A DNA stretch of 40,394 nt, taken from Candidatus Omnitrophota bacterium. GTDB taxonomy: Bacteria > Omnitrophota > Gorgyraeia > Aquiviventales > Aquiviventaceae. Shown piece by piece: positions 1 through 40,394 of this stretch. Every line of letters starts with the position of its first letter. Positions within the stretch are counted from its first letter, which is position 1. The stretch is taken from contig JACQWM010000061.1 of the NCBI GenBank assembly GCA_016209275.1, forward strand, positions 1-40,394. Reading direction: 5' to 3'. The translations under genes were made by a program, and so were the position numbers. The notes below the pieces were generated by a model. The model had not been told where the DNA came from, ran no database searches, and saw only the letters and a list, made by a program, of their open reading frames with translations.

Positions 1-3000
1 GGCGGCACCTGGACCACCTTGGGGGCCGGGGCGGATCTGGTGACGCTGACCAGCGGCTCCGGCACCTACACCTGGAACAACATCCCGGATGCGATCCACG
101 AGAACATCCTGCTGCGGGTGACCGATAACGGCAATGGGAATGTCACCGCCCAATCGGCCCAGTTCCACATCGCGGGCAAGGTGGAGGTGGCGAACATGCC
201 GGCGACTGTTCCGGTGACGCCGAAGACGCAAGCGATCACCTACACGACCACCGGCACGGTGACGTCCATCAAGCTCTACTACTCCTCGGACAACGGCTCC
301 AACTACAGCTTGCTCACGACGCAAGCCCAGACCGCGCCCGGGACCTACAACTGGACGTGGGCCACTATGCCGGATAACGTCACCAACACCGGCAAGATCA
401 AGTCGACCGACGGCAACAGCGAGGCGAACCCGTACGTTGTGCAGACCGTGTCCAACACGTTCGCAATCGTCGGGATCTTCGACCTGACCGCGCCGGAAAG
501 CGGGGCGGTGGTGACGGCTGAAACGCCGTTCCTGGTGCAGTGGGATAAGGGCACGGCTCTGGGGATCGGCAACGCCAAGATCGAATACTCGGTCAACGGC
601 GGCAGCGACTGGGCCGTGATCCAGGAGAGCGAAGGCACGGCCAATGACGGCATCGTGCCCAACTCCGGCAGCTATTCATGGAGCGTGACGCAAACACTCA
701 CGGCGGCGTTGAAGCTGCGGGTGTCAGATCCGAATAACGCGACGACGGTGAATGTGGGCGCTGGCAACAGCGAAGTGCGCGGGTCGCTGACCGTCACCTC
801 CCCGAATCTCGGCACCGAGTCGTGGGACGCCGGCTCGACCTACAGCGTGACGTGGACCAAGAAGGGCGACTGGGCCACCGCCGGCTACACGGTCCAAGTC
901 CTGTACTCCTCAAACGGCGGCTCGACCTACACCGCGATCACCGGGGCCACCGGCATCGCCGCAGCCGCCGGCAGCTACGCGTGGTTCATCAGCGACTCCA
1001 CGGTGACTAGCACCCAAGCGCGCATCCGGCTGCAGGGCGATACGCCCTACACCGTGGTCTTGGATGATTCAAACAACAACTTCACTGTGAAGGGGCAGGT
1101 CGTGCTGACCCAGCCTGACGCGGCCGGCATCACGCTCTTTGTGAACGACGGCTACGAGATCAAGTGGACCAAGTTCGGCAGCGTCGCTACGGTCGATCTG
1201 TACTACTCGATCGATAACGGCTCCACGTATCCGAACCTGATCACCACCGCCGGACCGGTGAGTGCCGCGGCCGGCACCTTCAGCTGGACCGTTCCAGACC
1301 AGATCATGACCAGCCTGCGGGTGAAAGTCGTCGACACCGGCAACTCGTCGGTGTTCGACACCTCGGCTAATGCGTTTACCATCAAGGGGAAGGTGAACCT
1401 GACGTATCCAGACGGCTTCGAGGTCTTCACGGTCAATGACACCGTCGGCATTCTCTGGTCGAAGACCGGCAGCATCGGCAACTTGAAGATCGAGTACAGC
1501 CCGGATGCCGGCACGACCTGGAGCAGCATCACCGCCTCAACTCCCTCGAACTCCGGGGCCTACACCTGGACCATCCCGCCGACGATCACGACCAGCACGA
1601 CGGCGAAGGTTCGGTTGACAACGCTCTTCTCCGACGGGGCGCTGAACATCACCGATCAGTCCGTGAACAACTTCAAGGTGAAGGGCCAGGTCACGGTGAC
1701 GTATCCCAACGCCGGATCCGAAGTCTGGATCGCGCAAGATGTGCCGACCATCCAGTGGCAGACGGTTGGGGCCATTCAGAATGTGGCGATCGACTATTCG
1801 ATCAACAATGGCTCGACGTGGACCACCGCGGTCGGCTCGACCCCGGCGGCCGCCGGCTCCTACAACCTGTGGACCGTGCCGAATAACGCCATCACGAACC
1901 AAGCCAGGATCCGTGTCACCGACACCACCGATCCTGAGGTGACCGATGTGTCGAATAATCCGCACACGATCCGCACGGCCCTCGCACTGACCGATCCCAG
2001 CACCTCCGGCCAAACCGTCGTGGTGGATTCGGTCTTCAACATCAAGTGGACGAAGAAAGGGGACATGGCGACCGTCAAGATCGAGTACTCCACCGACGGC
2101 GGATCGACGTGGAGCGTGTGCCAAGACAGCGTGGGCACCCAGGCCAACGCCTTCGACGCCAGCCAAGGGGCGACGGGCTTTCCCTGGAAAGTGCCTGATG
2201 TGCTCGGCTCGAACACGAAGATCAAGATCACCAACAACGCCGATGCGACCAATGTCTACGCGATCTCTCCAGCCTTTAAGATCATCGGGTCGGTGGCGGT
2301 GACCGCGCCGGTCTCGAGCGACAATTGGAGGGTGTGCAGCACCTACAACATCAAGTTGACCAAGACTGGCTCCTTCGCGCAGGTTCGGATCGACTACACG
2401 ACCGACAATGGCACAACCTACAACTCCATCACGGCCGGCACACCCTCTGGCGGCGGCAACCCTGGCTATCCGTGGAACGTGCCGAATGTGGCCGGTATCG
2501 TCTCCCCGAACGTGAAGATCCGGATCCAGGATGTGGATGAGCCGCTGGCCTTCAGCGTCTCGAACGCCTTCAGCGTCGTGCCGTCATTCACCGTGACCGC
2601 GCCAGCGCTCAATGAGCGGGTGACGGCGAAGCGGCCGTACAGCATCACGTGGAACACCGTCGGCCAGAACGCGACCGTGAATCTCTACTACTCCAAAGAC
2701 GCGTTTGCGAGCGCTGGCATCTCGATTGCCGCCGGCGTGTCGAACACCGGCTCCTACTCGTGGAATACGCCGGATCTGACCGAGCTCTCCACCGGCCCGG
2801 TGACGATCAATGTTCGCGTCGCGTATCCGCTCGATGAGGCCGGCGCCTACGATGATTCAGACGCCTTCAAGATGGTGGCGGGTTTTGCGGTGGTCTCGCC
2901 CAACGGAGCCGCGGATAAATGGGATGTGGGGACGACCCAGCTGATCCGTTGGACCAGCACGACCGCCAATGTCGCCACGGCGACCATTCTCTACTCGACG

Positions 3001-6000
3001 GATCAGGGCTCGACCTTCCCGTACCAGCTGACGACGACCGCGGACAATACCGGCGCGGTTGATGCGGAGCGGACATGGCTGTGGCCATCGGTCGCGGATA
3101 CGATCACCTCGCAGTTCCGCGTCAAGGTCCATGCGACCAACGATCCGCTGGCCTTTGACACATCTGACTTCAACGGCAAGATCAAGGCGTACTTCAAGGT
3201 CTTGACGCCGGATGCCTCAGGCATCGTGCTGAACGCCAACCAGGCCTACAATGTGACCTGGACGTGGAACGGCTCCGTCGCCAATGTGTTCCTCGACTAC
3301 ACGAAGGACAACGGCAGCACGTACGTTCCCATGAACGGTGGTGTGGCTACCGTCAATGACGGACTCTTCGAATGGACCGTGCCGGATGATATTACCACGA
3401 CCCCAACGGTGAAGATCCGCGTCAAAAGCAGTTTGGACCTGGATGCGTATGACTTTTCTGATAACGCGTTTAAGATCCGCGCGGTCTTCTTAGTGACGCG
3501 GCCGAACGGCGGCGAGGGGTATCGGATCGGCCTGAGCGACACGATCCAGTGGACGACGACCGGCAACATCACCTCGGTGAAGCTCATCGCATACTCCACA
3601 CTGGGTTTGAGCGACCCAGGCTTCCCCTACAGCCTGGCCTCGCCGTACACGATTGCTGATCCGCTGTCCAACACCGCCAACGGCAGCACGACGTACACGT
3701 GGAATCCGGTTCCTAACCTGCCGTCGCCCAACGTCATCGTGCGGGTGGTGGACGTGAATGACGCGGCGGTGTACGACGAATCCAACGCGGTCTTCCGCAT
3801 CCAAGGGCAGTTTACGCTTTCCTCTCCAGTCGGGAGCGAAACCTGGGGCGTGGGCAGCACCCAGAACATCACGTGGACCTGGGGCGGGAACATCCCCAAT
3901 GCCAAGATTGAATACTCGACGGACGGGGGCACCACCTACGCTGCGATTCAGGAGAGCGAAGGCACGGCCAATGACGGGATTGTCGCGAACGACGGCTCAT
4001 TCACCTGGACCGTGCCCAACGCGATTTCTGACACGGTGAAAATCCGCATCAGCGATTCGCTGGATAGCACGGTGTTCAACGTGTCGCCAGCGAACTTCAA
4101 GATTCATGGCACCTTCACCGTGGTGGCGCCCAATGGGGCGGAACGGTTGATCACCAATGACCAGCAGTCCATCACCTGGACATCGACCGGCACCATGGCG
4201 AACGCCAAGATCGAATACTCGGTTGATGGCGGGACCACATACGCGGCCATTCAGGAGAGCGAAGGCACGGCCAATGACGGCATCGTCGCCAATGACGGGT
4301 CGTTCATATGGACGATTCCCAACACCCAATCGACGACGGTCATCGTGAAGATTTCGAATCCGCTCGACCTGACCAATGGATTCGATGTCTCGAACGCGAC
4401 CTTGACCATCGATTTGTGGCAGATCACGTTCCATGTCCGCGACTTGCTCAGCAATGCGTACATCACGACCTTGACCGCAACGAGCACAGCCTCTCCGGTA
4501 GGGTACACGTGGTCGCAGCCCGGGTTAGGCAACGGTTCAGCTCCGATTATCAAAGGTTTACAGAACGGCACGTGGACGATCGTGTGGTCTCACAACGCTT
4601 ATGGGGATCAGTCGGTCAACGTCTCAGCCGTTGATCCAGACGGCGCAGGGCCGCTCACCGGCGATCAGTCGATCACGGTCTTCATGGAGACCAAGATCGT
4701 GCACATCTATGAGGCGGTCACGGAGCACTCGTACAACGCGGTGAACAACACGCTGACCCTCGGTGTTTCGCTGCGGCGCGACGGCATTCTCTTAAACGGC
4801 GCCGACTTCTGCGAGGTGAAGATCTTCGACCCGGCCAGCCCTGCCTCGCCGATTGCCGGCGGCACCTTCACCACCAATGGGGCGCCGGATGTCAACGGCT
4901 TCTACAACTACACGTGGAGCGGGACGACCTTAGACCAGGATAAGGTCTACAGCGTGGTGACCAAAGTCCGGCTCGCGTCCACTGGGGCGATCTTCACGAC
5001 GCCGCGAACGCTCAGCATCGCCGTCGAGAAGAAGATTGATACCCCCTTGTCACAGGTCAGAGGGGATGTGGTGGCTGCGGTCAACACCCAGCTGACGACT
5101 CAAACCAACAGCATCAACACCAAGCTGGATACCCAGACGACGAACCTCAACACCAAGCTGGACACGCAGACCGTCCTGATTCAGACGACGCTGAACAACT
5201 TCACCAACGCGGTGTCCAGCTCGATCATCAGCCTGGAGGACGCGGCGGTCCGAAGCCAGGTGGCCACCGAGAATCTCGAGGAAGCCGCCGAAAAGAGCTT
5301 GGCCGCGGCTGATTCACTCGATAAGACCGGCAAAAAGTACGCCGGACGCCTGCTGCTGCCGCCCACCGCGGTGATCGGCGAGCGGCTGATGCTCCGCTAC
5401 CGCGCCGGCGAGAAGCTCTCGCCGAAGATCGACATCTTCCTCGTCGACACCGAGGGCAAGACGGTGAACATCGCCAAGGAAGCCGCGATGACGGAGTCGA
5501 CCAGCAATGCGGGATTGTACGAATATGCCATCGACATCAAGAAAGACAACGGCTTCACCCCGGGCAAGCCGTTCAATGTCTTCGTGCGAGAGCTGACCAC
5601 CGGTAACCTGGAAGCCGGGTCGGTGTTCGTGGAATCAACGACGCTGAGCGCCCTGGAGGGGTTGATCGCGGCGGGCGGCGGGGTCAAGAACATCGCGCAG
5701 GAGACCTTGGACGCGGTGAAGGCGGTTCGAGGCACCTTGGCCACCGGTGGTGATTTCAACAACGCCTTGGAGCTGCTGAAGGTCAAGGTGGATCGCATCC
5801 CGCGGCTCGTGGCTGAGGAAAGCGGCACCGGCAAGATCAAGCGAACGGTCGATGAGGTGGCCGAGACGATCAAGAGCCTGGCCGGCGATCAGGGCTATGA
5901 CTTCAGCCAGCTCGTGAAGAAGGGCATTGAAGAAGCGCCCAGCCTGAAGGATGTCCGCAAGAAAGCGGATGAGATCCAGGGCGCCACCGAAGTGATGCAG

Positions 6001-6063
6001 ATTCTGATGGAGCACAAGCTCGGCGGCATCGATGATCCAGTGGTGCATGTGACGTATCAGTAA
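1..6063 (+). CDS. Giant modular Ig-like repeat surface protein (5' partial)
   Basis: The reading frame is open at the window edge and gives at least 2020 residues, so the true start and any signal peptide lie upstream. About 14 full modules and one partial one, each roughly 90-100 residues, repeat a pattern: a strand such as VTVTYPN, then a W[TK]T.G segment, then IEYS.DGG.TW, then a YTWTVP strand and a final F.I.G strand. This resembles Ser/Thr-rich Kre9/KNH-like or Ig-like beta-sandwich repeats of bacterial surface proteins. From about residue 1465 the repeats give way to two other beta-rich domains. Near residue 1680 there is a helical stretch with 11-residue repeats (NTKLDTQT twice), then another beta domain and a helical C-terminus without an anchor or sorting motif. 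The next gene starts 66 bp downstream on the same strand. Inference: an exported, cell-surface or periplasm-spanning structural or adhesive protein, possibly held by the TM proteins that follow. The modular nature is clear; the function is not. Confidence 0.8.
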   Translation, partial: GGTWTTLGAGADLVTLTSGSGTYTWNNIPDAIHENILLRVTDNGNGNVTAQSAQFHIAGKVEVANMPATVPVTPKTQAITYTTTGTVTSIKLYYSSDNGSNYSLLTTQAQTAPGTYNWTWATMPDNVTNTGKIKSTDGNSEANPYVVQTVSNTFAIVGIFDLTAPESGAVVTAETPFLVQWDKGTALGIGNAKIEYSVNGGSDWAVIQESEGTANDGIVPNSGSYSWSVTQTLTAALKLRVSDPNNATTVNVGAGNSEVRGSLTVTSPNLGTESWDAGSTYSVTWTKKGDWATAGYTVQVLYSSNGGSTYTAITGATGIAAAAGSYAWFISDSTVTSTQARIRLQGDTPYTVVLDDSNNNFTVKGQVVLTQPDAAGITLFVNDGYEIKWTKFGSVATVDLYYSIDNGSTYPNLITTAGPVSAAAGTFSWTVPDQIMTSLRVKVVDTGNSSVFDTSANAFTIKGKVNLTYPDGFEVFTVNDTVGILWSKTGSIGNLKIEYSPDAGTTWSSITASTPSNSGAYTWTIPPTITTSTTAKVRLTTLFSDGALNITDQSVNNFKVKGQVTVTYPNAGSEVWIAQDVPTIQWQTVGAIQNVAIDYSINNGSTWTTAVGSTPAAAGSYNLWTVPNNAITNQARIRVTDTTDPEVTDVSNNPHTIRTALALTDPSTSGQTVVVDSVFNIKWTKKGDMATVKIEYSTDGGSTWSVCQDSVGTQANAFDASQGATGFPWKVPDVLGSNTKIKITNNADATNVYAISPAFKIIGSVAVTAPVSSDNWRVCSTYNIKLTKTGSFAQVRIDYTTDNGTTYNSITAGTPSGGGNPGYPWNVPNVAGIVSPNVKIRIQDVDEPLAFSVSNAFSVVPSFTVTAPALNERVTAKRPYSITWNTVGQNATVNLYYSKDAFASAGISIAAGVSNTGSYSWNTPDLTELSTGPVTINVRVAYPLDEAGAYDDSDAFKMVAGFAVVSPNGAADKWDVGTTQLIRWTSTTANVATATILYSTDQGSTFPYQLTTTADNTGAVDAERTWLWPSVADTITSQFRVKVHATNDPLAFDTSDFNGKIKAYFKVLTPDASGIVLNANQAYNVTWTWNGSVANVFLDYTKDNGSTYVPMNGGVATVNDGLFEWTVPDDITTTPTVKIRVKSSLDLDAYDFSDNAFKIRAVFLVTRPNGGEGYRIGLSDTIQWTTTGNITSVKLIAYSTLGLSDPGFPYSLASPYTIADPLSNTANGSTTYTWNPVPNLPSPNVIVRVVDVNDAAVYDESNAVFRIQGQFTLSSPVGSETWGVGSTQNITWTWGGNIPNAKIEYSTDGGTTYAAIQESEGTANDGIVANDGSFTWTVPNAISDTVKIRISDSLDSTVFNVSPANFKIHGTFTVVAPNGAERLITNDQQSITWTSTGTMANAKIEYSVDGGTTYAAIQESEGTANDGIVANDGSFIWTIPNTQSTTVIVKISNPLDLTNGFDVSNATLTIDLWQITFHVRDLLSNAYITTLTATSTASPVGYTWSQPGLGNGSAPIIKGLQNGTWTIVWSHNAYGDQSVNVSAVDPDGAGPLTGDQSITVFMETKIVHIYEAVTEHSYNAVNNTLTLGVSLRRDGILLNGADFCEVKIFDPASPASPIAGGTFTTNGAPDVNGFYNYTWSGTTLDQDKVYSVVTKVRLASTGAIFTTPRTLSIAVEKKIDTPLSQVRGDVVAAVNTQLTTQTNSINTKLDTQTTNLNTKLDTQTVLIQTTLNNFTNAVSSSIISLEDAAVRSQVATENLEEAAEKSLAAADSLDKTGKKYAGRLLLPPTAVIGERLMLRYRAGEKLSPKIDIFLVDTEGKTVNIAKEAAMTESTSNAGLYEYAIDIKKDNGFTPGKPFNVFVRELTTGNLEAGSVFVESTTLSALEGLIAAGGGVKNIAQETLDAVKAVRGTLATGGDFNNALELLKVKVDRIPRLVAEESGTGKIKRTVDEVAETIKSLAGDQGYDFSQLVKKGIEEAPSLKDVRKKADEIQGATEVMQILMEHKLGGIDDPVVHVTYQ

Positions 6064-6064
6064 C

Positions 6065-6104
6065 GAGTGATTCAGTGATTGGGTGATTGAGTGATTGAGT
6101 GAGT
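6065..6104. repeat. 8-bp tandem micro-repeat array
   Basis: Five consecutive 8-bp units of the type gagtgatt (variants cagtgatt, gggtgatt, gagtgagt) fill the gap between the giant protein gene and the next gene. They end about 25 bp before the next start codon. It is not a hairpin and encodes nothing evident. Confidence 0.85.
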
Positions 6105-6129
6105 CAGCAAAAGAGGGAAGGAGAAGACG

Positions 6130-6948
6130 ATGAGGCGGCAGGGAGTTGCGATGATGGTGGCGGCGGCGCTGGTTGGCGGTATGACGGTTCCGGTATGCGC
6201 GGCGGAGCGCGAGCCGATGACAATGCGCGTGGTGGCCGTCAACCCATCGGCGGAAAAAGCCAAAACGGTTCCGGTGCGCATCGATTTGCCGCAGGAGATC
6301 AAGCCGGGCGACATCATCGACCACGGGGATCTGGAAGTGGAATTTGATACGGAGCGCTCCCTCTACTTCGTCCACAAGGAGGACGTGACCCTCTCGCCGA
6401 AGCAGACCCGCATCTTTGAGGTGGTCGTCAAAGATGTGTGGTTCATTCCGGACACGGACCTGGCCGGCTTGAGAAACCATGCGCAGATTCTCATGAAGCG
6501 GCTGGAGAAAAGCGAGTACCGCGACGCGGCGCTGCAGCTCGGCGGCACCATCGTCTCGCGGCTGGATGACATCCAGAAGATGCAGGATGATGAGTCGGTC
6601 GCCAGGAAGCAGCGGATCGGCGCGTACCGGCGCAACCTGCTGGCCCTCCAGACGATCAAAGAGGACTTGGCCCGGCTCGAGAAGCTGCTGTCCTTTGCAG
6701 GCGGCCCGCCGGTGCCCCAGATGCTCGAGGAATCGCCGTTGAAATCGGACGCGCCGTCCACCACGACGACGTGGCTGGTGATCTTTTTGATCGTGATCTT
6801 CATGGGGCTGCTGGCCGGGCAGTTCTTCTTCACCTGGCAACGGCGGCTCAAGACGGTCTCGGGGTTTTCCAACGAGCCTGAGGCGTTTCCCAACGAGGGG
6901 CCTCCTGAGGATGGGGGAGCCGCTCCGCGGGGAGGACCTGAGCGATAA
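6130..6948 (+). CDS. Exported single-TM protein with periplasmic domain and coiled coil
   Basis: This 272-residue protein belongs to no family I recognise. It has a signal peptide (residues 1 to about 24, ending VCAA), a beta-rich region (about 27-95), and a charged helical region likely to be coiled coil (about 100-195). A Thr-rich linker leads to one strong TM helix (about 214-236), followed by RR residues and a Pro/Gly/Glu-rich tail of about 36 residues. Signal peptide plus stop-transfer predicts a periplasmic body and a cytoplasmic tail. An aggaag-type ribosome-binding site lies about 8 bases before the ATG. It sits between the giant surface protein and the F1-like ATPase genes and overlaps the next small gene. 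Inference: a linker between surface protein and cytoplasmic motor, or a partner of the giant protein. Topology is well supported; the role is a guess. Confidence 0.75.
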   Translation: MRRQGVAMMVAAALVGGMTVPVCAAEREPMTMRVVAVNPSAEKAKTVPVRIDLPQEIKPGDIIDHGDLEVEFDTERSLYFVHKEDVTLSPKQTRIFEVVVKDVWFIPDTDLAGLRNHAQILMKRLEKSEYRDAALQLGGTIVSRLDDIQKMQDDESVARKQRIGAYRRNLLALQTIKEDLARLEKLLSFAGGPPVPQMLEESPLKSDAPSTTTTWLVIFLIVIFMGLLAGQFFFTWQRRLKTVSGFSNEPEAFPNEGPPEDGGAAPRGGPER

Positions 6949-7066
6949 CGAAGAGCCGCTAACGCCGTACGTTGCGCCCAAGCCACAGAGGGAACAGCTG
7001 AGCGTTCTGTTCGCCCTGTGGTTTTGTGCTGTTTGGCTTTTGTTGGGAGTAAAGGAAAGTATCTGA
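6911..7066 (+). CDS. Small single-TM protein (51 aa) in the F1-like ATPase operon
   Basis: A 51-codon frame begins inside the end of the preceding gene (38-bp overlap, different frame) and stops 5 bp before the epsilon subunit start. It reads as an acidic, Pro-rich hydrophilic N-terminus (MGEPLRGEDLSDNEEP) followed by one hydrophobic helix (LSVLFALWFCAVWLLLGV) and a short KES tail. A gaggg element lies about 10 bases before the ATG. Small membrane proteins (AtpI, AtpQ/AtpR) occur at the head of many ATP synthase operons, but this one has a single TM and no sequence match I can name. Its exact fit between neighbours and a coherent TM segment argue that it is real; its short length keeps confidence moderate. 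Confidence 0.55.
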   Translation: MGEPLRGEDLSDNEEPLTPYVAPKPQREQLSVLFALWFCAVWLLLGVKESI

Positions 7067-7071
7067 ATCAG

Positions 7072-7323
7072 ATGGCGACGAGAGCGATACCGAAAGTGGA
7101 AGTGCTGGTGACGAGTCCGGCGAAGGTGCTGTATCGCGGCACGGCGCAGAGCGTCGTGTTCCCAGGCGAGCAGGGGACCTTTGAGGTGCTGCCGCTGCAT
7201 CGGCCGCTCGTGAGCCGCCTGATCTCCGGCGCGCTCACCATCGATGGACGCGAGCTGGCGATTCGACGAGGGATTGTCCGTGTGGCGGATGATGTCGTCA
7301 CCGCAGTGGTAGAACTACCATGA
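7072..7323 (+). CDS. atpC: F1-type ATPase epsilon subunit, N-terminal domain only
   Basis: The 83-residue product matches the beta-sandwich domain of the epsilon subunit: V.VTSPAKVLYRG, VVFPGEQGTFEVLPLHRPLV, a G-LTI strand and a final IRRGIVRVADDVV. It ends there and lacks the C-terminal helical hairpin present in usual epsilon subunits of about 130-140 residues. That hairpin inhibits ATP hydrolysis in many bacteria, so its absence fits an enzyme that is free to hydrolyse ATP (inference). The start at 7072 is preferred over 7018 because aaaggaaag lies upstream of it, the domain begins there, and the region before it encodes the small TM protein in another frame. Epsilon normally comes last, after beta; here it is first. 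Confidence 0.85.
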   Translation: MATRAIPKVEVLVTSPAKVLYRGTAQSVVFPGEQGTFEVLPLHRPLVSRLISGALTIDGRELAIRRGIVRVADDVVTAVVELP

Positions 7324-7324
7324 A

Positions 7325-7355
7325 AGCTATCAGCTATCAGCTATCAGCTATCAGC
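7325..7355. repeat. 7-bp tandem micro-repeat (agctatc x4.4)
   Basis: Four perfect copies of agctatc plus a partial one fill the junction between the epsilon and c-like genes. The array ends directly before the ggagaaag ribosome-binding site of the c-like gene. Confidence 0.95.
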
Positions 7356-7363
7356 GGAGAAAG

Positions 7364-7681
7364 ATGATGAAGGATCAGTGGGCGGTGCCGGTGGCGATTG
7401 GGACGACCATGGCGATCGTCGGGATCATGGTCATCATCGCCGCGGCCTGGAAGCTGTCGGTCAGCCGCAACGTGGCCCTGACGGTGATCTTCATGATGTC
7501 CATTGTCGGGCCGTCGCTGGTGTTCGCGGCCAACGCGTTCTCGAGCATTGAAGCGCTGGGGCGCAATCCCTCAGCGGCTCCGAAGATCATGACGGCGATG
7601 GTGATCAATTTGTTTTTTTCGGCCGGTGTGACCATTGTGGCGTTTCTGGTGGTCTGGCAGCTCTACGCGGCGCGAGGATGA
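7364..7681 (+). CDS. F0 c-subunit-like membrane protein lacking the ion-binding carboxylate
   Basis: The 105-residue product has three predicted TM helices (about 9-29, 38-59, 75-101), against two helices and 70-90 residues in usual c subunits. The c-subunit signature is the polar loop ALGRNPSAAPKI between helices 2 and 3, followed by a TAM-I segment as in genuine c subunits. Counting without gaps from Arg67 of that loop, the site of the essential Asp/Glu is Ala87; a one-residue shift gives Ser86. No Asp or Glu occurs in any TM helix; the only acidic residues are Asp4 and Glu63, outside the membrane. The Gly-rich GxGxG packing motif of the first c helix is also missing. It probably forms or replaces the membrane ring for the gamma stalk but cannot carry ions in the known way. 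ATG 7364 is used; 7367 is an alternative with better spacing from the ribosome-binding site. Confidence 0.75.
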   Translation: MMKDQWAVPVAIGTTMAIVGIMVIIAAAWKLSVSRNVALTVIFMMSIVGPSLVFAANAFSSIEALGRNPSAAPKIMTAMVINLFFSAGVTIVAFLVVWQLYAARG

Positions 7682-7689
7682 GGCGATAA

Positions 7690-8418
7690 ATGTCGTTTCT
7701 TCCGATGGTGGTCATTGTCCTGGTGTGTTTTATCGGCGGGGTCATCGTCCTGCAGATGCTCTTTGGCCGCCAGGTCACCCACGCCACCGCCCAGCTGCAA
7801 GCTCTCAACGCCGAATACACGCGGCGCCAGGAGGAGCTGAAAGAGCGGGTCAAGGAAGCCGAGCGGCAATACGACGAGCTCATGGCGAAGGCGCGGACCG
7901 AAGCCGAGCAGATGGTGCTGCACGCCAAGCAAGAAGCCGAATCCACGAAAGCGCGGACGGTCGAAGAGGCGCGCGCGGAGAGTGACCGGATCATCCACAT
8001 GGCGATGACCAGCCGCGACGCCATTCGCAAAGAAATCGAGCAAGACATGGAGCGCCGCACCATCGACCGCGCCTGCGAGATGATCCGAGCCGCACTCCCG
8101 GCGGTGTTCCGACGGCAGATTCAATCTCACTGGCTTGAGGAACTGCTCGCCGACGGGCGAGGCACGCTCGATGGATTGAAAACGGACGAAGCGGTGCAGG
8201 AAGCCCGGATCGCCTCAGCGTTTCCCCTGTCGGCGGAGCAGCGACGGTTGATTCAGGACCACCTGAAGAAGCTCTTCGGGCGGGACGTGACACTCACCGA
8301 AGTCGTGGATGAGACGCTGGTGGCGGGGTTGACGCTGACGGTGGGTAGCCGGGTGCTTGATGGCACGCTGGCGTCAAAGATCCAACACGAGGCTCGTCGA
8401 GCCCAGCAGGCGATCTGA
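7690..8418 (+). CDS. F-type ATPase b-delta fusion (peripheral stalk)
   Basis: This 242-residue protein begins with one TM helix (about 4-24), followed by a long charged coiled coil (about 28-130) typical of the b subunit. A second part (about 150-240) ends VAGLTLTVGSRVLDGTLASK, matching the C-terminal signature of the delta subunit (GGL-I-IGD-VIDGS--GKL). Fused b-delta proteins are known in some bacteria, notably actinobacteria. The product would be the stator linking the membrane to the top of the alpha3-beta3 ring. Its stop codon overlaps the alpha start (TGATG), implying coupled translation. A peripheral stalk without any visible a subunit to bind is odd. Confidence 0.85.
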   Translation: MSFLPMVVIVLVCFIGGVIVLQMLFGRQVTHATAQLQALNAEYTRRQEELKERVKEAERQYDELMAKARTEAEQMVLHAKQEAESTKARTVEEARAESDRIIHMAMTSRDAIRKEIEQDMERRTIDRACEMIRAALPAVFRRQIQSHWLEELLADGRGTLDGLKTDEAVQEARIASAFPLSAEQRRLIQDHLKKLFGRDVTLTEVVDETLVAGLTLTVGSRVLDGTLASKIQHEARRAQQAI

Positions 8419-9919
8419 TGGCAGGCAGCACACAGCACACAGCAGACAGCACACAGGGACATCCCGAGACCTCAGCGTATGAAATTCGAGAGATCGGGAC
8501 GGTGAAGTCGGTGCGGGAGCTGATCGTCCGGGTCGTAGGATTGCCCTCCTGCATGAACGGGCAGATGGTGGAGTTTGCGAATGGCGCGATCGGCATGGTG
8601 ATGGGGTTCACCGAGCACGATGTCCAGGTGCTCGTCTTCGGCGGCAAGGGGCGGATTCGCGCCGGCGATGAGGTGTACAACCGCGGCCAAGAATTCCGGC
8701 TGCCCGTCGGAGACCCGTTCATCGGGCGCATCGTCAACGCGCTGTGCGAGCCGGTCGACGGCTTAGGGCCAATTGCCGCGACCGAGCACCAGCCGGTGTT
8801 CGCCGAAGCCGCGGGGATCTTGGAGCGCCGCGGCGTGGAAGACACGCTGGAAACCGGCACGAGGATTCTCGACGCCGTGATTCCCATCGCGAAAGGGCAG
8901 CGCCAACTGCTGATCGGCGACCGCATGACGGGAAAAACCACCTTGACCATCGACGCGATCCTCAATCAAAAAGGGAAAAACGTCGTCTGCATTTATTGCT
9001 CCACCGGCAAAGCCTATTCCAATCTTCTGCGGATGGTGCGGCTGCTGCAGCACCAAGGGGCGATGGAGTACACCGTGGTGGTCAGCGGTCCGGCCTCCTC
9101 CTCGCCGGGCGAGCAATATTTGTCGCCCTACACCGCCGCGACGCTTGGCGAGCACTTCATGCGGCGCGGCCGCGACGTCCTGGTGGTCTTTGACGATCTG
9201 ACGAAGCACGCCTGGGTGTACCGGCAGCTCAGCTTGCTGATGGAGCGCGCCCCGGGCCGCGAAGCGTATCCCGGCGACATCTTCTATATCCATTCGCAGC
9301 TCATGGAGCGGGCGGCCGCCATGACGCCTGAGCTTGGCAACGGCTCCATGACGTTTCTGCCCATTTGCGACATCCTGCAGGGGGACCTGACCGGGTACAT
9401 TCCGAGCAACTTGGTGTCCATGACCGACGGGCAGATTTATTTCAACACGACGCTGTTCAACAAGGGGATCAAGCCGGCCATCGATTTCGGGTTGTCGGTG
9501 TCCCGCATCGGCAGCAAGGCGCAATGGCCGGGGATGAAGGAGCTCAGCGGGAAACTGCGCCTGGAATATGTCCAGTATCAGGAGCTGCTGCAGATGACGC
9601 AATTGCGCACGAATCTCTCCTCGGATGCGGAGGCGAAACTCAAGCGCGGCGAGGCGATCACGAACCTGCTCGTTCAAGACAAAAACCGCCCCGCGGCGAT
9701 GGAGGACCAGATCATGCAGCTCTACGCGCTGCGGAAAGGCGTCTTGGATGAGCTCTCGGCCAGCCATATCAAGCAATTCAAGCGGGAGTTCGGAGCCGCC
9801 GTGCGCCAATGGGTTCCGCAGTTCGCGCCGGAGCTTCGAACGCGCAAGACCCTGACCGCCGAGATGAAACCGCAGCTTGACGAGATGCTGCGCCGCTACC
9901 TTCAACAATTGGCCCCCTG

Positions 9920-9920
<1 letters not shown>
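8418..9920 (+). CDS. atpA: F1-type ATPase alpha subunit
   Basis: The 500-residue product is a clear alpha subunit. It has a beta-barrel N-domain (about 22-95), the P-loop GDRMTGKT at 167-174, the segment VVFDDLTKHAWVYRQ, the near-universal PGREAYPGDIFYIHS, and the arginine finger in SVSRIGS at Arg363. Length and layout are usual. The odd part is the extreme N-terminus: residues 4-13 are translated from a 7-bp tandem repeat, in the place where the delta-binding N-terminal helix normally sits. The alpha subunit holds non-catalytic nucleotide sites and supplies the arginine finger to beta. Starts and stops overlap on both sides (TGATG). Confidence 0.97.
8427..8456. repeat. 7-bp tandem micro-repeat (agcacac x4) inside atpA start
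   Basis: Four units agcacac, agcacac, agcagac, agcacac, plus ag, begin 9 bp after the atpA start codon. They are read in frame as the low-complexity peptide STQHTADSTQ. The unit length (7) is not a multiple of 3, so the codons drift through all three phases of the unit. Confidence 0.9.
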
Positions 9921-12194
<2,274 letters not shown>

Positions 12195-12201
12195 GGGACC
12201 G

Positions 12202-12690
12202 ATGGAGACGTCGAGATCGAACAAGCGGATCGGAGAAATCCTGATGGAGCGCGGGTTGGTGACGCGCCGGCAGCTGGAGCTCGCCCTTGAGCATCAGCGC
12301 ATCACCGGCCAATTCCTGGGGGCTACGCTCATCGATCTTGGGTTCATCAATTCGAAGATTCTGCTGGAAACGCTCTCGGAGCAGTTTCGTATTCCCCATG
12401 AGCCGCTCAGCGAAGGGCGCGTCGACTGGGAGGCGGTGAAAAAGTTTCCGGCATCTTTGCTGGCCTCAGGGAAATGCTTTCCCGTCCGCGCGGATGCCGC
12501 GACGGTCACGATCGCCTTGGCGAATCCGCTCGATGTGGAAGCGGTGAGCCAGGCCGAAAAGTTCGCGGGCTTGCGGCAGGTGAAACTGGTGCTGGTCTTG
12601 GAGCGCGAATTGCGAGAGGTGGTGCGAGCGTATCAGCAGCGCATCCTGCGATCGCTCTCCTCGCAACTGAAAAGCCATGGCAGCCTCTAA
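12202..12690 (+). CDS. Free-standing MshEN/GspE N-terminal domain protein (putative c-di-GMP sensor)
   Basis: This 162-residue protein consists only of a type II secretion E-protein N-terminal domain, with no ATPase domain. Two tandem motifs fit the MshEN cyclic-di-GMP-binding pattern: RIGEILMERGLV followed by LALEHQ (about residues 10-33), then LGATLIDLGFI followed by LETLSEQ (about 39-62). A small alpha/beta domain with IALANPLDVEAV and a C-terminal helix follow. MshEN domains bind c-di-GMP in MshE and some PilB/GspE ATPases. As a separate protein it could signal to the adjacent GspE or to the ATPase upstream. It overlaps gspE by 14 bp. The domain call is good; ligand binding is inferred from the motif. 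Confidence 0.82.
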   Translation: METSRSNKRIGEILMERGLVTRRQLELALEHQRITGQFLGATLIDLGFINSKILLETLSEQFRIPHEPLSEGRVDWEAVKKFPASLLASGKCFPVRADAATVTIALANPLDVEAVSQAEKFAGLRQVKLVLVLERELREVVRAYQQRILRSLSSQLKSHGSL

Positions 12691-14386
12691 ACCGACGAAA
12701 TTTGGGCAGGGCCTCGTGACGAGCGGGGTGTTGACCGCCGAGCAGCTCGAGCAAGCCATGCAGGAGCAGGCGTCGAGCCGGCGGTTCCTGGGGACGATTC
12801 TGCTGGAGCGCCGATGGCTCAGCCCGGAGCAGCTGCTGCGCGCGCTCTCCGAGCAGTACGGGATGCCGTGGACGCGCTTCGCCGATGGGAGCGTGGAGCG
12901 GCAGGCGATCGACGCCATGCCGGTGAAGGTCGCCACGCACTATAAGGTCATGCCGGTTCGGGCCGGCAACGGCAGCCTCACCGTCGCCATTGCGAATCCC
13001 CAAGACGTGCGCCTGGCCGACGAATTGCAGACGGCGCTGCAGGATCGCTTTCGCATCGAGACGGTGCTGGCGACCGAGGAGGACATCGAGCGCGCCATCA
13101 AGAAGCACTACGGCATCGGCGCTGAAACCGTCAGCCAGCTCGTGAAGGATCAGCCGGCGAGTCTCCGCCTGCAAGCCGTCGGCGAGGGGGCGGTCGAGGA
13201 TATTGAGCAGCTAGCGGATGACGCCTCGGTCGTGAAGCTCGTCAACCAGCTCATGGTCGAAGCCCATCACCGCCGCGCCACGGACATCCACCTGGAGCCG
13301 TACCGCGGCAAGGTGCGCCTGCGGTATCGCATCGATGGCGTGCTGCGCAACGTGGACGTGCCACCGGCAATTCGGCAATTGTTTCCGGCCATCCTCTCGC
13401 GCGTGAAAGTGCTCTCCAACCTGAACATCATGGAGCGGCGCCTGCCTCAGGACGGGCGCGCGAGTGTTAAAGTGGGGGAGGAGAAGCTCGATCTGCGCAT
13501 TTCGGTGCTGCCCACGCCCTCCGGCGAGAGCATCGTGGTGAGAATCCTGCCCAACACCATGCTGCTGGCGTTGAAAGATCTGGGGTTTCGCGCCGAGGAT
13601 CTCGACGGGCTGCAGCGCATCATCGCCCAGCCCCACGGGCTGCTGTTCGTCACCGGCCCGACCGGCAGCGGCAAGACCACCACCCTCTACGGCATGCTCA
13701 ATACGATCAATACCGAGCGGCGGAAGATCATCACCATCGAGGATCCGGTGGAATACGAAATGGACGGCGTGACGCAGGTGCAGATTCATCCATCGATCGG
13801 GTTGACCTTTGCGACCGGGCTGCGCAGCATGCTGCGCCACGACCCGGATGTGATGATGGTTGGGGAAGTGCGCGATTATGAGACGGCCGAGCTGGCGATT
13901 CGGATCGCGCTAACCGGCCACCTGGTCTTTTCGACGCTGCATACGAATGATTCCGCCAGCAGCGTGACCCGCTTGCTGGATATGGGGGTGGATCCGTATC
14001 TCATCGTCTCCTCGGTGTCCTGCTTCATGGCGCAGCGCCTGGTGCGGCTGCTCTGTCCCGACTGCAAGGTCGAGATCGCGCCGGAGCGCAAGGATTTCAA
14101 GCGCCGGTTTCAAGCCAAAGGCTGCGAGGCGTGCGGGCATGCCGGCTACTTCGGCCGAACGGCGATCTATGAGCTGCTGGTCATGGCCGAGCCCATCAAG
14201 CAGCTCGTGCTGCAGCGCGCCTCCTCCGATGCGATTTGGCGCAAGGCGATTGAATGCGGGATGCGCACCATGCAGCAAGACGGCTGGGAGAAAGTGTCCC
14301 AGGGCTTGACGACGCCGGAGGAAGTGACGCGTGTGACCCAAGAGCAAGAAGATGAGTTCCTCCGCGTGACCAAAGAGGAAACCTGA
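12677..14386 (+). CDS. gspE: Type II secretion/type IV pilus assembly ATPase GspE (PilB-like)
   Basis: A 569-residue GspE/PilB-family hexameric ATPase. Its N-terminal domain (about 8-160) repeats the MshEN layout of the preceding protein but with a weaker motif (KFGQGLVTSGVLT). The N2 domain (about 180-300) carries the usual RATDIHLEPY. The Walker A is GPTGSGKT (327-334), the Asp/Walker B box is DPDVMMVGEVRD, and the His box is STLHTND. The tetracysteine zinc motif is complete (CPDC about 458, CEAC about 481). It powers pseudopilus assembly by driving GspF. Length and motifs are normal, so it should be active. A second, shorter paralogue lies at 28475. Confidence 0.95.
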   Translation: MAASKPTKFGQGLVTSGVLTAEQLEQAMQEQASSRRFLGTILLERRWLSPEQLLRALSEQYGMPWTRFADGSVERQAIDAMPVKVATHYKVMPVRAGNGSLTVAIANPQDVRLADELQTALQDRFRIETVLATEEDIERAIKKHYGIGAETVSQLVKDQPASLRLQAVGEGAVEDIEQLADDASVVKLVNQLMVEAHHRRATDIHLEPYRGKVRLRYRIDGVLRNVDVPPAIRQLFPAILSRVKVLSNLNIMERRLPQDGRASVKVGEEKLDLRISVLPTPSGESIVVRILPNTMLLALKDLGFRAEDLDGLQRIIAQPHGLLFVTGPTGSGKTTTLYGMLNTINTERRKIITIEDPVEYEMDGVTQVQIHPSIGLTFATGLRSMLRHDPDVMMVGEVRDYETAELAIRIALTGHLVFSTLHTNDSASSVTRLLDMGVDPYLIVSSVSCFMAQRLVRLLCPDCKVEIAPERKDFKRRFQAKGCEACGHAGYFGRTAIYELLVMAEPIKQLVLQRASSDAIWRKAIECGMRTMQQDGWEKVSQGLTTPEEVTRVTQEQEDEFLRVTKEET

Positions 14387-14389
14387 GGG

Positions 14390-14416
14390 TGATTACAGTG
14401 AGCATCACTGTAATCA
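14390..14416. promoter_or_regulatory. Perfect 27-bp inverted repeat abutting the gspF start
   Basis: Two perfect 12-bp arms (tgattacagtga and tcactgtaatca) flank a 3-base loop (gca). The right arm ends at the base before an ATG (14417) and 9 bases before the more likely start (14426). It could be an operator or an RNA hairpin controlling gspF translation. No U-tract follows, so it is not a classical terminator. Confidence 0.6.
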
Positions 14417-14425
14417 ATGTTGAAA

Positions 14426-15649
14426 ATGCCAAAATTCCACTACACAGCGAAACGCGGACCGCAGGATGTCATTGAAGGCATCCTGGAGGCGGAGAACCGC
14501 AGCGGAGTCCTCGCCTACCTGACGCATGCCGGGTATGTGCCGGTGCGCATTCGCGAGCACGCCGATGGGCAGACGGTTTCGGTGAAGCGACCGGCGACCC
14601 CCCTCCGCCCGCGGCGAGTGCCCTCGTCCGCCTTGGCGATGATGACGCGGCAATTCGCCAGCTTGACGCGCTCCGCCGTGCCGCTGCTGCGGGCGTTGAG
14701 CATCCTTGAAGATCAGGCCAGAGTCCCGTACCTGAAACACGTCTTGCGCGCGCTGAGCGAAGAGGTGCGCCAGGGCCAAACGCTCTCCTCGGCGATGGCA
14801 AAGTTCCCCACGGTCTTCTCCCCGCTGTACGCGAACCTGGTCCGCTCCGGAGAGATCAGCGGGGCGCTGGACGCCGTGCTCGAGCGGCTGGCGGAGCAAG
14901 CCGAGCAGGAGGAAGCGATTCGGATGAAACTCCGCATGGCGTTCACCTATCCCGCGTTCGTCGGGGCGGTGGGCTGCGGCACCGTGATCTTTCTGATGAC
15001 GTTCGTCATGCCTCGGCTCTCGCGCCTGCTCATCGGCTTAGGCTCGCGGCTGCCGGCGGCGACGCGCGGGCTGCTGGCGATTTCCGAGGTGATGTCGACC
15101 TGGTGGTGTTGGGCCTCGGTGGCCGCCGCGGTGATGCTCGGCATTGTGCTCTGGCGGAACCTCGGGGAGCGCAGCCGGCTGGCGATCGATGGGCTCCTGC
15201 TGAAGGTTCCGCTCCTGGGCCCGCTGATCCAGCAAATCGACGTCGCTCGCTTCGCCCGCTCCTTTGGATTGCAGCTTGGCCATGGCATTTCGATTCTTCA
15301 GGCGATGGACGTGGCCCTCTGGGTGGTGGGCAATCGGATGATCCGCAAGGAGTTCCAGCGGCTGCCCGAAGCGCTGCGGCAGGGCACGCCGCTTTCGAGC
15401 GCCTTGAAAGAGCTGTCGGTCGGCACGGCCTTCCTTGTCAACACGGTGGCGGTCGGCGAAGAGGTCGGCAACGTGGGAGAATCGCTGACGGAAATCGCCC
15501 GCTATTACGAGCAAGACAGCGAGCGGCTGCTGCAGATGATGGCCGCGCTGGTGGAGCCGATCCTGATCGTCGGCGTGGGGCTGATCGTCGGCTTCATCGT
15601 CATGGCCGTGCTGCTGCCCATCTTTGAGATGAGCACAATTAATCCGTAA
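14426..15649 (+). CDS. gspF: Type II secretion/type IV pilus inner-membrane platform protein GspF (PilC-like)
   Basis: About 407 residues. Start 14426 gives MPKFHYTAKRG, the normal beginning of GspF/PilC; an in-frame ATG at 14417 would add three residues. Two T2SSF domains are visible, with ALAMMTRQFASLTRSAVPLL and a conserved G-I-ALD--LERLA in the first half and a matching RFARSFGLQLGHGISILQAMD in the second. Three TM helices follow the usual pattern: after the first domain (about 168-192), around 220-240, and near the C-terminus (IVGVGLIVGFIVMAVLLPIF). It is the platform on which GspE acts to polymerise pseudopilins. Confidence 0.95.
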   Translation: MPKFHYTAKRGPQDVIEGILEAENRSGVLAYLTHAGYVPVRIREHADGQTVSVKRPATPLRPRRVPSSALAMMTRQFASLTRSAVPLLRALSILEDQARVPYLKHVLRALSEEVRQGQTLSSAMAKFPTVFSPLYANLVRSGEISGALDAVLERLAEQAEQEEAIRMKLRMAFTYPAFVGAVGCGTVIFLMTFVMPRLSRLLIGLGSRLPAATRGLLAISEVMSTWWCWASVAAAVMLGIVLWRNLGERSRLAIDGLLLKVPLLGPLIQQIDVARFARSFGLQLGHGISILQAMDVALWVVGNRMIRKEFQRLPEALRQGTPLSSALKELSVGTAFLVNTVAVGEEVGNVGESLTEIARYYEQDSERLLQMMAALVEPILIVGVGLIVGFIVMAVLLPIFEMSTINP

Positions 15650-15662
15650 CCTGGAGGCGACG

Positions 15663-16100
15663 ATGGAAAAGATTAGACAAGGGTTTACGCTGATTGAGTT
15701 GATGCTCGTGGTGGTGATTATTGGAGCGTTGGCGGCGATGGTGGTGCCACGCTTAGCGGGCCGGTCCGAAGAGGCGCGCATCGGCATTGCGAAGACCGAT
15801 ATCAAGGCGAACATCGCGACCGCCCTGAAGCTGTATGAGCTCGACAACGGCCGATTCCCGACGACGGAGCAGGGTTTGCAGGCGCTGATCGCCAAGCCGA
15901 CCAGCCCGCCGGTGGCGGATAACTGGAAAGGCCCGTACATTGAGCAGGAGCCGCTGGACCCGTGGAGACGGCCGTACGTGTATCGGTATCCGGGGACGCA
16001 TCCGCCCAGGGATTATGATTTGTTTTCCGTGGGGGCCGACGGGGTCGAGGGCAAAGACGATGTCACGAATTGGGCCGTGCAGGCGGCGAGCCAAGACTAA
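15663..16100 (+). CDS. gspG: Major pseudopilin GspG
   Basis: A 145-residue pseudopilin with a short leader MEKIRQG, cleaved before FTLIELMLVVVIIGALAAMV, with the +5 glutamate present. The C-terminal half has the GspG layout, including RFPTTEQGLQALI, a DPW..PY.Y segment and D-FS-GADG, the calcium-binding loop of major pseudopilins. A ggagg ribosome-binding site lies 7 bases before the ATG. It forms the body of the periplasmic pseudopilus. It needs a prepilin peptidase, which is not encoded in this window. Confidence 0.96.
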   Translation: MEKIRQGFTLIELMLVVVIIGALAAMVVPRLAGRSEEARIGIAKTDIKANIATALKLYELDNGRFPTTEQGLQALIAKPTSPPVADNWKGPYIEQEPLDPWRRPYVYRYPGTHPPRDYDLFSVGADGVEGKDDVTNWAVQAASQD

Positions 16101-16464
16101 GGGCGTCAGCCTGATTGAAGTCCTCATCAGCGTCGCCATCCTCGCCGCCGGGATGGCGGTGATTCTGCAAGGGCTCGTCCGCAGCGCCTACACCCTCAGC
16201 GTGGCCCGCAATCGCCTGCGCGCGTACAGTTTCGCCTCGGCGAAACTCACCGAAGTGGAATTAGGCATTCACCAGCGTGCGGAGCTGCGGCCGGAGGGGA
16301 GTTTCCGAATCGGCCGCGAGACGTTCCGCTGGCAGTTGACGGTAGCCCCCGCGACTCCCACCACTCAAGAGGCCGCGCTGGCCGTGGAATGGCAGCAGGC
16401 CGGCCATCCCTACCGCATTCACACCGCGTCGATGATGCCGATCCCCGCGACCCCTGAGCCATGA
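16060..16464 (+). CDS. gspI: Minor pseudopilin, GspI-like
   Basis: The 134-residue form begins at an ATG inside the end of gspG (41-bp overlap). It gives the leader MSRIGPCRRRAKTKG, followed by VSLIEVLISVAILAAGMAV, the type IV pilin N-terminus with glutamate at +5. The first Phe is replaced by Val, as in many minor pseudopilins. The remainder, with the A-N-LRAYSFASAKL-E-E segment, resembles GspI. A longer reading from 15940 is rejected because it only adds the shadow of gspG. GspI works with GspJ and GspK as the pseudopilus tip. The stop overlaps the gspJ start (ATGA). Confidence 0.85.
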   Translation: MSRIGPCRRRAKTKGVSLIEVLISVAILAAGMAVILQGLVRSAYTLSVARNRLRAYSFASAKLTEVELGIHQRAELRPEGSFRIGRETFRWQLTVAPATPTTQEAALAVEWQQAGHPYRIHTASMMPIPATPEP

Positions 16465-17078
16465 CACCGCCACGCGCTGGCCGCGGATTTACGGTTGTGG
16501 AAATGCTCGTGGTCGTCTCGCTGATGGCCTTGGCCGGCGGGGCCATGGTCTCGGCGTTTGCCGGCGGGCTTCGGGTCTGGCAGCGGGCGAATGAATTGAG
16601 CGCAGCAGGGCAATCCGGGTTGATCGCCTTCGAGTTCATCCGGCGGGATCTGCGCAGCCTCCGCACCTTTTCGCCGGTGCCCTTCGACGGCGCCTATGAT
16701 CGGTTTTCCGCCGCGACCGTCGAGGCCGAGCGCCCATCGGCCTGGCCCTCAGGGACGCTGGGCCGCATCGGCTATTTTCTTCGCGAGCGGGATCACGTGC
16801 TCTGCCGCTCGTTTGTTCCCTATGCGCAGACGCGGACCGTCTCGCTGCGCGATCGCTGCGAGCCGGTGCTGGATCGCGTGACGCGCCTGCGCCTTCGGTA
16901 TTTCGGCAAGCACCCCGACAGCGGAGTCGAAGCGTGGAGCAGCCACTGGAGCGGGCCGTCGCCGCCGCTGGCGGTCACGGTTGAGGTGACCACGCAGGAG
17001 GGCCGGCGGCCGCCTGTCACCCAGACGCATACGGTGTTTCTTGCCCAAGGACACATCGATGAACCGACAACAGAGTGA
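16461..17078 (+). CDS. gspJ: Minor pseudopilin, GspJ-like
   Basis: A 205-residue protein with leader MTPPRAGRG followed by FTVVEMLVVVSLMALAGGA and glutamate at +5. The segment after the helix (FEFIRRDLRSLR) matches the conserved region of GspJ/PilW pseudopilins. The C-terminal domain is beta-rich and has two Cys (CRS, DRCEP) that could form a disulfide. By its place between gspI and gspK it is the J component of the tip complex. It overlaps gspK by 20 bp. Confidence 0.88.
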   Translation: MTPPRAGRGFTVVEMLVVVSLMALAGGAMVSAFAGGLRVWQRANELSAAGQSGLIAFEFIRRDLRSLRTFSPVPFDGAYDRFSAATVEAERPSAWPSGTLGRIGYFLRERDHVLCRSFVPYAQTRTVSLRDRCEPVLDRVTRLRLRYFGKHPDSGVEAWSSHWSGPSPPLAVTVEVTTQEGRRPPVTQTHTVFLAQGHIDEPTTE

Positions 17079-18120
17079 TATCGCGGATCGTGGATCGTGG
17101 ATCGTGGATCGTGGACCCCTTCACGTCCACCATCCACCATCCACCATCCACCATCCTCATGGTGGAAGCATCCTCATCTACGTGCTGTGGGTGACGTTCT
17201 TGCTGAGCCTCTTCGCCGTCAGCGTGGCGTCCCAAGCCTCCGCCGGGCTGCGGTTTTCTGACCGCATGCTCGGCCAGTTGCGCATGCGCGGGATCGCCCA
17301 GGCCGGTTTGCTGAAGGCCATCGAAGCGCTCGCCCTTGACGCATCGATGGTCGATACGCTCAGCGATCCCTGGGCGGATTCGTTTCATGATCGCACGCAG
17401 TGGGACGGGATCTTTTCGTTGATGTCATCTCCGAAGCCCGATCCGGAGCGCCGCTATGGCCTGGCCGATGAAGAGCGCCGGCTGAATCTGAACACCGCGC
17501 CGAAGGATGCGCTCGACCGGTTGATCCGCTCGGTGACGCCGCTGGCACCCGATGACGCGGACGCCCTCGCCGATGCGATCAGTGATTGGCGCGATGAGGA
17601 TGATGATGCCGAGCCGCATGGCGCGGAGCATTTTTACTATCGGGGGCTGGCCAACGCCTACGATTGCAAAAACGGGCCGTTCGAGCAGCTCGAGGAGCTT
17701 CGGCTGGTCAAGGGGGTGTCTCCGGCGATCTATCGCTGGCTTGAGCCGCATGTGACGGTCTATGGCTCGGGGGCGGTCAACGTGAATACCACCTCGCCGG
17801 TGATCTTCGCAGCGCTCGGTCTGAGCCCTCAGGGGGTGGCGGGCCTTCGAGCCTTTCGGTCGGGGGAGGATGGCCTTGAAGGCACGGGCGATGACCAAGC
17901 GTTCTCATCCGTCGATGGCATGGAAGCAGACCTCCGGGCGTATCTTCCCCAAGCGGACCTCGGCAGGCTCGCGCAGCTCATGCAAAAAAAACTCCTCACG
18001 GTCTCCTCGCGCGCGTTCCGGTTCCACCTGGAAGCTAGTGATGGCACGCCGGCCCACGCGGTGCATGCGATGGGCATCATCGATCGGGAAGGGCACGTCA
18101 AGTTGTGGACAGAACGGTAA
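17059..18120 (+). CDS. gspK: Minor pseudopilin, GspK-like
   Basis: About 353 residues from ATG 17059. After an unusually long N-terminus of about 34 residues comes GGSILIYVLWVTFLLSLFAV, the GspK-type helix without the +5 glutamate. The rest matches GspK: the DEERRLNLNTA segment, two helix-hairpin-helix-like SAM regions (ISDWRDEDDD and GVSPAIYRWL) and VNVNTTSP. The long leader is mostly translated from two 7-bp repeat arrays that together can form an imperfect hairpin, so it looks like an in-frame repeat insertion before the TM helix. GspK caps the pseudopilus. A TTG six codons upstream is possible but less likely. Confidence 0.9.
   Translation: MNRQQSDIADRGSWIVDRGPLHVHHPPSTIHHPHGGSILIYVLWVTFLLSLFAVSVASQASAGLRFSDRMLGQLRMRGIAQAGLLKAIEALALDASMVDTLSDPWADSFHDRTQWDGIFSLMSSPKPDPERRYGLADEERRLNLNTAPKDALDRLIRSVTPLAPDDADALADAISDWRDEDDDAEPHGAEHFYYRGLANAYDCKNGPFEQLEELRLVKGVSPAIYRWLEPHVTVYGSGAVNVNTTSPVIFAALGLSPQGVAGLRAFRSGEDGLEGTGDDQAFSSVDGMEADLRAYLPQADLGRLAQLMQKKLLTVSSRAFRFHLEASDGTPAHAVHAMGIIDREGHVKLWTER
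17085..17154. repeat. Paired 7-bp arrays forming an imperfect hairpin inside gspK
   Basis: Four copies of ggatcgt (17085-17112) are followed by four copies of ccaccat (17127-17154). The second array is complementary to the first at 6 of 7 positions per unit. The inner junction is a perfect gtggac/gtccac pair with an 8-base loop. The whole lies in frame in the gspK leader region. Confidence 0.9.
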
Positions 18121-18136
18121 GAACCGCGCACAATAT

Positions 18137-18281
18137 CACCAATAATGACCAATCACCAAGCTCCAATAATCAAACAAGCACCAATGACCGAATGACCAAT
18201 GACCAAACCAATATTGCGGTTTGGATATTCGGTCATTGATTCATTGGTCATTGTTTGGTTATTGGGATTTGGTCATTGGTA
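18137..18281. repeat. Large imperfect inverted repeat built from aatgacc-type words
   Basis: This AT-richer stretch fills the 173-bp gap between gspK and the gspL-like gene. Many copies of aatgacc/accaatg lie to the left and ggtcatt/cattggt to the right, giving complementary arms of about 60 bp around aatattgcggtt. It is unlike the surrounding coding sequence in composition. It has no U-tract, but could act as a transcript-stabilising hairpin or attenuator. Confidence 0.8.
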
Positions 18282-18293
18282 ATTTTCCTGACC

Positions 18294-19841
18294 ATGGGTT
18301 CAAAGCATCGCTTCCAAGAGGCGCTGTTGCAGCTGGCACTGCAGCCGCGGCGGTTGGCGAAATCGCTCGGCCAGTTGGTGCCTGCCGCCGCGTCCCAAGG
18401 GCTCTCCGTCGCGGTGCTCGACGGGCGGTGGCTGAAGCTGCTGCAAGCCCATGGGCGGTCGGTCGCCAAGGTGGCGGCCATTCCCATCGAGGGCAAGGGT
18501 CCTGAGGAGATCGCGAAGGCTCTGCAGGACCACTGCGCGGCCGAGCACGTGGCACTTCACGACGTCCTGCTCGCCAATCCCACCCATCTGTCCACGATCC
18601 GCGTCTTCACCCTGCCGTCGGTCGATGCGAACGAAATCCGGGACATCGTCGAGCTGCAGGCCGAGAAGCACACGCCCTATGCGAAGGAAGAGATCTTGCT
18701 CGATTTTGCCGTCCTGGATCGCGAGCGCGCCGGCTATTCCCGCGTGCTGCTCGTCATTGCGCACCAAGACGTGGTGCATCGCTCGGTCCGCGTGATGGAG
18801 CTCTCGAACCTGCTGCTGGAGCGCGTCGCCTGCGAGGTCGAGGGATTGGTGCAGTGGTTCCAGATGGTGCGCCGCCGCGTAAGCACTCCGGGGGCGGGGC
18901 CGACCCTCGTGATCGACGTCGACGGCAGCACGACGACGCTGCTGGTGATGCAGCGCGGCCAGCTCGTGTTTCAGCGGAACTTTGCCTTGGGGATGGAGCA
19001 TCTCCATCGCGACCCGGCGGCGGCCAGCCAGCGGCTCATCGCCGAGCTGCAGCGGTCGGTCGAGGCCGTTGAAGCCGAGGGGAGCGCGTCCAAGATCCAG
19101 GACATCGTGATGACGGGCCGGGTGGAGCGGTTGCAGGAGCTCAAGACAGCCGTGGAAAGCGCCTTCGGGCTGCCCGTCAATCTCGCCGCACCTTGGGGAG
19201 CCATGGAGCTCGCCGAGGAAGCCAGCACAGCCGCCGAGCGGCTGCCGGAGATCTCATTCGCGAGCCTCGTGGGGCTGGCCGCGGCCCCCAGCCGCATTGA
19301 TCTGACACCGAAGGCCACCAAATTGCGCCAAGCCTTCGAGGCGCGGGCGCGTTCCCTCGTGGTGATGGCGTGCCAGGGATTGGGGGTGCTGCTGCTTATC
19401 TCCTTGCTGATCATGGGCCGGGCCCAGCAGCAGCATCGCTATTATGAGACGCTGCAAGCCCTCTACAACACCGATGCCTCCGAGGCTTTTGACATCGAGC
19501 AAGGCTTGGCCAGCATCAATTTCATCCGCGAGCGGCTGCGCCATCGCGGCGAGCTGCTCAATCTTGTGGACGGGCTGGTCAAGCTCTCGCCCCGGGAAGT
19601 GCAGTGGGATGCCCTGACCTATACCCAGGCGGAGTCGCTCATCGTGAAAGGCGAATCGAACGCGCTGCCGAAAGTGTATGAGTTCGCCGCGAGCCTCTCG
19701 AACAGCGCCCTGTTCACCGACGTGCCTCCTCCGAAAGTCTCGCAGCGGAAGGGCGGCGCCGACGATGAGCAGGGGATCACGGATTTCGAGCTTCGGTGTT
19801 CTCTGGTTCCGCCGAAGCCCGGGCGCGGGACGCCGGGGTAG
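18294..19841 (+). CDS. gspL: GspL-like protein (PilM-type actin-like domain plus TM and periplasmic domain)
   Basis: 515 residues from ATG 18294; an in-frame ATG at 18255 would put 13 residues in the repeat and is not preferred. The N-terminal 330 residues have an actin-like PilM/GspL cytoplasmic fold: LSVAVLDGRWLKLL, EIRDIVELQAEKHTPY (as in PilM), and the phosphate-loop-like TLVIDVDGSTTTLLVM. A TM helix follows (about 360-380, VVMACQGLGVLLLISLLIMG), then a PilN-type periplasmic coil and ferredoxin-like domain with L-P-EVQWDALTY. It recruits GspE to the platform and contacts GspM, encoded next. I use gspL for the whole, though it is equally a PilM-PilN fusion. Confidence 0.85.
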   Translation: MGSKHRFQEALLQLALQPRRLAKSLGQLVPAAASQGLSVAVLDGRWLKLLQAHGRSVAKVAAIPIEGKGPEEIAKALQDHCAAEHVALHDVLLANPTHLSTIRVFTLPSVDANEIRDIVELQAEKHTPYAKEEILLDFAVLDRERAGYSRVLLVIAHQDVVHRSVRVMELSNLLLERVACEVEGLVQWFQMVRRRVSTPGAGPTLVIDVDGSTTTLLVMQRGQLVFQRNFALGMEHLHRDPAAASQRLIAELQRSVEAVEAEGSASKIQDIVMTGRVERLQELKTAVESAFGLPVNLAAPWGAMELAEEASTAAERLPEISFASLVGLAAAPSRIDLTPKATKLRQAFEARARSLVVMACQGLGVLLLISLLIMGRAQQQHRYYETLQALYNTDASEAFDIEQGLASINFIRERLRHRGELLNLVDGLVKLSPREVQWDALTYTQAESLIVKGESNALPKVYEFAASLSNSALFTDVPPPKVSQRKGGADDEQGITDFELRCSLVPPKPGRGTPG

Positions 19842-19847
19842 CCGAGC

Positions 19848-20444
19848 ATGAAATTTCCGCAACTGCCGTCCCTGCAACCTCGCGAACGGCTCCTCGCCGT
19901 GGTCGGCGGCATGGCCGTGATGGTGCTGCTGCTGGACCGCGCGGTGCTCAGTCCGTGGCTGCGCCAGATCCGCGCCGTCGGCCGGAGTATTACGCAGATG
20001 GAGGAACGATACGTGACGAATCAACAGCTCATGACGCGCAAAGACCGCGTCCTCGTGGATCTGGTGCGGTACCAGCGCTATCTGCGCCCTCCGCAGGCCG
20101 ATGAATCGCAAATGGCCGCACTCCTCAAGGAGGTCGAAGCCATCGCCGCCGACAGCCATGTGACGGTGGGGGAAGTCAAGCCGCTGGCCACGGAAACCAC
20201 CGACGCCGCCACGCGCTATGCCCTGGAGATCCGGTTTGAGTGCACGCCGGAAGATTGGGCCGGCTTCATCTACCATCTGGAGACCTCGCCCGCCCTCTTT
20301 GATGTGCAGCGCGCCGGCCTCTCCCGCAAGCCGGACAGCCAGGATCAGCTCGAAGGCACCCTGCGCATTGCGACCACCGTGCTGCAGCTTGTCCCGGCGC
20401 GCTCGCCGGCTCCCGCGGGAGAACCCCATGCGGCGTCCCCGTAA
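19848..20444 (+). CDS. gspM: GspM/PilO-like platform protein
   Basis: A 198-residue bitopic protein with a short cytoplasmic N-terminus, a TM helix (about 14-33), a coiled coil (about 38-90) and a ferredoxin-like domain (about 95-185), where CTPEDWAGFIYHLETSP matches the PilO/GspM signature of a domain acting on a helix pair. It lies 6 bp after the gspL-like gene, as usual, and would heterodimerise with that protein in the inner membrane. The C-terminus is Pro/Ala-rich. Confidence 0.82.
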   Translation: MKFPQLPSLQPRERLLAVVGGMAVMVLLLDRAVLSPWLRQIRAVGRSITQMEERYVTNQQLMTRKDRVLVDLVRYQRYLRPPQADESQMAALLKEVEAIAADSHVTVGEVKPLATETTDAATRYALEIRFECTPEDWAGFIYHLETSPALFDVQRAGLSRKPDSQDQLEGTLRIATTVLQLVPARSPAPAGEPHAASP

Positions 20445-20769
20445 GATCGCGCTGGCGGCGGGCTGCTGCGGGATCGCGCTGCTGTGCGGCCATGCCTTGG
20501 CGGCCGATGATGACGCAAGCCGTGCGGCGACGGTTCGAAAAACCGAAGACCGGCTGCATTTTCAGCTGCCCCAGGACTGGCCGGTTGAGCGCCGCAACGG
20601 GATGATCGCTCCGGTTCCGGTGGAGGAATACCTCGCCATGAAATTCGGCGCCATCGAGGAGCGGTTGCAGGCGATTGAGCAGCGGCTGAAGGGGTTCGAT
20701 GCTCGGCTGCAGGCGGTTGAGGAGCAGCAGAAAACGCCACGTCAGCTCCCGCAAGCGTCCACGCCATGA
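20428..20769 (+). CDS. Small exported coiled-coil protein
   Basis: 113 residues from an ATG inside the end of the gspM-like gene. A signal peptide is clear (MRRPRKIALAAGCCGIALLC to GHALA, cleaved near residue 26), with two Cys in the hydrophobic core. The mature part of about 85 residues has a segment with LPQDWPVERRNGMIAPVPVEEY, then a helix with repeated RLQAIEQRLKGFDARLQAVE, a short coiled coil. I recognise no family. Its place, where gspC or a pilotin could be expected, suggests a periplasmic assembly factor, but that is position-based only. Its stop overlaps the next start (ATGA). Confidence 0.7.
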   Translation: MRRPRKIALAAGCCGIALLCGHALAADDDASRAATVRKTEDRLHFQLPQDWPVERRNGMIAPVPVEEYLAMKFGAIEERLQAIEQRLKGFDARLQAVEEQQKTPRQLPQASTP

Positions 20770-21716
20770 GACGACCATCAGCTATTTGTTATGGGCTCTC
20801 TGCTATTTGTATTTTCTCCGTCGGCTCTTTCGTCGGATATGCCGCTGAGTCCTCTCGTGATCCCAACCGCATCGCCGGCTACATCTTCGGCCAGCCGGTG
20901 CCGGCAGGGAATTATGACTTTGCGAAACGCGTCGCGTCGCTCTTTCCGCGCCCGTGGGAAGAGCAGGCCTCGCCGGAGCAGCGCGAGCGGGCTATCTGGG
21001 ACGCCCTGATCTTGCACTTCGAATCGTTCCGCCGCAAGATCACCGTCTCGGATGAGGCGCTAACGACGCGGATTGACAGCGTGCTGAAAGGCGATCAGCA
21101 ATCCTTCACGCGCGCGAGCGATCCCTCGGCCTACGCCCGGTGGACCAACGAGCGGCTTGGCGAAGATGTCGAGCTCTTTGAGAACCAAATGCGGTATCTG
21201 CTGCAGATCGATCAATTGCAGGAGGCGATGAGGACCTCATTCAACGTGGCCGTCACCGAGGAGGAGCTGCGGCAGGAGTTTCTCAATGAGCAGCATCATG
21301 TCGGCGGCGAGATGGTGAGCTTCGGCGATCAGGCGGCGGCCCAGGCGTTTTACGAGCAGGTCAAGGACCCGAAGGCCTGGGACGCGATGAAAGCGAAAGG
21401 CGAGGAGAAGGTCCGGCCGGTCAGCCTCATGACGCTGGAAGCGTACATGGACCTGTGGGCGATTCCCAAGGGCCAGATCTACGCCTTCCACGCGCTGCCC
21501 ATCGGCAGCGTCGGTCCGCCGATGCCCTTCGGCGCAAACGAATGGTGCGTGTTTCGGCTCTTGGATAAACGCACAGGAAATCTGGCGGAGTTTCCGAAGC
21601 ATCGGGAATCGTACGTCGAGCAGATCACGACGAAGAAACAGCACGAGGAACTCAAGAAGTGGGTTGAGAACTTGAAAGCCTCAGCGAACCTGCAAATCCT
21701 TCCCCTTTCCTCCTAA
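20766..21716 (+). CDS. SurA/PpiC-like periplasmic chaperone, parvulin domain degenerate
   Basis: A 316-residue exported protein with a signal peptide of about 26 residues. Residues about 60-165 are helical, with the SurA-N-like pattern of an alternating charged helical bundle and the V-EEELRQEF-N hinge. Residues about 185-285 align with a PPIC-type domain at its end (PKGQIYAFHALPIGSVGPPM to WCVFRLLDKR), but the HIL and GGDLG motifs of active parvulins are absent. It probably acts as a chaperone rather than an isomerase. As last gene of the secretion operon it may guide substrates or pilins in the periplasm. The signal peptide is partly written by a 21-bp direct repeat. Confidence 0.65.
   Translation: MRRPSAICYGLSAICIFSVGSFVGYAAESSRDPNRIAGYIFGQPVPAGNYDFAKRVASLFPRPWEEQASPEQRERAIWDALILHFESFRRKITVSDEALTTRIDSVLKGDQQSFTRASDPSAYARWTNERLGEDVELFENQMRYLLQIDQLQEAMRTSFNVAVTEEELRQEFLNEQHHVGGEMVSFGDQAAAQAFYEQVKDPKAWDAMKAKGEEKVRPVSLMTLEAYMDLWAIPKGQIYAFHALPIGSVGPPMPFGANEWCVFRLLDKRTGNLAEFPKHRESYVEQITTKKQHEELKKWVENLKASANLQILPLSS
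20781..20810. repeat. 9-bp direct repeat spaced 21 bp in a signal-peptide coding region
   Basis: gctatttgt occurs at 20781 and 20802, exactly three 7-bp periods apart. It encodes the repeated SAIC in the signal peptide of the SurA-like protein. It looks like a decayed 7-bp array. Confidence 0.6.
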
Positions 21717-21730
21717 GTCATGGGTCGCCG

Positions 21731-22978
21731 TTAAGCGGCAGCTTTTCGTTCTTTGGGGAGTCGCACCGTCATCGTCGTGCCTTGCCCGGGGATGCTTTCC
21801 ACCTCGATCGCCCCGCCGTGGCCCTTGATGAGCGACTTGGCGATGAACAGCCCCTGGCCCAGCCCGCCCATTTTCCGCTCATGCAGATCCCCGATCGACT
21901 TGAACTGCTCAAACAGCGATGGCAGGGCGTCTTTGGCGATGCCAGCCCCGGTGTCGATCACCTCGATCACGGCCTCGCCGGAGCCGGCGGAGAGCTTAAT
22001 CTTCACATGGCCGTCCCGCGAGGTCGCTTGAATCGCGTTTTCGACAAGCTGATTGAGGGCCACCGTCAGATGCGGCAAATCCACCTGCCAGAACAGCGGT
22101 TTGGGAAAATCGATCGTCGTTAAACGGAGGCCTTTGGCGGCCGCGGCTTGGCGGTGGATTTTCTCGAGGCTGGCGAGCAGCGTGCGCAGATCGTATGACT
22201 CGAAGGCGAATTTCGTCTGCCCGGTCATGAGCTCGGTGGACGTCTTGATTTTCTCGATCAACCGCTCAAGCCGGTCGGCGTTCTCCAGCACCGTCTTCAG
22301 AAAGTCCTGCTGGTCGCTGCTGGTTTCGCCGAGCGACCCATCCAGGACCAGGTTGACCCCCTCCTTGATGGCGGTCAGCGGCGTGCTCAGCTCGTGGGAC
22401 ACCAGCGAGAGCATTTGATTCTTCAGCTCATCGGCGCGGCGCAATTCCTCCACCAGGAACGCGTTGCGCAGCGACGACGCCAGCTGCTCCGCGACAATGC
22501 CGATGGCGTGGCCATCCTCCTGAGAGAAGGCGTCCTCCTTGCCGCTGAAGAGGCTCAGCAGGCCGATCGGCTCGCCTTTGACGGTCAACAGCGGCGCAAA
22601 ATATTTCGACCGCAGCGACGCCGTGGGCTGCAGCAGCCCGCTATGCTCGACGGTCTCCATGACGCATAGACTGTCCTCTTCGGCGATGGGATGTTTCAGC
22701 AAATCCGACGCCGCCTCGCGGATCTGGCGAGTGGCACTCGCCAGCTCCACCGGGGCGATCGGGGCGAAGGGAATCAGATGCAGCTTCCGCTGGGGAAAAA
22801 AGAAGATGCCGCACAGGGCCACGGGAAACGCCCCGTGCGCGTACGACGCCGCCAGGCGGATGATCGCCTGCGGTTCGGTGGTGGAGGTGAGGAGCCGCCC
22901 GATTTCGTAGAGGGTCTTGATCTCTTCCCGGGAGCGCTCCACGAAATATTTCAATTCCGCCCGCGAGACGTTGGCCAT
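21731..22978 (-). CDS. Soluble GAF-domain sensor histidine kinase
   Basis: 415 residues from the ATG at 22978 (MANVSRAELK). Starts farther upstream at 23059 or 22999 are possible but have no better support. No TM helix is seen. A helix (10-30) leads into a GAF domain (about 25-170), then HisKA with SHELSTPLTAI (His195) and a HATPase_c domain with NQLVENAIQA (N-box), DTGAGIAKD (G1) and GGLGQGLFIAK (G2). All kinase boxes are present. It is the only minus-strand gene here, convergent with the secretion operon (14-bp gap) and divergent from the HTH/kinase operon, so it may control or share that promoter region. Partner regulators could be the four receivers encoded downstream. Confidence 0.92.
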   Translation of the reverse strand: MANVSRAELKYFVERSREEIKTLYEIGRLLTSTTEPQAIIRLAASYAHGAFPVALCGIFFFPQRKLHLIPFAPIAPVELASATRQIREAASDLLKHPIAEEDSLCVMETVEHSGLLQPTASLRSKYFAPLLTVKGEPIGLLSLFSGKEDAFSQEDGHAIGIVAEQLASSLRNAFLVEELRRADELKNQMLSLVSHELSTPLTAIKEGVNLVLDGSLGETSSDQQDFLKTVLENADRLERLIEKIKTSTELMTGQTKFAFESYDLRTLLASLEKIHRQAAAAKGLRLTTIDFPKPLFWQVDLPHLTVALNQLVENAIQATSRDGHVKIKLSAGSGEAVIEVIDTGAGIAKDALPSLFEQFKSIGDLHERKMGGLGQGLFIAKSLIKGHGGAIEVESIPGQGTTMTVRLPKERKAAA

Positions 22979-23061
22979 GACGCCAAAAGTATACCACATC
23001 AGTGGCGAGCGTTGGCGAATGGCGATCAACGAAAGGCCATGGGGAAAATCTTTTGCCAAGC

Positions 23062-23091
23062 TTGACGAAGGATGACCATGGCAGGCATACT
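23062..23091 (+). promoter_or_regulatory. Candidate sigma-70-type promoter for the HTH/kinase operon
   Basis: TTGACG at 23062-23067 and CATACT at 23086-23091 are 18 bp apart, in the divergent region upstream of the HTH gene (start 23114). The -35 element is good, the -10 only fair (4 of 6). Confidence 0.4.
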
Positions 23092-23113
23092 CTACCTATA
23101 TAGAGGAAGGCGC

Positions 23114-23293
23114 ATGGAGAAACCGTACTTGAACGTTGAAGATGTGGCCAAGCGCTTTGGCGTGAATACCACGACGATTTACCGCTTGGTCAAGCGCGGC
23201 AAGCTGCCGGGCTTCAAGGTCGGCAGCCAGTGGCGGTTCAGCGAGCTGCGCCTGAAGGAATGGGTCGAAAACCACGAGTGGCTCGGCTCATGA
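23114..23293 (+). CDS. Excisionase-type (MerR-like) HTH DNA-binding protein
   Basis: 59 residues from ATG 23114, with agaggaagg ideally placed 4-10 bases upstream. Residues 5-55 fit the helix-turn-helix of the excisionase family (LNVEDVAKRFGVNTTTIYRL, then VKRGKLPGFKVGSQWRF and ELRLKEWVE). Such small proteins bind DNA and often regulate neighbouring genes rather than excise elements. No integrase or att site is visible. It is the first gene of the kinase operon and overlaps the next gene by 4 bp (ATGA), so autoregulation of this operon is plausible. Confidence 0.9.
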   Translation: MEKPYLNVEDVAKRFGVNTTTIYRLVKRGKLPGFKVGSQWRFSELRLKEWVENHEWLGS

Positions 23294-26043
23294 CCATCCC
23301 CTCGCATGCTCATTGGACGCACCCGCGGCGCGCTGAGGCGTGGCGATATCTCATGGTCGCCGGCATTTTCGGGCTGGGGGTGCTGGTGTCGATCGGGCTG
23401 TCCCTGATGGTGCACGATGCCGAGCGCGCGCGGCTGCAAGCGATCTTTGCGGATGCTGCGGGAGATTACGCGCAGGAGCTGCGGCGGCAGCTCCGGAGCA
23501 GCTTGGAGGTTTTGTACGCCATCCGCAACTTCTATGCATCCAGCCGCGAGGTCGAGCGGGGCGAATTCGCGACCTTTACGCGCGATGCGCTGCGGCGCCA
23601 TCCCGAGATCCTCGCTTTGGATTGGGTGCCTCGCGTGGCCGGAGCGGATCGTGCGGTTTTTGAGCAGGCGGTTCGCGCCGAGGGGTTCCCCGCCTTTGAG
23701 GTGACTGAGCAAACCGCCGATCGGTCGTTCGCGCGGGCGGAGGACCGGCCGGAGCATTATCCCATTCTGTTCATTGAGCCATTCGAACCGTACCAGGCGG
23801 CGATGGGGTTTGACATGGGCTCGGAAGCGCGCAGGCGCCAGGCGTTGGAGGCGGCACGAGATGCCGGAGACTGCCGCGCCACCGAGGCGGTCACACTGGT
23901 GGTCGGCGACCCTCAGGCGTATGGGTGGCTCGCGTATCTGCCGATCTATCGCAATGGGACGCCGCATGAGGCCCTCAGCGACCGGCGGGCGAACCTGCAG
24001 GGGTTTGCCATGGTGGTCTTCCGGCTGACCGAGCTGTTTGACAGCGCCTTGAAGGACGTGGGGCTCAAGGGGATGGCCGTGTCCCTGCACGATGACACAG
24101 AGCAGGTCGCAGCCCATCTCCTGTATCATCCGGGCAGCGCGAGCCGCGCCTTGGGAATGAGCCGCCCGCTGCAGTGGCAGACGGCGATTGACGTCGCGGG
24201 GCGGCGATGGAGGTTTGCGGCTGAGTCCACGCCGCGGTTTCTTGCCATCAATCAGCGACGGGGGGCGGTGTTCGTCTTGGGCTTCGGCCTGCTGATGACG
24301 GTGCTGGCGACGGCGTATCTTGGGTTGCTGCTGAACCAAGCCTCCAAAGTCGACCGCCTGGTGAAGCGGCGAACGGCTGAGCTGATCACCATGAATGACC
24401 GGCTCCAACAAGAAGTGGGAGAGCGCCTGGAGGCCGAGGCCGTGCGGCACACGACCGAGCTGCGGTACGAGACCCTCGTTCGCGAGGCGCCTGACCCGAT
24501 CGTGATCCTGGATGCGGCAGGGCAGATCCAAGCATTGAATCCCGCGGCGGAGCGAATCTCAGGGTATGCCGCGCAGGAGCTGCTGGGCAAGCATTTCCTT
24601 CGCAGCGGGGTCCTGAGCGCTGTCGCGCTGCCCAAAGCGCTGCAGGAGTTTACGCTCGTGGTGGCCGGGCAGCAGCGGCCGCCGTTTGATCTGGAGATCA
24701 TCCGCAAGGACCAAGCGCGGCTGATCATGGAGGTGAACCCTCATCTGTTGAAAGATGACCAGCGCATCTTGGGGATCCAGATCATGTTCCGGGATGTGAC
24801 GCAGCGGCGCGCCGCCGAGCAGCAGAGCCGAGCGCAAACCGAGGCGCTTGAACGGATCAACGCGGAGCTGGCCCGGCGCGAGCAGGTCACGCGCAGCCTG
24901 CTTGAGGATCTGCAGCGGTCGAAAAAGGAGCTGGAAACCACCAGCCGGCAGGTGCAGCAGGCCAATCAGAAGCTGCAGCAGCTCGCCCTTCTCAAAGATG
25001 AGTTTGTCGCCAAAGTCAGCCATGAGCTGCGGACTCCGCTGACGTCCATCAAGGAAGGCTTGGGGCTGCTGCTGGACAACGCCTTAGGGGCCACGACGGA
25101 TGACCAACAGGAATTTCTGGCGACGATGGACGGGGACATTGACCGATTGACCGAACTGATCAACAATATGCTCGATATCTCGAAGATTGAAGCCGGGCGG
25201 ATGCGGCTCTCCCGCGCGCGGGTCGATCCCGGGGCGGTCGTGGCGTCGATCATCCGCAGCCATCAGCCCCTGCTGGGGCGACGGACGGTGAAGGTCGAGG
25301 GCGAGGAAGTCCCAGCGTTATTCGCGGATCGCGATCGCGTGATTCAAATTCTGACGAATTTTCTCTCCAACGCCATGAAGGTGACGGATGACGACGGCGC
25401 GATCACGGTCCGTCTGGCCCAGCATGAGGGCATGGTGTCGATCGGGGTCCAAGACGACGGGCCGGGCATGTCGTCGGATGATCTTGGCAAGCTCTTCGAG
25501 AAGTTTTCCCAGGTCGGGGCGGTGAAGGAAGGGCGTCCTCGCGGCACCGGCCTTGGGCTTGTGGTCTGCAAGGAGCTCACCGAATTGCACGGCGGGCGGA
25601 TCGAGGTGGCCTCAGAGCCTGGCCGCGGCTCCACCTTCACCGTGCACCTGCCGATCTACACGGATGAGTTCGTGCTCACAGAAAGCTTTCGTGAGCTCCG
25701 CGAGCTGCTGCCGACGGCGGACGGCGAAACCGTTTGCGCCATCGCCATCGCGCCGGAGCGCCAAGAGCCGCTGGATCGGCTGGCCGAGGAGGTGCGGCAG
25801 CGGGTCCATCGCGGGGATATCATCTTTGCCTATAACCACCACTGGGTGGTGCTGCTCGGGCTGATCCGCCCGACGGACCTCGGGGCCATTGTGAAGCGGC
25901 TGCGGCAGGCGCTGGGCGGGAGCCACCGCCTCGGGTTCGGCGCAGCGCTCTATCCGGGGGACGGCGACAACGGGGATGCGCTGCTGCATGCAGCGGCCGC
26001 GCGGATTGAGCAGCCGTTGCCGAAGCCTGGGGCATCCGCATGA
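23290..26043 (+). CDS. CHASE-PAS membrane histidine kinase with GGDEF-like C-terminal remnant
   Basis: 917 residues from ATG 23290. TM1 is at about 20-41. The CHASE sensor domain (about 75-255) is marked by HPEILALDWVPRV and IEPFEPYQAAMGFDM. TM2 (about 324-347) is followed by coiled coil, a PAS domain (about 390-510), more coiled coil, HisKA with KVSHELRTPLTSIKEG (His578) and HATPase_c ending about 790. A tail of about 125 residues ends RLRQALGGSHRLGFGAALYP then GDGDNGDALLHAAAARI, like the last third of a GGDEF domain but without GG[DE]EF. CHASE domains sense small periplasmic ligands. The kinase has no receiver of its own; four receivers follow. Confidence 0.92.
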   Translation: MTIPSHAHWTHPRRAEAWRYLMVAGIFGLGVLVSIGLSLMVHDAERARLQAIFADAAGDYAQELRRQLRSSLEVLYAIRNFYASSREVERGEFATFTRDALRRHPEILALDWVPRVAGADRAVFEQAVRAEGFPAFEVTEQTADRSFARAEDRPEHYPILFIEPFEPYQAAMGFDMGSEARRRQALEAARDAGDCRATEAVTLVVGDPQAYGWLAYLPIYRNGTPHEALSDRRANLQGFAMVVFRLTELFDSALKDVGLKGMAVSLHDDTEQVAAHLLYHPGSASRALGMSRPLQWQTAIDVAGRRWRFAAESTPRFLAINQRRGAVFVLGFGLLMTVLATAYLGLLLNQASKVDRLVKRRTAELITMNDRLQQEVGERLEAEAVRHTTELRYETLVREAPDPIVILDAAGQIQALNPAAERISGYAAQELLGKHFLRSGVLSAVALPKALQEFTLVVAGQQRPPFDLEIIRKDQARLIMEVNPHLLKDDQRILGIQIMFRDVTQRRAAEQQSRAQTEALERINAELARREQVTRSLLEDLQRSKKELETTSRQVQQANQKLQQLALLKDEFVAKVSHELRTPLTSIKEGLGLLLDNALGATTDDQQEFLATMDGDIDRLTELINNMLDISKIEAGRMRLSRARVDPGAVVASIIRSHQPLLGRRTVKVEGEEVPALFADRDRVIQILTNFLSNAMKVTDDDGAITVRLAQHEGMVSIGVQDDGPGMSSDDLGKLFEKFSQVGAVKEGRPRGTGLGLVVCKELTELHGGRIEVASEPGRGSTFTVHLPIYTDEFVLTESFRELRELLPTADGETVCAIAIAPERQEPLDRLAEEVRQRVHRGDIIFAYNHHWVVLLGLIRPTDLGAIVKRLRQALGGSHRLGFGAALYPGDGDNGDALLHAAAARIEQPLPKPGASA

Positions 26044-27239
26044 CGGGTGCCGTGATCGCGGGGCTGATCGCCGTCGCGGGATACCTCTGGTATCAGCGCC
26101 ATCGCCTGATCCGGCAGGTCGCGCAGCAGACCCGGCGGCTTCGGGAGCAGCTTGAGGAGCAGGAGCAGGCCAATCAGGAGCTCAGCGAGCTGGCAACGCT
26201 CAAGGATGAGTTTCTCGAAATCATGAACCATCAACTGCGCACGCCGGTCACCGCGATGCGGGAGTGCATCGAGCTGTTCCGGGATGGCGTGCTGGGATCC
26301 CTGACCCAGGAGCAAGGCTCCTTCGTCCGCGTGCTGGATCAAAACATGGCGAGCCTCTCAGACCTGGTGGAAGAAGTGCTGGACCTTTCGCTGCTGAAGT
26401 CCGGCCGGCGATTGCTGCAGCGGCAGCCTTCGGATCTCTCAGCGCTCCTCCACGGGTGCGCGGCCCGCTGGGCTGAGCTGGCCAAGCCCACGCGTCTCAT
26501 CGTCTCCGCGGACGGTCTGCCGGCAGCCTACATGGATCCGACCGCGATTGCCGAGGTGGTCAATCATCTCTTGCGCAACGCCATCCGGCACGCGCCGAAA
26601 GGCACCGAGGTGGGCATCCATGCTGCGGCAAAGGGCGAGCAGGTTGAAGTGGCGGTGCAGGATCGCGGGGCCGGCCTCTCTGCCGAGCAGGCGGCGAAAG
26701 TGTTCGAGCCGTTCAGCCACGTGCATACGCCGGACTCCCCCGGCTCGCAGGGCAGCGGCCTTGGCTTGGCGTTTTGCAAGCAGGTGATTGAGCGCCATCA
26801 CGGGACCATCACGGTTGACTCCGCGGTCGGCGACGGCACGACAGTGACCTTCACCGTGCCGCAGGCCGTGCCCCAGGTGCTGCTGGCGGAGGCGTGCCGG
26901 GAGGCCCAAGCCGATGCCGAGGCCGAGAGCGGCCGCTTCGGCCTGCTGCTGGCGGTGCCGGCATCACCGGAGGTTTCCCCGGAGCTCATGCGTCAGGCGG
27001 AAGCGGTGATCAAGCAGCGCACCCACCGCGGCGACTGGTTCATCACGTTTGACGACGGCACCTTCGCCGTTGTGGCGGTGGCCGACCCTGCCGGATGCCG
27101 CGCGATGCTCCAGCGGCTGCGCGGCGTGGCCCGGCAGGCCGGGGCAGCCGTGCGTCTTGCTGGCGCGGTGTTTCCGGATGACGGACGCACGCCCCAGGCG
27201 CTGCTGTTAGCGGCGCGGCAGCAGGCGGCAGCCTCATGA
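26040..27239 (+). CDS. Membrane-anchored histidine kinase with GGDEF-like C-terminal remnant
   Basis: 399 residues. It has one N-terminal TM helix (about 3-18), a coiled coil (20-55), HisKA with EIMNHQLRTPVTAM (His64) and HATPase_c with NHLLRNAIRHAP (N-box), DRGAGLS and GSGLGLAFCKQ. The C-terminal 110 residues (from about 290) repeat the tail of the preceding kinase: THRGDWFITFDD here matches VHRGDIIFAYNH there, and AGAVFPDDGRTPQALLLAA matches GAALYPGDGDNGDALLHAA. No sensor domain is evident, so it probably gets its input from the larger kinase or from the tail. It overlaps both neighbours by 4 bp. Confidence 0.9.
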   Translation: MTGAVIAGLIAVAGYLWYQRHRLIRQVAQQTRRLREQLEEQEQANQELSELATLKDEFLEIMNHQLRTPVTAMRECIELFRDGVLGSLTQEQGSFVRVLDQNMASLSDLVEEVLDLSLLKSGRRLLQRQPSDLSALLHGCAARWAELAKPTRLIVSADGLPAAYMDPTAIAEVVNHLLRNAIRHAPKGTEVGIHAAAKGEQVEVAVQDRGAGLSAEQAAKVFEPFSHVHTPDSPGSQGSGLGLAFCKQVIERHHGTITVDSAVGDGTTVTFTVPQAVPQVLLAEACREAQADAEAESGRFGLLLAVPASPEVSPELMRQAEAVIKQRTHRGDWFITFDDGTFAVVAVADPAGCRAMLQRLRGVARQAGAAVRLAGAVFPDDGRTPQALLLAARQQAAAS

Positions 27240-27637
27240 ACCGGAAGAAGCGCATTCTCATTGCGGAAGATGAGCGGAACGTGCTGAAGATGACAAAGGC
27301 CCGCCTGGAGTTTGAAGGCTACGATGTCGTCACCGCGGAGGACGGCGAGGAGGCCATCGCGCAGGCGTCCTCTGCCGTGCCGATCCATCTGATCTTGCTC
27401 GATATCAAGTTGCCGAAGCTGAATGGCTATGAGGTGTGCCGCCGCCTGAAGACCGATGCGGCCACCAAGAAGATTCCGGTCGTCATTTTCACGGCGTCCG
27501 AGAGCCAGCTGCAGCATTTGGCCAACCGCTGCATTGAGGTGGGTGCTGCCGACTGGGTGAGGAAACCGTTTCGGTCGGCGGAGCTGATGGCGAAGATTCG
27601 TCGCGTGCTCGGAGAGGAGGGATCGGGTGATGCCTGA
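27236..27637 (+). CDS. Single-domain response regulator (receiver 1)
   Basis: A 133-residue CheY-like receiver with the acidic pair in IAEDERNV, phosphoacceptor Asp56 (LILLDIKLP), Thr in VVIFTAS and Lys in WVRKPF. There is no output domain, so it acts by protein contact or as a phosphorelay step. Its start overlaps the kinase stop (ATGA), which points to that kinase as a partner. It is more divergent from the other three receivers than they are from each other. Confidence 0.95.
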   Translation: MNRKKRILIAEDERNVLKMTKARLEFEGYDVVTAEDGEEAIAQASSAVPIHLILLDIKLPKLNGYEVCRRLKTDAATKKIPVVIFTASESQLQHLANRCIEVGAADWVRKPFRSAELMAKIRRVLGEEGSGDA

Positions 27638-28025
27638 GAAGTTCAGGATTTTGCTGGTGGATGATGAGCCCAGCATCGTGAAGATGGTGGGCAAGCGGCT
27701 GGAGGTCGAGGGGTTTGATGTGCTCGTGGCCGTGGACGGCCAGGAAGGGCTGGCGAAAGCCCAGGCTGAGCGACCCCACCTCATCATTCTGGATCTCATG
27801 CTGCCGAAGATGAACGGCTACGAGGTCTGCACGATGCTCAAGCAGGACACCCGGTATCAACAGATCCCGATCATCCTGTTCACCGCGAAGGCGTCGGAGA
27901 AGGATGAAAAGTTGGGGATGGACTGCGGCGCTGACGGCTATATCCGCAAGCCGTTCCGGGCCCAGGAGCTGCTGGAGAAGATCCGAGCGCTCATCGGCGC
28001 CTCATCGCAGCCGACGCAGCCATGA
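27630..28025 (+). CDS. Single-domain response regulator (receiver 2)
   Basis: 131 residues from ATG 27630 (a GTG at 27627 is possible), overlapping receiver 1 by 8 bp. The sequence has LLVDDEPSIVKMV, phosphoacceptor Asp55 (LIILDLMLPKMNGYEVC), Thr in ILFTAKAS and Lys in YIRKPF. All receiver residues are present and there is no output domain. Confidence 0.95.
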   Translation: MPEKFRILLVDDEPSIVKMVGKRLEVEGFDVLVAVDGQEGLAKAQAERPHLIILDLMLPKMNGYEVCTMLKQDTRYQQIPIILFTAKASEKDEKLGMDCGADGYIRKPFRAQELLEKIRALIGASSQPTQP

Positions 28026-28058
28026 CACGAACACCGACACAGAGGAGGGCGCGCCGCC

Positions 28059-28460
28059 ATGGATGATCAACCAAAGAAAAAGCGAATCTTGATTGTCGAT
28101 GACACGAAGGATATCCTGACTGTCGTGTCCCGCCGGCTGCAAAGCTGGGGCTATGAAGCGCTGACCGCCGAGACCGGCGAGGACGGCTTGCGGATCGCCC
28201 AGGAGTGCGTGCCGGACTTGATGCTGCTGGACATCATGATGCCGAAGATGAAGGGGCGGGATGTGTGCGCCAAGCTGCGGGCGGACCCCAAGACCGCGAA
28301 GATCCCGGTGATCTTCCTGACGGCCTTAGGGCTGGCCGACCATGTGAAGGCCGGCATGGATTTGGGCGCGGCGGACTACATCGTCAAGCCCTTCGAGCCG
28401 GCGGAGTTGAAGGAGCGCATCGCCATCGTCCTGGCCCGCGCCGAACATGAGGCCGCCTAA
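28059..28460 (+). CDS. Single-domain response regulator (receiver 3)
   Basis: A 133-residue receiver with LIVDDTKDIL, phosphoacceptor Asp58 (LMLLDIMMPKMKGRDVC), IFLTALGLADH and YIVKPFEP. It is the closest paralogue of receiver 4, on the far side of pilB, with which it shares KGRDVCA and FLTALGLADH. It lies 14 bp before pilB and is likely co-translated with it, suggesting that receiver 3 acts on the pilus motor directly. Confidence 0.95.
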   Translation: MDDQPKKKRILIVDDTKDILTVVSRRLQSWGYEALTAETGEDGLRIAQECVPDLMLLDIMMPKMKGRDVCAKLRADPKTAKIPVIFLTALGLADHVKAGMDLGAADYIVKPFEPAELKERIAIVLARAEHEAA

Positions 28461-28474
28461 GGGAAGAGAGCGCC

Positions 28475-29929
28475 ATGTCCGTGACCATTGAGCTTGAAAA
28501 CTATCTCATTAAGCCCGAGGTGATCCAGCTCGTGCCCGAAGCGCTGGCTCGCAAGCACGTCGTGATGCCGGTGTTTAAAATCGGGGAGACGCTGACCGTG
28601 GCGATGAAAGATTCGCTCGATGTCATCGCCATTGATGGGCTTCGTCTGAAGACGAAGTGCGACATCAAGACCGTCGTGGCTTCTGAGACGAGCATCCGGC
28701 AGGCGATCGATCAGTATTACGGCGCGGCGAGCGCGGCCGCCGCGGCCGGCCCTAAGAAGCCGATGAAGGAAGAGGAGGCTGCCGGGGAGCCTCCAGTCAT
28801 CCGCATGGTGAGCCAGCTGGTCATGGAGGCGGTCAAGGACCGGGCCAGCGACATCCATATCGAGCCGGGCGAAGGCACGCTGCGCACGCGGTTTCGGGTC
28901 GACGGCGTGCTGCGGGAAGTCAGCGGCCCGCCCCTGCATCTGCATGCGGCGGTTGTCTCCCGCATCAAGGTGCTCTCGCGGCTGGACATCGCGGAAAAGC
29001 GCAAGCCGCAGGACGGCCGATTCCGGATGAAGATGGAAGAAACCGACATCGACTTGCGCGTCTCCACCATCCCAACACAGCATGGGGAGAAAGTCGTGAT
29101 GCGCCTGCTGGATAGCTCCAGCGCTCGCTTAAGCCTGGCACAGCTCGGCATGGATGAGGCCACCCGCCACGCGGTGGAGCGATTCATCGCATCGCCGCAC
29201 GGCATTTTCCTCGTGACCGGGCCGACCGGCAGCGGCAAGACCACCACGCTGTATGCCGCCCTGCATCTGATTAATTCCCAGGCCCTCAACATCCTGACCA
29301 TCGAAGACCCGGTGGAATACCAGCTTGCCGGCGTCAACCAAGTCCAGGTCAACCCGAAAGCGGAGATCACCTTCGCCTCGGCGCTGCGCGCGTTTTTGCG
29401 GCAGGATCCGAACGTGATCATGGTGGGCGAAATCCGCGACCGCGAAACGGTGGAGATCGCGGTGCAAGCCGCCCTCACCGGGCATCTGGTCTTTTCCACC
29501 CTGCACACGAATGACGCCCCCAGCTCCTTGACCCGGCTGGTGGATATGGGGGTGGAGCCCTTCCTGATCGCCTCCGGCGTGATCGGCGTGCTGGCACAGC
29601 GCCTCGTGCGCGTCATCTGCCAGGCCTGCAAGGCATCGTACGCGCCGGAGCCGGCGGTGGTCCGCGAGTTTCAGCTGCCGGAGGCGGCGATGCTCACACG
29701 CGGCAAGGGCTGTGCCGCCTGCCAGCAGACCGGCTACAAGGGCCGCATTGGGATCTATGAGCTGCTGGCGATGACCTCTGAGGTGAAGGATTTGGTGGTG
29801 GCGAAGGCCGCGGCGCACGCGATCCGCGAGGCGGCTCACATCCGGACGCTACGCGACGATGGCGTGGCCAAGGCCCTCGCGGGGATCACCACCATCGAAG
29901 AAGTGGTTCGCGTGACCCAACTCGATTGA
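28475..29929 (+). CDS. pilB: Type IV pilus assembly ATPase PilB (GspE family)
   Basis: A 484-residue extension ATPase, shorter than the GspE at 12677 because the N-terminal region keeps only the small alpha/beta part of the E-protein N-domain (about 1-85) and lacks the two MshEN helical motifs. An Ala/Lys/Glu-rich linker follows. The motor core has RASDIHIEPG, Walker A GPTGSGKT (249-256), DPNVIMVGEIRD, STLHTND and a complete tetracysteine motif (CQAC, CAAC). It drives pilin assembly with the PilC protein encoded downstream. A receiver gene lies on each side. Missing MshEN motifs suggest phosphorelay rather than c-di-GMP control of this motor (inference). Confidence 0.94.
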   Translation: MSVTIELENYLIKPEVIQLVPEALARKHVVMPVFKIGETLTVAMKDSLDVIAIDGLRLKTKCDIKTVVASETSIRQAIDQYYGAASAAAAAGPKKPMKEEEAAGEPPVIRMVSQLVMEAVKDRASDIHIEPGEGTLRTRFRVDGVLREVSGPPLHLHAAVVSRIKVLSRLDIAEKRKPQDGRFRMKMEETDIDLRVSTIPTQHGEKVVMRLLDSSSARLSLAQLGMDEATRHAVERFIASPHGIFLVTGPTGSGKTTTLYAALHLINSQALNILTIEDPVEYQLAGVNQVQVNPKAEITFASALRAFLRQDPNVIMVGEIRDRETVEIAVQAALTGHLVFSTLHTNDAPSSLTRLVDMGVEPFLIASGVIGVLAQRLVRVICQACKASYAPEPAVVREFQLPEAAMLTRGKGCAACQQTGYKGRIGIYELLAMTSEVKDLVVAKAAAHAIREAAHIRTLRDDGVAKALAGITTIEEVVRVTQLD

Positions 29930-29936
29930 GGGGATC

Positions 29937-30320
29937 ATGAAGAGCAAGCCGGTGATTTTACTCGTTGATGATGAGCTCTCAATCCGCAAGGTGATCGGCA
30001 AGCGGCTAGCACAGTTCGGCTTTTCCGTGCTGGCCGCCGCCAGCGGCGAGGAGGGCTTGCAGCTCGCCGCAGCGCACCATCCGGATCTGATCCTGCTGGA
30101 CATCATGATGCCGAACATGAAAGGGCGCGATGTCTGCGCGCGGCTGAAGGCCGATCCGGCCACGAACGCGATCCCGGTGATTTTCCTCACGGCCTTAGGA
30201 TTAGCCGATCACATCAAGGGCGGCATGGACCTCGGGGCCGATGATTACATCATCAAACCGTTTGATCCGGACAAGCTGCGGGAGCGCATCATGGTGTGCC
30301 TCGCGAGACATCAACGATAG
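29937..30320 (+). CDS. Single-domain response regulator (receiver 4)
   Basis: A 127-residue receiver with LLVDDELSIRKVIGKRL, phosphoacceptor Asp55 (LILLDIMMPNMKGRDVC), FLTALGLADHIKGG and YIIKPFDP. It sits between pilB and pilC with gaps of 7 and 4 bp. A receiver inside a pilB-pilC operon is unusual. It is closely similar to receiver 3, probably by local duplication. Confidence 0.95.
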   Translation: MKSKPVILLVDDELSIRKVIGKRLAQFGFSVLAAASGEEGLQLAAAHHPDLILLDIMMPNMKGRDVCARLKADPATNAIPVIFLTALGLADHIKGGMDLGADDYIIKPFDPDKLRERIMVCLARHQR

Positions 30321-30324
30321 TCAG

Positions 30325-31530
30325 ATGCCGACGTACCAGTACACGGCGCGCGATCAGCGCGGCCAACAGGTCAGAGGCGCGCAGGCGGCCTCCAGCGTCG
30401 AAGCGCTGGCGGATGCGCTGCGCCGCCGCGGCTACTTGGTGACGACGCACCAGGAAGTCGGGGCCTTCGCTGTGAACGCTGCGCGCGGCCTGCAGCTCTT
30501 CGGGCCGCGGGTCGGCTATGACGATCTCGTCCTCTTGAATGTCCAGCTCTCGAAAATGGTCCAGGTGGGCATTCCGCTCGTCACCGGATTGGAAACGCTC
30601 GAGCAGCAGGCGACGAATCCAGCGCTCAAAACAACGCTCGCCGACGTGGCGCGCCGGGTGCAGGGCGGGGAGAGTTTTTCCGACGCCCTCAGCCACCATG
30701 GGCGCATCTTCTCCGGGCTGTTCATCAACATGGTGCGCGCCGGGGAGGCCTCGGGCAAATTGGATGACATCCTGCGCCGCCTGGCCGACTTCACGAAGCA
30801 CCAAGCGCAGCTTCGCGAGCAGCTGGTCACGGCCATGACCTATCCGATTGCGCTGCTGGCGGTCGGCATCGGTGTCGGCACCTTTCTCATCACGATGATC
30901 ATCCCCAAGTTCATGAAGATTTACCTCGAAGCCGATGTGCCGCTGCCGCTGCCAACACTGCTGCTCTACCAATTGAGCCGGCACTGGTGGCTCATCATCG
31001 GGCTGCTCATCGCCGCCGTGGCACTCCTTGGGTGGTACGTCACGACCCCGGCCGGCCGGCGGCAGCTCGACGCGCTGAGCCTGCGCGTTCCGGTGCTGGG
31101 CGAGCTGGTCCGCCGGGCTGCGCTCTCGCGCTTCGCCCGCACGCTGGCCACGTTGATTTCCAGCGGGGTGCCGATTCTGGAGTCGCTGGCGATTGCGGAG
31201 CTGACCTGCGGCAACGCGGTCATCGCGGATGCGTGCCGGGCGGCCGCCTCGCACGTGAAGGAAGGCGGGTCGCTCGCCGAGCCGCTGAACGCCAGCCGCG
31301 AATTTCCGCCGATGGTCATACAGATGATCCTTGTGGGCGAGGCAGCCGGCACCCTAGATCAGATGCTCGAAGAGGTCGCCAACCACTATGATGAGCTGGT
31401 CCAGCACGGCATTAAACGGGTGATGTCGCTGGTGGAGCCGATGTTTCTTGTCGTGATGGGAGGGATGGTGGCCTTCATCATGGCGAGCTTGCTGCTGCCG
31501 ATGTTTCGGTTGGTCAATGTGGTGAAATAG
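30325..31530 (+). CDS. pilC: Type IV pilus inner-membrane platform protein PilC (GspF family)
   Basis: 401 residues from ATG 30325 (MPTYQYTARDQRGQQ, a typical PilC start). An upstream in-frame ATG inside receiver 4 is rejected. There are two T2SSF domains (VLLNVQLSKMVQVGIPLVTG and FARTLATLISSGVPILESL) and three TM helices (about 170-195, 225-245 and near the C-terminus, MVAFIMASLLLPMF). It pairs with PilB at 28475. It is a paralogue of the GspF at 14426. Confidence 0.95.
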   Translation: MPTYQYTARDQRGQQVRGAQAASSVEALADALRRRGYLVTTHQEVGAFAVNAARGLQLFGPRVGYDDLVLLNVQLSKMVQVGIPLVTGLETLEQQATNPALKTTLADVARRVQGGESFSDALSHHGRIFSGLFINMVRAGEASGKLDDILRRLADFTKHQAQLREQLVTAMTYPIALLAVGIGVGTFLITMIIPKFMKIYLEADVPLPLPTLLLYQLSRHWWLIIGLLIAAVALLGWYVTTPAGRRQLDALSLRVPVLGELVRRAALSRFARTLATLISSGVPILESLAIAELTCGNAVIADACRAAASHVKEGGSLAEPLNASREFPPMVIQMILVGEAAGTLDQMLEEVANHYDELVQHGIKRVMSLVEPMFLVVMGGMVAFIMASLLLPMFRLVNVVK

Positions 31531-31549
31531 AAATAGAAGAGGAGGAGAG

Positions 31550-32029
31550 ATGAAGAGGCGAGGGCTGGGGTGGAGATCGGCGTTTACGCTGATCGAGATG
31601 CTGATTGTGATCATGGTGATCGCGATCTTAATCGGCGTGCTGCTGCCGCAATTCCGCGGGGCCCAGGATGAAGCCGCGATCCAGCGGGCGAAGTCGGAGC
31701 TGCGGACCATCGCGACCGCGATCGAGTCGTACTACATCCACAACAGCAACACGATCGTCAGCGCGCTCACCTCGCTGACCACGGCCAGCCCTCGGATCAT
31801 CAGCTCCATTCCGGATGATCCATTCCGCGCCGGCAGCAATGATTACAGCTTTTACCGCGACACCAACGCCATCTACTACGTGGTCTTCTCCTACGGCCAG
31901 GACCGCGCGGCCGCGATCACCAGCATCACGACCGGCGGCGTGCCGCAGTGCACCGGGGCCAACTGTGCCACGTCGATCGATGATATCTGTGTGACCAACG
32001 GCTCTCCGCCCGGAGCGCCCAACTGTTGA
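31550..32029 (+). CDS. Type IV pilin / GspG-like major pilin candidate
   Basis: A 159-residue pilin with leader MKRRGLGWRSA followed by FTLIEMLIVIMVIAILIGVL and glutamate at +5. The residue before the cleavage site is Ala rather than the usual Gly. The N-terminal helix continues as AAIQRAKSELRTIATAIESYY, like GspG and short type IV pilins. The C-terminal region has four Cys in the last 27 residues, one of them the last residue, which could form disulfides. As first pilin gene after pilC it is the best candidate for the main subunit. A gaggaggag ribosome-binding site precedes the ATG. Confidence 0.9.
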   Translation: MKRRGLGWRSAFTLIEMLIVIMVIAILIGVLLPQFRGAQDEAAIQRAKSELRTIATAIESYYIHNSNTIVSALTSLTTASPRIISSIPDDPFRAGSNDYSFYRDTNAIYYVVFSYGQDRAAAITSITTGGVPQCTGANCATSIDDICVTNGSPPGAPNC

Positions 32030-32030
32030 C

Positions 32031-32399
32031 ATGATGCCCCGTTTAGGTTTTACGTTGATGGAGATGATGCTAGCCCTCGTGCTGTTTGCCACAGGCACGG
32101 TGGCGTGTATGGAGCTCTTGCATCGGGGACAAGCCGGGCAGGCGGATGGAGAAAACGTCCTGATCGCCACGTATGTCGGCCAGCGGCGGCTGGAAGAGTT
32201 GCGCAACACGGCGTACGGCAGCCTGGTCGATGAATCGAAAGCCTCGGTCAGCAGCCCGTCAGGCTACAGCCGGTTCAGCCGGCAGGTGACGGTGACCACG
32301 CCGTATACGGATCTGAAGCAGGTGGTGGTGACGGTCTACTGGACGCAGGCCGGATCTGAGACGAGCATTAGTTTGCAAACATATCGCTCGAATGTCTAA
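32031..32399 (+). CDS. Minor pilin, PilV/GspI-like
   Basis: A 122-residue pilin with leader MMPRLG followed by FTLMEMMLALVLFATGTVA, with glutamate at +5. The segment ATYVGQRRLEELRNTAYGSL resembles the PilV/GspI helix. The rest is a short beta domain (TVTTPYTDLKQVVVTVYW). It starts 1 base after the preceding stop and overlaps the next gene by 8 bp. Likely part of the priming/tip complex. Confidence 0.85.
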   Translation: MMPRLGFTLMEMMLALVLFATGTVACMELLHRGQAGQADGENVLIATYVGQRRLEELRNTAYGSLVDESKASVSSPSGYSRFSRQVTVTTPYTDLKQVVVTVYWTQAGSETSISLQTYRSNV

Positions 32400-32904
32400 G
32401 CTTTTTCAAAGCGCCTTGGGGTTTACGTTGATGGAAGTGCTGATCGTGACGGTCCTCTTTGCCATTTTCATGGGCGCGGTGTATGAAACATCGATCGTGG
32501 GATTGCGGGCCGCCAACAGCGCGGATGAGCGGGAAGACCTCCGCACCCAAATGACGCGCGCCCTCGATCAAATGACCCGCGAGATGGCGTCCTCCTACAA
32601 CGTTGATGTCGCGCAAGATCAACGATTTCAGTTTGACGCCAGGGACATCGACGGCGACGGCTCCAACGACACCAACATCAACTACGTGGTGACCAGCGGA
32701 GATCTGTTGCGGGGATCAACCTTGCTCATCAGGGACCTTTCGTCATTGGACTTCGATTATGTGGACGCCGACGGCGACAGCATGTCAACGCCCGTGGCCA
32801 GCGGAGACCGCGATGAAGTCCGCGTCGTCCAAATCACCATGACGGCAGTCAAAGACCAGGAAACGATCTCCCTCACTGCCGCCGCCTACCTGCGCAACAT
32901 GTGA
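32392..32904 (+). CDS. Minor pilin, PilW/GspJ-like
   Basis: A 170-residue pilin with leader MSKLFQSALG followed by FTLMEVLIVTVLFAIFMGA, with glutamate at +5. The segment LRTQMTRALDQMTREMASS matches the conserved PilW/GspJ helix. The C-terminal domain has two Asp-rich stretches (RDIDGDGSNDTN and DADGDSMS) that look like possible calcium-binding loops. Its stop overlaps the next start. Confidence 0.85.
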   Translation: MSKLFQSALGFTLMEVLIVTVLFAIFMGAVYETSIVGLRAANSADEREDLRTQMTRALDQMTREMASSYNVDVAQDQRFQFDARDIDGDGSNDTNINYVVTSGDLLRGSTLLIRDLSSLDFDYVDADGDSMSTPVASGDRDEVRVVQITMTAVKDQETISLTAAAYLRNM

Positions 32905-33794
32905 TGAGAAACACAGCTCTTAGCTCCCAACTCCCAGCTCCCAGCCAACTCGGTCAGCAGGGCGCTGCCCTCATGGCGACCTTCCTCTTGATGCTCCTCC
33001 TCTCCGGCCTCGCGTTGGCTGTGGGCGTCTTCTCGAACAATAGCCTCGCCACGAGCCGGAGCCAGTTGCTGGATAAGCAGGCCTACTACATCGCCGAAGC
33101 CGGCTGGCAGCGCGCGCGGCAAGCGTTAAGCGCTGGCACGTGGTCGGCGGCCTCTAGCACGGGGAATACGTATAGCGAGTCGTTCGGGGCCGGCGAATAC
33201 AGCGTGACCATCGTTGACGAAACCACGCCCGCGGTTGAAGACGACGACACGGAGTACACGATCACCTCCTCTGGGTATGTGCCGAGTGCGGCCTCCTATC
33301 GATCCCGGCGGCAAGTGGCGGAGACCGACGTGGAGGTCACGGTGACCAATACGAATCAGTCGCTCTCGGCCACCGCCACGGCGTCGTCCACCAACGGCTC
33401 CAACACGGCGAGCAAATCGAAAGACGGCGACACCGGCACCAAATGGCAAGCCGGCACCAAAGGGCCGAATGAATGGCTGAAGATGGACTACGGCAGCGCG
33501 GCCACCGTGAATCGGATGATCATCAAGGATGACGGCAATATCAGCAGCGCGATCACTATCCAGCACTCTGATGACGCCGCCGCGTGGACCGCGGTGAGCG
33601 GCTCATCGATCGTCGAGTCCCCCAACAACACCTTTGACATCAACTTTACTTCGACGAGCCACCGCTATTTCCGCGCGCTGTTTCCTGATGTAGGCAGCGG
33701 CAGCCGCGCCGGGGTCAAGGAGATGGAAACGTACAACATCGCAAGCCGCGCTGTGGAATTTGGCGATGCCGGAACGGTGACCAGCCAATGGTGA
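32904..33794 (+). CDS. PilX/GspK-like minor pilin with C-terminal discoidin-like domain
   Basis: 296 residues from ATG 32904 (GTG 32901 is also possible). The N-terminus is partly written by a 7-bp repeat array, followed by a TM helix (about 21-43, GAALMATFLLMLLLSGLALAV) and the PilX signature YYIAEAGWQRARQAL. After a beta-rich region (about 90-145), residues about 154-278 look like an F5/8 type C (discoidin) domain: TASKSKDGDTGTKWQA, WLKMDYGSAATVNRMIIKDD, ITIQHSDDAAAWTAV and HRYFRALF. Discoidin domains commonly bind sugars or surfaces. A tip pilin carrying one would give the pilus a binding function. The domain call is from motif reading; the pilin part is firm. Confidence 0.82.
   Translation: MRNTALSSQLPAPSQLGQQGAALMATFLLMLLLSGLALAVGVFSNNSLATSRSQLLDKQAYYIAEAGWQRARQALSAGTWSAASSTGNTYSESFGAGEYSVTIVDETTPAVEDDDTEYTITSSGYVPSAASYRSRRQVAETDVEVTVTNTNQSLSATATASSTNGSNTASKSKDGDTGTKWQAGTKGPNEWLKMDYGSAATVNRMIIKDDGNISSAITIQHSDDAAAWTAVSGSSIVESPNNTFDINFTSTSHRYFRALFPDVGSGSRAGVKEMETYNIASRAVEFGDAGTVTSQW
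32915..32949. repeat. 7-bp tandem micro-repeat in the PilX-like gene start
   Basis: Five 7-bp units (agctctt, agctccc, aactccc, agctccc, agccaac) follow the start codon by 11 bp. They are read in frame as the Ser/Pro/Gln-rich leader of the PilX-like protein. Confidence 0.8.
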
Positions 33795-35389
33795 TACCGG
33801 CAGGACGAGGCGCGCCCCGCCCTGACGGGCGGGGCAAGTGGATCGGGCTGGACATCAGGCCGCCAGGTACGCGATGGATTGAGATGGAATCCGACGGCAA
33901 GTCGCTGCGGGTCATCCGCCATGGCACGCAGCTTGGCGAGCTTTCAGGGCGCTCGGTGCATGCGGCCCTAGCCGGCGCTGACGTGGCGATCCGGCGCCTG
34001 GTCATGCCGCTGATGCCTAAGCTCGAGCTGCTTGAGGCGGCGAAGTGGGAATTGAAAGACCAGGTGGCATTTCCCATCCAAGAGGCCGCGCTGGATGTCC
34101 GGGTGCTTGGCGAGGTGGTGGAGCAGGACGTGAAGAAACAGGACGTCTTGGCGGCCGCCGCTCCAAGCCGTGCGGTCAGCGCGCTCATCGGCGAGCTGAC
34201 ACGCGCTCGGCTGCGCATCGAGAGCATCAGCCCGCAGTCGTGCGCGGCCTGGGAGTGCGTTGCAGCGCTCATCCCCGAGGCGCGCCGCGGGTCGGTGGCC
34301 GTGTTGGACATCGGCTGTTCCCAGACCTCAATCGTGATCGCCCATGACGGCGCGCCACAGCTGGTTCGCGAGATCGCCTTCGGCAGCGACCTCTTGACCC
34401 AAGCGCTCGTGGGGACGGTGGCGCTTGACGACGGGGGCGCGGTGACGATCGATCGCCCCATGGCCGAACGGCTCAAGCAGCGGCACGGGATTCTCTCCGA
34501 CGCCGCCGAGGGCAAGACGGACGAAAACATTCCGCTGTTTCACCTGGCGTCCTTGATGCGCCCAGTGATGGAGCAGGTGCTGACGGAGCTCAGCCGCCTG
34601 TTCGATTTTTACAAAACCCAGGGTCACAGCGCCGGGGTCCAGCGCCTGCTCATCTGCGGCATGGACGCGACGCTGAGCAACCTGCAGGTCTCGCTGTCCG
34701 AAGGGCTCGGCATTCCCGTGGAGGTCTTCAACCCGTTGCAGCATCTTCCGCAGCCGTCGAAGACAGCGGCCGATGAGCTGCCTGAGGCAGAGGGATCGCG
34801 GCTGGCGGCGGCGATCGGCCTTGCCCTCTCGCACGGGCAAGGGGTCAACCTGCTGCCGCGGGCGTCCCAAACCGCGAACGCCGCCGGCGATGCGACGGCG
34901 AATCGCACGCCGCGTCTTGCCGCGGCGGTCGGACTCATCGCGCTCGCGGTCACAGGAGGATTCCTGGCGGCCGTCGGGATCTCACAGTGGCACGTGAGCC
35001 GGCAGCAGCGGCTCTGGCAGCAGATCGAGCCGGCCTATACCCAGCGGCTGAACCAGGATGAGGCCAACCGCAGCCTGGATGCCGCCTTAGACATCGTGCA
35101 GACATTTTTTGAGCGGCAGCCGCTCTGGGGGAGCCTGCTGAAAGAGCTGGCGGCTCTTGTGCCGGCGACGATCGAGCTGACCGAGTGTCACATCGAGTTC
35201 GAGGGCGAACGGCGCATCGCGCGTCTCAAAGGGCGCGTGATCGCCGCAGGAAACGGTGGCGGGGTCGCACAGTTAGCGGAAGCGCTTGAGCGCTCGCCGT
35301 TTTTCTCTGATGTTAACCTGATCGATTCCGAAGTCCGTTCCTCAGAGATGGGGGCCTCGACGTTCAGCCTTGAGGCTTTCTTGGAGTGA
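33788..35389 (+). CDS. PilM-PilN fusion (GspL-like)
   Basis: A 533-residue protein. The N-terminal 360 residues form an actin-like PilM domain with WIGLDIRPPG, LEAAKWELKDQVAFPI (PilM signature), VAVLDIGCSQTSIVIA (nucleotide loop) and RLLICGMDATLSNL. A TM helix (about 379-400, AVGLIALAVTGGFLAAVGI) is followed by a PilN coiled coil and ferredoxin-like domain (about 405-533). In most type IV pilus operons PilM and PilN are separate. Residues 8-16 come from a GC-rich hairpin sequence just before the IGLD strand. It would bind PilB on the cytoplasmic side and the PilO-PilP protein in the periplasm. Confidence 0.88.
   Translation: MVIPAGRGAPRPDGRGKWIGLDIRPPGTRWIEMESDGKSLRVIRHGTQLGELSGRSVHAALAGADVAIRRLVMPLMPKLELLEAAKWELKDQVAFPIQEAALDVRVLGEVVEQDVKKQDVLAAAAPSRAVSALIGELTRARLRIESISPQSCAAWECVAALIPEARRGSVAVLDIGCSQTSIVIAHDGAPQLVREIAFGSDLLTQALVGTVALDDGGAVTIDRPMAERLKQRHGILSDAAEGKTDENIPLFHLASLMRPVMEQVLTELSRLFDFYKTQGHSAGVQRLLICGMDATLSNLQVSLSEGLGIPVEVFNPLQHLPQPSKTAADELPEAEGSRLAAAIGLALSHGQGVNLLPRASQTANAAGDATANRTPRLAAAVGLIALAVTGGFLAAVGISQWHVSRQQRLWQQIEPAYTQRLNQDEANRSLDAALDIVQTFFERQPLWGSLLKELAALVPATIELTECHIEFEGERRIARLKGRVIAAGNGGGVAQLAEALERSPFFSDVNLIDSEVRSSEMGASTFSLEAFLE
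33814..33835. repeat. Perfect GC hairpin (9-bp stem, tgac loop) inside the PilM-PilN start
   Basis: gccccgccc-tgac-gggcggggc forms a perfect 9-bp all-GC stem with a 4-base loop. It lies 26 bp after the start codon and is read in frame. It resembles a mobile REP-type palindrome. Confidence 0.8.
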
Positions 35390-35392
35390 CCG

Positions 35393-36304
35393 ATGCTTCC
35401 TCCAGCGCTGGCTCAACTATCTGAAGGGCGCAAGCAGACGGCGCTCATCCTCTGCGCGGCGGTTGCCGGCGCAGTGTTGCTCGCCCAGTGGGTGTGCGTG
35501 CCGGCGGCCTCGCGCCTGAGCACCCAGCGGGCGATGCTCAGCGAGCTGAAGGCAAAGCATGCGCACGCCGCCGCCGTCACGCAGCAGCCGGTTGACGCGG
35601 TTGCGGATCGGGCGCGGCAGCAGCGGCGCCAAGCGCTGGAGGCTCGCCTGGGGAGGAGCCAATCGCTGCCCAAGATCCTCGAAGAACTGCAGCGGCGCGC
35701 CGGAGGGCATCGGCTGGCCGTCGTCATCACGCCGGCGCGGCCGGATGATCCGCGCGCCGCCCACCTGGTGCGCGCCGGGCCTTCGCTCACGCTGCGCGAA
35801 GTGCTCCTCAACGCGCAGCTCACCGGGACCTTGCGCGACATCGCCGAGTTTCTTGGCGCGCTCTCCGGAGCTCCCTTCGCCTCATCGGTGAGAGCGGCAT
35901 CGCTCACTGCGTCAACGGCGGCGCCTGCGCCGTTGCGCGCGAACGTGCAGCTGGCCGTCTATCTTCCCGCGGCCGAGGCTGTGCCGCCTGGCATGCCGAG
36001 CACGGCCGCAGCACCGCTGCCCATCGAATCAAGTGCCACGGCGCGCGCAGCACAGCAAGCGCTGGCCGGCGGCCTAGCCTGGGGGCGGGATCCGTTTCCG
36101 CACAAGGAGGAGCGGGCGGCGGCCGCGGCCTCGCTGCATCTTGAAGGCATCTTGTGGGATGCGGCGATCCCGATGGCCATCATCAACGGCCAGACGCTGG
36201 GCGTGGGCGACACCTTTGAGGGCTACCGCATCACGGCCATCACGAACGATGAGGTCTCCTTGTCCAACGGCGCCGACACGTTCCAACTGCATCTATCCCC
36301 CTAA
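35393..36304 (+). CDS. PilO-PilP (GspM-GspC-like) fusion
   Basis: A 303-residue bitopic protein. TM helix (about 17-38), coiled coil (about 43-100) and a ferredoxin-like PilO domain (about 100-190; LTGTLRDIAEFLGALSGAPF is the PilO signature). After a Pro/Ala-rich linker come GRDPF and residues about 233-303, with LHLEGILWDAAIPMAIING then LGVGDTFEGYRI and V-LSNGADTFQLHL, matching the PilP/GspC homology-region fold. In other systems PilP/GspC contacts the secretin, so the machine should dock onto one, though no secretin gene is in the window. It starts 3 bp after the PilM-PilN stop. Confidence 0.82.
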   Translation: MLPPALAQLSEGRKQTALILCAAVAGAVLLAQWVCVPAASRLSTQRAMLSELKAKHAHAAAVTQQPVDAVADRARQQRRQALEARLGRSQSLPKILEELQRRAGGHRLAVVITPARPDDPRAAHLVRAGPSLTLREVLLNAQLTGTLRDIAEFLGALSGAPFASSVRAASLTASTAAPAPLRANVQLAVYLPAAEAVPPGMPSTAAAPLPIESSATARAAQQALAGGLAWGRDPFPHKEERAAAAASLHLEGILWDAAIPMAIINGQTLGVGDTFEGYRITAITNDEVSLSNGADTFQLHLSP

Positions 36305-36363
36305 GCGGCCCGCACCATTTACCGACTAGACCTTACAGGCGGATTATGTGACAATACTCGTCT

Positions 36364-36999
36364 ATGGAAACTCTCAGAGAATTCTTCGCGAACCTCTACC
36401 ACTTCGATGCGCTCATCCGGTGGGGCGGCTACACCGTGCTCGTGGGGATCGTGTTTGCCGAAACCGGCTTGCTCGCCGGCTTCTTTCTGCCCGGCGATTC
36501 GCTGCTGGTGACGGCCGGGCTCTTGGCGGTCGGGGACGGGCCCTTGAACATTGGGGCGCTGATCATCCTCTTGAGCGCGGCGGCGATCGCGGGCGATAGC
36601 ACCGGCTACGCGATCGGCTATCATGCCGGGCCGAAAATCTTCCGGCGCGAGGATTCCCGGTGGTTTCGGAAAGAGCACGTGCGGAGGACCCAGCGGTTCT
36701 ATGACACCTACGGCGCAAAAACGATCGTCCTGGCTCGTTTCATGCCGTTTGTTCGGACCTTCGCGCCGACCGTCGCCGGCGTGGCGCGGATGCGCTACCG
36801 GACGTTTGTGATCTTTAATATCCTCGGCGGTATTAGCTGGGTGGCCAGCATGACGCTGGCCGGGTATTGGCTGGGCCGCTCGGTTCCGCATATCGATCGG
36901 CAGCTGCATTGGATCATCTTGGGGATTATCATCGTCTCGATGCTCCCCATCATTCGAGAATGGCTGGTCAGCCGCCATCGCCGCCATGAGCCCGCCTGA
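36364..36999 (+). CDS. DedA-family inner-membrane protein
   Basis: A 211-residue multi-pass protein with the DedA/SNARE-associated (VTT) signatures: FAETGLLAGFFLPGDSLL near residues 32-50 and ARFMPFVRTFAPTVAGVARM in the middle, with about five hydrophobic segments. Many DedA proteins are lipid (undecaprenyl-phosphate or phospholipid) translocases or support membrane proton homeostasis. The 59-bp gap upstream shows no clear promoter and no strong ribosome-binding site. It overlaps the helicase gene by 14 bp and may begin a separate housekeeping operon. Confidence 0.93.
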   Translation: METLREFFANLYHFDALIRWGGYTVLVGIVFAETGLLAGFFLPGDSLLVTAGLLAVGDGPLNIGALIILLSAAAIAGDSTGYAIGYHAGPKIFRREDSRWFRKEHVRRTQRFYDTYGAKTIVLARFMPFVRTFAPTVAGVARMRYRTFVIFNILGGISWVASMTLAGYWLGRSVPHIDRQLHWIILGIIIVSMLPIIREWLVSRHRRHEPA

Positions 37000-38242
37000 G
37001 CCGCTCCCCGAAGCGGCCTTCGACGACCTAAGGCTGCATCCGAATTTGCTCAAGGGGATCCATGACCTGGGGTTTTTGCGGCCCACGCCGATCCAGGCCC
37101 AAGCGATTCCGCACATCCTCGCCGGCCGGGATGTGATCGGCTGCGCGCAGACCGGCACGGGAAAAACCGCGGCGTTTGTCTTGCCGATTCTCCATCGATT
37201 GCTGCTTCGCCCCTCCACCAGGCACCTCCGAGCGCTCATCATTGCCCCGACCCGCGAGCTCGCCTTGCAGTCGATGGATCATCTCAAGGCCCTCTCGCGC
37301 TACGTGCATCTTAAGGGTGCGGCGATTTTCGGCGGGGTGCCGATGGATCCTCAGATCAAGGCGCTCACCCAGGGCGTGGACATTGTCTCGGCCACCCCAG
37401 GGCGGCTGCTCGACCACGTCTACTCAGGGCGGATCAATTTCGTGGACCTGGAGGTGTTCGTGCTGGATGAGGCGGATCGCATGCTGGACATGGGCTTTTT
37501 GCCGGACATCCAGAAGATCATGCGGTTGCTGCCGGTGAAGCGGCAGAACCTGCTGTTTTCCGCCACCATGCCTCCCTCGGTCCTCACCCTGGTCCATCAG
37601 ATCCTGCACCATCCGGTCACCGTCGAAATCGGCCAGCGCTCAAGCCCTGCGGTCGGCATCCGCCATGCCATCTATCCGGTGGCGCGCGCGCAGAAAGTGG
37701 AGCTCCTCGCCCATCTGCTGCGCCAGCCCGGCATGACCTCGGTCCTGGTCTTTAGCCGCACCAAGCACTATGCGGATCGGTTGAGCCAGATGCTGCAGCG
37801 GCACGGGTTTTCCGTCTCGGTGCTGCACGGCGACCGCAGCCAGAGCCAGCGCCTGCGAGCCCTCGATCAATTCCGGCGCGGCAAAACCCAGGTCATGGTG
37901 GCGACCGATATCGCCGCGCGCGGCATCGACATCGAGGACATCACCCATGTCATCAACTTCGACGTGCCCAATACCCCGGACGATTACGTGCACCGCATCG
38001 GGCGGACCGCCCGGGCCGAGGCGACCGGCGATGCCTTTACACTGATCGATCATGACGAGGAGCCGCTCATCGCCGACATCGAGCGGGCCCTGGCCCGCAC
38101 CTTGCCCCGCGTGACCCTGCCGGATTTTCAGTACAAGAAATCCGAGCCCCATCGTCCGCATGAGCCGTACCGACATCGTCCGGGGCAGCGCCCGCCGCCT
38201 CGCGCCCATGATGCGCATGGCCATCGGTACCGTCATCGATAA
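36986..38242 (+). CDS. DEAD-box RNA helicase (RhlE-like)
   Basis: A 418-residue helicase with the full motif set: Q motif (F-RPTPIQAQAIP), motif I AQTGTGKT (about 53-60), PTRELA, ATPGRL, DEAD (161-164), SAT, VFSRTKHYADRL, VATDIAARGIDI and HRIGRTARA. After the core there is a short basic tail rich in His, Arg and Pro (about 385-418), likely for RNA contact. It is RhlE-like in length. Role: ATP-dependent RNA remodelling in ribosome assembly or RNA decay. Confidence 0.96.
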   Translation: MSPPEPLPEAAFDDLRLHPNLLKGIHDLGFLRPTPIQAQAIPHILAGRDVIGCAQTGTGKTAAFVLPILHRLLLRPSTRHLRALIIAPTRELALQSMDHLKALSRYVHLKGAAIFGGVPMDPQIKALTQGVDIVSATPGRLLDHVYSGRINFVDLEVFVLDEADRMLDMGFLPDIQKIMRLLPVKRQNLLFSATMPPSVLTLVHQILHHPVTVEIGQRSSPAVGIRHAIYPVARAQKVELLAHLLRQPGMTSVLVFSRTKHYADRLSQMLQRHGFSVSVLHGDRSQSQRLRALDQFRRGKTQVMVATDIAARGIDIEDITHVINFDVPNTPDDYVHRIGRTARAEATGDAFTLIDHDEEPLIADIERALARTLPRVTLPDFQYKKSEPHRPHEPYRHRPGQRPPPRAHDAHGHRYRHR

Positions 38243-38248
38243 CTCGTC

Positions 38249-39322
38249 ATGCAAGTCGGCCTGATTGGATTGCCGCAATCCGGAAAAAAGACGCTGCTGC
38301 GGCTGCTCACGGGTGTTGATGCCACCACCGTCTCCCACGGAAACGGCGGGGCGATCCCCGGCATCTGCCCGGTCCGCGATCCGCGGCTGGATCGGCTGGC
38401 CGCCATGTACCGCCCGAAGAAACTCACCCCGGCGACGATCGAATATCACCTCCTGCCTGATCTGACCAAAGATTCCGCGAAAAACCAGGAGCTCTTCAAG
38501 GCGTTGGAGCGGGTCGATGTCTTCGGGGTCGTGGTCCGCGCCTTTGCGGATACGGCCGTGTTCCATCTTGAGGGCTCGGTCGATCCGCTCCGGGACATCG
38601 AGATCGTCGTCAACGAGCTGTTGCTGAATGACCTGCTGTTCGTGGACAAGCGGCTGGAGCGCATCGCCAAAGACGCCCTCCGCAGCGCGGGCCCTGATCG
38701 CGCGGCGGAGCAGGCCCTCTTGAGAGCGCTGCACGGCCATCTCAACAATAATCAGCCGGTGCGCACGTTTCCGCTGGATGCGGCGGCGGCCAAGCTCTTG
38801 GCGAGCGCGCCTCTCTTGAGCCGCAAGCCGCTGCTCTTGATCTTGAATGTGGGGGAAGAGGAGCTGGCTTCGCATCGTCTGGCGGCTGCCGTGTCCGAGC
38901 GCTATGGAGCGCAGGGGGCGCTCAGCGTCGAAGTCTCGGCGAAAATCGAAGAGGAGCTCTCGCAGTTGGAGGATCCCACAGAGCGCGCGGCGTTTCTGGC
39001 GGATTTAGGGCTGGCCGAGTCGGCCATTGACCGGCTGACGAGGATGAGTTACAGTGCCTTAGGGCTGATCTCCTACTTCACGGTGGGGGAGGATGAGGTG
39101 CGCGCCTGGACGATCCGCCGCGGAGCGGCAGCGCCGGAGGCCGGCGGGGCGATTCATTCCGACATCGCCCGGGGTTTTATCCGGGCCGAGCGGATCGCCT
39201 ATGAGGATCTCATCAGCCTCGGCAGCGAGCAGGCCGTCAGCCAGGCCGGGAAAGCGCAGCTGAAAGGCAAAGAGTATGTGGTGGAGGACGGCGACATCCT
39301 CAATTTTCGCTTCAATGTCTAA
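38249..39322 (+). CDS. YchF/OLA1-like P-loop protein with degraded nucleotide-binding motifs
   Basis: A 357-residue protein with the length and layout of YchF (about 363). It begins VGLIGLPQSGKKTLL, has ICPVRDPRLDRLAAMYRPKK as in YchF, a helical insert (about 125-180), and a C-terminal TGS-type domain (about 270-357) ending VVEDGDILNFRFNV. The P-loop reads SGKKT: Lys14 replaces the Ser/Thr that binds magnesium. The G3 region has DLTK instead of the usual DxxG. The NxxE region reads NVGEEE. Nucleotide hydrolysis may be lost or altered. YchF binds ribosomes; this looks like a diverged paralogue. Family assignment is firm, activity uncertain. Confidence 0.85.
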   Translation: MQVGLIGLPQSGKKTLLRLLTGVDATTVSHGNGGAIPGICPVRDPRLDRLAAMYRPKKLTPATIEYHLLPDLTKDSAKNQELFKALERVDVFGVVVRAFADTAVFHLEGSVDPLRDIEIVVNELLLNDLLFVDKRLERIAKDALRSAGPDRAAEQALLRALHGHLNNNQPVRTFPLDAAAAKLLASAPLLSRKPLLLILNVGEEELASHRLAAAVSERYGAQGALSVEVSAKIEEELSQLEDPTERAAFLADLGLAESAIDRLTRMSYSALGLISYFTVGEDEVRAWTIRRGAAAPEAGGAIHSDIARGFIRAERIAYEDLISLGSEQAVSQAGKAQLKGKEYVVEDGDILNFRFNV

Positions 39323-39352
39323 GGCGCGCGACATCGGAGGGAGCCGGAAGCC

Positions 39353-39712
39353 ATGAAGGAGATGGTTAAGCAGTTGACCGCCAACCTGAAAACGGTGATC
39401 GCCTTCGTCGAGCAGCGGGCCTCGCCTCCCACCGGGGAGTATTTGGAGGGTGTCTTGACGCGCCAAGGTCTTGAGCCATGCCGCAAGCTCCTTGAGCAAG
39501 CCCTCGGCCCTCCGCTGAAAGATTTCAACGAGGCCAAGACGCTTGAGCCGCGCATCCAAAAAGCGGTGGATCGGCTCGGCGGCATCCGCATCGAGCAGTG
39601 CCTGTTTTTCGCCAAGGGGCAGGACACCCAGGTGGCCTACGCCGCCTTGTGGCCTTGGGCGTCGAATCCTGAGAAGATCACGATCAAGGTGGGGCTGTGC
39701 GAACTGGCGTAA
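39353..39712 (+). CDS. Hypothetical protein (119 aa)
   Basis: I recognise no family. The protein is soluble, with no signal peptide or TM helix. The first 75 residues are predicted mostly helical (KQLTANLKTVIAFVEQ, CRKLLEQALGPPLKDF), followed by a C-terminal beta-strand part (IRIEQCLFFAKG, QVAYAALWPW, KITIKVGLCEL). A strong ribosome-binding site (ggaggga) lies upstream and its gap to the YajQ-family gene is 3 bp, so it is probably expressed and functionally near that protein. Confidence 0.75.
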   Translation: MKEMVKQLTANLKTVIAFVEQRASPPTGEYLEGVLTRQGLEPCRKLLEQALGPPLKDFNEAKTLEPRIQKAVDRLGGIRIEQCLFFAKGQDTQVAYAALWPWASNPEKITIKVGLCELA

Positions 39713-39715
39713 CGC

Positions 39716-40213
39716 ATGGCGAGCGACCACGCCTTTGATATCGTCTCCAACGTCAATTGGCAAGAGCTGCGCAATGCCGTCTCCCAGGCGCAGAAAGAGA
39801 TCGGCACGCGGTTTGATTTCCGCGGCAGCGCGGCGAGTGTTGTCTTCGATGAGGCCGAGAAGATGATGAAGACGACGGCGGATGATCAGGGGCAGCTGCG
39901 CAGCGTCGTGGAGGTGCTGGAGACCAAGATGGCCAAGCGCGGGGTGTCGGTGAGGGCGCTGGCCTGGAGCGCGCCCGAGCAGCTGCCAAGCGGCGGCATG
40001 AAGCAGTCGGCCGCGCTGCAGCAGGGCCTCTCGTCGGAGAAGGCGAGGGACATCGTGAAGGCCATTAAGGATCTCGGCCTGAAGGTGCAGCCGCGCATTG
40101 ACGGCGATGCGGTGCGGGTATCCGGCAAGAAGCTCGATGACTTGCAAGCGGTGATCCACGCGCTTCGCGGGAAGGATTTCGGCATTCCCATCCAGTGCGA
40201 GAATTACCGCTAA
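39716..40213 (+). CDS. yajQ: YajQ-family nucleotide-binding protein
   Basis: A 165-residue full-length YajQ: FDIVSNVNWQELRNAVSQA, IGTRFDFRGSAASV and the closing segment SGKKLDDLQAVIHALRGKDF then PIQCENYR are family hallmarks. Usual length is about 160. YajQ proteins bind nucleotides; some bind c-di-GMP and act with transcription factors. With the MshEN-type proteins at 12202 and 12677, it is a further possible c-di-GMP effector in this window, although no cyclase or phosphodiesterase is encoded. It is the last gene before two hairpins. Confidence 0.93.
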   Translation: MASDHAFDIVSNVNWQELRNAVSQAQKEIGTRFDFRGSAASVVFDEAEKMMKTTADDQGQLRSVVEVLETKMAKRGVSVRALAWSAPEQLPSGGMKQSAALQQGLSSEKARDIVKAIKDLGLKVQPRIDGDAVRVSGKKLDDLQAVIHALRGKDFGIPIQCENYR

Positions 40214-40219
40214 CAATAG

Positions 40220-40270
40220 GCCGAGCGCCCGTCGCGCTCGGCATTCCGCGGCTGCCACGATGGCAGCCGC
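40220..40270. terminator. Two perfect tandem hairpins after yajQ
   Basis: Hairpin 1 has perfect 9-bp arms (gccgagcgc/gcgctcggc, 40220-40242) with a 5-base loop. Hairpin 2 has perfect 10-bp arms (gcggctgcca/tggcagccgc, 40248-40270) with a 3-base loop. They begin 6 bp after the yajQ stop. No U-run follows, so factor-independent termination is uncertain. They could instead be part of the non-coding left end of the transposon that follows. Confidence 0.55.
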
Positions 40271-40349
40271 TGCAGAGGGGGTGATAGCATGAAAACGCTG
40301 GGTCGCTTGAACGCTGTCATACTGGCACCAACCGACAGGAGGTGCCGCG

Positions 40350-40394
40350 ATGACATCCATCGCAGTGAACACGGTGATCGGGATGGACATTGGA
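40350..40394 (+). CDS. Start of a probable IS110-type transposase (3' partial)
   Basis: Only 15 codons are in the window: MTSIAVNTVIGMDIG. A perfect AGGAGG ribosome-binding site lies at 40337-40342, 7 bases before the ATG. The V-IGMDIG strand is like the beginning of the RuvC-like (DEDD) domain of IS110-family transposases, which start V-VG[IM]D. An actin-like or ROK-type kinase beginning GxDIG is also possible. The upstream non-coding stretch with hairpins suits an insertion element end. Too short for certainty. Confidence 0.4.
   Translation, partial: MTSIAVNTVIGMDIG

Follow-up and report, generated by a model that had tools for sequence, protein, structure and literature searches.

A c-subunit homologue without the ion-binding carboxylate, probably a rotor-ring subunit of a second, a-less F1-type ATPase in Omnitrophota

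What might a c-subunit homologue do in an F1-type ATPase operon once it has lost the carboxylate that binds the transported ion? The question is raised by a gene at positions 7364–7681 (forward strand) of a stretch of 40,394 nucleotides from a Candidatus Omnitrophota bacterium, which we refer to as the window. The reading frame is intact, begins with ATG behind a good ribosome-binding site, GGAGAAAG, and encodes a protein of 105 amino acids that we characterized by NCBIfam, alignment, AlphaFold2 and Foldseek. Four tandem copies of AGCTATC lie directly 5' of the ribosome-binding site (7324–7356), between the epsilon-like and c-like genes. The preliminary description of this DNA had assigned the protein three transmembrane helices without any acidic residue inside them, and both statements hold: AlphaFold2 predicts helices at residues 3–31, 35–67 and 69–102 (mean pLDDT 83, with lower confidence, 66–75, in the extra N-terminal helix), Kyte-Doolittle hydropathy averages 1.8–2.3 over these segments, and none of the three contains Asp or Glu, E63 being located at the cytoplasmic end of helix 2.

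Taken by itself, the window protein has no match in Pfam, and the NCBIfam c-subunit model NF005608 matches its residues 37–99 with E = 6e-4. The family as a whole speaks more clearly. PF00137 is matched by 51 of the 53 family members, and a profile of the family reaches solved c subunits in the PDB across both helices with a best E-value of 2.4e-9. Among the 50 matches listed by Foldseek for the AlphaFold2 model, all are c subunits or rotor rings; taken one by one these matches are weak (E ≥0.07), as is to be expected of so short a hairpin fold. The polar R-N/Q-P loop of F-type c subunits is present as R67 N68 P69 (7562–7570, forward strand), the predicted rotor docking loop, which is invariant among 53 aligned homologues and present in 56 more. 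Judged by these profile matches, the c-subunit ancestry proposed earlier is firm, well beyond what chance would give. The other mark of an F-type c subunit, a membrane Asp or Glu, is absent: Ala87 (GCC, 7622–7624, forward strand) fell in the alignment column where relatives carry Glu, so that the ion site is indeed gone from this protein.

Two further features that had been read as signs of a changed function carry less weight. The glycine-rich packing motif is lost as described, but this says little, since a clean GxGxG run is missing from many ordinary c subunits of Omnitrophota, including this genome's own. The extra N-terminal helix is present but is not a family trait, and as such was rejected: a hydrophobic segment ahead of the S/N-R-N start of the family was seen only in the window protein and in one relative (G022), and by the alignment the helix is a local feature. 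Because G022 has the extra helix yet keeps the Glu, we consider the gain of the helix and the loss of the Glu to be unlinked. In G007, G119 and other genomes, search matches that continue upstream across an in-frame stop were set aside, since they seem to have been extended spuriously into the gene before.

The company that the gene keeps tells more about its likely role. It belongs to a second, F1-like operon, all on the forward strand, in the order epsilon N-domain, c, b/delta fusion, alpha, gamma, beta. The epsilon-like subunit (7072–7323, 83 amino acids; PF02823, E = 4.8e-13) consists of the N-terminal beta-sandwich only, as do the similarly short proteins of relatives (mostly 75–110 amino acids), and therefore the inhibitory C-terminal helices would be gone. 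The b/delta fusion (7690–8418) has one transmembrane helix, a long coiled coil and a delta C-terminal domain (PF00213 at residues 99–167, E = 3.9e-15; TIGR03321, E = 3.4e-14). It is followed by the alpha subunit (8418–9920; PF00006, PF00306 and PF02874, TIGR00962 above cut-off) with its P-loop and arginine-finger motif, the gamma subunit (9920–10768; PF00231, E = 5.8e-30) and the beta subunit (10782–12194; TIGR01039, 559 bits, above cut-off), whose catalytic motifs are intact. Several of the operon's genes overlap by a few bases in the style of translational coupling. The order epsilon-c-b/delta-alpha-gamma-beta-GspE-GspF is kept in dozens of genomes from many Omnitrophota families, and these clusters retain the P-loops, the catalytic Glu region in beta and the alpha arginine-finger motif, so that ATP hydrolysis is expected. 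Most of the related contigs, which were found via their beta subunit, bear the label Candidatus Omnitrophota; two records carry the labels of other phyla, and the kinship table places at least one of them in the window's family.

What this operon does not contain is a subunit a. None was found at the window locus, where the F1 genes are packed without space for one and no multi-transmembrane gene lies between them. PF00119 was searched for in 147 relatives and matched in 71 of them, in 69 above cut-off. Wherever a stretch was read, the strong match adjoins a canonical c, and no match fell inside any of the c-like clusters read. The window genome is of this kind, with a subunit a at C24:2195–2863 next to a canonical c at C24:1913–2092, on a contig separate from the F1-like operon. 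Of the genomes with a c-like gene, 28 show no PF00119 match anywhere, and 20 of these 28 reach 90% completeness or more; therefore the a-less state is common to Glu-bearing and Glu-less members. The earlier proposal that ion transport had been given up is thus supported, although on a different footing: the main evidence for it is the lack of subunit a in every such cluster read, Glu-bearing ones included, and the loss of the Glu looks secondary. Perhaps the complex nonetheless still pumps ions or makes ATP, borrowing the canonical a, and perhaps the ordinary c, or using an a-like partner not recognized as such. Most homologues do keep the Glu, canonical a and c are both encoded in the window genome, and the Glu-bearing members may have a membrane stator too divergent for the a-subunit model. 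Against this stand the 20 near-complete genomes that have a c-like gene and no a anywhere, the missing carboxylate of the window protein, and the lack of any multi-transmembrane gene among the F1 genes; we regard continued ion pumping as improbable.

We consider it probable, instead, that the c-like protein is a rotor-ring subunit of a second, non-respiratory, a-less F1-type ATPase of Omnitrophota, in which the ring transmits torque without ion flow. How the carboxylate site behaves across the phylum bears on this reading. Among 120 c-like sequences, made up of 64 genes including that of the window and 56 from a phylum-wide search, the site is Glu in 92 (about 77%) and another residue in 28 (Gln in 16, Ala in 5, Val and Thr in 3 each, Met in 1), and Asp was found in none of the 120. 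The closest relatives of the window (G010, G020, G007 and G022) carry Glu. A conserved Ala or Ser at this position, which the preliminary description had offered for checking by alignment of homologues, is rejected by these counts. As a control, we read 40 stretches around canonical subunit a; the ordinary c next to it carries Glu in 38 of the 38 cases where the site is readable, and the difference in Glu loss from the first 64 c-like genes gives a Fisher p of 8e-4 if kinship is ignored. On a quick alpha/beta tree of 58 clusters, made without bootstrap and with counts of Glu loss that depend on kinship, the site changes about nine times, at least seven of these on well-supported (starred) branches, and the window is nested among the Glu-bearing G010, G022, G007 and G020. 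These changes are most simply losses, since canonical c subunits and most homologues have Glu.

The preliminary description had held that Glu in close relatives would point to a local mutation or a sequencing error. Such relatives exist, and the window genome is a single metagenome-assembled genome, so let us assume that Ala87 reflects local degeneration, an assembly error or a decaying gene in one genome. Three adjacent codons at the Ala87 site, not one, differ from the relatives. Over the rest of the gene the comparison with G010 gives 45 of 63 core residues identical, mostly third-position differences, and a dN of 0.17 against a dS of 0.86 (dN/dS about 0.2), from which the gene is judged to be under purifying selection, without decay. 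The same site has, moreover, been lost independently in many other lineages. This repeated loss and the purifying selection are at odds with a local mutation or a sequencing error, an explanation that we find very hard to believe.

On the sequence data at hand, the Glu loss looks like a secondary, tolerated step in the evolution of an a-less rotor. No link was seen between the loss and the genome-wide absence of a among the Glu-less genomes compared: the window genome, G023, G067, G138 and G033 have an a elsewhere, and G119, G137, G103, G095 and G094 are without one. That about 77% of the c-like proteins retain the Glu without a cognate a is not explained by a simple lack of selection, and the residue may matter for structure or in some other way. 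We considered whether the Glu covaries with a basic position in the transmembrane helix of b and dropped the idea as unsupported; the window has Q in place of R there, and other Glu-less members keep R, K or H, as judged by eye. In one genome (G129) a different arrangement was seen: a second c-like gene (L147:7334–7576) lies in the canonical atp operon directly before subunit a, and its ion site reads Ser rather than Glu (AITSSTGIYSL); a normal c with Glu follows downstream (8415–8732), so that a mixed ring is possible there.

How might such a rotor work? We suppose that ATP hydrolysis in alpha3-beta3, whose catalytic residues are present, would turn gamma-epsilon, and that gamma-epsilon would in turn drive a putative ring of c-like subunits through the invariant RNP loop. 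The b/delta fusion would serve as the stator, presumably held by its own transmembrane helix, and the ring as a bearing in the membrane that passes on the torque. With no subunit a there would be no ion path, and with no ion path the carboxylate would be dispensable, so that it could be lost repeatedly, here to Ala87, as the RNP docking loop stays invariant. The load would most likely be the type II-secretion-like pseudopilus encoded downstream and/or the single-transmembrane periplasmic and giant surface proteins encoded upstream, to which the conserved operon points. The arrangement suggests that ATP is spent on mechanical work rather than on ion pumping. The earlier idea that anchoring of the rotor was kept is supported by these observations, and an a-less operon with intact F1 catalytic motifs strengthens the case. 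One could also imagine that the c-like protein is a static anchor or packing element, with gamma rotating in the F1 stator and the force leaving on the cytoplasmic side, as has been proposed for Mycoplasma mobile, in which case it would be of no consequence whether a c-ring turns. The known reason for a rotating ring has, after all, gone together with the Glu and a, and the F1-like motors of Mycoplasma function without a recognizable c (PMC3369863, PMC11864180). We regard this as unlikely, because the RNP docking loop is invariant and because a b/delta stator with a membrane helix is kept with the F1 genes, which fits best if the rotor lies in the membrane.

For the load of the proposed rotor, the genes on either side of the F1 genes are instructive; those described here with their matches are again all on the forward strand. 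Upstream, a reading frame at 19–6063, whose 5' end is outside the window, encodes the C-terminal part of a giant secreted or surface protein, with Ig-like repeats (weak Pfam matches) and then a coiled coil; many related loci have a match to this part upstream of their c-like gene. It is followed by a conserved membrane protein (6130–6948; AlphaFold2 pLDDT 84) with a signal peptide, a periplasmic beta domain, a helical stalk and one C-terminal transmembrane helix, which has homologues in most related loci and matches no family and no solved fold in the PDB. By eye, some of its homologues (for example that of locus L068) run into a GGDEF-like domain after the transmembrane helix. Downstream lie an MshEN-type domain protein of the c-di-GMP-binding family (12202–12690; PF05157, E = 5.5e-14; NF053729 above cut-off), a GspE/PilB ATPase with an N-terminal MshEN (12677–14386; PF00437, E = 3.7e-130), a GspF/PilC platform protein (14417–15649; TIGR02120, 338 bits), the major pseudopilin GspG (15663–16100; TIGR01710, 158 bits against a cut-off of 89), the minor pseudopilins GspI, GspJ and GspK (15940–16464, 16461–17078 and 17041–18120; profile matches), and a PilM/GspL-like protein and GspM (18255–19841 and 19848–20444; TIGR01175 and NF040576). 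The stand-alone MshEN gene precedes and overlaps that of the MshEN-bearing GspE, and one or two genes of this kind occur in some relatives. The MshEN domain on GspE, together with the GGDEF-like domain of some homologues of the upstream membrane protein, suggests control by c-di-GMP. The set expected of a type II system, GspE, GspF, GspG and pseudopilins, is thus present, with GspG above its cut-off and GspE, F, I, J, K and M clear but below equivalog cut-offs; because GspG passes, type II-secretion-like is a better label for the window than type 4a pilus. No secretin GspD was found in the window, and six secretins are encoded elsewhere in the genome. Further downstream, a second pilus- or secretion-type set occupies 28475–36304 (GspE/PilB, GspF/PilC, pilins, PilM, PilN-like); histidine kinases and several receiver domains that stand alone (21731–30320) come before it. 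At 32901–33794 a pilin-like protein carries a fused F5/8 type C (discoidin-like) domain and may be a tip adhesin.

Two relatives (G010 and G011) have a second version of the locus in two pieces: the upstream membrane protein is together with c and PilM, and a c-less cluster epsilon-b/delta-alpha-gamma-beta-GspE-GspF lies on another contig (L145, L146). Four loci (L067, L081, L097 and L098) have a Glu-less c-like gene and PilM, with the upstream membrane protein except in L067, and no F1 genes alongside. We considered free c-rings without F1 at these loci and rejected them for G010 and G011, which have split operons; the other genomes concerned (G005 and G015) are incomplete. The split loci tie c, the upstream membrane protein and PilM together, which argues for work with the secretion-like platform.

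If the reading proposed here is true, the membrane ring of this rotary ATPase would have been retained solely for mechanical output, and the complex would mark an evolutionary stage between ion-coupled F1F0 and those F1-like motors of Mycoplasma that have no F0. It would offer a natural system in which what the carboxylate of c does can be told apart from ring assembly and torque. In Omnitrophota, a little-known phylum thought to include predators and parasites of other microbes, it would connect an F1 motor with secretion or surface activity. More tentatively, we can imagine a rotary F1 motor that has no ion channel but a complete rotor (gamma, epsilon and c-ring) and a b/delta stator, and that directly drives the pseudopilus or a surface protein through the membrane: a mechanical F-type ATPase, intermediate between F1F0 and the F0-less Mycoplasma motors, in which the ion site is decaying.

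How does this arrangement compare with systems described before? With canonical c subunits (PF00137, for example that of Chloroflexus aurantiacus, PDB 9itj), the window protein shares the helical hairpin, the R-N/Q-P loop and homology over both helices; it differs by the missing carboxylate, the extra N-terminal helix, an operon without a, and the secretion genes in that operon. The N-ATPases (alternate F1F0) likewise form a second F-type operon beside a standard one, and the b/delta fusion is weakly similar to their TIGR03321, but the alt_F1F0 cut-offs are missed by far (beta 493 of 752, alpha 503 of 750 and b 53 of 225 bits). N-ATPases keep a and a carboxylate-bearing c. Closest are the non-respiratory F1 clusters of Omnitrophota reported in 2023 as ‘symbiotic’ F-type ATPase/type 4a pilus loci (Seymour et al., PMC10066038), with which the window shares the phylum, the kind of F1 cluster beside GspE/PilB-type genes, and giant reading frames in the same genomes; a non-respiratory alpha and beta beside pilus or secretion genes is just what the window locus has. 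The main text of that paper covers alpha and beta only, and the c-subunit terms looked for there do not occur (PMC10066038). Among the genomes with such a locus is that of Velamenicoccus archaeovorus (PMC10066038). The c-like rotor, the missing a and the recurrent Glu loss are added to these loci here, and the neighbours score as type II pseudopilins rather than plain type 4a pili. The 2023 tree, as presented there, grouped the Omnitrophota alpha with Mycoplasma types (PMC10066038). By NCBIfam scores the window's alpha and beta are closer to canonical F-type than to Mycoplasma or N-ATPase models, the Mycoplasma models scoring below their cut-offs as well as below the canonical ones. With the Mycoplasma F1-like X0 complexes (Types 2 and 3; MIB-MIP, gliding motors) the Omnitrophota systems share an a-less F1 core and, if our reading is right, non-energetic surface functions (PMC3369863, PMC12994834, PMC11864180). 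The Mycoplasma complexes are without recognizable a, b and c (PMC3369863, PMC12994834) and have X0 membrane proteins of their own with 3 and 12 transmembrane helices, whereas Omnitrophota keep c and the b/delta stalk. With c and b/delta kept, a gone and the ion site eroding, the Omnitrophota arrangement is therefore distinct from the F1-like X0 complexes of Mycoplasma.

Follow-up and report, generated by a model that had tools for sequence, protein, structure and literature searches.

A candidate capping pilin with an apparently inserted discoidin module in an Omnitrophota type 4 filament operon

ComZ, a large minor pilin of Thermus thermophilus (PDB 6qvi), combines a GspK-like pilin domain with the absence of Glu5 and holds, between its penultimate and last strand, an extra β-solenoid domain of ~380 residues that binds DNA (PMC6561018). 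In Streptococcus sanguinis, PilB and PilC are tip-placed minor pilins bearing an adhesive module (vWA and lectin, respectively), PilC being able to bind glycans; these modules have other folds and are grafted on at the C terminus, Glu5 is present in PilB, and the system is a monoderm one (PMC8179133, PMC9934059). GspK, the tip pseudopilin of the type II secretion system (T2SS), is located beside GspI and GspJ and has an α-helical domain inserted in its pilin sheet. The covered parts of the modular-pilin survey of Raynaud et al. 2021 do not list discoidin as a module, and no report of a minor pilin with a discoidin/F5/8 type C domain was found in the open-access literature searched, where carbohydrate-binding modules at pilus tips were considered too. 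Omnitrophota are mostly uncultured and have been proposed to be predators or parasites, and the paper describing them reports discoidin domains in giant open reading frames and, in the parts covered, none in pilins (PMC10066038).

The Omnitrophota pilin analyzed here shares with ComZ the large size, the lack of Glu5 and a GspK-like pilin domain, and its module appears to lie in the corresponding place, but the module is a discoidin domain of ~130 residues and the sequence relation is weak (profile E 0.047). It resembles PilB and PilC of S. sanguinis in pairing an adhesive-type module with a probable tip pilin, while differing from them in module fold, in the C-terminal graft, in the Glu5 of PilB and in the monoderm setting. 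With GspK it has in common a domain that appears to be inserted in the pilin sheet and the company of I- and J-type pilins, whereas the insert of GspK is helical and at another place, and the GspK-specific α-domain (T2SSK_1st) had no Pfam match in our protein.

The window, meaning the whole stretch of 40,394 nucleotides that was analyzed, contains the gene at 32904-33794, as the first-pass annotation had placed it. The open reading frame starts at GTG 32901 or ATG 32904, stops at 33794 and encodes 296 amino acids counted from the ATG; at its 5' end it overlaps the preceding pilin gene, whose stop lies within the overlap, and at its 3' end the start of a pilM-like gene. It is the fourth pilin gene of the following operon:

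28475..29929, + strand: GspE/PilB-type assembly ATPase with an MshEN domain (Pfam, NCBIfam)
29937..30320, + strand: response-regulator-like single-domain protein (reading of the frame and similarity to other receivers)
30325..31530, + strand: GspF/PilC-type platform protein (Pfam, NCBIfam)
31550..32029, + strand: GspG-like major (pseudo)pilin (Pfam, NCBIfam)
32031..32399, + strand: GspI-like minor pilin (NCBIfam 26 bits, below cut-off)
32392..32904, + strand: GspJ-like minor pilin (NCBIfam 19.1 bits, below cut-off; N_methyl above cut-off)
32904..33794, + strand: modular minor pilin, PilX/GspK/ComZ-type, with discoidin module (296 aa)
33788..35389, + strand: PilM-like protein with a PilN-like C-terminal region (Pfam, NCBIfam; PilM above cut-off)
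35393..36304, + strand: GspC/GspB/PilP-like periplasmic protein (weak Pfam and NCBIfam matches)

The protein itself consists of a short leader, a long hydrophobic helix, a small β-sheet, a domain of ~130 residues and a short tail, and its AlphaFold2 model, built from 15 sequences, is of moderate overall quality (mean pLDDT 71.8, pTM 0.54). Its parts are:

32904..32963, + strand: prepilin leader, with Gly as last residue before the hydrophobic helix and Ala instead of Glu at mature position 5 (read from sequence)
32964..33134, + strand: N-terminal pilin helix, aa 21-77 (model)
33168..33332, + strand: pilin β-sheet strands, aa 89-143 (model; the orthologue core matches pilin structures)
33354..33743, + strand: F5/8 type C (discoidin/CBM32-like) module, about aa 151-280 (Pfam, phmmer, fold comparison)
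33759..33791, + strand: conserved C-terminal tail, consensus LGxGxFxTxW, present in a domain-free orthologue too (low model confidence)

The domain of this pilin is a genuine F5/8 type C (discoidin, CBM32-like) domain. Pfam PF00754 (F5_F8_type_C) scores 48.3 bits against a cut-off of 28.2 (E 1.3e-12, residues 158-262), and this is the only PF00754 domain found in the 1.8 Mb genome. Among PDB sequences, the best phmmer matches of the module are chitosan-binding CBM32 modules of Paenibacillus (E 5e-10), and the modelled domain matches CBM32 structures with E down to 5e-8 in Foldseek and, over aa 151-285, with Z 12-14 in a second-look aligner (best 14.3, rmsd 2.1, 115 residues), giving a predicted galactose-binding-like jelly roll. 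The discoidin call of the first-pass annotation, which had named the absence of such a fold as its refutation, is therefore upheld by the Pfam score and by the fold match of the model. The best matches in both sequence and fold, DD1 and DD2 of Paenibacillus sp. IK-5 (4zxe, 4zz5), belong to a secreted chitosanase/glucanase, whereas our module sits in a pilin, and the likeness seen here is one of sequence and fold. CBM32 domains mostly bind sugars and their fold is typical of carbohydrate binding, so a glycan is probably the ligand, as a best guess, and the pilin is likely an adhesin.

Assignment of the remainder to the pilins rests on several features together. PilX_N reaches 16.7 bits on the protein, below its cut-off of 25.5, and NCBIfam T2SS_GspK 17.8 bits, far under its cut-off of 130, so that by sequence the pilin part is a weak PilX. 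The PilX-type label first given to the gene gains support from its place in the operon, from the absence of Glu5 and from the pilin fold predicted for a domain-free orthologue. Neither PF07963 nor TIGR02532, which we take to be the equivalents of the N-methylation motif IPR012902, matched the protein at E<=1 in the Pfam and NCBIfam scans. By the criterion of Raynaud et al. 2021, the protein has an extra domain and no match to the N-methylation motif, and their survey may have missed such pilins because the motif goes unmatched though the extra domain is present.

Mature position 5 is Ala in this pilin, whereas the three pilins encoded just upstream (G-, I- and J-like) have Glu5 within an FTL[IM]E start. 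Glu5 is likewise absent from the pilin cores of all 35 slot proteins examined, the sites having been read by eye in the 8 rows where the automatic rule chose an upstream residue. According to a 2023 review, the subunit that caps the tip complex has no Glu5 (PMC10191384), and our pilin is encoded after the I- and J-type minor pilins, as the last in a G-I-J-X gene order. The tip position predicted in the first pass fits both features, and a location at the tip is probable from the missing Glu5 and from analogy; the most fitting description would be a capping pilin of ComZ/GspK type whose discoidin module occupies the position that the extra domain has in ComZ.

The module appears to be an insertion and not a plain C-terminal addition because a pilin-type tail of about 11-14 residues follows it. 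The pattern LGxGxFxTxW was found in this tail in 17 of 17 full-length proteins, the final residue being Trp in 16, and in the domain-free orthologue of 142 aa (L125, genome G314), located in the same operon type, the pilin sheet runs directly into such a tail with no domain between. Likewise, the last 12 residues include a Trp in 8/8 forms with the discoidin at a second site and in 9/9 proteins of β-solenoid or similar type (both described below), compared with 0/3 of the other pilins of the window operon. The conserved tail and the domain-free orthologue led us to discard a plain C-terminal fusion. The pilin-then-discoidin layout proposed at first is thus right in that the discoidin domain comes after the pilin part, though the domain is not the end of the protein. 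As regards a ComZ-type insertion, the tail is conserved and present without the module, yet is not confidently modelled as a strand (pLDDT about 38-57 in the models of both the window protein and the domain-free orthologue); we infer that it is the last strand of the pilin sheet, and in sequence terms the discoidin module would be inserted between the β-sheet and this tail.

The model of the domain-free orthologue, for which only core pieces were given as input, has a pLDDT of 85.2 and shows a helix and three strands, leaving the tail unresolved. Foldseek returned no match to it at E<=0.001, and the second-look aligner placed its core with minor pilins: the Thermus competence pilin 6qvf (Z 9.2), EpsI/EpsJ 2ret (Z 8.9) and GspI 3ci0 (Z 8.3). 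ComZ 6qvi gave the highest identity among these matches (27%, rmsd 1.9 over 78 residues), at a Z of 7.9, near the level that may reflect merely a common arrangement.

Relatives of the pilin were sought in several ways. A first scan of genome contigs with the single protein as query gave no relative, and a search of 147 related genomes gave matches in 59, many covering one half only. A family profile at E<=1e-15 had matches in 57 of 384 genomes of the class, which, counted by reading the matched ranges, comprise 17 full-length proteins with discoidin (9 family codes), 36 matches confined to one half, pilin or discoidin, three partial cases (G026, without an internal pilin part; G010, a fragment at a contig start; G037, split over two contigs) and one protein without the domain (G314). 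A phylum-wide draw of 384 genomes yielded 15 matches at 1e-25, all in genomes already found. The G026 protein (L123, C75:8859-9584) has its pilin helix and sheet partly missing and domain and tail intact, which could reflect gene decay or faulty assembly. At G267:C25:63654-63983, a PilX-type N-terminus lies within an open frame of 21,741 aa and possibly overlaps or belongs to this giant frame.

The operon context is conserved. Among 30 loci returned, the 12 with full-length matches on named contigs are all from Omnitrophota (the same genomes as 12 already counted, not additional ones), and in 12/12 the J-like gene is directly upstream and the PilM-like gene downstream, with GspE, GspF and GspC-like genes present wherever the contig extends to them. 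A second form, in which the discoidin domain follows an earlier strand, occurs in 10/384 genomes; a PilM neighbour was seen in 7 of the 8 second-site sequences read, and the one such relative scanned passed the cut-off for PilX_N (34.5 bits) and scored 55.7 bits for PF00754. Still other proteins have larger domains in this slot. Among seven scanned, DUF7305 was above cut-off in two and below it in one, and others showed weak bactofilin-like or ice-binding-like matches; from these profile matches and the ComZ precedent, the domains are presumably of β-solenoid type, and a PDB search with one such relative gave no match. Of 13 stretches with larger-domain genes, five (L141, L142, L145, L146, L147) keep the gene order around the slot for GspE, GspF, the G-like pilin and PilM, and the rest hold parts of the operon or a different arrangement.

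A GspF tree built on 20 operons plus one paralogue leaves 10 of 18 inner branches open. It pairs the domain-free operon with a discoidin operon as sisters (100/99) and, likewise, a second-form operon with a β-solenoid-type one (100/100). Such sister pairs of unlike slot state suggest loss or exchange of the module within families. A tree of 31 discoidin domains recovers each of the two forms as one clade (99/94 and 100/97), and an AU test did not reject both forms together as a single clade (p 0.257). That the same operon slot holds a discoidin domain, a different domain or none suggests an exchangeable binding end of the filament.

The ComZ-like architecture and the β-solenoid-type modules of some relatives, together with the presence of ComEC in the genome, would also suit a competence pilus like that of Thermus, whose module binds DNA or a DNA-associated polymer. 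ComEC, however, is on another contig, none of the operon genes was recognized as a competence gene, and a CBM32 fold usually goes with carbohydrate binding, which makes DNA uptake quite improbable.

Whether the domain varies between relatives, a check proposed together with the original call, can now be answered: it varies in identity, place and presence. In 23/28 pairs of the window's family and in 34/36 pairs among other families, conservation is higher in the pilin core than in the module, with mean identities, module versus core, of 45.7 versus 53.9% and 46.5 versus 58.1%, respectively; greater variation of the module is expected of a receptor, but also of a loosely constrained domain. A module serving solely as a structural cap that blocks the addition of subunits above the tip, with a vestigial ligand site, would agree with the view that the inserted domain of GspK caps its filament (PMC7248040) and with the one orthologue that does without any module. 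A pure cap needs no exchange, however, and unrelated modules recur in the slot in addition to being more variable than the core; we consider this explanation very improbable.

Because the operon has neither secretin nor PilT, both of which occur elsewhere in the genome, a pilus as opposed to a T2SS pseudopilus is not proven. In the pseudopilus case, the target of the tip module would be secreted cargo instead of an outside surface, for instance exoproteins that are glycosylated or bound to polysaccharide; the operon components indeed score as GspE-, GspF-, GspG- and GspI-like, the last protein is GspC/GspB-like, and in T2SS, secreted effectors are contacted directly by the HIJK complex (PMC10191384). 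What renders it unlikely is the PilM-type protein with its above-cut-off PilM score, the MshEN domain of GspE, the varied large modules in one slot, which suit display better than a single cargo, and the presence in the window of another type 4 filament locus with a canonical GspK. Retraction of a pilus is possible through the PilT-type ATPases elsewhere in the genome, which are not tied to this operon. A PilY1 search gave no match in this genome, nor in any control genome, so PilY1 may nonetheless be encoded.

Upstream, two kinases, one of them a CHASE-PAS histidine kinase, lead into the filament operon together with several response regulators of a single domain (23230-30320), and similar receivers or kinases adjoin most related operons whose contigs extend that far. 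Together with the MshEN domain of GspE, the response regulators and the CHASE-PAS histidine kinase point to regulated assembly.

The second filament locus (12202-20444) comprises GspE-, GspF- and GspG-type frames, more pilin-like frames and the canonical GspK (T2SSK_1st 76.5 bits), the only one of its frames scanned against profiles; because of this GspK, the contig holds two distinct filament systems. Directly before it are F-type ATPase subunit genes (delta/OSCP-like, alpha, gamma, beta; 7690-12194). In many Velamenicoccia, T4aP clusters adjoin a non-respiratory F-type ATPase, and attachment to host cells has been suggested (PMC10066038). The arrangement seen here resembles that reported for the 'symbiotic' ATPase clusters of Omnitrophota. 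At 1-6063, truncated by the start of the contig, lies the end of a protein of >2,000 aa that contains repeated Ig/Reelin-like segments.

Taken together, the discoidin domain and its fold class, the operon, the insertion geometry in sequence and the different modules in the same slot form the basis on which we read the protein, with a probability of roughly 0.6, as the capping pilin of an Omnitrophota type 4 filament with an inserted CBM32/discoidin module for a surface ligand. Filament assembly would begin with this pilin, together with the GspI- and GspJ-like ones, and the pilin would sit on top of the tip complex, so that the module would be displayed at the filament end, facing the surroundings. 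There it may bind a surface ligand, for which a glycan carried by another cell or by extracellular polysaccharide is the likeliest candidate.

More tentatively, and with somewhat less than even confidence, we propose that the fourth minor pilin of this one conserved filament operon in Omnitrophota may be a receptor-exchange slot, occupied by discoidin at either site, by a β-solenoid-type domain or by nothing, and swapped between close relatives, so that the tip module would set the host, prey or polymer of each lineage. The finding would extend the modular-pilin idea to capping pilins without Glu5, a class that a motif-based survey would tend to miss. With a small, probably expressible tip module, its natural variants and a domain-free orthologue, binding by Omnitrophota would become testable by glycan arrays without culture.
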